From: Pseudeuparius sepicola
Lineage: Eukaryota; Arthropoda; Insecta; Coleoptera; Anthribidae
Reading direction: 5' to 3'
NCBI GenBank assembly: GCA_963920635.1
Contig: OY987305.1
Location: 11,323,153 to 11,387,152 of the forward strand
Length of the DNA: 64,000 nucleotides
Each line of letters begins with the position of its first letter. Position 1 is the first letter of the stretch. Positions 1 to 64,000 of the stretch are shown piece by piece. The position numbers were made by a program, and so were the translations under genes. The notes beneath the pieces were generated by a model. It ran no database searches. It had not been told where the DNA came from and saw only the letters and a program-made list of their open reading frames with translations.

Positions 1-260
1 GCCATTTAGAGAAAACCAATTGAGCATCTCAAGTTAAAGTTTTTCTCTCAAGGGATTCTGGAGGTTTAGATCAAGCCGAACAAAGTGTCTAGAGGATTTT
101 TTTTCCACCTCTAAAAACAAGAAAGTTATAGCTTGCCAACAGCTTGAAAAACGGCGGGGGAAAATTATTCATAACTACAATACAAATTTGGTTGTTAAAA
201 AATTCTCATATGCAGTTGAAATAGTAAATAACAAAATTAACTCTTATTATTATATTGAAG

Positions 261-420
261 GTCTCTGACAACACTCCTTCAAGACATAATATTTTTTGTG
301 GCAGAAACAGAACAAAACAAACCCGAAGCTCTTGACTTAATTGTCACAAATCCAAATAGAGATAGACAGAAATTATTGAGGGAACAATCGATTGTGAAAC
401 AGCTTTTTAAGATATTGCAA
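261..420 (+). CDS. Itpr: Itpr exon w1 (first RIH domain, start)
   Basis: Acceptor AG at 259-260 and donor gtaagt at 421. The first base completes a codon begun upstream; the rest reads [18 protein letters not shown] and continues to KQLFKILQ, ending in phase 0. This is the part of the first RIH (RyR and IP3R homology) domain just after the IP3-binding core. Confidence 0.92.
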
Positions 421-3400
421 GTAAGTGTGTCTTATACTTTCTTAAGTTTTCTGTGTCTTAATTAAATCTGAAAGATACGTTAAAGAAGCTTCACATCCTA
501 ATGTTAGCTTTATCTCAGGGGCCATTCCTTGAAACAGATGGAGAGCCTCCATTTTTGAAACTAGAAGAGTTAAATGACCCTCGACATGCTCCCTACAAGT
601 ACATATTTAGACTCTGCTATAGAATTTTGAGGTTAAGCCAACAAGATTATCGAAAAAACCAAGAATACATTGCTAAACATTTCGGTTTCATGCAAAAACA
701 AATAGGCTACGATATTCTTGCCGAAGACACTATAACAGCTTTATTACACAACAATCGCAAGTTGCTCGAAAAACACATAACTCCCGCCGAAATTGAAACG
801 TTCGTAGGCTTAGTACGCAAAAACATGACAAGCTGGGAATCCCGATTTTTGGACTACCTGTCCGATTTGTGCATATCAAACAAGAAAGCTATTCCGGTTA
901 CGCAGGAACTAATATGCAAGAGCGTTCTTAGCCAAAAGAATTCAGACATACTTATCGAAACTCGAATGATGAAAACACAGGTTGAGCTTCAGGAATTGAA
1001 CGACGGTAACATATCAGAGAACGACGAAGAAATGGAGCATTTGATTGTGGTTGAAGAATGTCAGATTGTGCTCTTGTGGAACAATCGGCAGAAATCTAAA
1101 CCTTTAACCAATCTTTGTCGAAACGCAAAATTAGGAAGCAAAGAGGATCAAGGGATTCTCGATTACTACAGGCATCAGTTGGATTTGTACTCTAATATGT
1201 GTTTGAATAGACAGTATTTAGCTTTGAACAATCTGTCGCCTCATTTAGACATCGAGTTAATCTTGAAGTGTATGGCCGATGAAAACGTTACTTTTGATTT
1301 GAGAGCTTCGTTTTGCCGATTGATGTTGCATCTACATGTAGATCGAGATCCACAGGAGCCAGTTACGCCAGTAAAGTGTGCCAGGTTGTGGTCCGAAATA
1401 CCTTCACAGATGTCTATAAATGAGTAAGTGGAATAAGTATTGGCAGAAATAAATTATTTTTAAATTAACTTAATTATTACTAAATTACTAATACTAAGCG
1501 CAGTTATGCAATAAGCGTGTTCTTTTAGCTATGACGGTAATAAAACCCCAGATTCTAACAAAGAAGCTGTCCGTGCCAAATTTGCCTCGACAATATCATT
1601 TGTAGGAGGTTATCTGTGTAATGTAGTGGCCAAAATGTGGTCATTTGCTGACCCAGAGCAAAACAAGCTAACATTTGAGGTTAGTTTATTGCTCGAGGCG
1701 TGTGCCTTTCAGTTTTTGTATTTTGTTTTTTAGGTGGTGAAGTTGGCTAGAGAATTAATATATTTTGGCTTTTATAGTTTCGCAGATTTGCTTAAATTAA
1801 CAAAAACGTTGCTAAGTATTTTGGATTGTGTTTCTGAGAGTGACTTCTTGGATGGTCGGCCTCCAACTGGCGACATTAACTGTAAGTATGCGTATTTTCA
1901 AAGTCAAGTAAATTTAAATAATATTCTCATTCAGCTGGAGATACCAGACATGAAGAGAGAGGTATTTTTGTTTCTATAAATGTTGTTGATGTATTTGTGT
2001 GATATGTTTTGTACCTATACAGTGTTCTGCTTTTAAACTTTAACTACTTTAATCGGCGACTGAAAAAGTGGTATTTGAACACTGAGAACACTTAATAAAG
2101 GATATACAGGGTGTTTAAATTTATTTTTTAATAGGTTTTTACTGCTATCTCAGAAAAGACAAATGATATTAACAATGGATTGTACATTTTAAAAAGATAA
2201 TTGCTATCGAAAAAATGGGACATAGTAGGGTTGGTGCATGGTGACAATTCTGAATTAGAATTTGTTCGTAATTTCCCATGTAACTTGTTATTACTTGAAG
2301 CAGCAACACCAGCACCCATCTAAAAGCAAATATAATGGGTACTTAGTAACTGTGCGTATGCACCTAACCTAAAAATATCAAAATATATTTTAAAAAAGTT
2401 GACTGGCTTTACCTTGTTTCTTTCTTTTTTAGTAGCTTTGTTCTGTACAAGGTTCATTGTTTCTTTTACGTTTTGATATATACTGCCAAAAAATGCTTCT
2501 GCATTCGCTTGGCATTCGTACATTGTGCATGGCAAAATGCCTTTAAGTATTTACAGTTCCCAATTTATATTTTTAATACCTACATACATCTATAGGCTAT
2601 GCTAGTGAAACTCAAACTGTATAATATGCCAGGGATCAGGGAATAGTAGATGTAGAAAATTAGAACAAACCACTTTTCTTATTTTGTACATTCCCTCCAA
2701 GCCCAAATAACGTGTATACTGTAAAAAGTTTGAAATAAGAAGTAATGATGAAATAATGGTCAAATTTTGATTTTTTTTACTTAACCTCACTTTTATTTTA
2801 ACCAGGTAATTTTGAACTTTATTAATTTTGGTTAAAAAAGTAATTAACCTGAGTCGTTAACCGGACCCATCACTAGTAAAAATGCTTAAAACAAATTTTT
2901 CTGTTCCCACATGTACAGGGTGGTTCACTTTTATGTGGTAGGACTTTAACATTAGATAGAAAAAGATAATCTAAAATGAAAATTTTATATCAACATATAT
3001 CGGGGAAAGCTTAGTTTCCGAGATACAGGGCGTTGAAGTGTTGGAAAAAATATGAAGTATTTTTTACACTGTCCGAACCAGTGGAGATATTTAAACCAAA
3101 TTTGATGTGTAGTACCACCTTTTTGACTACGATATTTAGTGATAATATGAAGGTCCTGAAATAACCAGTGGTGGAGTTATGGGTTTTCACTATCACTAAA
3201 TTTAAAAAGTAATTAGTACGGACCTGTCTCACATCAACGTAATTTTTTTTTCCGTAAAGTTCTTTCAATTCTCTACAAAAAGTGTATCTTGACATTTTTT
3301 TGTATCTGCCACGGTTGTGTAGTAAATAAATTATTTCGTTTCCATCTCAGCCTTTTTTGCCTAAAAATGTGTTTTCTAAGATTATTGATAAATATCGCAA

Positions 3401-6400
3401 ATAACAGAAATTAATTATGGAACACTTATCGGATTCAGCTATTTTATTTTTAATTTTATGGAAACAATTTTAAAAATAAACTGGCACTTGGTTTGAGGTA
3501 CATTACTTTATTATCATTTTAACATTTTTATCAAATCTAGTATTATTTCTTAATAATTTTTATAATTCTAAATTTGTACAACATTCAACAATTGTTCAAA
3601 ATGTGATCCATTCTGTTGCACACATAATTCACTTCGACGCCTAACGGATTGAACAGCATCGATTAAATTGCCATTTCTCAATTCATCGCACGCATTTCTG
3701 ATACGATCAATAAGTTGTTCCCTTGTTTCTACAGGAGTCGCATAGACTTGTTCTTTTAAAAATCCCCATACGAAGAAGTCCAGAGGTGTTATGTCCGGAG
3801 AACGTGGAGGCCAAGCGACCGGTCCCCCTCGTCCGATCCACCTATTTGGAAAGTTATTATTTAACCAGTTCCTCACATTTCGGTGAAAATGTGCAGGACA
3901 GCCGTCAAGTTGGAACCAAGCCAACAATCTTAAGTTTAAAGGAATGTCTTCCCACATATTATTATGCTCAGCTACTAAAAACTCAAAAAAATTGTCACCA
4001 TTCACTCGCTGTGTATAGCTATATAGTATAGCTATGCCGGTACGAGCACACTTTCCCCATGTATTTCTTATGGGAGCAAAATCCTGCACTTTTTTGACCA
4101 AACTTACCCCCTCCACTCCCAAACCACGCCCCCCAGCCAATCGCACCGACTCTGAACCCTGCGATAGCCCGAGGGGTGCCGAAGATGTCCGAGTTCGCTG
4201 ACCTTCGCCCCTGCCGCGACCTTCGCGCGCTCGACTTTCTCCGGGGTGCCGAAGTGCCCGGCTTTCACCGACCGTTGACCTTCGCTCCAGCCGCGACATG
4301 TCGAGACTCGCAACTAATAAAAACCCTAAATCATAATTAAGCCATGACGTCCCCCTGTCGACCTTTAGCCGCGGCCATGCATGGATTTTTGCTACCACCT
4401 CTGCCTGCGTATTTTTGCGTCCGCGACGCCGAGACACGTCGAGACTCGCAACTAATAAAAACCTAACACCTATAGAAAAAATATCAGCTTGCAATATGTA
4501 CGTGATGTAATTCCGCTGAAAAAAAGTACTTTCTCTTTGTCGGAATAAGCGCCTATGAAACGAGCACGCTGATCTCATCGGTACTGGCGATAAACAATTT
4601 GTAGGAAAAGTGTAATAAAGAATAGATATGAGATACATATGAGTGTATACATTTTCTTGACTACATTACCTAAGGATGTATCAAAAATCTATCTTCCTAT
4701 ATTTAGAGACTGCTTCTCAAAGGAAAGTGGACATTACATTTGGGGCATAAATTAACCATTTTTAGTTGAGTTTATAACCATCTAGGTAAGTAAATTTCTT
4801 TAATTCCGAGAAAGCCAGGCCCTGTTTTAAATTACTTGACTAAAATATAATAGGTGCAAAGTTCACCAGTTTTTAAAAATATCCCGTCACACGATTATCA
4901 AGTTGAAAGACTAGCTGCAAAATCGGATTTTGTACAACGCGTTTCCTGTTTAAAATTTCACCCAGAAAAAAAAAAGGTACTAATTCTTACTTATGCCATG
5001 TTCACCGTATGATTTTTATACTATTCCGACTTCGAAAACCCAAAGGTATAAGTGTAGCGTGTAGAAAAAGGTGGAATTAAGGGTTTAAAACCCTTAAACG
5101 GTCTATATATGGAATAAAATGAGGGCATGCAACATGTTCTTCAATAATGAAAATTAAAACAATGTTCATTTTTGACTGTCCATTATCCTACCAAGAAAAA
5201 GCTTATAGCGTCTAAGCGACTATAAAAAAACGACTCTAAAAACGTCTAAACGACTCTAAAAAACGACTAGACGACTCGTAAAAACGACTAGACGATTCGA
5301 AAAACGACTAGACGATTCGGAAAAAACGACTAAACGACTCTGAAAACGACTAAACGATTCTGGAAAACGACTAGACGATTCGAAAAACGACTAGACGATT
5401 CGGAAAAAACGACTAAACAACTCTGAAAACGACTAAACGATTCTGGAAAACGACTAGACGATTCTGAAAAACGACTAGACGACTTGAAAAAGCGATATAC
5501 CATGGAATACCATCGAATACCATGAAATACCATCAAAGACCATGGAATACTATCGAAAACCACGGAATACCATAAATGGTCTTGGATATCCCTGTGAAAA
5601 AATTTGCCTCGGGGAGAGCATAAAAGGAAATTATCCGTGATCGATGCTCTGTGATCGAAAGATATATAAGCCTTTGATAATACAATCACTCTCAGTTAAA
5701 GACATGTTTTTGTCACTTGAGATTGAACCTAGGAGTTATGGTATCCAACACACCAATGACGGATTAGTCATGGGACAAATACCAGTAACTGTTGAAGATA
5801 ACGTATTATGTATTGGAGATCAAAATTACCCTTACACCAGGTCTGTCTCAACTGCTTTTGAAGAACAAACCACAAGGTATTAATGAGAGTGACCTAAAAA
5901 TATACAAACAATTGTTGATTACTAATTTTCGATAGGTTCAACAAATCAGGTTTTAAAAGTGTGTTTAGGTGCCTATGGTTTCATCTGGTATATGTTCCAT
6001 ACAGGATTCGAACATTAGCCCACATTCCAAAGCCAAACACTCGGCATTTATGTAAAATTCTAGGAAATGCTTGGCAGTGTGGTAATAATCTCGACGCGCT
6101 GTTGTAGCAGGGCTCCGCTGGCTCCCGCAGGCCTCGCCGGTCTCTGTAGACTCAGCAGGTCCCTTTAATGATGTGTACCGCAGGCTCCGATTAAATTAAA
6201 AAAATTACTATTAACACTAAAATACCCGGACAATAACCATCATTCCAACGCCAAAACACTCAACAGTAGTATTTCTGCGAATGCATCGCAGCCGGGCGCG
6301 GATGACTCACATCCGCTAGCCGGAACTTGTCAGGACAGGTTGACGACCTAAAAACAATTCTCTCTACTTAGATAAAAATAGAATGTCCAATAAGATTTTT

Positions 6401-9400
6401 TTCACACACTTTTATATATAAGCACAGATAACGTAACCATATAAGTATATATTAGAATATTATAAAATATTTAAGCCCCATATAGTTCGAATTTGAATGG
6501 GATATTATGTTACATGGGTAATATATCTCAACACTTCGTACACAAACAAAACTCGCTCGTTCTTTACAGTTTTATTACTGTGAATTCGGTACCTACTAAA
6601 GCGGCAGACTTGGGATGCAGCAGTAGCAAATACAATATGAAGCGCAGCTCTGATGTATACTAAAAATGTTATTATCAAACTTGAGACGCACACATATTTA
6701 AAAATATAAATACCGCCGGATGAATGCAAGGCCAATTTACGGAATATATAGCAAAACAATTAGATTAATATTAATTTCTTTAGGTAAAGGTAATAAACAT
6801 TTGATACTATCGACAGGAGTCTACGCAAAATAATTGTATCCGTATTCAGCAAATAAAAAAAGTTATGGGTACCCGTCACCGATGAAAAAGTATACAAAAC
6901 TGATAAAATGTTCATGGCATCTTGTATATTAAAATATTTAATCGCGTATCTAAGTTGTTATTTTATTCATTGCCTATCCCACAAATTTGGATTTTAGCTC
7001 TTGTAATCGCTCGATCACGATTGAAACTACACTCATAAAATGTTTAAAAAATGTCCATCCCACGTGATCGCTCGACAAAATCAAAACGTGCAAAGTGGCT
7101 ACTGCTCGAGGTTTGACCTTTGTCCTTAGGGACACGTGTGACCCAGTTGATGTAGAATCTAAAAAAAACCCTGTAAATCATACTTCCATAGCATAGAATC
7201 TAAAATCCCCCGGTACAGTACGGATGAAAATTTCAAACCAGGCATAATCAACATGTACGTTCAAAGTAAAAAAACTTGTCGGTCAACTGTTTAACCCCGA
7301 AATTTTGTTGATTTCTAGGAATAAAAAAGAAATACTGCGATTGTAAGTCCAAAGCTATTTACGCTATCAAATTCGTTTAAAATGCGAATGATAATTTGCC
7401 GCATTAAAACCAGGTGTGAAAAATTCAACATACATCCCTAAGAAGTTCAACCAATTTTACCCTGGAAATACAATATTTTTAATGAATAAAATATCGAACA
7501 TACAACAACACCCTTCTAAATATAGTATAAATCATGGTTTTTTTTTGATAATGTGGAAAGCTAAACTGAAAATTGTTGCTAGAGGTTCTACCGGGGTGCC
7601 AAAAATCAACTATTATTAGAAAATACGCTGATGTCATAATATAGCCGTCGATGTCACCGTTAGCGGTGTCCTATGAAAAATGCGTTCTGCTTAATAAGGT
7701 GTAAAAAATCCATGACGGGGCTTAGATAAATAAATAAAGTTTGATGTATGTGAAAGTATAGACTAAATTTTCGTATAGCCCGCGTGATCGCTCGAGGTGG
7801 CGGTATCCTCTGGACTAGAAAATATCATATCGGCTCAATCTCCAAACATTTTCATTTTGAATTATACGTTTTCATTGATGCTAGATATAGCAAGAAAATT
7901 GGACTGGACTCGATATGAGAGACATTAATCTAACTTTCACTAAACTGCACGTACTACTTAGAGGGTTGTAAGCCGTTTTAATAAAAGCACCAGACTTGCT
8001 TAAAATTCATGGCTAAACGTTAACATAATGTCATACAAACATGCGGCACGCAAAATATTAAGAATAGATATATGAGCTCAAACATGTTGATCAAAAATAT
8101 ATTAATTTCTGGCGATTTAGTTTAGCAGTTATCATCTAAAAACAAAACCTGGTCCCAATATTCAGTGAAAATAATAATTGAAAACTTTGAACCTTATAAA
8201 CCACCACTAAATAGCGAGTCGGAAAAAGTAAAAAAATATATATAAATATATTATTTTGATATTATAACCGAAACTGAATTTATTGGGGTGAAGATGTAAG
8301 GAAATATTTTTAGCTAGGAAAAAGTAATACAATTATCATAGGTACTGGTTGCAGAACCCGTTGTCAGTTTTGCAAGGATTTTTGATACAAATATAATTGC
8401 TAACGTTTAATTTGTTTACCCCATTTACGAAAATGATAACAAAATTGGATCAGACAAGATGTTTTTTCGAAGTATAGTTTTTAAACACAGGGTGCCACCA
8501 CCGGTTTTACGATATAGGTTTAAAAATGCGACGCAAATACATAAAAAAAAATACCCTAGAGATAAGAAAAAGAAAGATTCTTGGTGATGTATAAAAAGAA
8601 ATCAGGTTACATCTAATGCCCCAGACAGTAGAATAAACATCCCCGAGCGATGAGATATAACCAAACATCATTTTTCCAACGGCACAGTCATTTTCACGGG
8701 AAAAACAGCCAGTAACCGTTCAAATTCCATAGATAGATACTGCCGTAAATTTCACTGAACTACGCGTATCTATTATACTGAAGTAGGTATTGATACACTT
8801 CCATCTTTCCAAAGAAAAACAAACACGAAACTCAGACTTTTCATATATTACAACGCCTCGAGTCTTTGTGGCCACGACCGAGAATCTACTGAAGCAAGTG
8901 CGACGCATAGGACGTGAAAAGTGCCGAGTTGGTTTTATTAAACAATGAAACTTATACCTACGTATATATATAAAAGAAATGAGAAATATGCCAGAGATTT
9001 GAAACCTAATTGTGTTGCAAGTTTGAGGTCCAAAAAAATATTGGTTTTAATTTTTTAAGGTGAGAAACACATCTAACAACCAGTTTGGAAATATACAAGG
9101 CAAAAAAAAGTAGTGATGTGGCTGCCCCATTTTATGTTTTATACAGGTTGGATTATTTTAGAATAGTTGTTCAATAGATCGAGACAACATCATAAACGCT
9201 TCCCGTTAGAACAGAATCTGATGAAAAGAAAAATTCAATCTGGGTCAAGCTACTAGATAACCAAAATAAAAAATACTGAACGTTATAAAATTTAAAAAAA
9301 TCATATTTTCAACGGATTTTTATCCTCTGAAAATGGCGTAAAATTCAGTTTCACTGGGTCAAGCTAGGTGGTAACTATATAACCAAAATAAAAAAATACT

Positions 9401-12400
9401 GAACGTTATAAAATTAAAAAAATCATATTTTCATGGGATTTTTGTCCTCTGAAAATGACGCAAAATTCAGTTTCAATAAGTTACTAATTGAGGTAATAGG
9501 GGGAAAATCTTAAATAGGAATTCTGAGACAACGAGGCTGAGAGTAAATAACATACAAAAATCTTGTGCGTTGACTTTCAACTGAATTTAATAATTAGGTT
9601 TAATAACGACAATTTTCTCGATTATCTAGAATCAAAAATATTGCAAGTGACAATTCACTATTTTCTCGACATTATGTAAAGCCTTATTATTGCGTCGTAA
9701 ATTAAAAGATCCAAAAATATTGGCATCAATTGTTTAGTAAATGTGATTAAAATATGTCTACTTTATCAACAGTTATTTGTAACAGCTTATTATCTTGGAA
9801 GCGTAAACTCTTTGAATTTTTTAGACAAAAAGTTGTAGTTTAATAATGGTCAGTTGGATTCCTTTTTGAATCATGTTTGCGTATTACCTACAAGGATTTA
9901 CAACCTCCAAACATAGAAATCGCTCATTTTAACCCGATTTAATAAAAATTTCACCAAAAACAATACTTTCAGTCATATACACTTCTGAATAATAAAAAAA
10001 GGCACTATAGTAATAATGAGATTTCCAATGGAATTTTTATAGACTGTTTGCACATTTTGAGAGTCTGTTTGCTAGCTTTTGGGGGTATTCCTTGATATTT
10101 TAGACAGATAAAAATGAATAACATTGGGTTTCCTAACTAAAATACAAAACGCACTGTTGACTTTACTTCCGTGGATAGTAAGCCTATAATACATATCGAA
10201 AACAGAGAAATATTCAGGTCAAGAAAAAAGTAGCCTAATTTACAAGTTTGGGAATCAAAAACTACCTTTTGTCTTTTAATTTTGATGAGAAATACGTCTA
10301 ATTCGTAAGTCAAATAAATGGGACATCATGAAAGATATACTAATAATTGAACAAATGCTATCTCAGTTCTATAGACACAAAGGTACTATGGGTAGTAATA
10401 GTTTTGGGATCAAAAGACAAGCTTTTAAATTTGTTAAGAAAATACGTCTAATGAAATTGAAAGTAGTAACTAGATTTTGGTTAACATTTCGTTAACGCGT
10501 TGATGAATGTTTGATGCAAGTGAAAAGTAGATCGAATTTCCAAAAAACGGTGACTGACCAAACAAGTTATTATAAAAAGTTGCTCAGGAGACCGATGTAA
10601 CCTAGAAAACGCCTTTCCTTCGAATAGAAAGTGGCATAAATAGTTACAAAATGGGACTTAGACGGATATTCGATGCAAGTGAAAAGTAGGCAGAATTTTC
10701 GAAAATCGGACGGATCAAAAATTATTAAGTTGATCGGGAGGTTGAGATAACCTATGAAACGCCTTTCATTCGAATAGAATCTGACAAAAAAAAATCCAAG
10801 AAAATTTTAGACGACTGTTTGCAAGTGAAAAGTATACAGATTTTTGTCGAAAACCGGCGACTGACAAAAAAAAAAAACTTATTAGAAAATTTTGCTCGGG
10901 AGACCGAGGTAACCTAGAAAACGCCTCTCGTCCGAATATAATCTGAAATAAAATTCCATGATGGAGACTTAGGCGAATGTTTGATGCAAGTGAATAGTAT
11001 AGACCGAATTCCCGAAAAAAAAAACGCCATTCGTTTTGAATATAATAAAAAAATCGAATAAGGAACGGGACTTATTAGACGAATATTTGATGCAAGTGGA
11101 AAAGTATAGATAGATTTTTTCGAGTGACTGATAAAAATAGTTAGTCAGAAGGCCCCCAGATAACTAACATTGATATTTTGTTTGAACAAAATCTGTAAAA
11201 AAAATGCCAAGACGTGACTTAGACGAATGTTTGCAAGTGAAAAAAAAATGACTGATAAAAATAGTTAGTCGGAAGGCCCCCCAGATAACATTGATATTTT
11301 GTTTGAACAAAATCTGTAAAAAAAAATGCCAAGACGTGACTTAGACGAATGTTTGCAAGTGAAAAAAAAAACAAAAAAAATTATTAGAAAAGTTGACCGG
11401 AAGGTTTAACCTAGGAAACGCCTTTCATTCGAATAGAATATGACAAAAAAAAAATCCGAGACGTGACTTAGACGAATGTTTGCAAGTGGAAAAAAAAAAC
11501 AAAAGAATTATTAGAAAAGTTGATCGGAAGGTTTAACCTAGGAAACGCCTTTCATTCGAATAGAATATGACAAAAAAAATCCGAGACGTGACTTAGACGA
11601 ATGTTTGCAAGTGAAAAAGAAACAAAAAATTATTAGAAAAGTTGATTGGGAGGCCGAGGTAACCTAGGAAACACCTTTCATTCGAATAGAATGTAACAAA
11701 AAAAAAATTCCAAGACGTGACTTAGACGAATGTTTGCAATGAAAAGCATACAGATTTTTTTTTTCGAAAAACGACGGCTGATCAAAAGTTATTAGAAAAG
11801 TTGTGCGGGGCCGTGGTACCTAGGAAACACCTTTCATTCAAACAAAATGCGACAAAAAAAATTTAGACATAGATGAATAAGAATGCAAGGACGATTGGAG
11901 TGATCTATAACCCTAAACAGAAGGGAGAAAATGCCCCTCAATAAGTCGAAATTTGTGTGTTTTCCATATGATTCAATGAGATTTTTGCAAATTATTGGAA
12001 ACTTAATGACGTGAGAAAAATAAAACGTCCATTGTCTGCTCACATTTTAGGAAATTTATCACAATTTATTCTAATTAATAATACCCTTTGTTTATGGAAT
12101 CCCTAGTTAGCCAATGTGTCATGAGTAAGTATATGACAGGTCAAATACGTATATAATGTAAAGTAAAAATATAGTTAACAAGGCGTTAACGAGCATTGAC
12201 AACATGTTAACGAACGAGGTGCTAACAACGCGATAACTTAACTTTGACAACTCGTTAACGAAGCGTTGACGAGTGTGGACCCTCCAAATCTTAGGAGATA
12301 CATTCGCAACCTTACACCGGATCACGCGTCACAAAGATGCTACCTTAAATTAATGCGTTGACAACTCGTTAATCCCAGGAGATACAATCGCAACTTACAC

Positions 12401-15400
12401 AGATCAAACTCAACTGTGGAATCCTGTGACGTCACAGAGATGCTACCTTACAGTTCTTTTAGGTAGATAACCTAACCTAACATTATTGTCGTGGTGTCCA
12501 AGAGGTTAGCGACTGGTGAACCGATTGCCATTGATCAAAACTGACTTAATCCGCCTCTGATACACCTCCCACAAATCCCTCCCCGCACAACTTTTCTAAT
12601 AACTTTTGATCAGCCGTCGTTTTTCGAAAAAAAAAATCTGTATGCTTTTCATTGCAAACATTCGTCTAAGTCACGTCTTGGAATTTTTTTTTTGTTACAT
12701 TCTATTCGAATGAAAGGTGTTTCCTAGGTTACCTCGGCCTCCCAATCAACTTTTCTAATAATTTTTTGTTTCTTTTTCACTTGCAAACATTCGTCTAAGT
12801 CACGTCTCGGATTTTTTTTGTCATATTCTATTCGAATGAAAGGCGTTTCCTAGGTTAAACCTTCCGATCAACTTTTCTAATAATTCTTTTGTTTTTTTTT
12901 CCACTTGCAAACATTCGTCTAAGTCACGTCTCAGATTTTTTTTTTGTCATATTCTATTCGAATGAAAGGCGTTTCCTAGGTTAAACCTTCCTGTCAACTT
13001 TTCTAATAATTTTTTTTGTTTTTTTTTTCACTTGCAAACATTCGTCTAAGTCACGTCTTGGCATTTTTTTTTACAGATTTTGTTCAAACAAAATATCAAT
13101 GTTATCTGGGGGGCCTTCCGACTAACTATTTTTATCAGTCATTTTTTTTTTTCACTTGCAGACATTCGTCTAAGTCACGTCTTGGCATTTTTTTTACAGA
13201 TTTTGTTCAAACAAAATATCAATGTTAGTTATCTGGGGGCCTTCTGACTAACTATTTTTATCAGTCACTCGAAAAAATCTATCTATACTTTTCCACTTGC
13301 ATCAAATATTCGTCTAATAAGTCCCGTTCCTTATTCGATTTTTTTATTATATTCAAAACGAATGGAGTTTTTTTTTTCGGGAATTCGGTCTATACTATTC
13401 ACTTGCATCAAACATTCGCCTAAGTCTCCATCATGGAATTTTATTTCAGATTATATTCGGACGAGAGGCGTTTTCTAGGTTACCTCGGTCTCCCGAGCAA
13501 AATTTTCTAATAAGTATTTTTTTTTTGTCAGTCGCCGGTTTTCGACAAAAATCTGTATACTTTTCACTTGCAAACAGTCGTCTAAAATTTTCTTGGATTT
13601 TTTTTTGTCAGATTCTATTCGAATGAAAGGCGTTTCATAGGTTATCTCAACCTCCCGATCAACTTAATAATTTTTGATCCGTCCGATTTTCGAAAATTCT
13701 GCCTACTTTTCACTTGCATCGAATATCCGTCTAAGTCCCATTTTGTAACTATTTATGCCACTTTCTATTCGAAGGAAAGGCGTTTTCTAGGTTACATCGG
13801 TCTCCTGAGCAACTTTTTATAATAACTTGTTTGGTCAGTCACCGTTTTTTGGAAATTCGATCTACTTTTCACTTGCATCAAACATTCATCAACGCGTTAA
13901 CGAAATGTTAACCAAAATCTAGTTACTACTTTCAATTTCATTAGACGTATTTTCTTAACAAATTTAAAAGCTTGTCTTTTGATCCCAAAACTATTACTAC
14001 CCATAGTACCTTTGTGTCTATAGAACTGAGATAGCATTTGTTCAATTATTAGTATATCTTTCATGATGTCCCATTTATTTGACTTACGAATTAGACGTAT
14101 TTTCTCATCAAAATTAAAAGACAAAAGGTAGTTTTTGATTCCCAAACTTGTAAATTAGGCTACTTTTTTCTTGACCTGAATATTTCTCTGTTTTCGATAT
14201 GTATTATAGGCTTACTATCCACGGAAGTAAAGTCAACAGTGCGTTTTGTATTTTAGTTAGGAAACCCAATGTTATTCATTTTTATCTGTCTAAAATATCA
14301 AGGAATACCCCCAAAAGCTAGCAAACAGACTCTCAAAATGTGCAAACAGTCTATAAAAATTCCATTGGAAATCTCATTATTACTATAGTGCCTTTTTTTA
14401 TTAATCAGAAGTGTATATGACTGAAAGTATTGTTTTTGGTGAAATTTTTATTAAATCGGGTTAAAATGAGCGATTTCTATGTTTGGAGGTTGTAAATCCT
14501 TGTAGGTAATACGCAAACATGATTCAAAAAGGAATCCAACTGACCATTATTAAACTACAACTTTTTGTCTAAAAAATTCAAAGAGTTTACGCTTCCAAGA
14601 TAATAAGCTGTTACAAATAACTGTTGATAAAGTAGACATATTTTAATCACATTTACTAAACAATTGATGCCAATATTTTTGGATCTTTTAATTTACGACG
14701 CAATAATAAGGCTTTACATAATGTCGAGAAAATAGTGAATTGTCACTTGCAATATTTTTGATTCTAGATAATCGAGAAAATTGTCGTTATTAAACCTAAT
14801 TATTAAATTCAGTTGAAAGTCAACGCACAAGATTTTTGTATGTTATTTACTCTCAGCCTCGTTGTCTCAGAATTCCTATTTAAGATTTTCCCCCTATTAC
14901 CTCAATTAGTAACTTATTGAAACTGAATTTTGCGTCATTTTCAGAGGACAAAAATCCCATGAAAATATGATTTTTTTAATTTTATAACGTTCAGTATTTT
15001 TTTTATTTTGGTTATATAGTTACCACCTAGCTTGACCCAGTGAAACTGAATTTTACGCCATTTTCAGAGGATAAAAATCCGTTGAAAATATGATTTTTTT
15101 AAATTTTATAACGTTCAGTATTTTTTATTTTGGTTATCTAGTAGCTTGACCCAGATTGAATTTTTCTTTTCATCAGATTCTGTTCTAACGGGAAGCGTTT
15201 ATGATGTTGTCTCGATCTATTGAACAACTATTCTAAAATAATCCAACCTGTATAAAACATAAAATGGGGCAGCCACATCACTACTTTTTTTTGCCTTGTA
15301 TATTTCCAAACTGGTTGTTAGATGTGTTTCTCACCTTAAAAAAAATTAAAACCAATATTTTTTTGGACCTCAAACTTGCAACACAATTAGGTTTCAAATC

Positions 15401-18400
15401 TCTGGCATATTTCTCATTTCTTTTATATATATACGTAGGTATAAGTTTCATTGTTTAATAAAACCAACTCGGCACTTTTCACGTCCTATGCGTCGCACTT
15501 GCTTCAGTAGATTCTCGGTCGTGGCCACAAAGACTCGAGGCGTTGTAATATATGAAAAGTCTGAGTTTCGTGTTTGTTTTTCTTTGGAAAGATGGAAGTG
15601 TATCAGTACCTACTTCAGTATAATAGATACGCGTAGTTCAGTGAAATTTACGGCAGTATCTATCTATGGAATTTGAACGGTTACCGGTTGTTTTTCCCGT
15701 GAAAATGACTGTGCCGTTGGAAAAATGATGTTTGGTTATATCTCATCGCTCGGGGATGTTTATTCTACTGTCTGGGGCATTAGATGTAACCTGATTTCTT
15801 TTTATACATCACCAAGAATCTTTCTTTTTCTTATCTCTAGGGTATTTTTTTTTATGTATTTGCGTCGCATTTTTAAACCTATATCGTAAAACCGGTGGTG
15901 GCACCCTGTGTTTAAAAACTATACTTCGAAAAAACATCTTGTCTGATCCAATTTTGTTATCATTTTCGTAAATGGGGTAAACAAATTAAACGTTAGCAAT
16001 TATATTTGTATCAAAAATCCTTGCAAAACTGACAACGGGTTCTGCAACCAGTACCTATGATAATTGTATTACTTTTTCCTAGCTAAAAATATTTCCTTAC
16101 ATCTTCACCCCAATAAATTCAGTTTCGGTTATAATATCAAAATAATATATTTATATATATTTTTTTACTTTTTCCGACTCGCTATTTAGTGGTGGTTTAT
16201 AAGGTTCAAAGTTTTCAATTATTATTTTCACTGAATATTGGGACCAGGTTTTGTTTTTAGATGATAACTGCTAAACTAAATCGCCAGAAATTAATATATT
16301 TTTGATCAACATGTTTGAGCTCATATATCTATTCTTAATATTTTGCGTGCCGCATGTTTGTATGACATTATGTTAACGTTTAGCCATGAATTTTAAGCAA
16401 GTCTGGTGCTTTTATTAAAACGGCTTACAACCCTCTAAGTAGTACGTGCAGTTTAGTGAAAGTTAGATTAATGTCTCTCATATCGAGTCCAGTCCAATTT
16501 TCTTGCTATATCTAGCATCAATGAAAACGTATAATTCAAAATGAAAATGTTTGGAGATTGAGCCGATATGATATTTTCTAGTCCAGAGGATACCGCCACC
16601 TCGAGCGATCACGCGGGCTATACGAAAATTTAGTCTATACTTTCACATACATCAAACTTTATTTATTTATCTAAGCCCCGTCATGGATTTTTTACACCTT
16701 ATTAAGCAGAACGCATTTTTCATAGGACACCGCTAACGGTGACATCGACGGCTATATTATGACATCAGCGTATTTTCTAATAATAGTTGATTTTTGGCAC
16801 CCCGGTAGAACCTCTAGCAACAATTTTCAGTTTAGCTTTCCACATTATCAAAAAAAAAAAACCATGATTTATACTATATTTAGAAGGGTGTTGTTGTATG
16901 TTCGATATTTTATTCATTAAAAATATTGTATTTCCAGGGTAAAATTGGTTGAACTTCTTAGGGACGTATGTTGAATTTTTCACACCTGGTTTTAATGCGG
17001 CAAATTATCATTCGCATTTTAAACGAATTTGATAGCGTAAATAGCTTTGGACTTACAATCGCAGTATTTCTTTTTTATTCCTAGAAATCAACAAAATTTC
17101 GGGGTTAAACAGTTGACCGACAAGTTTTTTTACTTTGAACGTACATGTTGATTATGCCTGGTTTGAAATTTTCATCCGTACTGTACCGGGGGATTTTAGA
17201 TTCTATGCTATGGAAGTATGATTTACAGGGTTTTTTTTAGATTCTACATCAACTGGGTCACACGTGTCCCTAAGGACAAAGGTCAAACCTCGAGCAGTAG
17301 CCACTTTGCACGTTTTGATTTTGTCGAGCGATCACGTGGGATGGACATTTTTTAAACATTTTATGAGTGTAGTTTCAATCGTGATCGAGCGATTACAAGA
17401 GCTAAAATCCAAATTTGTGGGATAGGCAATGAATAAAATAACAACTTAGATACGCGATTAAATATTTTAATATACAAGATGCCACGAACATTTTATCAGT
17501 TTTGTATACTTTTTCATCGGTGACGGGTACCCATAACTTTTTTTATTTGCTGAATACGGATACAATTATTTTGCGTAGACTCCTGTCGATAGTATCAAAT
17601 GTTTATTACCTTTACCTAAAGAAATTAATATTAATCTAATTGTTTTGCTATATATTCCGTAAATTGGCCTTGCATTCATCCGGCGGTATTTATATTTTTA
17701 AATATGTGTGCGTCTCAAGTTTGATAATAACATTTTTAGTATACATCAGAGCTGCGCTTCATATTGTATTTGCTACTGCTGCATCCCAAGTCTGCCGCTT
17801 TAGTAGGTACCGAATTCACAGTAATAAAACTGTAAAGAACGAGCGAGTTTTGTTTGTGTACGAAGTGTTGAGATATATTACCCATGTAACATAATATCCC
17901 ATTCAAATTCGAACTATATGGGGCTTAAATATTTTATAATATTCTAATATATACTTATATGGTTACGTTATCTGTGCTTATATATAAAAGTGTGTGAAAA
18001 AAATCTTATTGGACATTCTATTTTTATCTAAGTAGAGAGAATTGTTTTTAGGTCGTCAACCTGTCCTGACAAGTTCCGGCTAGCGGATGTGAGTCATCCG
18101 CGCCCGGCTGCGATGCATTCGCAGAAATACTACTGTTGAGTGTTTTGGCGTTGGAATGATGGTTATTGTCCGGGTATTTTAGTGTTAATAGTAATTTTTT
18201 TAATTTAATCGGAGCCTGCGGTACACATCATTAAAGGGACCTGCTGAGTCTACAGAGACCGGCGAGGCCTGCGGGAGCCAGCGGAGCCCTGCTACAACAG
18301 CGCGTCGAGATTATTACCACACTGCCAAGCATTTCCTAGAATTTTACATAAATGCCGAGTGTTTGGCTTTGGAATGTGGGCTAATGTTCGAATCCTGTAT

Positions 18401-21400
18401 GGAACATATACCAGATGAAACCATAGGCACCTAAACACACTTTTAAAACCTGATTTGTTGAACCTATCGAAAATTAGTAATCAACAATTGTTTGTATATT
18501 TTTAGGTCACTCTCATTAATACCTTGTGGTTTGTTCTTCAAAAGCAGTTGAGACAGACCTGGTGTAAGGGTAATTTTGATCTCCAATACATAATACGTTA
18601 TCTTCAACAGTTACTGGTATTTGTCCCATGACTAATCCGTCATTGGTGTGTTGGATACCATAACTCCTAGGTTCAATCTCAAGTGACAAAAACATGTCTT
18701 TAACTGAGAGTGATTGTATTATCTATCACGGATAATTTCCTTTTATGCTCTCCCCGAGGCAAATTTTTTCACAGGGATATCCAAGACCATTTATGGTATT
18801 CCGTGGTTTTCGATAGTATTCCATGGTCTTTGATGGTATTTCATGGTATTCGATGGTATTCCATGGTATATCGCTTTTTCAAGTCGTCTAGTCGTTTTTC
18901 AGAATCGTCTAGTCGTTTTCCAGAATCGTTTAGTCGTTTTCAGAGTTGTTTAGTCGTTTTTTCCGAATCGTCTAGTCGTTTTTCGAATCGTCTAGTCGTT
19001 TTCCAGAATCGTTTAGTCGTTTTCAGAGTCGTTTAGTCGTTTTTTCCGAATCGTCTAGTCGTTTTTCGAATCGTCTAGTCGTTTTTACGAGTCGTCTAGT
19101 CGTTTTTTAGAGTCGTTTAGACGTTTTTAGAGTCGTTTTTTTATAGTCGCTTAGACGCTATAAGCTTTTTCTTGGTAGGATAATGGACAGTCAAAAATGA
19201 ACATTGTTTTAATTTTCATTATTGAAGAACATGTTGCATGCCCTCATTTTATTCCATATATAGACCGTTTAAGGGTTTTAAACCCTTAATTCCACCTTTT
19301 TCCACACGCTACACTTATACCTTTGGGTTTTCGAAGTCGGAATAGTATAAAAATCATACGGTGAACATGGCATAAGTAAGAATTAGTACCTTTTTTTTTC
19401 TGGGTGAAATTTTAAACAGGAAACGCGTTGTACAAAATCCGATTTTGCAGCTAGTCTTTCAACTTGATAATCGTGTGACGGGATATTTTTAAAAACTGGT
19501 GAACTTTGCACCTATTATATTTTAGTCAAGTAATTTAAAACAGGGCCTGGCTTTCTCGGAATTAAAGAAATTTACTTACCTAGATGGTTATAAACTCAAC
19601 TAAAAATGGTTAATTTATGCCCCAAATGTAATGTCCACTTTCCTTTGAGAAGCAGTCTCTAAATATAGGAAGATAGATTTTTGATACATCCTTAGGTAAT
19701 GTAGTCAAGAAAATGTATACACTCATATGTATCTCATATCTATTCTTTATTACACTTTTCCTACAAATTGTTTATCGCCAGTACCGATGAGATCAGCGTG
19801 CTCGTTTCATAGGCGCTTATTCCGACAAAGAGAAAGTACTTTTTTTCAGCGGAATTACATCACGTACATATTGCAAGCTGATATTTTTTCTATAGGTGTT
19901 AGGTTTTTATTAGTTGCGAGTCTCGACGTGTCTCGGCGTCGCGGACGCAAAAATACGCAGGCAGAGGTGGTAGCAAAAATCCATGCATGGCCGCGGCTAA
20001 AGGTCGACAGGGGGACGTCATGGCTTAATTATGATTTAGGGTTTTTATTAGTTGCGAGTCTCGACATGTCGCGGCTGGAGCGAAGGTCAACGGTCGGTGA
20101 AAGCCGGGCACTTCGGCACCCCGGAGAAAGTCGAGCGCGCGAAGGTCGCGGCAGGGGCGAAGGTCAGCGAACTCGGACATCTTCGGCACCCCTCGGGCTA
20201 TCGCAGGGTTCAGAGTCGGTGCGATTGGCTGGGGGGCGTGGTTTGGGAGTGGAGGGGGTAAGTTTGGTCAAAAAAGTGCAGGATTTTGCTCCCATAAGAA
20301 ATACATGGGGAAAGTGTGCTCGTACCGGCATAGCTATACTACTATGGTTGTACAGTCCAATCCAAACATTGACACTAAATTCGACCTCAAAATTTCTTGT
20401 CCGGATTGCATGTGGGTTTTCTTGTGCCCAAATATGCTGATTATGAAGGTTTGCTACTCCACGACGAGTAAAACACGACTCGTCCGTCCATAAAATGTTA
20501 TTTAAAAATTGTCTATTTCCTTCAATTGACTCCAAAATCCATCGGCAAAACACTAATCTTCTTTCTGCATCGCCGGGCCTTAAACCTTGTACGGGTTGTA
20601 GATGATACGCATGCCTGTGATCTCTTTTTAAAGCTCGCAAAATTGCAGACTTTGAAACACGTAGGGCCACTGACACTCTTCTGCTACTTGTTGTAGGATT
20701 CCTATCGAATTCACGAAGAATCTCATTGTTGCGTCTGACTTGTTGGATATTGTTTTCATTTCCTCGTTCGACGATTCTAGTTCTCAGACCGCGAGTTCTG
20801 AATTGCCGGGGCATGTTAACAAACACCGAGGGACGCGGATGGCGCCTATTTGGAAATCGCCTCCGGTATTCTCTGGCTGCTTCCGCAGAGTTCCCATTTG
20901 CAACTCCATAGCAGAAATGGATGTCAGCCTGCTCTTCATTTGTAAATTGGAACGGCATTTTAATTATTAACAAAGACAAACTGCGGCGCTGCTACGTTCA
21001 TCTACTGGATGACAGATTATTGTATTATTAACTGTCAATAAGATTTTCTTTTCCATGGCACACTTATCTTCACCAGTACGGCGATGCAGAAAGGACATTA
21101 GTATTTTGCCGATGGATTTTGTAGTCAAAGGAAATAAGACAATTTTTAAATAACATTTTATGGGCGGAAGAATCATGTTTTACTCGTCGTGGTATAATTT
21201 AGAATTCTACAAATTTAGAATTATAAAAATTATTAAGAAATAATACAGATTTGATAAAAATGTTAAAATGATAATAAAGTAATGTACCTCAAACCAAGTG
21301 CCAGTTTATTTTTAAAATTGTTTCCATAAAATTAAAAATAAAATAGCTGAATCCGATAAGTGTTCCATAATTAATTTCTGTTATTTGCGATATTTATCAA

Positions 21401-21957
21401 TAATCTTAGAAAACACATTTTTAGGCAAAAAAGGCTGAGATGGAAACCAAATAATTTATTTACTACACAACCGTGGCAGATACAAAAAAATGTCAAGATA
21501 CACTTTTTGTAGAGAATTGAAAGAACTTTACGGAAAAAAAAATTACGTTGATGTGAGACAGGTCCGTACTAATTACTTTTTAAATTTAGTGATAGTGAAA
21601 ACCCATAACTCCACCACTGGTTATTTCAGGACCTTCATATTATCACTAAATATCGTAGTCAAAAAGGTGGTACTACACATCAAATTTGGTTTAAATATCT
21701 CCACTGGTTCGGACAGTGTAAAAAATACTTCATATTTTTTCCAACACTTCAACGCCCTGTATCTCGGAAACTAAGCTTTCCCCGATATATGTTGATATAA
21801 AATTTTCATTTTAGATTATCTTTTTCTATCTAATGTTAAAGTCCTACCACATAAAAGTGAACCACCCTGTATATTTGTCCTTCTCTTTACAATCCACAGA
21901 ATGGATAATTAATCAATTTCAGGTAACCGAACGGCTGTGATTTCATATCCATCTCAG

Positions 21958-21991
<34 letters not shown>

Positions 21992-24900
21992 AACAAAAAG
22001 CATTACAATCAAAAAACAGTAAAAACATTAAAAGACAATTAGTGCTTAAGTAACATCGTAACATCTAGAAACATTGCTCCTAGGCGACTGAACACCTGTA
22101 TGTGCAACAAAAATCAAAGAACAGGAATATAAAGATTTTATGAAAATTTGTAGATCATTTCATAAAACTTCCCAAACTCTGAGACAAATCAAAAACAAAA
22201 ACAAATCAAATCCCTCCCACTCCCCAATAACGAAATAAAACAATCCAGAGTGAGACACAACATAGGCGACATAACATAGGCGACTACCTGTTTAAAGTTG
22301 GCTAAATTTTCAACTATAAAAGTGTTACACTTATTCTTAAAGGATTTAAGACTAGATAAGGACCTTATACTCAAGGGAATCAAATTGTATAATTTACGGC
22401 CAAATGTATATAAAACATCTTAAGTGCTTTGTTGTATTAACGACAGGTATTTCCAAAAGTTGGTTCTGTTTATTTCTAGTAAGATAAATTAACCAATCAG
22501 TTTTCTCCAGCGTGTGTTGATGTGTTGGTAAATCAAGAAACACTTGAATTTGTTTTGTTCCAATTTATTTTCTTCCAAAACGTGTAATAAATTATCTTCA
22601 TCTTTAAATTGGTTATCCAAATAGTCCTTTAATAGCTATAAGACGTAGAAAAAATACATTGTGTAACTCTGAGTATGCGTTTTTTACATTTTTATAACTT
22701 TTAACATTTTTAAGAAGTGGTAAAAAAACACTTGACATACATCACAAATGCATTGCATCTTTTTTTTGCTCAGACTAATGAATATCATTAGTCTGAGATT
22801 AAATGTTTCCAAATCTGTGTTCACACATTTTCTGACGATGGTTAAAGTTTGACTGTTAAAAAGTGGAACATTCTGTATGTGGTATTATAGTTGACAGACT
22901 TCACCAGTAAGTAGGTGTTTTTTTTGTGACATGACAGTTATTGTTATATAGTTGTAAAAAGCACATTCAAATAAGTATTTAATATTGCAGCATGTGTGTG
23001 TGAACTAATATAACACAAAAAACTCAAAATAGGACAATAATTGTAATATTCATAACTTTGAATGGAATAATTTGTTTATTGACTTCAAAATCTAGTAGGT
23101 TCGGTTATTCTGTATGTCGAATAAAAAAATGGAATAATTTTTTTATTGTTAAACTGTCCCCGTTACTTGACAAAATATCCGAACTGAGACTTTGGTAAAT
23201 ATCCTATGTTTGATTCTCATTTTAATACTCATTAAAAGCAAACATCCTAATTTTATAAAAAATACACTTTGGCAGTGTTTTTATCTAGAGCTTTATTTAT
23301 GTATTTGAATGTTTACAGCATTATTTTCAGCTATTTGTTCACAGGAATAACTATTTTTATGTATCTGTTACTAATAGCTGAAGGAGGAGTTCTTAGAACT
23401 ATCGGGGATATGGGAGCTGTCATGACATCTTTAACTTTAGGACCCAGTGGTAGGTCGGTGGTCACTAGTAACTCAGGCCAACATACTTCTATGAAGGAAT
23501 ATCCACTTGTCATGGACACTAAACTTAAAATTATAGAAATTTTACAGGTATCTATTTAAAACTTCATGAATTGAATCTTGAATTTTCTGTTCAATTCATC
23601 ATACAAAGCTTCATAGATTATTACGATGATTCTAACAATGTTATCATAAATCTGAAGAACCTTCGGCCTATGAAACCTTGTATTGATTGTTGTATAGCAA
23701 CACTAATTCTTACTTCTTACATCCATTTGAAATATTTTTAGTTCATTTTGGATGTTCGTTTGGACTACCGAATAAGCTGCCTTCTAAGCATATTCAAACA
23801 AGAATTCGATGAGTCAGAACGAAATAGCGGTGGTGATTTAAACCTAGGTCAAAAAAATATTGACTTAGAACTTATAGGTAGTCAAGCTGAAGGCATTTTC
23901 GGTAGCAGTGAAGAATGTGCCGTCTTAGATCTAGATGGCCATGGTGGTCGCACATTTTTACGTGTTTTGCTGCACTTAACAATGCACGATTATCCTCCCT
24001 TAGTCTCCGGGGCGTTGCATTTGTTATTTAGACACTTCAGTCAAAGGCAAGAAGTATTACAAGCATTCAGGCAAGTTCAATTGCTGGTTTCCGATAGTGA
24101 CGTTGAATCCTACAAACAAATAAAAGCAGACCTTGACGTTTTACGACAATCTGTTGAAAAATCTGAACTTTGGGTCTATAAATCGAAATGCGTGGAAGAT
24201 CATGATTGTAGCAAAAAGGAACGGAAAGAAGATGACGAAGAACCGCCCCCTCCCCCGAAAACACCGTCCATTAGTATTTTAGAAAAGAAAGGTTCTGCAA
24301 TAAATTTGGATGTAGGTCCACCGCTTCATCCAGAACAGGCGGATGAATACAAGAAGATTCAACAGATTTTAATAAGAATGAATAAGTTATGTACTCAAGG
24401 GACGACTGGTGCAATGAAGCCCAGGAAACACGAACAACGACTGTTGCGCAATGTTGGCGTGCATACGGTTGTTTTAGATTTGTTACAAGTACCGTATGAC
24501 GAAAAAGAAGACATTAGAATGAATGAGCTAATGAGGCTTGCTCACGAATTTTTGCAAAATTTCTGTTTGGGAAACCAGCAGAATCAGGTTTTGCTTTATA
24601 AGCATTTGGATCTCTTTCTTAATCCAGGGGTAAGTTAGTTCATAAGAGTATTTGAGAAGAAACAATAGTACAAAAAATAAATTTCCAATTGTAGATAAGA
24701 GAGGCTCAAACGGTTTGCGCAATATTCCAAGACAATTCAACTTTGTGCAATGAAGAAAACGAAAAAGTAGTTCAACATTTTGTGCACTGTATAGAGACGC
24801 ATGGCCGCCACGTTCAGTATTTGAAATTTTTACAAACTATCGTTAAAGCTGAGAATCAGTTTATTAGAAAGTGTCAGGACATGGTTATGCAGGAGGTAAG

Positions 24901-27900
24901 CATGTTCATAAAATATTCCGGCTGAATACAATGCAACGAGCATTTAATGATAGCCATTAAGACACTAGCATAACAATGAATATGGGGGTCTTAATCAGGG
25001 GCGTAGCCAGGATTTAGTTTTGGGGGGGGGTTTTAGTTTGAGAAGTAAATAAAACAACAAAAATATACTTATATGAAATTTAATATCTATATATCCATCC
25101 GAAAAACTACGACATATATTTATAAGGTTCTTAACTTTAAATGAAATGGATAAATTAATTTCGTTCCTCTGCGCTAAATCTAAAACCATTAAAGAAGAAA
25201 TCTTCGGCTTTTTCTTTTAAATATATCTACTACTTCATCTGCATGAATTTCTGTTCCATAGTGAATGTTCATTAGAGCCAAACCATTAAGTCTGTTTTCA
25301 CTTGTAGTGTTTCGTAAATAGTTTTTCAGTCTCCTTAGGCTCGAGAAAGACCTCTCTGGGGTAGCAGTGGATACAGGAATGGTAGCCAAGATTTGTAGTA
25401 ATGTGTAAATATTAGGATAAAGGTTTTTATCGCACATATCTAGGCATTCCAAACTAGATTTCGGGGTAGGCAGTCTTCTTATCAGCATGCAAGGTAGCTG
25501 AAGCTTTGATAGCTAAATCCAAATTTGTTTCTTTATTAGAAACCCCTTGACCTTGACTACACCATTTTTTCCAGTAGTCCATACCTTTAGGTTTACCACC
25601 CTTCCTTTTTTTCCCCTCCATTTTTCGACAGTAATAATGATTCACGTCTCTATCCTTAACAAGGATAGATAATATTAGGTAATATTTTGCTTCTTTCGGG
25701 GGGGGGGGGGTTGAACCCCCGAAACCCTCCCCTTGGCTACGCCCGTGGTCTTAATAGCTAACCACGACCTGTCAATAATAAGAATAGTAATTTTATTTTC
25801 AATAAAATTGTCTGTTTGTTTTTGCCAATTTTATGGGTAATATAGGTGTTATTTACATTGCAAAGTGCAGAAGTGCACTTTTCTGGCCGATTTTTTAAGG
25901 GCAGAATGTAGCGATAGTAAAAAATAAAAAAAAGTTGTGTATTGTGTGGGATTTGAACAACTGACCAACAGTCTAGTAGACAGACGCCTTAACCCAAGCA
26001 CTAAATTACTATCTATTAATCGATACCTATACTACGTCACTCTTATTTGAGATTGCAGAAATATTGACATTTCTCTCGCACATTTAAACTCCTAATAATG
26101 AAAAATCTGTATCATTATAGAATAGGTAGTAAATGTCTAATAAATCAATTACAGTATGGAAGTAGAAAATGTAATTTTTTGGTCAATACTTTGTAGCTTA
26201 TTAATGCCGGTGAAGACGTTTTGGTCTTCTACAATGACAAAGCATCATTTAACCACTTTATCGAAATGATGCGTTCCGAACGTCACTGCATGGACGAAGG
26301 CAGTCCACTAAAATACCACGTGGAGCTTGTAAAGCTCTTAGCTTGTTGTACGATGGGCAAAAACGTATTTACAGAGATAAAATGCCACAGTTTACTCCCA
26401 TTAGATGACATTGTCGCCATGGTAATCCATCCAGATTGCATTCCGGAGGTCAAGGAAGCATATGTCGGTTTCTTGAACCACTGCTACATCGACACCGAAG
26501 TAGAAATGAAGGAGATTTACACCTCGAATCATATGTGGACGTTGTTCGAAAAATCTTTTCTTGTCGATATGGCAGATATCGCTACAGCGCCGATCGATCG
26601 CAAACACCCGGATAAAGCGTTGGAAAATTACGTCACCAATTGCGTTATGAATATTATCTCGACTTTTTTCAACAGCCCATTTTCAGATCAGAGCACTACA
26701 GTTCAGGTAAATGAGAAACATAATGTTTGGTGGTAGTTCTGGTCTATTAATTTCGCATGCTGGTACTTACTAATGCACACCTAGTAGATATTGATAGTTT
26801 TTTTAGTGTTACTAATGGAGTTGGGAGCATATATAGGGCATTTTTTTAAACTACACTTTATTTTTCCGAATTTTCACCAGTTTGTGATTTTTCTTTGTGA
26901 ATGTTGTATTTGAATAATAATAAAAATTGCCCATCTTTAATACAGTATAAATGTTACTTATTTAACTGTAAATAATGTTATTGTTCCTTCTCCATTAGAA
27001 TTTTTGTAGTGTTAGGGGTTTAGAGGTGTTGTGGTGTCGTGAAAACTATCAATATGATATAACCAAGCTTTATGGTGTCTTTTTTGGGTATCTTTATTAG
27101 AAACATCTGCATGAAGCGAGGGTATATTGGAGCGACTCAACAATGGATGATTACGATCCTTTCTCGGTTAATATACAACTCAAACAATCTCCATTTTCCA
27201 CTAATGTAAGTAATATTGTATTCTTACGTCAAGAAAGTTAACTCCATCGTAGTGACTAACAAACTCATACCTTTGAAACCATAACCCCTCTTTTGTTTTT
27301 TATTTACATTTAGTTTTTACCATTTTTTAAGCAGCAGCTAAATGTATGTAAGATTTATAATTTTTGTTGTAGAATATTCAATATTTTTGGTAAACATGTT
27401 TTATTCTTATTTTATGCTAGGTATTTTTCTATTTTAGTTATTAAGTTTAGAATAGATTCTTAAAATATAAATTTAATCAATATCTAAGGGTGCACTGAAT
27501 AGTGAAATGTGGCATTGGCTAAATACCAAATATCTGGCCTAGCCGGGCCCAGCAATCTTGTCCGAATATCGAACATTTGGCTAACTGTTCTGCCTAATAT
27601 TCGGCTAATCCCTCGAATTGTAGTGTTTCTTACCGAAACGGTTAAAAATTATCTATAAAGTTATACAAATTAAACCATTTTTTCGTTTTTTGCTTTCTTC
27701 ATCTAACGTAGATGAATACAAATATGTACTCACCGAATATACGATTGTTTTTAAATTTTTAATATTTTTTATTTTAAATAGATTAAGGTTACATTTTCAA
27801 AAAAATGTAAATCTTGCTATTTTATTTTTTATATAAATTTTATAATTTATTAAAAATCTATTCGATTTGCCAAATATTTGATCGACTTGCCGAATAATTA

Positions 27901-30900
27901 GCCATATTCGTTTTTTTTAAACAATATTCGGCCAATTATTTGGCATGCTGAATATTTGGTGCATTTCCATCAATATCCTTATGCTAGTAAGCTTGGGGAA
28001 TGTGGTTGACAGAAATCCAATATATTTCTGTACAAAGCTCTAGTTAAAACATTATACACATTTTGTAATTAAATTGCCATTTTTGACATTTGAAAAAATG
28101 AAAGTTTAAAGACTAAAAATTTCGTTCAATTTATTCGAACGACAATCACTGTTAATACTTAATAATTCCACCTAATTTCTTATATTTTATACCTATTATT
28201 CTATACAGTGTCGCACATAAAGGGGGAACTTAAAAAGGACGACAAATGAAATGACGTGCTCAAAATCAATAGCATCATTTTCTTTATCTCTCAAATATGA
28301 AAATGTTGTATAGCAACGTTGTTTGATTTTTGATTTTATACAGCTATACTAGATTTCAGACCTCTAGAAAATAATTTTTTCTTAACACATATTTCATACA
28401 AATGGATTTTAGTAAACGTACATAAAACCAGTCTACTAAGTTTACTGTCTATATTTATGCATTTTAATTATTAAAAGGTGGGTTTAAAATGACATTTATC
28501 AATGAAAATTTATGTAGGCAGTAGATTTAGTGAATACAAAATTTCCAAGGAAATTACTGAATTTTTGGATGTTCATTTTCTCGAGTACTAGACACTTAAT
28601 TTTTTTCTAAATGAAGAGCTCATCTTTCATAAAAACTTAAAAGTGTTAAGAAAAACAATTTTTTGCAATAAAAACGTGAAAAGTAATATTGTAATTGTGC
28701 AACAAAATGAATTGCTTATTAAGGGACGACACTTTTTACGAAAACTAACAAACAAACGAAAACACTTAACATTTTATCGGTGGAGCCGGTATCGAATAAG
28801 ATCCTTAATAATTGCTATGCCAACTGCTACCTTTGCACACCTTCAGAGGTGGTAAGTTTGGTTTTGGGAGGAGTTTTTGGGGGCCTTCTTCTGGCTTTTG
28901 TTGTAAATTTAGCCTAGTAACGGTGGTTAAGGTTTCTTAATATTATGTTATTGTTCGCTTTTAATAATTTATTCAGTCGATACAAGAATAAAATATCTTA
29001 TTTGGGTATGTTGTTTCTCAAGTTTTAATTCATTTTTTTTTATTCTGCCAAGCAAGGCCGTAGCGACATTGTTATCACAGGGGGGGAATTGAGATCACGC
29101 CCAAATTTTGTCAATTTTAAGCAAATGGGACTATCCTTTTTTATCAATAAAAACTAATAAGTTTTGAATGAACAAATACTTATTTTACCTTTTTGTTTAA
29201 TATAATATTTTTTGTACATTTTTTGGGCAAAACAATGAAATACACAATTTAAAATTAAAATTAAAACCTTCAAATGACAAATAGTAGCTTTACTTATGAA
29301 TTGTCCGGCTTTCTTCGTAAAAAATGCTGCATAGAGCCTCGCAGCTCAGCGGCTAAAATAATTATGTTTTGGTTTTTGTCGTCGATATGCTGCCCCTGAT
29401 TTTTTCCCACACTTCCACCCCCTGTTAGCTACGGCCCTGTTGCCAAGCTAAGGCCAAAAGAATATGAGTGAATGGTTCGAATTTATTTTATATATTCTTT
29501 GTGCAAAACCATAGTCTTCATAGACTCTTTTAAATTAACAGTTAAACAAGGAGTTAAATAATTCTTTGTAATTAATAGAGACAAATCTTAACAGACGTGT
29601 CAAATTTTACCAATTTTCAAAAATCAATAGTAAAATCTTATCTTGCCTTAGCACTGCAGCACAATAGCCCCACATGTTTCCTATAAGATATTTTACTCTG
29701 GAAATAATTTTTCTACTAACAGTTTTTCCGCATGTGCTTACCTTGTCAGAAATCATCAGTTATACTGTTAGAGGGTTTTTTGATTTCACATTAGTGTTTT
29801 ACGATGGTATATTTTGCAGACAAGGCAACCCATTTTTGTACAGCTATTGCAGTCAGCATTCAGAGTATCTCAGTGTCCGTGGCTATCAGCATCACAACGC
29901 TTTAATGTTGAAAACTGTATTCGTACGCTGTCCGATGTTGGTTAGTTATCATACATTATCGATAATGAGGTTTTCGTTAAGACAACATGGCAAACTTAAT
30001 AATTATACGCCTGTAGCTCTTAAAGGAAACTTCATAAATTGTACTAAGAGTGGGGTTCCTGCTGAATATTTGTCCCTTGTAGCCAAAAATAGAGGCATAG
30101 CAATTCCTCTTGACCTTGAAGGTCAGGTAACACAGATGTTCAATAAGGCCCATATGCTCACCCGTCAAACAAGCAAATGGTTGCAAGCCTCGAAAACACC
30201 GAAAATTGAAAGATCACAGTCTCAAGTACTTGTTTTAAAATATGTACAATACTTTTTTGTAAGGGTGCATTTTTTAGTTGATCAGATTGGATAGGAGCAT
30301 TATAGAAGGTCTTCAAGATATTGTCTCGCTTCTAGAAGATCAGTTGAAGTCATTGGTACAGGCAGAACTGTCGTTACTTGTCGATGTTTTGTATAGGCCT
30401 GAACTGCTGTTTCCTCCAAGTACTGAGCCTAGAAAAAGATGTGAAAGTGGAGGTTTTATTCGAAGGTAAAACATTTAAAAAAATTAATGACAGTAAGTTG
30501 ATGGAGAGTATATTTTTAGACTTATTAAACATACGAAGAAACTGCTAGAGGAAAAAGAAGAGAAGTTGTGCGTGAAGGTGTTGAGGACTCTCCGGGAAAT
30601 GATGGCAATAGACCCGGAATATGGCGAGAAGGTTAACTATAACAACTCTGTCACGTCAAGCTTAAAGTCACTTACTTAACTTTCTTTTTTTAAATGCTGC
30701 TTAGAACGATAAAAACGAAAAACAAAAAGATGCGGTATAGTATTTAGAATTATGGTTTCGCGTGTTTTGGTGTGTACATTTATCATTAATGTGTTTTTCT
30801 TTCCTTTTTTTCGTAATCTGTGTGGTACTGGGTAGTGTTTGCCCTTGCTTTTCTTTCAAAGTGCCTCGAGGAAGAAGGGAAACTAACTCTTTGGTTTTAC

Positions 30901-33900
30901 AGGGCGACGTACTTCGAAATTCTTTATTAGCGCGGTACTTCGGAAAGACATTCGTTCAGAGTAACGAGACAGTTACTCTCGGAAACCATCAGCCTTTGAA
31001 TGTTACTCATGGTCCTGGAGGTAAGAAGAAGCAGCCCCTTTATTATTTGCCAAAAGTTAAAAAACTCTTCATTTTATAAAATTATCTTATCCAGCTCTAT
31101 TAATTTTTAATAATTTTCTGGTGGCACCATCTCCATGGAATACAAAACTTATGATCATAATACATAATAATAATTATGCGGCACAATGTTCAAGTTAAGC
31201 CTATATTGACTAACCATGCGACAAATTTTAGCAAAAATGCTGAAACGGGCTGGTCGCACCCTCCACGAAGTGCAAACACATTTGAACAGAGAAGGCGCTT
31301 CAGATTTAGTCGTGGAACTTGTAATAAAATCCGGAAACTGTCCATCGATATTTGTTGAAGCCGTCGAATTAGGTATTGCACTTCTCGAAGGAGGGAATCC
31401 TATAATTCAGCAGAGCATCAACAAATTGTTGGAGGGCGAGTTTAGTCAGTCATTTTTTAAGGTAAATTTCATTGCTTATAGTTAGCAGATACTTGTGATT
31501 GACTTCTTGACTAATTAGTTGCCTGAAAGTGCACGGATACTCTAGTACTTTTAGGATTTTAGTGGTAAAATCCATAACTGTCAGGAAAGAATAATTATTT
31601 ATGTACCAAGGCACTGAAGTTCAACTTTTTATGACTCATGTGGAATTTAGTTGCCGAGGCCTCTGGTTGAGGCAAATAAACCACATGAGTCATAAAAAGA
31701 ACTTCAGTGACGAGGTACATATTATACTTTTTTTTTTTAATCGAAAAAAAAATGTTTTATTAGGCAAGAAAATAATCATAATGGATCACCCGCCCATAAA
31801 CCGACTGCGCGCGGCGTTGCTTGACTTTGACGATCGCTCTATCTCAGGCGCGGTCATATCCATTTGCGAAGGGGGGGGGCATACCTGGCTATGTACTTCT
31901 TTAGGCGGTTTTTAATTACCTACTAAAAATAACAATAAAACTTCAATAAGGCTATATCACAAAAAAATATATTCCTCACAAAAATAACAAAAATAAAAAA
32001 TATATATTTTAAATAAAAATTATGTAAAAAATTGTTTTGCATGTGCGTTGGTTATATACAGTGTACAGATTGAGTTCACATAAGGTGAAAATAACAAAAA
32101 AAATTCGAGTTGAAATTTGAGCTTTTGGTTTTAAACTAATTTGTGACATAATTTTACTTTCGAAAAATCACATAAGTATGCCTTGGAAATTATGAAGAAA
32201 CTAATTTTCCACCTCAGTAAAGTGCATTTTTGGTAGGTATTACAGCAAAATGTTATTAAGGAAACTTGTTCAGAATGACAAGCTGAGTAGGTTTGCGAAA
32301 TTGCGAAAGTATAGAGCTATATTTTGATTTTTTTGCATTTTCACACTTTTTTAGAAAAGTGCATTTTGTATAGTTTTTACATCAAAATTTTATTAAGAAA
32401 ACTTATTGACAATGAAAAACTGGATAGGTGCGAACAATTTTAAAAGCCTAAGTCGACTTTGATTTTCTCCGCTACAAAATTAAAACGCACCTGGGCAGTT
32501 TTTCATTGATAACAAGTTTTCTTAAAAAAAAGTTGGAAAAATGCGAAAAATTCAAAGTATAGGCCTATAGACTTTCAAAATTTCGCAAACCTACTCAGTA
32601 TTTCATTCTGAACAAGTTTCCTTAATAACATTTTGCCATAAAACCTACAAAAACGGCACTTTACTGATGTGGAAAATTAATTTCTTCATAATTTCCAAGG
32701 TGATTTTTCGAAAGTAAAATTATAATAATAATAATAACATAACTTTATTTAGCAAGATGCTATACAATATACATTTTTTTGTGGACACTGTAGTTTAGAT
32801 AATATTAGTAATAATATTGGTATCTATTTTTTATTATTTTTTTTTTCATTTTATTAGGGGGGGGCATGGACCCCATGCCCCCCCCCCCCTAAGACCGCGC
32901 CTGCTCTATCTAGGCCAAGTATGATAAGGCACGGGAAAACCAAACTGCTGTTTGTTGTGCAGCCTCCATAACAAATCTGTTGATATTCAAACCTACTAAA
33001 ATATTTATATTGAAAGATTGCGCTGTTATAGGTAACAATTTTGCAATGTGTACGAAAAGTTAAATGGGCCTTTATTGACCGGATTTTGAATATATGGACA
33101 CTTTTGAAGGGCGATGGCTCCACGTCTGACGTTTAGATGTTTACATCTCACCAAGGCCTACTTATTGAAAAAATCGTACAATAATGGTATACTTCAGTGC
33201 TGATTTCTGAGCTTTTAATCACGATTTAGAGACACTTCACTGCCGATTTCAAGAAAAATATTTTTATCGTTACATTTTTATTTTCATAACTGAAAAAAAA
33301 ACTCTGCCAGTTGAATAACTATTTCCTCTGCATTTTTTGTTAAATCCATTTTGTAATAATATGGGGTCATCATAAAGTAAGGGATATACTTTAATGACTG
33401 TAATGTCTTATATAATTTGACGAATATAAGGGGGTAGCAAAAAGTAAATGGAATCTAGTTGCTTCAATAATTGGATTTTACTGTAACTATGGGAAGCAAA
33501 GGAGTTGTAGTATCAACTGCTGACACAAGTGACAAACATCATCAATTTAGAGAAGACATTTTGTAATTTCATGGCCACCAAGAGCGCCCAACAGCGCTGG
33601 AAGATTGAAAAGATTCTATTAGGGAGCAAATTCTATAAAGCAGCAAAATGGATGACATATCAAACATTTGCGTTAACCACTGTTGGACATAAGAAATCCC
33701 ATTATTTAAGCAATCGAATGTCTTTCATATCCTGTTAACTTAAGCCGGTATTACACTTGTCAATTTCTTCGTCAATAAATTGTTCAATAAATTGGCCAAG
33801 AAATTGTAGATAATGTGATATGTTTTACACCATCAATAAATTGGTCAATTTATTGTGCAATTTCAATACTACCAACATGAAAGCACAAATATGCAAACAA

Positions 33901-36900
33901 TAATAAGTAAATAAATCTGTGAATCTCTCAAATCACACGCAAAAATCTAATAAACAATAGTTATAAATTAGTAAATGCGAATACTGATGAGTGAATTGGA
34001 GCATAATCTCATTTCCAGTAATTTTTTAAGTCACTAAAATTGGTATTGAGGTCGGAACACAGAAAATCCCTAGAAATACCCAAACTTGCCATAATATTTT
34101 CGAACTTGCTTCAATTTCTTGGCCAAGAAATTGACAAAGAAATTGACGACAATTTCTGTTTTACACCTACAATTCAACTTGCACAATTTATTGACGAAGA
34201 AATTGACAAGTGTAATACCAGCTTTAATTAGTTAAAATTATGTAAGTATATCCCTTTCTTTATGATAACCTTGTATATTTCAATGTGTCACACAAATTTT
34301 AAAACAACACAATATAGAGACCGACATATTGACACATTTCTAGGCTTTCACCCATGGTAATTATTCTCAATCACTTTTTTTTAATTGAAAATTCGTCAAT
34401 AAAATGGAAAACATCAGTCGGTATTTTCCACAGACTGTGGTATTTTCAAATTCACCCCTGCCCCTTTTTAAAATAAAGTAAAAATTGTTTCCCATTAACA
34501 TTTATGTACTCATTGCGTTTGTTAAAAATTACCAAAACATAAACAAATTTCCATCCACCTATTTATACTCTTTTCTGTTGAGCAATTTTGATTATTTTAA
34601 GCTGGTTTATTGAATAAAAGTTTATTGAATTTTTTTTGTCAAAACGATATAAATTTGGGTTGAAGAGTATCTGTAAACTTTAGGGTTAAGTATTGTTTTA
34701 TATTGCTCCTCAAATATTTAGGTGTTCTTCGATAAAATAAAAGATTCTCAACAAGAAATAAAATCCACTGTCAGCGTCAATACATCTGATATGGCTGCGA
34801 AAGCTCACGAAGACAAGCAAGAAGGAAAAGACTTTGACAAGGTTTCCAAAAAACAAGGAGGAAAAATGAACGGGATCCTCATAAGTGATGAATTAAGAGA
34901 AGAACTCAGCAGAGCTGCCGAATCTACAGCTCAAGCATATGCACACATTCGTAACGTAGCCGCTGGCGAAGACGGAACTGTCTCACATAGCGCGGCATCA
35001 GCCTTCGAAGATTTACTTGCGGAAAAAATGGAAAAACACAAAGAGCGAGAAGATCAAAGTGGGCTCTCTAACAAAGTTCTTATAATGCAGCCAATCTTAC
35101 GTTTTTTGCAGTTGCTCTGTGAAAATCACAATATGCACCTTCAAAACTTGCTCCGTAATCAAAACAACAAAAACAACTTCAATCTAGTTTCAGAAACTCT
35201 GATGTTTTTCGACTGTATCTGTGGAGGCACGACTGGTGGCTTAGGCCTTTTAGGCTTGTATATTAACGAAAATAACGTTGCTCTTATAAATCAAACGTTA
35301 GAAACTTTAACAGAGTACTGCCAAGGTCCTTGCCATGACAATCAAAACTGCATTGCCACCCACGAGTCAAATGGTTTAGATATCATTACAGCTTTGATTT
35401 TGAACGACATAAATCCACTAGGCAAATCCAGAATGGATCTAGTTTTAGAGTTAAAAAATAACGCTTCAAAATTATTACTTGCCATCATGGAAAGCAGGGG
35501 TGATAGTGCAAATGCGGAACAAATACTGAACAACATGCATCTCAAGCAACTAGTGTACGTAGCCTGTAGGGCGTTTCATCAAGAGTCAGCAGATGATGAC
35601 GACGACGTGGATGATGCTAGTGTAGAAGATGTTGTTTCACCAAAAGAGGTGGGACACAACATTTATATTCTTTGCCATCAGTTAGCACAACATAACAAAG
35701 ATCTAGCTGCACTGCTGAAGCCCCCTGAATTTGGTGGTGACCAGAAAATATACAAAGCGTTAACGTATTACGCTACACACACCGCACAAATAGAAATCGT
35801 TAGGCATGATCGTACGCTAGAACAGATAGTGTTTCCGATTCCTGAAATTTGCGAATATATCACTACAGACACTAAAATAAAGGTGTTAAATACAGCGGAA
35901 CGTGACGATCAAGAGTCTAAAGTAGCTGCTTTCTTTGAAAGGACCGATCAGATGTTTAATGAGATGAAGTGGCAAAAGAAACTTAGAGGTAACGTCGGTT
36001 GAAAAATAAATAAAATTTGAGTAATTTTTGTAAATTTTAGCTCAACCTGTTCTATTTTGGGTCAGTAGTTACATGTCATTATGGAGCAATATTCTCTTCA
36101 ATTGTGCTGTACTTATTAATTTAATTGTTGCATGTTTTTATCCTTTCGAGGATGAATTGCCAAGTAAGTGTCATACGTACAAGGTAGATCGATAAAAATA
36201 TGTGGTTGCTATTGAATATGTTTTTAGAAATAAGTTCCACGATATCATTCCTCATATGGATCGCCATGTTGGTATCATCTGCCATTGTCGTAACACTTCC
36301 ACGTGAGACTGGAATTAGAACGTTAGTAGCTTCGATTATCCTTCGACTGATATACTCTCTAGGTCCCGAGCCGACCCTCTGGCTGCTCGGGACCATAACT
36401 ATTCTCCTGAAAGGCATACATCTAGTCAGCATAATGGGAAACCACGGCACGCTTACGAAAACCTACCAGCAAATTCTAACTGATGCCGAACTTGTCTACC
36501 ACCTCGCATACCTTGTTTTTTGTATGTTGGGACTCATGATGCATCCATTTTTCTATTCTGTTTTGGTAGGTGTTTTGTGACTTATTAAAAGCTGTGTCCC
36601 AATATAATGTTATTTTTCAGCTGTTTGATATAGTATATCGTGAGGAAACATTGCTGAATGTAATTAGTTCAGTGACAAGAAACGGAAGGTCCATTATATT
36701 CACAGCGGTTTTAGCATTAATTCTTGTATACATGTTTTCAATAATTGGGTATATGTTTTTCAAGGATGACTTTATAGTTAGTGTGAAAAAGAAAACTGGT
36801 AAGTTCACTTTCATTCTTTACACATGCTTATTGAATTGTCCATGGATATACTTGCTTGACTACTATTTTTTGTATCTTCCAGAGAAAACTTTCCTGTTTT

Positions 36901-39900
36901 TTTACAAACACACAAAGAAAACGTGCCAAATGGTATATTATGTAATGAGCATTTAATGATATCTCTATTAAGACATGAGTATGAGAATTACGTGTCTTAA
37001 TAGAGGCGTCGTAATGAATGCAAGTGTCTTAAATGCGAGTTGCATACACTATTTTCTCTACCATCGATCATAATAATGAGTACTTTCATTTTAAAGAAGT
37101 ACCTAGTGAACTTCTAATGAAACAAAATTTGTTGGTTTAATTTATTAGAAAACTTACCATATTAACAATGTTAATGTTGTTTTTATATCTGATCCATAAA
37201 TAGAGATGGGCAACGGAAACTTTCCAAGTTGGGAAAGTTTCCATTTTTCGAAACTTTGAAGGTTTAGGAAAGTTTCCCTGAAAGTTTTGGAAACATTCCT
37301 GGGAAACATTCCCGGAAACATTCCGGGAATTTATGTAGAAATTTTAAATTTGCTGCCATAAATGCCTGGCCAACATTCATGAATTAACCTAAAAAATACA
37401 AAAAAGAACAAAGAAGAATCATGAACAACTGTGTGCTTGTGCTATAGACCACAGATAAAATATATTTTATTATATTCTATAAACATTTTGACCGAAATTT
37501 AATAAGTTTAAGAAATTGAATGCGGCCAAGAAAAAAAAACAGTTTAATTTCAAGCAAAAAAGTTATCGCCAAATTAACATTTTTTTTAATTAAGATGACG
37601 ATTTTGTTGCAATTTTTCATCAGACTAGTAAAGTAAATAAAAAAAATCTGCACAACACGGTTGCATATCACTTTCGGTTTAGCGGAAGCAATGTTTTTTT
37701 TTGCCCCAGCTAAATCTGCAAAAATAATAGTATTTTTTTAACAAAAAAACCGTCACTTCCTAGTTTTTTGCTGTAGGTAGTAATTAAATAATAATGATAC
37801 TAATAATTTAAAATCTGAAAGTGGAATATTGAATTATGATCATGAAATACCAATTATACAAAGCAAAACTTTTACATTTTGTGATATTATACTTTTTCTG
37901 CAATATCTTTAACAAATTTCACTCAAAATATGACATATTTGGTATTTTTGGAAAGCTCTAAGTGTGACTAATTAAACTAAACACTAAAAAAAGAAGACTG
38001 GAAACTTTCCGAAAGTTTCGGAAATTTTTGTTGGAAACTTTCCGGGAATTTTCGTAAAGTGGAAACTTTCCCATCTCTATCCATAAACCAAAAACACAAA
38101 TTTTATAGCTGTACTCCCGACGAACTGATTTTCCTCATGATGGTTTTACAATGTAGGAGAAAGCCAGTTTCATTATTTTTTCTGTATCGGTTGAATTATT
38201 CCGAAATTTTTGTTTCAAAAAGAATTAGCCCAAGGAAAGGACAATTTTCAAGTATGGGCGTGATCTCGGAATTCAGAAAAGTAGTCATTTTGAAGTTTTC
38301 TGTCAATAGTCCATCCTTTCTGCAACCAATGGTGCAACGTTCGTTAAAATCAGTTAATAAATAAAAAAATATATGGGCAAAAGAACGAAGGTAGTTTCAG
38401 TGCTACAGCATAACATTGATGAAAATGACTGGTTCTATTATTGCGTATAGCTCCGCCCCCCATGGTGCGATTTTTCTCTCAGTGATCTTAAAATGCAGAG
38501 GAAGGGCAGTTTTATTTACTTTTTGCATTGGTTGCATTATTCTGACATTGTTGATTCAAAAAGAATTAGCCCAAACAAAAGGCAAAATTTAAATAATAAA
38601 ATCAGCCATTTTAAAGTTTTCTTACTCCGGTTCTCTTCTGCAAGCAACAATGAAAGGCTTTTTCAAATCGGTTAATAACAAATAATAGTTATTTATGTAC
38701 CAAGGCACTGAAGTTCACTGAAGGCCAGAGGCCTCGGCAACTAAATTCCACATGAGTCATAAAAAGAACTTCAGTGCCGAGTTACATATTATATATTTTT
38801 TGAAATCGAAAAAAAAAATGCTTTATTAGGCAAGAAAGTAATAATAAGGGATCACCCGTCCATGAACCGACTACGTGCGGCGTCGCTTGACTTTGACGAT
38901 CGCTCTACCTAGGTCAAGTAAGACAAGACACGGCACCTTCGTACAGGAAAACCAAAATGCTGCTTCTTGTGCAGCCTCCACAACAAAGCTATTGATATTC
39001 AAACCTACTAAAATATGCATACTGAAGGATTGCGCTTCTATAGGAAACAATTTCGCAATGTGTATGAAAAGTTAAATGGGCCTTTATCGGCCGGGTTTTG
39101 AATATTTGGTCACTTTTGACGGGCGATTTCTCCGCGTCTGACGTTTTATGTTTACATCTTGCCAAGGCCTACTTATTGAAAAAATCGTACCATAATGTAG
39201 CCCATTATTGTACGATTTCTGTGCTTTTAATGACGATTTTGGGACACTTTACTGCCGATTTCAAGAAAAGAGTATTTATATAAACATTTTGTCTAGTAAC
39301 AGTTAATAAAAATACGCCGTTATGATGATAATTTCAATTCGTAAGGGGGCGGCAAAAAATATGCCTATATGATACCAGTAAGGCTAAATGCAGCGCTGGA
39401 TATTGACCGAATATTGCTGTGATGCTGCATTTCTATTGTAATTGTAGTGTTGCTTTTATATTGGTTATAAAGTTCTATTGCAATCAAAAATCTGTACTAT
39501 AATGATCCTCATTATAGTACAGGTAGTATATGTAATAAATCAGAGTAGAAAAAATATTAACATTTTGTTTTCTCAAATTTTTTATTGTTGTGGTAAAAAT
39601 TTTCTAAAAAATCAATATGAGCCAGTCAAAAGTGGGATCCTGTCAAAACGTTTTTTTGCAAGGAAAAAAGAGCTTAATGTGTTTAGTGTTCAGTGTTAAA
39701 TTTACAAAATTAATAATTCTCATTTTCATAATTAATAAATACTCCACAATTGTAAACTCAGACATTTGTCTGAGGTTGTAAATTAAAAACTTGAACAAGA
39801 AATCTAGGGATTCTAAGTTAAAAAAACGACTGCAATGTTGGAATCTACAAAAAAATGTTTCTAGGGGAAACTTGTGAAACAATATCTGATTTGACCGGAC

Positions 39901-40753
39901 ACAAGTATAAGGAAGACTCATCAGGTGAATACTGCGAACTGGTCGATCCTGGCGAAGAAAGAAAAGAAAGAGCATGTGATTCATTGCGTATGTGTATTAT
40001 AACCACTTTAAACCAGGGTTTGAGGAATGGAGGTGGTATTGGCGACATTTTGAGGGCTCCTAGTAGTGAGGTAAACTAGTTTTTATTTCGTTTTAACAGT
40101 TTACATAAAACTTATTGTAGGAGTCTTTGTTTGTCGCAAGAGTGGTATACGATTTGCTGTTTTTCTTCGTGGTGATTATTATTGTACTTAACCTCATCGA
40201 TGGTGTTATCATAGATACTTTTGCGGCTTTAAGATCGGAAAAGCAGCAGAAAGAGTTGATTTTGAAGAATACCTGCTTTATATGCGGTAAATATATTAAT
40301 ATTTGAAGGTGGCACCAGGTAATAGATTATTTTTAACTTTTAGGATTGCATAGATCGGCTTTTGATAACAAAACAGTAAGCTTTGACGAACATATAAAAT
40401 ATGAGCATAATATGTGGCACTACTTGTACTTCATTGTGTTAATTAAGGTAAAAGACCCTACAGAATTTACTGGACCTGAAAGTTATGTATATGCAATGGT
40501 GAAAGCCTCGAATTTGGAGTGGTTCCCACGTTTGAAGGCAATGTCTTTGGCTGCCGTAGAAGGCGATGGTGAACAAATAGAACTCCGAAGTCTACAGGCT
40601 TCTTTAAAATGTACTCAAGAGTTAATAAAGACTCTCTCTGAACAACTTACGGATCTGAAGGAGCAGGTGGCCGAGCAACGTAAGCAGAAACAAAGAATTG
40701 GCCTTCTAAGTTCCGCTTCTGCCTACTTGCAGTCAACCAATACTCTACCATAA
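261..40753 (+). CDS. Itpr: Inositol 1,4,5-trisphosphate receptor (3' two thirds, 23 exons)
   Basis: This is the tetrameric ER calcium-release channel opened by IP3 and cytosolic calcium. I joined 23 exons by GT/AG sites, compatible phases and similarity to the known IP3R family. They total 6865 nt and give about 2287 residues with no frame break, ending at TAA 40751-40753. The IP3-binding core (suppressor and MIR regions) is missing because the gene begins left of the window. Visible in order: the first RIH domain (residues 1 to about 250 of this partial product), helical regulatory region with a second RIH domain (about 540-800), RIH-associated domain (about 1515-1640), six membrane segments with pore loop GGGIGD (about 1820-2140), linker zinc finger CFIC...HIKYEH (about 2147-2175) and C-terminal coiled coil. 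The length matches what remains of a roughly 2750-residue vertebrate IP3R. Oddities: a 21.4-kb intron filled by a giant palindrome, an extra 35-codon exon, and an Asp in the S6 gate motif. Identity is near certain; individual splice sites are inferred. Confidence 0.97.
519..1423 (+). CDS. Itpr: Itpr exon w2 (RIH domain and following helical region)
   Basis: A 905-nt exon with acceptor tatctcag ending at 518 and donor gtaagt at 1424; it ends in phase 2. It carries highly conserved IP3R blocks such as [20 protein letters not shown] and [19 protein letters not shown] of the first RIH domain, and near its end [20 protein letters not shown]. The in-frame ATG at 501 lies in the intron and is not a start codon. 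Confidence 0.96.
1529..1679 (+). CDS. Itpr: Itpr exon w3
   Basis: Acceptor ttttag at 1523-1528, donor gttagt at 1680. The first base completes GA|C (Asp) from w2, giving [15 protein letters not shown] and on to [13 protein letters not shown]. Ends in phase 0. Part of the helical regulatory domain. Confidence 0.93.
1734..1881 (+). CDS. Itpr: Itpr exon w4
   Basis: Acceptor ttttttag before 1734, donor gtaagt at 1882, leaving one base (phase 1). Translation [20 protein letters not shown] followed by [15 protein letters not shown] is strongly conserved in IP3 receptors. Confidence 0.93.
1935..1961 (+). CDS. Itpr: Itpr microexon w5 (27 nt)
   Basis: Acceptor tcattcag at 1927-1934 and donor gtattt at 1962 bound 27 nt. 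Joined in phase 1 on both sides it adds the residues SGDTRHEER between w4 and w6. Because 27 nt is a multiple of three, skipping it keeps the frame, so it may be optional. It borders the 21.4-kb intron. The corresponding stretch of vertebrate receptors is a variable loop, so similarity does not help. It is supported only by splice signals and phase. Confidence 0.65.
1962..2915. other. Intron, left flank of the nested transposons
   Basis: AT-rich intron sequence with no recognisable exon. A lone mariner-type end, TACAGGGTGTTT, sits at 2106-2117 with no matching partner found nearby. Confidence 0.6.
2916..3578. repeat. Left long terminal inverted repeat of the mariner-like element
   Basis: About 663 bp, matching 21208-21869 in reverse complement with a few substitutions and small indels. 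Open frames inside it (for example 3011-3295 minus) recur in the other copy but are not recognisable proteins. The transposase stop codon lies at its inner edge. Confidence 0.88.
3568..4022 (-). pseudogene. Mariner-like transposase, C-terminal half
   Basis: The minus strand reads [20 protein letters not shown], then [19 protein letters not shown], then [19 protein letters not shown], then a conserved C-terminal tail to the stop. These are the second and third catalytic aspartates of an IS630/Tc1/mariner transposase, with 36 residues between them by my count. The N-terminal half is 16.3 kb away at 20342-20958 on the same strand, so the gene is split by an insertion and cannot make a protein. 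The longer open frame continuing to 4638 runs into the inserted palindrome and is accidental. Confidence 0.85.
4301..4463. repeat. Direct repeat pair in the GC-rich subterminal block
   Basis: The sequence TCGAGACTCGCAACTAATAA plus following AAACC occurs at 4301-4325 and again at 4439-4463. It lies in a block much richer in G and C than the surroundings. The same pair is mirrored in the right arm near 19900-20065. Confidence 0.8.
5215..5490. repeat. Tandem CGACTAGACGATTCG-type array
   Basis: About a dozen degenerate copies of a unit of 17-25 bp built on CGACTAGACGATTC plus an A-run. The open reading frame across it on the minus strand is repeat-derived and not a gene. Mirrored at about 18883-19150. 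Confidence 0.85.
5704..6000 (+). pseudogene. Decayed fragment of a DUF8207-like gene in the left arm
   Basis: The frame from ATG 5704 reads [20 protein letters not shown] then [20 protein letters not shown] and YPYTRS. After a frameshift the reading continues as [22 protein letters not shown], and after another as RFNKSGFK. The pattern (YG..., a short strand with I.V...D, then Y.YT.GL..LLL.K.P and DL..YK.LL) is one I associate with uncharacterised transposon-linked proteins annotated DUF8207 in arthropods and cnidarians; that link is from memory and unchecked. At least two frameshifts and a stop make it non-functional. A mirrored copy lies at about 18400-18695 on the minus strand. Confidence 0.4.
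9240..9480. repeat. Two-copy tandem repeat of about 120 bp
   Basis: GGTCAAGCTA followed by an AT-rich unit containing AATACTGAACGTTATAAAAT and TTTTTATCCTCTGAAAATGG appears twice in succession with few changes. Mirrored in the right arm at about 14920-15160. Confidence 0.85.
10500..11810. repeat. Inner tandem array, left arm
   Basis: About ten degenerate units of roughly 100-160 bp built from the same blocks: GACTTAGACGAATGTTTG, CAAGTGAAAAGTA, an A-rich stretch, ATTAGAAAAGTTGATCGGGA, GGTAACCTAGGAAACGCCTT and TCATTCGAATAGAATCTGAC. The array reaches the inner end of the arm at 11810. Unit length shortens toward the centre. It is mirrored at 12581-13890. Confidence 0.88.
11811..12580. other. Unique spacer (loop) of the giant palindrome
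   Basis: The only part of the palindrome without an inverted partner. It contains repeated GTTAAC/AACGCGTT-like motifs at about 12175-12265, and two related segments of about 60-80 bp starting AGGAGATACAWTCGCAACYT (12292 and 12379), each followed by GATGCTACCTTA. No coding potential is seen beyond short open frames. Confidence 0.8.
12581..13890. repeat. Inner tandem array, right arm
   Basis: Mirror of the left array, with units containing AAGGCGTTTCCTAGGTTA and CACTTGCAAACATTCGTCTA. Open frames here are repeat-derived. Confidence 0.88.
18400..18695 (-). pseudogene. Decayed DUF8207-like fragment in the right arm
   Basis: Inverted copy of the 5704-6000 fragment with the same frame breaks; its stop TTA at 18516-18518 pairs with TAA at 5881-5883. 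Sharing the same lesions shows that the fragment had decayed before the arm was duplicated. Confidence 0.4.
18883..19150. repeat. Tandem CGACTAGACGATTCG-type array, right arm
   Basis: Reverse complement of the array at 5215-5490, reading AATCGTCTAGTCGTTTT on the + strand. Confidence 0.85.
20342..20958 (-). pseudogene. Mariner-like transposase, N-terminal half
   Basis: The minus strand from ATG 20958 reads [20 protein letters not shown], an N-terminal helix-turn-helix of the type annotated DUF4817, then a second DNA-binding region ([20 protein letters not shown]), and then the first catalytic block [15 protein letters not shown]. It continues to [11 protein letters not shown], where the palindrome begins. 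The upstream in-frame ATG at 20979 is a less likely start. The rest of the protein is at 3568-4022. Confidence 0.85.
21080..21192 (+). pseudogene. Inverted duplicate of a transposase segment
   Basis: This + strand stretch reads [13 protein letters not shown], then [18 protein letters not shown] with small frameshifts, matching the minus-strand transposase at about 20470-20585 with about a dozen differences. It is followed within a few bases by the terminal repeat. It therefore looks like part of an internally deleted element copy whose 3' end forms the right end of the present element. Confidence 0.8.
21208..21869. repeat. Right long terminal inverted repeat of the mariner-like element
   Basis: Reverse complement of 2916-3578; ends GTGAACCACCCTG followed by TA. 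Confidence 0.88.
21957..22450 (-). mobile_element. LINE 3' end (non-LTR retrotransposon fragment)
   Basis: The minus strand around 22300-22400 reads [20 protein letters not shown] followed by NKCNTFIV, the usual last motif of Jockey/CR1-like reverse-transcriptase proteins. On the + strand the block starts with about eight ATTT units at 21957-21990, fitting a short-repeat 3' tail in minus orientation. Upstream coding sequence is decayed. Family not determined. Confidence 0.6.
22769..22797. repeat. Perfect 29-bp hairpin
   Basis: CTCAGACTAATGA, three bases, then its exact reverse complement TCATTAGTCTGAG. It lies in an intron with nothing recognisable around it; function unknown. Confidence 0.8.
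23378..23547 (+). CDS. Itpr: Itpr exon w6
   Basis: Acceptor ctaatag ending 23377, donor gtatct at 23548. With the G carried from w5 it reads [20 protein letters not shown], a variable loop, then the conserved [13 protein letters not shown]. Ends phase 0. It follows the 21.4-kb intron. Confidence 0.93.
23742..24629 (+). CDS. Itpr: Itpr exon w7 (second RIH domain)
   Basis: An 888-nt phase-0 exon, acceptor tttttag ending 23741, donor gtaagt at 24630. It opens [20 protein letters not shown] and includes [20 protein letters not shown] and [20 protein letters not shown], typical of the second RIH region. A Pro-rich acidic linker ([14 protein letters not shown]) lies near its middle. Confidence 0.95.
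24695..24895 (+). CDS. Itpr: Itpr exon w8
   Basis: Acceptor attgtag ending 24694, donor gtaagc at 24896; 67 codons in phase 0. It reads [20 protein letters not shown] and [20 protein letters not shown], strongly conserved in IP3 receptors. Confidence 0.94.
24996..25747 (-). mobile_element. hAT element remnant, 752 bp
   Basis: Terminal inverted repeats CAGGGGCGTAGCCAGG (left) and CACGGGCGTAGCCAAGG (right end, reverse complement) are flanked by an exact 8-bp duplication gtcttaat (24988-24995 and 25748-25755), diagnostic of hAT. Most of a transposase gene has been deleted; the C-terminal dimerisation domain remains on the minus strand. Confidence 0.92.
25189..25488 (-). pseudogene. hAT transposase C-terminal dimerisation domain
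   Basis: The minus strand reads [20 protein letters not shown] then [20 protein letters not shown] and [12 protein letters not shown], the hAT family C-terminal dimerisation motif. The catalytic core is absent. A second minus frame at 25454-25645 ([15 protein letters not shown]) may be leftover N-terminal coding sequence. Not a host gene. Confidence 0.85.
25800..26170. repeat. Unclassified interspersed repeat, copy 1
   Basis: Segments here recur at 47085-47780 and in part at 36940-37080 and 39470-39560: AAAAATCTGTATCATTATAG, the following AATAGGTAGTAAATGTCTAA, and a tRNA-like block. The hAT element at 24996 also appears to have inserted into related sequence (GCATTTAATGATAGCCATTA also resembles 36950). 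Confidence 0.6.
25943..26008 (-). repeat. tRNA-like SINE head, copy 1
   Basis: On the minus strand the block reads GGGTTAAGGCGTCTG (A-box-like), then about 25 bases, then GTTCAAATCCC (B-box-like), close to the layout of a class II tRNA gene. It lacks a clean acceptor stem, so it is a tRNA-derived repeat rather than a tRNA gene. Confidence 0.5.
26197..26706 (+). CDS. Itpr: Itpr exon w9
   Basis: A 170-codon phase-0 exon, acceptor tttgtag ending 26196, donor gtaaat at 26707. It reads [18 protein letters not shown], the IP3R block [15 protein letters not shown], and [20 protein letters not shown], ending [11 protein letters not shown]. Confidence 0.95.
27101..27205 (+). CDS. Itpr: Itpr exon w10, probable optional 35-codon exon
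   Basis: Acceptor ctttattag ending 27100 and donor gtaagt at 27206 bound 105 nt open in phase 0 at both ends: [20 protein letters not shown] to [10 protein letters not shown]. Vertebrate receptors pass directly from STTLQ to TRQP at this point, so this is an insertion relative to them. Skipping it joins STTVQ to TRQPIFVQ in frame. It could be an insect-specific alternative exon; RNA evidence is needed. Confidence 0.6.
27480..27970. repeat. Possible inverted-repeat element rich in ATTCGGC motifs
   Basis: The left edge reads GGTGCACTGAAT and the right edge in reverse complement AATGCACCAAATATTCAG, with internal ATTCGGC/TTTGGC motifs facing one another. The ends are imperfect and no target duplication is clear. 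Confidence 0.35.
29054..29440. mobile_element. Short non-autonomous hAT-like element, 387 bp
   Basis: Flanked by an exact 8-bp duplication tgccaagc (29046-29053, 29441-29448). Ends AAGGCCGTAGC and, in reverse complement, ACAGGGCCGTAGC. G- and C-runs lie just inside the ends, as in the hAT element at 24996. No coding sequence. Confidence 0.8.
29820..29940 (+). CDS. Itpr: Itpr exon w11
   Basis: Acceptor attttgcag ending 29819, donor gttagt at 29941, phase 0 to phase 1. Reads [20 protein letters not shown] to [10 protein letters not shown], matching the conserved block that follows STTVQ. Confidence 0.93.
30083..30225 (+). CDS. Itpr: Itpr exon w12
   Basis: Acceptor ccttgtag ending 30082. The carried G gives A, then [20 protein letters not shown], with end SQSQ. 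I chose the donor gtactt at 30226 because it restores phase 0 for w13; it is weaker than the neighbours' donors. Confidence 0.85.
30278..30465 (+). CDS. Itpr: Itpr exon w13
   Basis: Acceptor ttttttag ending 30277, donor gtaaaa at 30466, phase 0 to 2. Reads [20 protein letters not shown], then [20 protein letters not shown], then CESGGFIR. Confidence 0.93.
30520..30631 (+). CDS. Itpr: Itpr exon w14
   Basis: Acceptor tatttttag ending 30519, donor gttaac at 30632. AG carried from w13 plus A gives R, then [20 protein letters not shown] to DPEYGEK. Ends phase 0. Confidence 0.92.
30903..31020 (+). CDS. Itpr: Itpr exon w15
   Basis: Acceptor gttttacag ending 30902, donor gtaaga at 31021, phase 0 to 1. 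Reads [20 protein letters not shown] to LNVTHGPG. This corresponds to the segment that carries alternative splicing (SII) in vertebrate ITPR1, and it is shorter here. Confidence 0.85.
31232..31461 (+). CDS. Itpr: Itpr exon w16
   Basis: Acceptor aattttag ending 31231, donor gtaaat at 31462, phase 1 to 0. Reads [20 protein letters not shown] then [20 protein letters not shown] to FSQSFFK, a conserved IP3R block. Confidence 0.93.
31845..32903. mobile_element. hAT-like element, 1059 bp, with a nested hairpin element
   Basis: Ends CAGGCGCGGTC and GACCGCGCCTG are exact inverted repeats, flanked by the exact 8-bp duplication ctctatct (31837-31844, 32904-32911). Removing it restores the copy A repeat, as seen against copy B at 38.9 kb. 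The interior holds a CAGTGT-type hairpin element. Confidence 0.92.
32059..32720. mobile_element. CAGTGT-type hairpin element, truncated copy
   Basis: Same family as 59240-60139: GATTGAGTTCACATAAGGT, GACATAATTTTACTTTCGAA, and AACTAATTTTCCACCTCAGT are shared. Left and right halves pair as an inverted repeat (32200-32300 with 32580-32715), but the right terminus is missing. Confidence 0.75.
33740..34227. mobile_element. TTAA-flanked inverted-repeat element (MITE), 488 bp
   Basis: Terminal repeats of about 40 bp, TATTACACTTGTCAATTTCT with continuation on the left and its reverse complement at 34175-34217, are essentially perfect and flanked by TTAA on both sides. Internal CAATTTATTG/CAATTTCTT motifs repeat. 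TTAA flanks suggest piggyBac-like mobilisation; no coding sequence. Confidence 0.75.
34722..35988 (+). CDS. Itpr: Itpr exon w17 (RIH-associated domain)
   Basis: A 1267-nt exon, acceptor atatttag ending 34721, donor gtaacg at 35989, phase 0 to 1. It begins [20 protein letters not shown] and contains the RIH-associated domain ([60 protein letters not shown]). An acidic loop ([16 protein letters not shown]) precedes [18 protein letters not shown]. It ends [11 protein letters not shown] before the membrane region. Confidence 0.97.
36041..36163 (+). CDS. Itpr: Itpr exon w18 (S1)
   Basis: Acceptor attttag ending 36040, donor gtaagt at 36164, phase 1 to 1. Reads [20 protein letters not shown] then [20 protein letters not shown], the first transmembrane helix. 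Confidence 0.93.
36228..36565 (+). CDS. Itpr: Itpr exon w19 (S2-S4)
   Basis: Acceptor gtttttag ending 36227, donor gtaggt at 36566, phase 1 to 0. Hydrophobic stretches [19 protein letters not shown] and [20 protein letters not shown], and [20 protein letters not shown], are the middle membrane segments. Confidence 0.94.
36621..36798 (+). CDS. Itpr: Itpr exon w20 (S5)
   Basis: Acceptor tttttcag ending 36620, donor gtaagt at 36799, phase 0 to 1. Reads [20 protein letters not shown] then [27 protein letters not shown], the S4-S5 linker and S5. Confidence 0.94.
37201..38079. mobile_element. hAT-like inverted-repeat element, 879 bp
   Basis: Ends TAGAGATGGG and CCCATCTCTA are exact inverted repeats with an exact 8-bp target duplication tccataaa (37193-37200, 38080-38087). 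Both ends are rich in GGAAACTTTCC motifs. No transposase is visible inside. Confidence 0.92.
38690..39230. repeat. Unclassified interspersed repeat, copy B (uninterrupted)
   Basis: Pairs with copy A at 31590-33190 but lacks the hAT insertion; CGATCGCTCTACCTAGGTCA here marks the empty site. An A-to-B comparison confirms the insertion boundaries of the hAT element at 31845. Confidence 0.8.
39865..40070 (+). CDS. Itpr: Itpr exon w21 (lumenal loop and pore)
   Basis: Acceptor tttctag ending 39864, donor gtaaac at 40071, phase 1 to 0. Reads [20 protein letters not shown], an acidic lumenal loop, then [38 protein letters not shown] is the selectivity-filter motif; vertebrate IP3Rs have GGGVGD, and ryanodine receptors GGGIGD. 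Confidence 0.94.
40121..40286 (+). CDS. Itpr: Itpr exon w22 (S6 gate)
   Basis: Acceptor ttattgtag ending 40120, donor gtaaat at 40287, phase 0 to 1. Reads [20 protein letters not shown] then [25 protein letters not shown]. In vertebrate IP3Rs the motif is [15 protein letters not shown], where the Phe lines the gate; here GAT encodes Asp at that position and Ala replaces the later Asp. The start of the linker zinc finger (CFIC) closes the exon. Confidence 0.94.
40344..40753 (+). CDS. Itpr: Itpr terminal exon w23
   Basis: Acceptor cttttag ending 40343; stop TAA 40751-40753. It completes the Cys2His2 linker finger ([13 protein letters not shown]), then [17 protein letters not shown], and a heptad-like coiled coil ([20 protein letters not shown]) ending near KQKQRIGLL, the usual C-terminal signature. 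Confidence 0.96.
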
Positions 40754-41065
40754 GTCGTTGGGCATTTGCTCAATTTTAAGAAATTCGACACGTGCAATAA
40801 TTTGTTGCAATCAAATCTCCTAGTTATCTAGTTTGCAATGCTCAAATTGTTATAGTTGAAGTTTTAGATATTTCGTTGTGTTGCATCATATTATATATTA
40901 TATTAATAAACTTTACACCGACATTTTTAGATTCTCTGTTTTATGTTGTGGTTTATAGGGTTGTATTAAGAATATATTTTAAATTTTAAAGATGTATGTA
41001 CTTTTGTTGTTATACATTTTAAATCGTGTAAAAAAATTTCAAATAAAGTTATACATCATGTTAAA
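40754..41065 (+). terminator. Itpr: Itpr 3' UTR and polyadenylation signals
   Basis: AATAAA occurs at 40905-40910 and 41042-41047, about 150 and 290 bases after the stop. Either could direct cleavage; the second is followed by a T-rich stretch. Confidence 0.7.
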
Positions 41066-41316
41066 ATCATTCAATAGGTATTTTATTTTCCTTTTTTTAT
41101 CCATATATATATGCTTACTCTTACTACATTCAGAAGGTGCACCAGCTTAGTAGTTTCAAGCCGAAAGTTAAAACAATAAAAAAGCAGAAATCAGCAAAAT
41201 TCTACTTGAAATGATGCCACTGAGACATTAATAAAAGTTTGTGTTTCAGTTAAACTATAGCTACACCAAATTATCACTTTTTAAAATGTGGTGTATAAAT
41301 AAATATTAAATTCAAA

Positions 41317-41374
41317 TATACAGGGTGTTCCAGGGTATACGAAACATGATTCCTTAATCAGAACACCCTATATA
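41317..41374. repeat. Short inverted pair of CAGGGTG ends
   Basis: ATATACAGGGTGTTC and GAACACCCTATATAT face each other across about 30 bp. Probably a heavily deleted hairpin element of the CAGGGTG group. Confidence 0.55.
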
Positions 41375-42948
41375 TTTTTGCATTTTAGTAATCTAATCAT
41401 TTTTCGATTCCACCGATATAAATGTTATCACTGAGTAAAGCATAGGATTCCTTTATTCAATTATATATACAATGTCCTCCAAAAAATTCTCATCATTAGG
41501 GGAATATTATTACGATTTTTTTGAAATTTAACTTTGGGCTACCTTTTGCTACAAAAAAAAGATGAAAAGTAACCCCACTCAAGTGTGGTCACGTGTCTTT
41601 CGCTATCTGTCGAGATGACGTTTAAAAAGTGAAATTGCTAAAAATAGGCTTATTTATTGCAATTTCAAAAAGTTTTACTTGAAAAAGTAAATGGTTTCAT
41701 TTAAATTTTACATAAATGTACCAAATTTTAAGGCTCTATTAAAAGATTTAGCATTGAGTAAAGGATATATAACCTTGTATATAATATATATTCTTTACTC
41801 AATGGATTTAGTTTATCTTTTTTTTTTTAATTTATGAAATGTACATTAATTTTAAAACTTGTAACTTTGTAAAAACTATTTTATATCACTCACGACTCAC
41901 AGCATCAAAAATAAGAGAATTTTAAAGCGTTAATAATCAATATCTTAGACACATATTCGTAATAGAATGATAAATAAGCTGCTTGTTTTCATTTTATTCG
42001 AAATTGGCTAGTATTTTACAACAAATATTTATTAGTCATAATTTGGGATAAAAAACCTGTTTTGACAACTGAGAGACTGTAGAACAGCCTTACCCGCTTA
42101 GAAATACATTCGGCTTTCTTTTATAAAATTTTCCTCAAAATTGCACGTTTTTTTGTCCATGTATATTTGGGGGAAATTTTATATAAGAAATAGATCGTCT
42201 TTTTTTAGCTGGCGTACATGGCCTTCAACTTTATTTTTCTGCTGACATTTTTGCGTTCTAACCTCGAATTGACCAGAAGTCAGAAGTCAGTTCGAAGCAA
42301 AACACGCTTCTGACATGTGACATGTTTCAGCACGTCTCCATCGCGGTTTCGGGTGTCATATACAGTGTGACCCACTTTTCAAACCGGAACACCGTCCCAT
42401 AAAATTTGTATTTGTCATCCGATTGAGATAGAGTGTTTTTTAACGATAAGTCATCAAAAACTGTACATTATGGAAAAAACGGCACATTTTATTTTAAATA
42501 ATCAATGCCTATTACGACGTATTTTTTGGACATATTTTTATAAAAATTTTGACTAAGCCACTGGATTGGGCATCCCTTAAAACGGGTTTGTACCAAATTT
42601 TGTACAATTCTAGAAACCAATGAAAATTGCGAATTAACTATCTACCTATTTTACCTGCATAGGTACTGGCTTAAATTGAGTTAATTGTGTGGGGATTGGG
42701 ATTGAAAACAATTGAAACTGTAACCTACTTTATTACAAATAGATATAGTAGGCTTACCTAAATACCAAAAAAACATTAACCCACCATTTCTTTCGATAAA
42801 ATTGTCATATCTCATAATTTTTACATTAGGTTTTTTTTTATTTAGATATATAGGTACCTATATTGACATTACTATTATTTTTTTTACACTTTATATTTTT
42901 TTCATTGACTTAATAGATTGTTTGAAAAATAAAATTACTTTTTTGTTA
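41375..42948. other. Intergenic, no gene seen
   Basis: AT-rich. A lone TATACAGTGTGACCCACTTT end occurs near 42359. No coding sequence recognised. Confidence 0.5.
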
Positions 42949-43207
42949 TTGACAGTCACAATTACTTAAAAACATAATAGGCGGGTGTCATTTTTGTCAC
43001 CTTCGTATTTCGTATTTTACTGTTTATACAATACTTTTTCCTACATTCAAAGACATTAAAAAATGTTTCGGGTAAATCTAAAAGATGAAAATGGTAGGAA
43101 GGAGTAAGAAAAAATAAGTATTCCCTACCGCGCTCGTAAACACTAAAATACGAAAGTGACAAAAATGTCACTCGCTTACTATGTTCTTACGTAGTAGTGA
43201 CTGTCAA
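42949..43207. mobile_element. Inverted-repeat MITE, 259 bp
   Basis: TTGACAGTCAC and GTGACTGTCAA bound a sequence whose two halves pair over most of their length (for example GTGTCATTTTTGTCAC with GTGACAAAAATGTCAC). Target duplication not resolved. Confidence 0.7.
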
Positions 43208-43370
43208 AAATTGTATTTAAATACTGAACAAAAGTATTATATTTTTTCCAGGCAAACTATTCAAGTGAATAAAAATATATCAAGGGTAAAAAAATGTCAA
43301 TATTAATTGGACCACTAATAAACTAACTTACAAAAAAGTTATGTAAAAAATATGAATAGGTGTTTATTGG

Positions 43371-43530
43371 GTTTCTACCCTTAGAATGCATAGGGTGCAA
43401 AAAGCAATTTTACGGTAAAGTGCCTTCCAACTTCCAACTGGCTGATAGCGTATTCCAAAATTCAAGTTTCTAGACTCAACCGTTTTTTGAGAAAAAGATC
43501 AAAACCATATATTTTGTATTAAGAGTAAAC
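43371..43530. repeat. Interspersed repeat starting GGGTTTCTACC, copy 1
   Basis: GGGTTTCTACCCTTAGAATG and GCAAAAAGCAATTTTACGGT resemble 58048-58200. It continues after the inverted repeat at 43526-43917 (GTCTGGAATAATTTTACAGA, like GGCTGGGATAACTTTGCAGA at 58154). Confidence 0.5.
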
Positions 43531-43917
43531 GTGTACAGTACACGTGCGCGTGGTGATTCAACATTTTTTCGATCTGTAGTGAGCAGCACGCATAATTTTG
43601 AACTTTTGGCACAGATTAGTATTCTGTGCTTTTGGTCAATTCAAAATTTAAGTTGGATTATTCTCTATGTACTTATAATAATTTATAAGTAAATAAGTAC
43701 TTTGGAAAGACTTCAAACAAACGCTTAGAGGTAAATATTTTAAATTAATTTAAAAATTACTTAGATTAAAATTTTATATTGACCAAAAGCATTGATTAAG
43801 GTGAATTCCTTATTCAATGCCAAAAGTTTAAAATTATGCGTGTTGCTCACTACACATCGAAACAAAACATGTTATGGGTCAAAATGTTGAATCAGCACGT
43901 ACGTGCTGTACGTTTAT
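43526..43917. mobile_element. Inverted-repeat MITE, about 390 bp
   Basis: GTAAACGTGTACAG... on the left pairs with CTGTACGTTTAT on the right. Internal matches include GATTCAACATTTT, TGTAGTGAGCA and CACGCATAATTTT in inverted copies. No coding sequence. Confidence 0.65.
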
Positions 43918-44029
43918 AAGTCTGGAATAATTTTACAGAGACCGTATATTATGTAACTGCGGAAACAATATTGGACCGGCTTAGCTTTTTTATTCTCTCT
44001 TCGTTTTATTTCTTTCTGGGGGCTAAAAC

Positions 44030-44458
44030 AACCTTGGGCTATGCCGATCGATAGATGGCGTTTAATAAGCTCCCCCATAAAGTTTTAGGCCCAGGTAAAA
44101 GTTGTTTGCAAGTGGGAGTCGATAGGAGACGAATGGGGCCTTCTGCCGACCTTCCTCGGCCCATCAAGCGAACAGATGGCGCCTGAAGTATTATTTTACC
44201 AGCCGGAAAAATGCCGTCCACAAAGTTGCAGACTGAATCGGGTAGATGGCTCTCGGCTTATGTAAACACCCCCCCGACGTTAAAAGAGATTGCCTGACAT
44301 TTGAGCGCGTTATCCGAGCACGTGCAGGTTACTGTAGCAGCGGGGCGGTTTTGTTTATAAGTTGGTACGTCGTCGCGGACGAAATTCAATTTGAAAACCG
44401 TGCGGTGTGCGCGTATCGGTCCGTTTTCGCACCTTATGACGATTGTTTGTTTGCTAAA
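44030..44458 (+). promoter_or_regulatory. Candidate promoter and 5' UTR with AGATGGCG motifs
   Basis: Markedly richer in G, C and CpG than its surroundings. AGATGGC occurs three times (44053, 44174, 44244), twice as AGATGGCG, resembling the core site of insect CTCF and also of Pho/YY1. It lies directly upstream of the predicted first exon. Start of transcription not located. Confidence 0.45.
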
Positions 44459-44567
44459 ATGCCGGAACGCTTCAAAGTAAACAAATCAGAACCTGGGGAT
44501 AATTTCAACGATGATCGCGTTACCGAGAAGCTGTTGCCGGCCAACAACATCATCGAAATCAGTCCAG
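44459..44567 (+). CDS. Predicted first coding exon of a second gene (possibly SLC12-like)
   Basis: ATG at 44459 in a favourable context (A at -3, preceded by AAA) opens MPERFKVNKSEPGDNFNDDR followed by VTEKLLPANNIIEISP, then a donor gtaaaa at 44568 in phase 1. The open frame extends upstream to 44246 without resembling a protein, so I take 44459 as the start. The RFxVN pattern near the N-terminus resembles that of cation-chloride cotransporters (SLC12 family), but 36 residues are too few to be sure. No second exon was recognised in the following 19 kb, so either the first intron is long or the exon is wrong. Confidence 0.4.
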
Positions 44568-45640
44568 GTAAAAAGGGTTATCTTTGCAAATGTTTTAATT
44601 GAATTAGGTACCCCTGGCGAACTTATTTCGTCCGCCCTGGCAACACGCGCACGTTACACAGGTCGACTGGGAATAGCAACCCTTCCGTTAGTCGTGTAAT
44701 GACAACGCCTGGTTTTAACGATTGGCTGGTAAATAGCCACATTTATTGCGTATTTGGTGCCGCAGAAATATTGATAACATTTTACTAGCAGCGTTAACAC
44801 TAATTAATTTTTTATATACCTTTGAATTTGCGTCTCGAATAATTTGATACAACGCCGAGGCCGCGAATTTGCACAAAACCCTTTTATTTCGGACGAATTT
44901 TACGTAAAAAATCTGTACTTACTAACAAACTAAGTAGCTATTGCATTTTGTTATTAAGTACGTGTATCATTAGATATTCTTAATCACTATCTTCTTACAA
45001 AAGTGAATTCTAAATTTTGTTTTGAAAACATTCCCAAGAAAAATATAACAGCCGGCAAAATTTGTTATCTTTATGGATAAGCCGTGTCTAATAAGTATAC
45101 ATATTATAGCTAGCTCAAGACTTATCTAATGTAAATACACCTACATTTTGCAAATCTAGATTAGAGATTTTACTAAATACCTAACACTATAATATAAATA
45201 TGTTAAAGTCATGGAATCTTTCAAACTTTGCTGTAACATACAAATTAAACGCACACGAATTTTTAATTATATGCTTTCAAAGTCTCATCAATAAAATTAC
45301 TATAAGGATTCTCAATAATTGAAAGTTGCTCAACAGCTGGAGTCTAATTATAAAATTACACAGCTTTATTTGTTTTCTTTTTCAAATGAACGTCTCTATT
45401 TCTCATATTTACAGTTTCCAAATTTATTTCCAGATAGGTATAACCGCGAGATTATACCTATACCTATTATTCTGTTTGATAAAATGTTCCTCTTGTGGAG
45501 GGTGTTGTTTTGGCAGATTTAGATACCTACATTTAGAATCGAACTGCCCAATCATCATATTTATATAATTATAAAACACATTTCAGTTTATATTGTCCCT
45601 TTTCAAGGAACTGTCACGTTCGCATCAGCGCGAGTCTATA

Positions 45641-46613
45641 CAGGGTGATTCAGTTCCGGTGCTCCGCATATGGGGATCTCGGAAACCGTAACAGATACGA
45701 AGTCGGTCAAATAGAGGCAAACTTGCGCCTTTAGGCGCCTAACAATATGCCGTTGAGAAAGTTAAAATATTTTCATGGGTTGCTGGGATATTTAAGAAAA
45801 ACCGAATTTTTGAAAATTAGATTTTATTTTATTCTGGGGCCATTTGCTATAATACTGAAAAATAAATTAAACTTTTTCATTGCAACTTTTTCTGGACTAC
45901 GTTGTGGTATTTTTAGATTTTCGGGGCGACGTTTCGTTTTTGAGATAGAGAGATCATCTTTTTTTTTAAATACGATCCTGTACTTTTTATTGCATATTTC
46001 GAAATGAATCGTTGTTCTGAGTACAACGATATATGACACATACATATTTTTTCTCGTTTTATCTGCTAAAATGCACATTTACTAAGAAAAAAATTAATAC
46101 GGTCCTGGACTATGCATTGGAATAGCTTTGAAAAAAAGAGAGAAAAATGCATAGTCCAAGACCGTATTAATTTTTTTCTTAGTAAATGTGCATTTTAGCA
46201 GCTAAAACGGGAAAAAATATGTATGTGTCATACATCGTTGTACTCAGAACAACGATTCATTTCGAAATATGCAATACAAAATCCAGGTCCGTATTTAAAA
46301 AAATGAAGATGATCAATCTATCTCAAAAACGAAACGTGGCCCCGAAAATCTAAAAATACCACGACGTAGTCCAGAAAAAGTTGCAATGAAAAAGTATAAT
46401 TTATTTTTCAATATTATCGCAAATGGCCCCAGAAAAAAATAAAATCTAATTTTCAAAAATTCGGTTTTTCTTAGATATCTCAGCAACCCATGAAAATATT
46501 GTTAGGCATATTGTTAGGCGCCCAAAGACGCAAGTTTGCCTCCATTTGACCGACTTCGTATCTGTTACGGTTTCCAAGATCCCCATGTTGAGCACCGGAA
46601 CTGAATCACCCTG
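45641..46613. mobile_element. CAGGGTG hairpin element, 973 bp
   Basis: The two halves are reverse complements about a centre near 46127, starting CAGGGTGATTCAGTTCCGG and ending CCGGAACTGAATCACCCTG, with TATA on both sides. Nearly the whole element is stem. A related half copy (GGGGATCTCGGAAACTATAA) lies at 53037-53100. Confidence 0.9.
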
Positions 46614-46618
46614 TATAC

Positions 46619-46885
46619 TATATCCAAGTTACAGAGGCAGTGAATCCAAACATTGGCCACCACGTGGTCGCGATGTCACCTATTCTCTTATTGGTCTGGC
46701 CGTCGTAAAATCTCAAGTGTTTAGGCGGCGAGTGGAATGCAGGGCCGGCTCTTCCCTCAGTCGAGTTTCCTGCATAGGTAGGATCGCGCGCAGACTTGTT
46801 GCATATATTAGTCCGACCCTGGTAATCGATCTCAATGCGGTCATGTGAGTTTGTTTATATCCACTGCCTCTGTAACTTGGATATA
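46619..46885. mobile_element. Short inverted-repeat element, 267 bp
   Basis: TATATCCAAGTTACAGAGGC on the left and GCCTCTGTAACTTGGATATA on the right are exact inverted repeats at the ends. The interior is GC-richer and open on the + strand, but it resembles no protein. It lies only 5 bp from the preceding hairpin element. Confidence 0.8.
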
Positions 46886-47084
46886 CTTTAGTCGCATTTG
46901 TTTTCCATGACCTCCTACTACTTCACTCAAATTTACCTACCAGACCCGTGCACAATGATATTCCCGCACCGTTTGCTGTGGCAACCCGTGCACAATAACT
47001 TTCCCGCACCGACTGCTAAAAACCGTGTACAGTGAAGTGAGTGAAGTACATTTCCGAATTAAAAACGAACATACAGTGAGGCTA

Positions 47085-47780
47085 TTTCTGTACAGTAGTA
47101 GAAAATAATAACTATATTATGCAACAAGCATTTGATGACAGCATCAACTGTGAGTCACATACACTATTTTTTCTACGACCACTCACAATAATAAAAATAA
47201 GTAGGTAGTTTAATAACATATTAATAATAAAAAATAAAAAAAGTTGTGCATCGTGTGGGATTTGACAACGGTTTATTAGACGGACGCTTTAATAATCCAA
47301 GCGCAAATTAGTATCTATTGATCGATACCTACAATATAATAATAATACCAGTGACTGTAAAGAATAAATATATAGTCGCTGACAATACGCCAAAAATTGA
47401 TAATAATTTTTCTCACTATCACCACAGAATTTGCTTATTCTGTGCTATCGCACATTTTTAACACGGTTTCTTTAAAAAGCATAAATTTTAGGAATGTTAT
47501 TAAGTAAACAGTAACTGTGAGCTGTCAAAATTTATAAATTTTAAATGTGTCATGATGGCACTCCTGATATTAACTAAACACTTTTGTGATACTGTGATGC
47601 TGCATTTCTGTTAGTTGCAAATTTGTGTTGTATTTCTATTGGATATACCTAAACTTGTATCATAATAAAAAATCTGTATTATAACGAACGTCATTCCTCA
47701 TTACAGTACCTACAGGTAGTAGGTAGGTACATGTCTATAATAAATCAATTATTAAAATATAGGAGTAGGAAAAAAATAAA
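47085..47780. repeat. Unclassified interspersed repeat, copy 2, with tRNA-like block
   Basis: Shares CATTTGATGACAGCAT, the tRNA-like segment (47251-47312: TGTGGGATTTGACAACGG, GACGGACGCTTTAATAATCC), TCGATACCTA and AAAAATCTGTATTATAACGA with the region at 25800-26170. Confidence 0.6.
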
Positions 47781-48214
47781 GAAACTTAACAATACTTAAA
47801 TTTGAAAATACTGGCGTTTTTCTGTGGTAATTTGAATTAAATCTATCGCATTTAAGAGCTTCTGAAATATTAAATATTTTAGTAGAAGTGGGTATGATGA
47901 CACACATATTCTAAGACAATAATATTATAACTAAGGCCCAATTATAACTTTTATTGAACGAAATCAGCCAGAGGTTATTGCCACAGTAAAAATCATATAA
48001 ATTGTCCCACTAACCAACAAACAAACACGGACAAACTTCGAGTAAGTGGGCACAATTGCCTGGTGCCCGGTCATAACCAGATTTTTTTATTGCCCCCCCC
48101 CCCCAATAGTCAGTTTCAGCCATTCGAAATTATCGACTTTTCTATTTCAACTTTTTGTGGGTGTGGTGAATAAAAATAAGTAATTAAAGTTTTTTATAAG
48201 TTATTACTTGTGAA

Positions 48215-48963
48215 CAGACTTGGGTAGAATACCAAAAACCAGTATTCGAATACGAATACAGAATACTCAAGTTGAACTGGATTCGAATCCTACAGATTTG
48301 AATACCATTCTAACAAAAGTATTCAATTACCGAATAGTATTCGAATCCATGTATTCATATAATGAATATTATGTTCATTTAATTGCCACATACGAAACAC
48401 CCTGTATAACCTAGGCTGGTTATACTATGTCAAATAATATCTTGGGAAGGGCTTAATCGATTCGCGAAAAAAAATCAACAATATATTATGTCCTGTGGTT
48501 TATATAAGGTACTCCGGAAAACTCTTTTTTTTTTAGAATGTTGCCCCATTTGGTGGATAACTTGAAGTATTGACATTTTGTACCAAAGGTTTTGAACTAG
48601 GGCCAATTCGATGGCACTATGCATTTTATTCTTAAAAACATGCCTAATATGGTTTGTAATTTTTGGGGGTTTTCTCATGTAATAGTACTATTTAAAAAAA
48701 GGATAACCCAAAATGTAGAGCTCTTCGAGAACTATAGGTTGAAAAGTTTTTTGAAAATCGGCCCATCTTTCGATCACACTGTATATTTGACTATTTTCAT
48801 CTATATATATCTCAGTATTCAGAATCAGAATACAGGATTCAAATGTTGAATACTAATAAGATTAAAAAAAAAAACGTGGACAATGATGGGTATTATTTCT
48901 TATATTTATTTTTTTGTTTTTACCTATATAAAGTTTTGATTTGTATTGCATAATATATATATA

Positions 48964-49029
<66 letters not shown>

Positions 49030-49114
49030 GAGTATTTGAATATGAATACGATTACTGGCAAAGTAGCTTGAATAGGATTCCGAATACTGAGGATTCGAAT
49101 ACTACCCAAGTCTG
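48215..49114. mobile_element. hAT-like inverted-repeat element, 900 bp
   Basis: CAGACTTGGGTAG and CTACCCAAGTCTG are exact ends, flanked by the exact 8-bp duplication cttgtgaa (48207-48214, 49115-49122). Repeated ATTCGAATAC motifs lie inside both ends. The interior holds sequence resembling another element (CACCCTGTATAAC at 48397 to CACTGTATAT at 48777) and a TA microsatellite. Confidence 0.92.
48953..49027. repeat. TA dinucleotide microsatellite
   Basis: About 37 TA units with a single interruption, inside the hAT-like element. Confidence 0.95.
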
Positions 49115-49149
49115 CTTGTGAATTGGTCAGTGCTATACTCATCATAACA

Positions 49150-50420
49150 ATTTTTATGAGAATGGCTGCAAAAGAATTTCAAATTACAATTCTAGAATAT
49201 TAACTGTAATTTTAGATATTTTCTAGAAATTCATACATAAAATATATTTATTTTGAGAATTTCAGTAAAATCTCAAATAGCTCAATAGTTAAAAAAAAAG
49301 AAATTCTCATAACTGAAGTAGGTACCTAAAGCAATAAAAAATATACCTGCATATTATTAAATTATTATTAATAATAAATTCAACTTTTGTTGATTGAGCG
49401 TGTAGGCGATTAGAGGATGAATTCAATAGGCAATACAGCGACATAGCGACGTTATATTTTAGTTTTTAAAAGTGTACAATTTTTGTTACTATTTGTTTGT
49501 AGGGGTGCAAGGTGCAATGCACCCATTCATATAATCTTTATGGGCGGTGTATTGGCCCCAATGCTTCTGTTTAGTTGCCGCCCCTGTTACAATTAATTGT
49601 CTTTCTATAAAGAATTTAGGAATGATCTAGTCACGATTTATTCTTCTAATGTATTAATAGATATATCGATATTCCTTTCCTTGAAAATCGAACTTTCTAC
49701 AAAATTTCCAACATCGAACCAGATTTAGGTTGCTTAAAATAGCTTTCCTGTTTCCCATCAAGTTAAGTGATTTAATTTAATTATTAGTACAGTATTATCG
49801 TTGTGAATTTTGTCTATGCGTAGCACAATTTGGAAAATTGAATAATTAATACATTTGTAATTGCTGAAAAAGGAAATCGTCAAAAGGACTTTTAGAACAA
49901 AAATACTTTAAAATTATTTAATAATTATTTATAACCCGAATTTTATTTCGAGTCAGTATATTCAATCTGGACTCAGTATACTCAATCTTGACTCTATATA
50001 TACAATCTAATAAAACACGGGCAGGATTGGAAGTATCGCCCCTCCGACCCAAAATAAATTTCGAACTCCTCTAAATAGGAAACTTTCCCACATGTTTGCT
50101 GTAAAAAACCGACAGTACATAATTTATGGTCCCAGATTAAGCTGAGAACAAAGTTTAATCCGGCATTATTTTATTAAGGAGCGTTCGGTTGTTCCAGATA
50201 GGGTTTGACCCAATTCGCGGCCATACAGGAGAGTCTAGCCTCACCTCCCCCTCCAGATGATTTAGGGTAATACATTTTTTATCTGACGTTTTTCGTATCT
50301 CACATTAGTAGGGCCTGTCCCAACACAAGACATAAACCAGATAATTGCGGCACCTACACGGTATCTTTCAGGAGATTATTAGATATTATTCTTGCTTCCC
50401 TTCTCAGGCGGAAACGTAGG
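49150..50420. other. No gene seen
   Basis: AT-rich sequence with many stops in all frames and no inverted-repeat structure that I could detect. Confidence 0.5.
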
Positions 50421-51643
50421 TACAGGGTGTCCCAGTTAACGCGATACACCCGATTTTCTCAGTAATTTTGAATATAAATTGATGGTTCAAAACTAAACTT
50501 ATGTGTAATTTTCTGAGGAATTCGAATATGGTGTCAGACTTTATTTCAAAAATAAGCTTTTCCATAAAATTGTGAAGTTGAATTGTAACACGGAATGTTA
50601 GTAATGAGTAAGGTAGTAACAAAAAATTGTCGCTTCTCATTTCTGACTTCCGGTTTTCCCGGAAGTGAGGATCACTTGGCCAGACAATCTGTATATTTTT
50701 GGTTTTTTAGGTTCTTTTTCTTCTCCCAATTTCAACCATACACAAACAGGGTGTCCAACTTTAAAACTGTACAAATCCGTTAAATCTTCTTTTTTGGAGA
50801 TAATCGCCTAAACTTTTTTTGTTTGAAAGGCCTTCAAAAATCGCTTCTTTTGACCTTCCTGCCATTTTCAAAATGCAAATCCAGGGCCGGCTGCGATTTT
50901 TTTATACCCCCGATTTTCACGAAAACCATTTAGCGATTTTTTTATTTAAAATCTGTCCCCACAGCGTTAATCAGAACACCCCAGAACCATTAATACCAAA
51001 TTTGAATAAAAAGTATACAGGGAGTTCCATTCTGCAGGCTGTCAAAGTTGAACAAAATAGGAATTTTAAAGGCATCTGGCGAGTCAAGTGTGCTATGTAA
51101 TCTATTCAAAACAGTTGAATGGTCAACAGGACCACTCAAAATGTTGGTGTTAAAATATTTACTACAAAAATATAGATACAGGATATTTTTCTCTGAGCCA
51201 TCTCAAAATTCTGAAATTTTATGAAACTTATACGGATCAAGAGTGCTCTGGAATCATTGACAAAATATGCTTTTTAATAAGTGTCCAACATTTCAGAAGA
51301 CGATTCCTCAGGTATTTTTAAGATAAAAAGTTGATATAAACAAGGCCTTCATTTTGGAGATACAGGATGTTGACAATTATTTAAAAAAACACCCTGTATA
51401 TGGTTGGAATTGGGAGAACAAAAGGAACCCAAAATAGGGTGTCTCTAACATCCAAACAAGTGATGCCCACTTCCGGTCAGAAGTCAGAAATGAGAATCTG
51501 CCATTTTTTCTAACTCGTCCGTATACAATTCGACTTTTTGGAAAAGGGTATTTTTGGATTACCTTTTTAACAACACCTTATATATGACTTTGTCTATATA
51601 ATTACCGAGAAATTCGGGTTTACGTTAACTGGGACGGTCTGTA
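50421..51643. mobile_element. CAGGGTG-type hairpin element, about 1.2 kb
   Basis: Left TACAGGGTGTCCCAGTTAAC pairs with right GTTAACTGGGACGGTCTGTA; internally ATTTCTGACTTCCGG (about 50640) pairs with CCGGTCAGAAGTCAGAAAT (about 51475). The two halves are more diverged than in the 45.6-kb element. Confidence 0.8.
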
Positions 51644-51646
51644 CGT

Positions 51647-51670
51647 TGGGGGGGGGGGGGGGGGGGGGGG
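51647..51670. repeat. G homopolymer, more than 20 bp
   Basis: An uninterrupted G run immediately after the hairpin element; could form G-quadruplex structure and its length is error-prone in assembly. Confidence 0.85.
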
Positions 51671-53290
51671 CAAAAATACGAAGAAAGAAAATGATATGAG
51701 GTCGAAAAATGTTTTTAGGACAAGGTATTCTAAATTTCCTGCCCTGGGATTATTACACAAAACGATAATGAAAAAGAAAACAATTATTTTTAGTTTTACG
51801 TGTGAAATATACAATATAACTTTTGTATTTCATTATATGTATAGTCCCTTTTTATGTGACGTAATAATTGTGTAACAACAACAAAAAAAAAAAAAAAAAT
51901 TAAAATCTACGATAAGGAAAGAGGTGATTCCAGCTATTAAAAAGTAGTTAGATATTCTTGTTCTGTATCGGTGTTAAATGTCCAAATAACAATATTCGAT
52001 AAAAATATTAAAAACAACGTAACGTAATGATTTCTCGTAAACAAAGTGCATATGTACATGATAACAGTAATATAATAACACAAGAAACCAGTTGAAAACC
52101 TCAATTTGCCGCACATTAGGTCAGGGATGTCGAAAGTAATTTTTAACTGTGGGGTGGGGGCGAAACTTTGTTATCACATAAAAACAATCGCTCTTTTCAA
52201 ATTCATTCTCATGTCACACGCTGTCATTCCTTATTTATTTTATAATGAGAAAGCCAATTTTATAATCTGTAATATGTAATGCAAAAGATGCTTTCTCCTA
52301 AGGGTTAGATTGTAATAAATAAGTTCGTTTGCTAAAATCGAACTATAATATCACAAAAAAGTTAAATAAACGTTTTAATTTTTCATCATTTTCTGTGGAC
52401 ATATTTCGCTCAAAAGCAATCCGAACCGTCCTTTGCAGGCAAGATTACATGTACCTAACAAATTTGAAGTCGATATCTCAATCCCTTCGAAACTTATCGC
52501 CAATATTGATAATATTCAATGTTTTAGAACATTAAAATCGATTTGACATGTAATAAATATCTTTTGGCTTATAAAAAGAAAACATAAAAACCAGTCCTAA
52601 CGATGTAACTGTAACTCAGGGTATACTACTCGTGCGATTTTGAGGGAAACTCATGTCTTCACAGCTGTGATGCTAAAAAAAAAGCAAATATATAGGTAGC
52701 ATTTAAAAAGTTAATTAATCTAAAAAATCGCTAATAATTTTTTTAAACTTAAACCTTTTCTACTAATATCCTACGAACCTTTATGGTCGGTTATCCATCT
52801 CTAAATTTAAAAGAACGATACAAAAAACACCGGGAATGGGGAATATATAAGGTCGTACCCTCGAAATAGGAATCAGTCAAACATTTCTTTGTGTTTACAT
52901 TACACTCGTGAAAAATGTTTCCCTTGGATTTTGCAGATTTGTTTATTCTGTCTGTATATAGGCACACGAATTTTCAGTAATATTTTTTGGCAATATTTTT
53001 AACTATGCAGTGTGCCCAAATTTCAAGCCTAACCATGGGGATCTCGGAAACTATAAGAGACACGAGGTCGGTTAAAGGGGGCAAAGTTCCACACATTCGA
53101 AGTTATATTGTTTTCTAACAAAGTGCGAAGCGAATGCAAACGTGTTGTTTTGACTCTAAAAGTTTATAGTTGTCTATTGTTGGAATAATTTTCAACAATG
53201 GGACACGTAAAGTGCCTGGCATGTAAGAAAAACCGCCATCAACAACGAAATTAGCCCGTGCACCTAAACAAATATTTGTTTTGATTTGGT
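51671..53290. other. No gene seen
   Basis: AT-rich. The segment 53037-53100 is a diverged half of the hairpin family at 45641. Nothing else recognised. Confidence 0.5.
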
Positions 53291-53292
53291 AT

Positions 53293-54400
53293 TATACAGG
53301 GTGTTTCGAAATTATGGTGCCAACGTAATATGACAGAAAATGTCATTTTGAACAAAAAGTTTCCTATAAACATGGGTCCTAAAATGCACAATAAGAAAGT
53401 TACAGGGTGATGAAAGTATAGTTTGAAAAACATCTTTATCGCAATAACTTCTACAGAAGTTATGCAATTTAAATGAAGCTTGGTGCAATTCTTTAGTAAC
53501 TGAAGTGCAACAATTGCACAATGGATTTTCTACTCATAACTTTTTTGAGGTTATTTTTTTATTCTCGCAGGTTCATCATTTTAGTGCATCTTTTTATTTT
53601 GCAACAGAAATGTACTCTTGTTTCATAACGATAAAATCAACGTTGAAATCGGTAAAATGTGCCCCAAAACACCTGTTAACTCCAAAATTCGAAAAATAAA
53701 ATTATCGCTTACCGTATTTAAATGTTTTACAGATGAATTCTACGTTCAAAATAAAGAAAAAATGCCTAATGATATTGAGTAAAACATCACTGGTTTTGCT
53801 GAAATATTGATTTCAAAATTTTGTCGACTTCAATCAGTTCCATTTTGAAAGCGAAAAATTTTTGGTGCATAGTTCATAGGGATTTTTTTGTCACTTTAAA
53901 TGGTACAATTATTTTGTAAAATTTGAAAGCGGTAGGTAGTTGAAAATTTTATTTTTCGAATTTTGGAGGTAACAGGTGTTTTGGAGCACATTTTGCCGAT
54001 TTCAACGCAAACGGTTGATTTTATCGTTATGAAACAAGAGTAGGTACATTTTTGTTGCAAAATAAAAAGATGCACTAAAATGGTGAACCTGCGAGACCAA
54101 AAATATATAACCTCAAAAAAGTTATGAGTAGAAAACCCATCGTGCTACCATTCCCCTCCGCCTCTGGTCGATGGGAATAAATCGTTTTTACAAAAAATTG
54201 TTGCACTTCAGTTACTAAAAGAATTGCACCAAGTTTCATTTAAATTGCATAACTTCTGTAGAAGTTATTGCGATAAATATGTTTTTCATACTATACTTTC
54301 ATCACCCTGTAACTTTCTTATTGTGCATTTTAGGACCCTAGAGGAAACTTTTTGTTCAAAATGACATTTTCTATCTGTCATTACGTTGGCACCCTGAATA
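53293..54400. mobile_element. CAGGGTG-type hairpin element, about 1.1 kb
   Basis: Left TATACAGGGTGTTTCGAAAT...GGTGCCAACGTAAT pairs with right ATTACGTTGGCACCCTGAATA; internally AATAACTTCTACAGAAGTTA pairs with TAACTTCTGTAGAAGTTATT. The right end has lost about 12 bp relative to the left. Confidence 0.85.
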
Positions 54401-55690
54401 TGTTGATTGATTACAATGGCATTGTTGGTCTAGTTATATATTGTCTGAGCTAATACAAACCTGTATGCGATCCTGTATATAAATATATCTCGTCCACTCT
54501 GGTGGTCAACAGCAATTCGAACCCTAATCTCCTCGAGTACGTATACCCATCCTTAATTTAAAATCAATATGTCTCACGTTCCACGTTCTACCCTTTCAAC
54601 ACACAGGTATATTTTTCGCTAAAACTTTCCGTTAGGAACATTTTAAGCCTTTAAAGCATTCCCTTGCTTTTGAAACAAATCGTGAGCTTTAAATTAGCGG
54701 GTTTAAATGTTTTTTCTCTATAAATTCCACAAGCTTTGTCAACTCAAGACCCGCGTTTTTACGAATTTATGCCGTTTACTAAAAGTTTCCACAACAGGCT
54801 AAAAGTAGGTCAGGGGTAGGAATAAAGGGTTGGGATCCGCCCTAGCACTGCTCGGATTTAGATGTTTGTGAGTCGAGTGGACGCACATCTAAATGTGGGC
54901 ATTTAATGCATTATTTACCTATATTGCAAAGGTATGTGGATCCCATTTTGGGTTCAATCTCAATCCCTAGGAAACCAGATAAGGGACACAAATAATAAAT
55001 GAAGTGTATCTAATGCGCTGACTGACGAATTAAAAATGCATGCTGTGAAATATTGCGACGTAGCCTTTGGTTTTTTCGCGAGCCCCAGAAGGTGGAATGA
55101 TTTGTAAAATCGCTTTTTATTGCCCATTATTTGCAAATTTATGGAAAATCGATATGTGCTGTATAAAAGGATGGTAAACTAGCGCGCTGGTTCGATCGCT
55201 GAAATTAAGTATACTGCTCATTACAGTTGCAAAATGCGCATGGATTTCCATTTATCGAATGGGTAATATATGAGAAAAAATCTTGATAGAATTCAAAATC
55301 AGTACAGGGTGAATGGGATTGAAATACTAGTTGCCTTTTGACATTTTCATTCGGGATTCCAGATTACAGACCCATTACCTCTACAGGGTACTCCAACTTT
55401 TATCTCCCCCACTTCCAGAATTGATAGAAAAATTCAAAATAAAATGGTGTTTCCTATAAACATATATCGAAAATCCAATGGTTTTCGCTGTACACTGTTA
55501 GGATTTTTAACAATATTTTCAAGAGATTCAATGTGGGATTAATCAATTTTTGTAAATGAAATATTATTGATTAAAATATTTTTACAAAAAATACTTGTGA
55601 ATTTATACTAGACCTTTTTATATACTATGTGTAATTTTTACATTTTTCAGAATTAGAATGACTTGACTATAATATAAATCTTTGATTAAT
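54401..55690. other. No gene seen
   Basis: AT-rich with two lone CAGGGTGAATGGG / CAGGGTACTCC type ends near 55304 and 55385. No open frame of interest. Confidence 0.5.
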
Positions 55691-55697
55691 TTCTAAA

Positions 55698-56649
55698 TAC
55701 AGTGTGGATAGAAATTGGGAATATTGCCTATATTTCTTAAAATATTCCTCATATAAAAAACATGTTTTAATAAAAGTGATAGGGGAAATTATTTCCCGTT
55801 TAGTAATATCAAGCAATCTTTCGTAGCAAAAAAAATGTGGTTGCCATGGTGTAACAGATTTAATTTCTTTAAATGGCACCATATACTTTTTTTTGGTGAA
55901 AATTGATACATTGGAACTTTTTGAATATGATACAATACAATAATTTTAATGGAGTCGCATAAGAAAAAATACAAAAAATTAAGTTTTCTATTATGCTATT
56001 GACAATGTTTATCAAAATAATTATTAACATCAAGTTAGCCATGCCAAAATCAGAACAATGCGAAACTGTCACTAGCTGTGTAACTGTGTACATTGTTACA
56101 CTAAACGTACTTTTTTTACTAAATTTTCTGTGTACTTAGTATGTTAACCTGTATTCTTTCCGTTTCACTTAATTCAAGCGCGCCATTATAACTTACTAAG
56201 TACCTAAGTACACAGAAAATTGAGTACAAAAGTACGTTTGCTGTAACAATGCACACAATTACAAGCAACTGACAGCTACTGACAGTTTCCCATTGTTCCG
56301 ATTTTGGCATGGCTAACTTGATGTTAATAATTATTTTGAAAAACATAGTCAATAGCATAATAGAAAACTTATTTTTTTTGTTTTTTTTTTCTTATGCGAC
56401 CCCATTAAAATTGCATTATATCGTATCCAGAAAGTTCCAATATATCCATTTTCACCAAAAAACGTATATGGTGCCATTTAAAAAAATCAAGTCGGTTACC
56501 ATGGCAACCACATTTTTTGTGCTACGAAAGATTGCTTGATATCACTAAACGGGAAATGATTTCCCCTAACACTTTTACTAATACAAGTTTTTCATATGAG
56601 GAATATTTTAAGAAATATAAGCAATATTCCACAATTTCTATCCACACGT
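55698..56649. mobile_element. Hairpin element, about 950 bp
   Basis: Left ACAGTGTGGATAGAAATTGG pairs with AATTTCTATCCACACGTA on the right. Internal pairs include GATATCAAGCAATCTTTCGTA-type sequence near 55808 and 56520, and AGTTAGCCATGCCAAAATC with GATTTTGGCATGGCTAAC. Centre near 56174. Confidence 0.85.
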
Positions 56650-57612
56650 AAAATCAGAATGAAAGCTTGGACTTTATAATCATTAATATATTTGCTGAAA
56701 ACCATGCATTTTATTTACAACAATCACAAAATTAAAATACTACACCAATTTAAAATAAATCGAATGTTGTTTATTTTGTTGTCCTTGCTACAACTGTGAT
56801 CAAAAATACATTGGACAAACTTCACAACTCTTGAAAAAGCATATTTCTGACCACAAAAGTGACTGCAAATTAAATAAAACCACTTCACCACTTTCAGCAC
56901 GTGTTCTTAATACTGCCACAAAATTAATTTTGGTAGATTTAAAATTCTTTAGCAATAAAAAATTACTATAAAATTTTTTGGAATTGATAATTCAAAAATT
57001 AAAACCATTAATGAATAAAAGAATATACATTCAAAATTTAAGCTCTATTTACGCTTATATTTTATTTTTGGATATTTTACTTTTGGATAAAAAATAAAAT
57101 ATACTAACTTTTGGATGTAACCCATCCAGGTAGTATATTATACACGAGTATATACATTTGCTATTTAACCTATAAGTTGAACATTAATTCATTGTCAAAC
57201 TTGATATTTTTATAACCTAGGTATATTGATTACCTGTTGATTACAACTTGTTATTGTTATCTGAGCATTTGGACTAGTATGACAAATAAACAACAACAAG
57301 AGTAAATAACAAACTAATCAAATATGCCAAATAATTTTTATTGAATTGTGGTTTACAAATATGTACTTATGAATTTACACTAAAAGCTTTTTATACTTTT
57401 TATACATTTTTCAAAATTATAATCACTTCACTTATAATAAGATGAATATAAGTATTTAATTTATTTATAGAAAATATAATTACAATTCTTATAACTTTTT
57501 TAGCCCTGAAGAAGTTCTAAATAATCAGAACGAAGGCTTGGAGTTTATAAAGAATAGTGTAGTTAGTTTCACTATATTTGCTGGAAAGGCTGAATTTCAT
57601 TTACAAAAATAA
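56650..57612 (+). mobile_element. Penelope-like element copy bounded by direct repeats
   Basis: Related sequences lie on both sides of the nuclease fragment in the same orientation: 56655-56725 (AATGAAAGCTTGGACTTTAT, ATATTTGCTGAAAACC) and 57525-57608 (AACGAAGGCTTGGAGTTTAT, ATATTTGCTGGAAAGG). Terminal direct repeats of this sort (pseudo-LTRs) are known from Penelope-like elements. Confidence 0.55.
56785..57060 (+). pseudogene. Penelope-like element GIY-YIG endonuclease fragment
   Basis: The + strand reads CCPCYNCDQKYIGQTSQLLK then HISDHKSDCKLNKTTSPLSA, a GIY-YIG core (YIGQT) as in the C-terminal nuclease of Penelope-like retroelements. Further on, LMNKRIYIQNLSSIYAY matches the usual end of these proteins. 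Interrupted by at least one stop and a frameshift. Confidence 0.75.
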
Positions 57613-58047
57613 GTGAATTATGTTTATAAAATTGGGAGAATTTCTCTAGGGCTATGTATCAAAATTATGGGCTCTAATCAAATCACGAATTCCAAGCGCA
57701 AGGTGAACCAAATAAGAAGTAAATTCAATGGCGGTTGAGTAAGAAATAGAAAAACCGAAGGAAAATTCGCGAACCCTTTTAGAAGTGCTCTCTGCTGATC
57801 GATATACAGGGATGGGCAGGGTTAAAAATTGCTACAACGATGCAGACTGAATTTTCTAAACAGCAAATACAGGTTGTTGCATAATGATGTGCAAAGATTT
57901 GGAGGAAGTATTCTACAGGTGGTTTTAGGGGTTTTTCATGTACAATTTTCCGAATTTTCTCGAATTTTCTCAAACACGGTTGAATCTAGAAACTACTATT
58001 TATTTATTTATTAAAATTAATTGCACTACAGAATACAATTTTTTTAT

Positions 58048-58200
58048 ATAAGGGTTTCTACCTTAGGATGCAAAAAGTAATTCTACCCTTAAGTGTCCTT
58101 TAACTAGCTCGAAACGTAAAATAATCAAAACCAAATTTTTTGTCCCTCTTAAGGCTGGGATAACTTTGCAGAGGACGCTTAAATCTAAAAATATGAAAGA
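58048..58200. repeat. Interspersed repeat starting GGGTTTCTACC, copy 2
   Basis: Diverged partner of 43371-43530, see that entry. Confidence 0.45.
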
Positions 58201-58462
58201 TTCCCTTATATAAGCACCTGCAGAATACCTCCTCCAAATATGTGCATATTATTACGGAATATCCTGCAGAATAATAAAGGGGAATGACAAATATAAACAA
58301 TAAATAAGTACGAAAGATGGATTCACTTTATGCATTATTTTGTGTAATATACGCCTTACAAGATTGTCAAAGATCTATTTTGGTTTGCTATTTTACAATC
58401 TAGGTATCTACCCATCCCTTTAAACGCTAGATTTCTTCTACCCAATAATAATGTCTCATCCA

Positions 58463-58502
58463 AGTGGCGCTATATATACCTACTGCTGTATATAGCGCCA
58501 CT
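58463..58502. repeat. Perfect hairpin AGTGGCGCTATATA
   Basis: A 14-bp arm at 58463-58476, 12-bp loop, and exact complement at 58489-58502. The stem contains the CTCF-like core AGTGGCGC. Confidence 0.8.
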
Positions 58503-59236
58503 ACACCAAGGTGGGCGCTCTGGAATTTTCAGTTTTAATGTAGTTTCAGGCTAAACAATAAACTGCTTGTTATCTACGCTCAGTTATTACCTTGTCCTTC
58601 CTAGTTTCATAATTTGCCAAACATCTTCCAAAAGATAATTAAACGTTGAGCACACATATGCTGTCTAGTTTTCACTTTTCGATACCGCGTAAAATATAAC
58701 TTCCCAGACAGCTAAAACAAACTTTGTAGTTTAGTAAATGGAACACTTTTCAGAAACATTTTTCACAAGCGATCCGAACATTAATTTTATTCGCGATCGA
58801 ACATACGAGTGCATAATAAATCTAATATTTCGTAAACGTCATGTTGTTTATGAAGTACAAAATTGGCATTTATGTGCAACAAGGGATGGAAAATGATTTT
58901 GGACCAAAGCAGCCTTTAATCACCTACATCTTCTGATGACAGTATCACTTCAATTTTATACCTATAATCAGTTTTCTTCCGATCAGTGTTGAGTTCCTCG
59001 GTTGTTGTTCAAGCATAGGAGGCCTACCACAGACCAAACTGTGAGGCCTACAGTCATTACTATAATCTTACAGAAACAAATTTTAGTTTCTAGAATACAG
59101 TTTTTAATATTTTGTTTCCCATACTATTGGGCCTTCCTTTTATCGAAATATTGTATCAATAACAGTTTAAAAGTGTTTGAAAATGGAAATATAAATAATT
59201 AATTTTTGGTTTCCAAATTTGTTTATTAAAAAATAT
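58503..59236. other. No gene seen
   Basis: AT-rich sequence without recognisable coding or repeat structure. Confidence 0.45.
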
Positions 59237-59239
59237 ATA

Positions 59240-60139
59240 CAGTGTATATATGGATTGAGTTCACATAAGGTATAAATAACTAAAAAAATTATAGTTGAAA
59301 TTTGACCTTCTGGATTGAGTTCACTAAGGTATAAATAACAAAAAAAAATTATAGTTGAAATTTAAGCTTCTAGGGATCAGCCCTACTAATTTGTGACATA
59401 ATTTTAGTTTCGGAAAATCACATATTTGCCTTGGATATTATGAAGAAACTAATTTTCCACATCAGTAAAGTGCCCTTTTGTAGGTTATACAACAAAATGT
59501 TATTGAGGAAACTTGTTCAGAATGAAAAACTGAGTGGGTTTGCGAAATTTCGAAAGTCTAGCCATACTTTGATTTTATCGCATTTTCCAACTTTTTTAGA
59601 AAAGTGCCCTTGTTGTAGGTTTTACGGCAGAATGTTACTAAGAAAACTTGTTCACAATGAAAAACTATATCGTGTGAAAAATTTCAACATCCTAGGTCTA
59701 CTTTGATTTTTGTGCGTTTTAATTTTTTAGCAGATCAAAATCAAAGTCGACCTAGGCTTTCGAAATTTGTCACAGCTATACAATTTTTCATTGTGAGCAA
59801 ATTTTTTTAATAACATTTCGCCGTAAAACCTACAAAAAGGGCACTTTTTTAAAAATAGTGGCAAAAATGCAAAAAAAAATCAAAGTAGGCCTATACTTTC
59901 AAAATTTCGCAAGCCTACTCAGTTTTTAATTCTGAAAAAGTTTCCTTAATAACATTTTGTCGTAAAAACCTACAAAAAGGGCACTTTAGTGATGTGGAAA
60001 ATTAGTTTGTCGAAATTAAAATTATGTCACAAATTAGTTTCAAACCAAGCAGGGCTGATCCCCAGAAGCTCAAATATCAACTCTAATTTTTTTGTTATTT
60101 ACGCCTTATGTGAACACAATCCGGCCGGGACACACTGTG
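59240..60139. mobile_element. CAGTGT-type hairpin element, 900 bp
   Basis: Starts CAGTGTATATATGGATTGAG and ends with a diverged inverted copy CAATCCGGCCGGGACACACT GTG, with TA on each side. Internal stem matches include TTCCACATCAGTAAAGTGCC with GGGCACTTTAGTGATGTGGA. The 38-bp segment GGATTGAGTTCACATAAGGT is duplicated in tandem at the left end. Same family as 32059-32720. Confidence 0.85.
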
Positions 60140-60605
60140 TAGGGAAATGTAACTTGTCATAATTTATTTGCGGTGAATATTTTAGAGGAACCATTAATTT
60201 CCTTTAGTATTAGAACGACGCGACGGTTTCTTATTTACAGACTGTTTTCCAGTTGATTAAGTAGGCACACCTTCCTTTTACGGAAAGTCAATTTTCGCGT
60301 ATTTTTAGCCATAGTTCTTCCGTTTTCGTGACAAGTAAAAAGGAGTCTGCTTTTATTGATGCTCCTAAAATTACGAATAAATTAAACGGAAAGAAGGTGA
60401 TATCCTTCGGAACTCTCAACGGAGTGGATGAATTCGTCTATAACTCTCCCGAACTTCAACTTCAAGGATACACTGAAAGGATTCCAACACGTCTCTAATA
60501 AGGGAAAAAGCGTCTACGGATTTGCTAAACCCCACCTTAGAACATTATAGATAACATTCGTAGTAATGAATGGCATCTTTATCCCTTTCGATACAGCTTT
60601 TATAC
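60140..60605. other. No gene recognised
   Basis: Less AT-rich than its flanks with short open stretches (for example around 60395-60500), but they match nothing I know. Confidence 0.4.
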
Positions 60606-60917
60606 AGTGCGACTTTTTTTAAACTTACCACCCCTCATACTCAAAAACTAATAATCCGAATTAACTACTATTTAGTATCGTTGTAAAGCTTTTTACATGA
60701 ACTTTCCGACTTTCCAATTTTAGATTTTGAAGTTGGGATGCGGGTGCGTAGGGGGATGAAGGGGGTAAGATATCAATTACGTCATTTTGGTTCCCTTTCT
60801 GTAATACCGGAACTGTTTTGGGCGTTTTTCGATACCTCTATCTCTTCCTGGGATAAAGGGGGTGGTAAGTTTTAAATAAGTCTGCCGTATGTTTGTGTTT
60901 TAAATAAGTCGCCGTAT
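60606..60917. repeat. Inverted-repeat element with terminal duplication
   Basis: GCGACTTTTTTTAAACTTACCACCC on the left pairs with GGTGGTAAGTTTTAAATAAGTCGC-type sequence on the right. At the right end a unit of about 29 bp (TTTTAAATAAGTCTGCCGTA...) is tandemly duplicated. Confidence 0.55.
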
Positions 60918-62070
60918 GTTTGTGATTCTCACAGATATATACCACATAACACATAATATTATAATTATAAGTAATTTTGAAATATCTAGAAACTTGCATG
61001 TAAAGAGTAAAATAAACATGGTTGCCATTTTTTGAAGTATTTACCATATGTACATAAAACAACAAACAAAATGGAAAATTTAGTCATAAACACGAGTGCA
61101 CTGGTATTCGGTTCTAGAATATATATGTAGTGGAAAAGTAACATCCATAATTTTTGGGGAGACAGGAAAGTGCAAAACATTCGAAATTGACAAAATTAAT
61201 GATCGCAAACATATATGGAGGACATTATATTCTCATAATGTGTTCTGTAAATTGATCTAGAGCCTATTTTATCGGCAAAATATAATTATTGCCTACAGAA
61301 ACTACAAATGCTGCGTTATGGAAATATGAGGGCTAAAAAGTGAAATTGGCTAGGGAGGATGTTGTTCGCCAAAATATTTTTCAAACTAAATTCCCCTCAT
61401 AATTAGATGTCATAAACATTACTGCTTTAATTTGGTCCGCTGTGAATATTAATTATAATTTTAAGAGATAAGACAGCAATGTTGGGAGTTCCTGTAAAAC
61501 TTCAAATTATAACAAAAAACAGTTGGTTAATGGTAAAACGGCTGCAAAATACTTGTGACGGTCTTTTTGAAATAATGATCTAATATGCAAAATGACGTTG
61601 CAGTTTTAAATTTTAAAAAATATATGAGGTTTTTTCTAGAAACAACGGAAAATACTGAGATTTCACCCACACTAATATATACTACATATTTACTAACTGA
61701 AGCGTTAATGAAGTTAATTTATTTACTTTTGGGGGGACAGCAGGGCTAATGTAAACAAGCAAACACCCGTTAATGGCGCGATAGGGGGACAAAGTGTTTA
61801 TAAACAAAGTTCTTATTGTAAATAAACAAACATCAGATTGCAATAAGCAACTGACAATAGGTATTCCTACTTATAATATTTATGTGTGGTAAATTTTCCT
61901 ATAACATTTATATCTCTCACCCTCAAAATTTGTGGAAATTAGAAATGGTTTAAATATTTTCTGAAATTTATTTGTAGCGCAAACTGATCCATTTAATTTA
62001 TAATTGGGTTTTACGCCACCAAACTGATTAAAATACAACTTTTTCAAGTTGCCTGGAAAATGCATAAATA
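60918..62070. other. No gene seen
   Basis: AT-rich, stops in all frames, no inverted-repeat structure detected. Confidence 0.45.
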
Positions 62071-62074
62071 ATTG

Positions 62075-62625
62075 TTATCATGCAGTAAATGAATGAAACT
62101 TTGAAATTAAACATATAAAACATGTTCTTAAGAAGAATAGTTATCCTACTGAATTTGTCGAGCAAGTTTTTCAGGATGGCAGAACAAAACAACAATACTA
62201 ATAGAATTAGAGAAATAAATCTGATGGACCGACCAGTAAATTTAATTATGCAGTATATTCCTCAGATAAAGTAAAACGCATAGGCAACCGTTTTAATGTC
62301 GAGAACAGTATTTAAAACCAAAAATACATTAAGATCGATAATAGTTAAAACGAAACCATTTAATAAGGTACAAAGTTCAAAAAATTGCATTTATAAAATT
62401 CCTTGTGAATGTGCAAAGTTCTATGTTGGGGAGACTTGTAGGCCATTTAACGTTCGTTTAAAAGAACATAAAAATTTTAACTTGACATTTATTAATGTGT
62501 CATTTCACTTTGACGTGACATGATCTTTGAGAAAGGAGAAAGATTTATTTTCCGAAAGCTCAGTAAACAAATTTGTTTAAATTATTTTTTGCTTTAAACG
62601 TACAAAGTTTCGTTCATTTACTGTT
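62075..62625 (+). mobile_element. Penelope-like element fragment flanked by inverted repeats
   Basis: CAGTAAATGAATGAAACTTTG on the left and CAAAGTTTCGTTCATTTACTG on the right differ at one base in inverted orientation. Between them, + strand frames read NSYPTEFVEQVFQDGR (typical of the end of the reverse transcriptase) and then a GIY-YIG segment. Confidence 0.6.
62296..62523 (+). pseudogene. GIY-YIG nuclease fragment of a Penelope-like element
   Basis: Reads NCIYKIPCECAKFYVGETCR then PFNVRLKEHKN, with the YKIPC...FYVGET signature. The downstream part is replaced by unrelated sequence and the upstream reading is frameshifted. About 75 residues are open; the ATG at 62296 is accidental. Confidence 0.75.
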
Positions 62626-64000
62626 CAGTACAATCAGTTTGGTTGCGAAAACCCCGATTAAAAATGAAATATAAATGGTTTAGTTAAATCTCATTTATAT
62701 GTCTTCAAAATACATAACATTTATAGTTTTTTGTAAATTATAAGTTATGTATTTTAAAGCAAAGTTGCTGTGCATTTGACGTGTTGTTGAAATATTAGAC
62801 ATACCATACATCAATTTAGATATCTTTGCGAATATAAATAGTAAATAGAGTCGACTGTAGTCAATACAAATTGCATATTTAACAAAAATATACCTACCTA
62901 TACCTATGTGGTATTTGCAATTGTCATTTTTTATTGGTGTGATGAAATATTATTCCAAATATTAGGCACTTTATAATATCTGTTTTATCTGTTACTATGG
63001 GCATATAAATCCACCACATCATTATTTATAATCTAGAATTATTACTCTTTGGATTTCGTTGTTTATCGCACCTACAGGCCCTGTTTATTGGAAAATTTGT
63101 TGTACAAAGTTAGGAATTTGAGAAGCGAGCAATTGAGAAACTTTTGCTAAGTATTATCAACTTTGAAGATGGGGATGTTTATTGCTTTCGACCTTGGTTA
63201 GAATAAAGTAAAGTACGTTCAAAGGTATAAGAAAGTTCTTCTATTAGTTGCAACTCCGTAATCAAGACTTTTTTTTAATAGGTCGTCAATGTGAAGTTAT
63301 TGATACTTTATAATATGTATAACACAATCAATAATATACAATAGGTATAACTTATTTTCATTAGACATGCTACTAAATTTATAAACATGGCTATTTTATT
63401 CTGCAGTTCTGATAAAAAAAAATTAAAAAATCTAAGCCCAGACCTGATTTTTCCACCTGCATTTTATGGCTCACCATTTTCTTAGCTGTAATTGGCTTAG
63501 ACCCGACATAAACAGGTTAGGTTAGGCATATAAAATTATAACAAATTGTAGAATGCCTATGGATATCAGAGTAAGTACAAGTAGAAAACAAAATTATGCA
63601 AAAGATCCAATCAAGAATCAAGGCAGATAATCTGTGCCTAGTCTATATAAATATTATTTATGTTTGATAAAGGTATCCTTATCCTTAGCTCACAAGTCTC
63701 TGGGAAGGCTATGTATACCTTTTTGAGTCCTCTTGGAGTATGATTGAGTCTCGTAACTATAAATTCTGCCCTGGGCGGAGAGCAAAGTTCCACCTTTGTC
63801 AATACTGTCTTTAAAGAATGCCCCAGAAAAATAATCTCATATTATATTCATTTATTTTATACGCCCTGCTCTGGAGATTCGTGATGTAATTTCAGTGGGA
63901 CATTTTAAGTACGTATACTGTTTGGTTTTCGCTTGTAAAAATGCATATGTACGTAAAATGAATAAAATTGAAAATAAAAAAAAACCTTTTTAATAACAAG
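62626..64000. other. No gene seen
   Basis: AT-rich tail of the window. No exon of the gene starting at 44459 was recognised here. Confidence 0.45.

Follow-up and report, generated by a model that had tools for sequence, protein, structure and literature searches.

A family of giant palindromes, probably derived from Mavericks/Polintons, in the genome of the beetle Pseudeuparius sepicola

The window analysed here is a stretch of 64,000 nucleotides from the anthribid beetle Pseudeuparius sepicola (contig OY987305.1, positions 11,323,153 to 11,387,152). It contains a palindromic element inserted in a DUF4817 mariner-like element that is itself flanked by parts of an IP3-receptor-like gene. The terminal inverted repeats (TIRs) of this host element (2908..3581, plus strand, and 21205..21877, minus strand) pair with 99.3% identity in inverted orientation (BLAST). 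Its transposase, encoded on the minus strand, is cut by the insertion into two parts: (i) an N-terminal part (20350..20979) with matches to DUF4817 and, weakly, to HTH_Tnp_Tc3_2, for which a PDB search gave no match, and (ii) a C-terminal part (3568..4011), assigned by eye from the list of open reading frames (ORFs), for which a Pfam search gave no match. The right-hand 6-bp target sequence, ATGGTT (20344..20349), has no matching left partner in the window copy.

Comparison of the window with itself by BLAST aligned 12581-20354 in inverted orientation with 11810-4012 over 7,809 columns, with 99.2% identity, 16 mismatches and 9 gap openings; the biggest difference between the arms is a 33-bp indel at 5641 (MAFFT). 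This self-alignment had been called for by the original prediction and, together with at least 18 inverted end pairs in the assembly, bears out its claim of a near-perfect palindrome that is a real mobile element. Comparison with the other copies places the element at 4022-20343, with AGTAGTATAGCTATGCCGG as its true end. The left arm (4022..11810, plus strand), which starts at the left end and extends as far as the pairing, and the right arm (12581..20343, minus strand), which ends in ...GCTATACTACT, were delimited by BLAST, MAFFT and the other copies. AGTAGT is intact at the right end and altered by two bases at the left, where the outermost bases are TA and those of the family AG. The ends had been described as lying next to TA; however, the duplication made by the family is 6 bp long. 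The left arm includes a tandem array of about 12 units of 20-21 bp (5230..5491, plus strand), similar to units in the spacer of a Maverick described below, and, at its inner end, degenerate tandem repeats of ~122-127 bp (10507..11861, plus strand), mirrored at about 12589-13885. The middle without pairing is 770 bp long and had been taken for a unique spacer. It is made up instead of the left inner arm (11811..12533, plus strand), which is paired in other copies, and of a central asymmetric palindrome loop of about 42-44 bp (12534..12577, plus strand). In the window copy, a deletion in the right arm has removed the partner of the left inner arm and left it unpaired; the 770-bp middle is the scar of this deletion rather than a unique centre with a function. 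At full length, an element of the family consists of two ~8.5-kb arms placed head to head around a ~42-bp loop, for a total of ~17 kb.

The search for other copies that had been proposed was carried out on the 769-Mb assembly with a 377-bp end. It gave 40 scored ends, 36 of which form at least 18 inverted pairs spread over several contigs. Their length is 15-17.5 kb in 12 of 18 cases, with a median of 16.9 kb. Seventeen of the 18 pairs were read, each having its own flanks and target site duplication (TSD). Outside the window, the 6-bp TSD is perfect in 15 of 17 pairs (14 detected by script, that of copy d by hand) and agrees at five of six positions in copies j and n. Both ends carry AGTAGT in 15 of 17 pairs, copies d and j having AGTAGG. 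A similar short loop, single or doubled, joins the arms in 11 of the 17 copies examined, and the family has one common centre. Since TSDs flank the whole palindrome in all 17 pairs and the loop is similar in 11 of them, the element was inserted already as a palindrome.

The likeness of the arms was examined on 13 arm segments that steer clear of nested insertions and tandem repeats. For copy d, the duplicated inner arms were excluded from the totals, from the count by segment and from the tree. In seven of eight copies, the partner arm is nearer than any other copy. The arms are homogenised, in line with the earlier proposal of a very recent origin or ongoing gene conversion between them. By segment (n = 170), the partner arm is strictly closest in 62 cases, tied in 69 and not closest in 39. 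Divergence between the arms of one copy reaches 0.47% (copy e), a range that overlaps the low values found between copies (0.19% for c and g, 0.29% for a and h, 0.35% for W and a). Over the 1 kb sampled for g, the distance from copy c to g is smaller than that between the two arms of c. In the arm tree, c and g are not separated and the arm pair of copy b has a support of 65. Furthermore, copy f carries ends of two different subtypes.

As for gene content, the 26 stop-to-stop ORFs of at least 60 aa within the left arm and centre gave no Pfam match at E<=0.01, in line with the original statement that the arms hold no intact gene. They include no gene for a protein-primed DNA polymerase (PolB), rve integrase or capsid protein. 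Moreover, neither a distant blastn search of a phage collection with one arm nor an Rfam search of the whole window gave a match. A candidate 58-aa open frame (5704..5877, plus strand) is preceded by TATA-like and initiator-like sequences recognised by eye; a protein search returned no homologue and Pfam no match at E<=0.05. Its descent from the 351-aa protein of the Maverick described below is unsupported (BLASTP, E=3.5).

The AGTAGT...ACTACT ends, the 6-bp duplication and the undamaged length of ~17 kb agree with published Mavericks/Polintons. In vertebrates, Mavericks have (AGT)2//(ACT)2 ends and a 6-bp TSD, and intact ones measure 16,862 +/- 1,678 bp (PMC8097293). A gene-bearing Maverick, with TIRs of at least 1.83 kb, the TSD ATTATC and the end AGTAGTATAGC, is nested in copy d. 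Its ORFs include a double-jelly-roll protein, an A32-like ATPase, an rve integrase, an IAP and a weakly adenain-like protein. Its 1,014-aa ORF was called PolB from motifs seen by eye, a name that no search of Pfam, PHROGs or PDB returned. The terminal 11 bp are identical between the palindrome and this Maverick, the one compared, and the sequences then diverge. Furthermore, a stretch of the palindrome (5106..5318, plus strand) shares homology with this Maverick where the IAP gene ends and the IAP-ATPase spacer follows (81% over 238 columns, E=1.7e-60). Its mostly non-repeat part has 111 of 138 positions identical (E=3e-34), and IAP residues 165-171 of 174 are identical. Beyond arm positions 1083-1468, the comparison gave one 35-bp match (E=0.009). 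With tblastn, 12 Maverick ORFs matched the arm weakly (E 0.2 to 5); these matches were dismissed because the reversed arm gave equally good ones (E 0.13 to 5). The search for an autonomous relative, also suggested originally, yielded a gene-bearing Maverick with a shared 11-bp end, but none sharing more of the palindrome end. The Maverick/Polinton class of the family is well supported by these comparisons. Since no PolB, integrase or capsid ORF was found, the family is a Maverick derivative and no Maverick in the full sense.

The ends, the insertion footprint and the internal fragment match those of Mavericks; therefore, the family is probably parasitic and relies on Maverick machinery to be copied. 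We consider it likely that it is a non-coding, non-autonomous "snap-back" derivative, copied by protein priming and integrated in trans, a mechanism that we infer. A protein-primed polymerase starting at one Maverick end would have changed template to the opposite strand and so produced an inverted dimer of this end. Each end of the palindrome would then provide both an origin of replication and a site for the integrase. The palindrome could thus be copied by the polymerase of Mavericks and inserted by their integrase, both acting in trans, much as defective-interfering genomes depend on a helper virus. The displaced strand may fold back to form a hairpin; the arms would be kept alike by mismatch repair within it or by gene conversion in the chromosome. 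Central deletions after insertion, such as that of the window copy, would stabilise the palindrome.

Another potential helper lies in the same genome. Two of six inverted PolB pairs noticed were read (C5:31295471-31310982 and C7:27329855-27344753); both are palindromes of 15 kb in which each arm matches PolB, and each left-hand locus has a single ORF of at least 150 aa (1,261 and 1,237 aa). They suggest that palindromes recur. Such PolB-bearing palindromes could form a protein-primed replicon lineage of their own that helps the Maverick-derived palindrome. However, the four PolB loci showed no DNA similarity to the arm besides a non-coding family member that has inserted at the margin of the C7 palindrome, their outer sequences differ from AGTAGT and the ORFs listed include no integrase; this helper is therefore improbable. 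Elsewhere, a chimera (L059, on C7) joins 1.7 kb of window-family arm to a complete palindrome of 1.2 kb whose centre is different, the composite having a single TSD, GTACTT. The structure is consistent with template switching and with palindromes having arisen a second time.

The comparison with Foldback elements made originally would imply a cut-and-paste transposon (Galileo, FB or Mutator-like) with long repetitive inverted ends and a DDE transposase. Very long inverted repeats holding tandem repeats, the absence of genes and the many copies are compatible with this, and two elements, Galileo and Tetris, have been called Foldback-like. P-like Galileo, however, has 8-bp TSDs, and the 6-bp TSD, the AGTAGT ends, the size and the shared 11-bp end and IAP-ATPase stretch point to Mavericks/Polintons, making a Foldback origin unlikely. 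It is very unlikely that single-arm elements became palindromic after insertion, through chromosome breakage followed by fold-back repair; in yeast, priming by fold-back at breaks has been proposed as one source of inverted duplications (PMC10622511). Such a conversion was rejected for the family because TSDs surround the whole palindrome in all 17 non-window pairs (two of them mismatched) and the loop is common to 11 of 17 copies. Finally, hairpin-adapter reads give palindromes, but an assembly artefact made of such chimeras is hardly conceivable for at least 18 pairs on several contigs, 17 of them with individual flanks and TSDs, and for window arms that differ by a 33-bp indel and substitutions.

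The preferred reading, a palindrome copied and integrated by Mavericks, has wider consequences. Mavericks are thought to replicate by protein priming, and the chromosomal record of how they do so is scant. A gene-less family reduced to a mirror axis flanked by two origins and two integrase sites would offer a natural way to test the sequences sufficient for the copying and insertion of Mavericks, and would be a chromosomal counterpart of defective-interfering genomes. More tentatively, and with somewhat less than even confidence, animal genomes may host a kind of selfish DNA found solely in the form of giant palindromes. These protein-primed replicons, PolB-only or gene-less, would have their arms reset each cycle via a hairpin stage and would parasitise Mavericks for integration like defective-interfering genomes. 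Very long hairpin transcripts from the gene-less family could, speculatively, feed insect RNA silencing.

The element had been presented as being of unknown class and perhaps from an undescribed family. Its class can now be named as Maverick-derived; in line with the second part, no title or abstract start among the matches listed mentions a palindromic Maverick or Polinton, and an exact-phrase search was likewise empty. Galileo/Foldback elements have a P-superfamily transposase, and their ends and TSD are unlike those of the palindromes. They resemble them by their very long, internally repetitive inverted repeats (PMC4168063, PMC3573991). Ginger2 has an integrase related to that of Polintons, but 4-bp TSDs and TGTNR ends (PMC2836005). 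Mavericks/Polintons share the TSD length, termini and size, and the resident one the 11-bp terminus, but their inverted repeat spans 46-1,447 bp whereas here it covers nearly the entire element (PMC8097293). The palindromes also differ from them by having a palindromic centre and no recognisable genes. Parvoviruses replicate by a rolling hairpin. The snapback defective genomes of adeno-associated virus are, as these palindromes would be, fold-back dimers of one end that lack most genes, but they occur in parvovirus subgenomic particles, whereas the palindromes form a chromosomal family with TSDs (PMC8235507).

The original prediction of a 16.3-kb inverted repeat in the window was borne out: its arms are 99.2% identical across 7.8 kb, and adjustment against other copies places its limits at 4022-20343. 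The palindrome interrupts the transposase frame of a mariner-like element (DUF4817), whose TIRs (2908-3581 and 21205-21877) show 99.3% identity over 674 columns. Both elements sit between parts of an IP3-receptor-like gene, with an RIH domain upstream of the insertion and RIH, RIH_assoc and Ion_trans domains downstream. The target sequence ATGGTT is found at the right side only. The left terminus is altered, with TA in place of the outermost AG, and the left junction (4010-4022), which is without TSD, carries a second TATAGCTAT in the flank beside the altered end; end-templated filler or a subsequent small rearrangement may account for this. Window self-comparison also detected six smaller full palindromes in the same gene region, MITE-like and 66-90% self-inverted (32148-32723, 43564-43865, 45637-46617, 53316-54393, 55702-56647 and 59312-60122).

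A search of the 769-Mb assembly with the 377-bp end, the check for further copies proposed earlier, recovered a family of gene-less elements with AGTAGT ends (W, the window copy, and other copies designated by letters). All 40 ends scored among 876 candidates match, either across 359-380 bp or starting at position 7, with 91-100% identity, and read as at least 18 inverted pairs (window included) and four single ends. These 18 pairs span 10.4-53.8 kb (median 16.9 kb), 12 of them 15-17.5 kb. In the longer copies that were read (b, c, d and e), other sequence interrupts the arms. Copies c (L014:5362-6375) and e (L023:3846-4859) carry nearly identical Tc1-like transposase ORFs of 337 aa nested in their arms. 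The ends and flanks of the 17 pairs outside the window were surveyed for TSDs, and a script found a perfect 6-bp TSD in 14 of them. For copy d, the script had taken the end of a nested element, and hand reading gave an identical TSD, ATGGTA; those of j and n each mismatch at one of six bases.

The arms reach a short loop in 11 of the 17 copies whose centre was examined, a total that includes t and n, whose fetched stretches missed the centre. In seven copies this loop consists of one unit of about 42 bp, and in four (b, c, f and g) the unit is doubled; CCATTG/CAATGG flanks it in most cases. The centre has suffered deletions in W, a, d and q. The 770-bp segment previously taken for a unique spacer is instead made up of the loop and 723 bp of the left inner arm. 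Since the arms reach the loop and the unpaired 770 bp of the window is inner arm and loop, the full length before damage comes to about 17.1 kb, with arms of about 8.5 kb. Furthermore, because the loop is common to the copies, it suggests that the family arose once rather than separately for each copy.

Arms within copies have been homogenised, before or after insertion. Divergence was measured on 13 selected segments, covering 4.7-5.6 kb in seven copies and 1.0 kb in g; for g and h, sampling was confined to the end. It is 0.02-0.47% between arms of a copy. Between copies it is 0.35-1.86% among the seven well-sampled ones and, with g and h included, ranges from 0.19% (c-g) to 4.6% (e-h), so that the two ranges overlap. 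In seven of eight copies, the divergence between the two arms is lower than the copy's average divergence from any other copy, the exception being c (0.26% within versus 0.19% to g). In a maximum-likelihood tree, the arms of W, a, d, e and f join their partners at a support of 100 and those of b at 65; c and g are left unresolved. Per segment (n=170, many holding few differences), the partner arm is strictly closest in 62 cases, tied in 69 and not closest in 39. Moreover, the two ends share a subtype in 17 of the 18 copies, against an average of 4.2 and a highest value of 12 over 100,000 shuffles. Since insertions in one arm and centre deletions remain, large arm differences escape conversion.

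Among the single ends, L060 has a full palindrome centre, and L061 has a Gypsy-type element (L061:1226-7960) nested in one arm and encoding reverse transcriptase, integrase and a Baculo_F envelope-like ORF. L059 (about C7:48539870) is a chimera, the first 1.7 kb of the family arm being fused to a whole 1.2-kb palindrome (L059:1780-2974; 98.6%) with related ends, AGTAGATAGGCTATG, and a centre differing from that of the giant family. Because GTACTT borders both sides of this composite, it probably inserted in one piece, following a switch between two elements.

One arm of copy d (C3:37230577-37284391) harbors a nested Maverick (Polinton) of about 17.3 kb. Its TSD is ATTATC, and its TIRs are 99.0% identical over at least 1.83 kb, where the compared piece stopped. 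Its ORFs match a double jelly-roll fold, an A32-like ATPase, an rve integrase and BIR+RING, and one matches adenovirus protease below the Pfam cut-off (E=0.007). A 1,014-aa ORF matches Endonuclease_7; Pfam, PHROGs and PDB searches gave it no PolB assignment, and we call it a putative PolB from motifs read by eye. Among the 120 listed of 1,841 relatives of its integrase, most are unnamed, the named ones being from beetles (Exocentrus, Cryptolaemus, Harmonia, Euwallacea) or under a generic label, a hint that the genome may be that of a beetle.

This Maverick and the palindrome have their outermost 11 bases in common, AGTAGTATAGC, and diverge thereafter. Arm positions 1083-1295 align with the Maverick at 81% over 238 columns, from within the last ten IAP codons into the spacer preceding the ATPase gene, and IAP residues 165-171 of 174 are identical. 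Positions 1070-1205, mostly outside a tandem repeat, are identical in 111 of 138 columns (E=3e-34). Other matches, as far as position 1468, are tandem repeat units, beyond which there is a single 35-bp match (E=0.009); protein comparison of Maverick and arm did no better than a reversed control. The palindrome family is very probably Maverick-derived.

Palindromes bearing PolB also occur in this genome. A PF03175 search gave at least 152 matches, from 87 scored among 1,839 candidates. A single 1,254-aa open frame is common to 20 of the listed matches, 12 of them with equal scores, which looks like a recent burst of a single Maverick-type family. Among the matches listed, at least six inverted pairs whose outer spans measure 5-15 kb were recognized by eye. 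The two that were read are palindromes of about 15 kb with PolB matches in both arms: C5:31295471-31310982 (L065, L066; arms 99.97% over 6,483 bp, centre block of 2,546 bp with 16 asymmetric positions) and C7:27329855-27344753 (L067, L068; 99.1% over 5,408 bp). Each left-hand locus has a single ORF of at least 150 aa (1,261 aa in L065, 1,237 aa in L067). The four others are C3:42016954/42028194, C3:44255499/44260540, C11:39471801/39479224 and C2:74764059/74779479. The outer sequences of the two palindromes read are unlike AGTAGT, and DNA comparison with the family arm found no similarity except a non-coding family member ending at the edge of the C7 palindrome. They may represent a separate palindromic protein-primed lineage.

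Mavericks are described as encoding a protein-primed PolB and a retroviral-like integrase (PMC8097293), and AAV as producing snapback defective genomes (PMC8235507). The palindrome could have originated by snap-back, would be replicated and integrated in trans, and might undergo hairpin repair; we hold the snap-back, protein-primed part of this explanation to be moderately likely. The features reported for vertebrate Mavericks are a TSD of 6 bp, (AGT)2//(ACT)2 as end motif and an intact length of 16,862 +/- 1,678 bp (PMC8097293), and the palindrome family shares all three.
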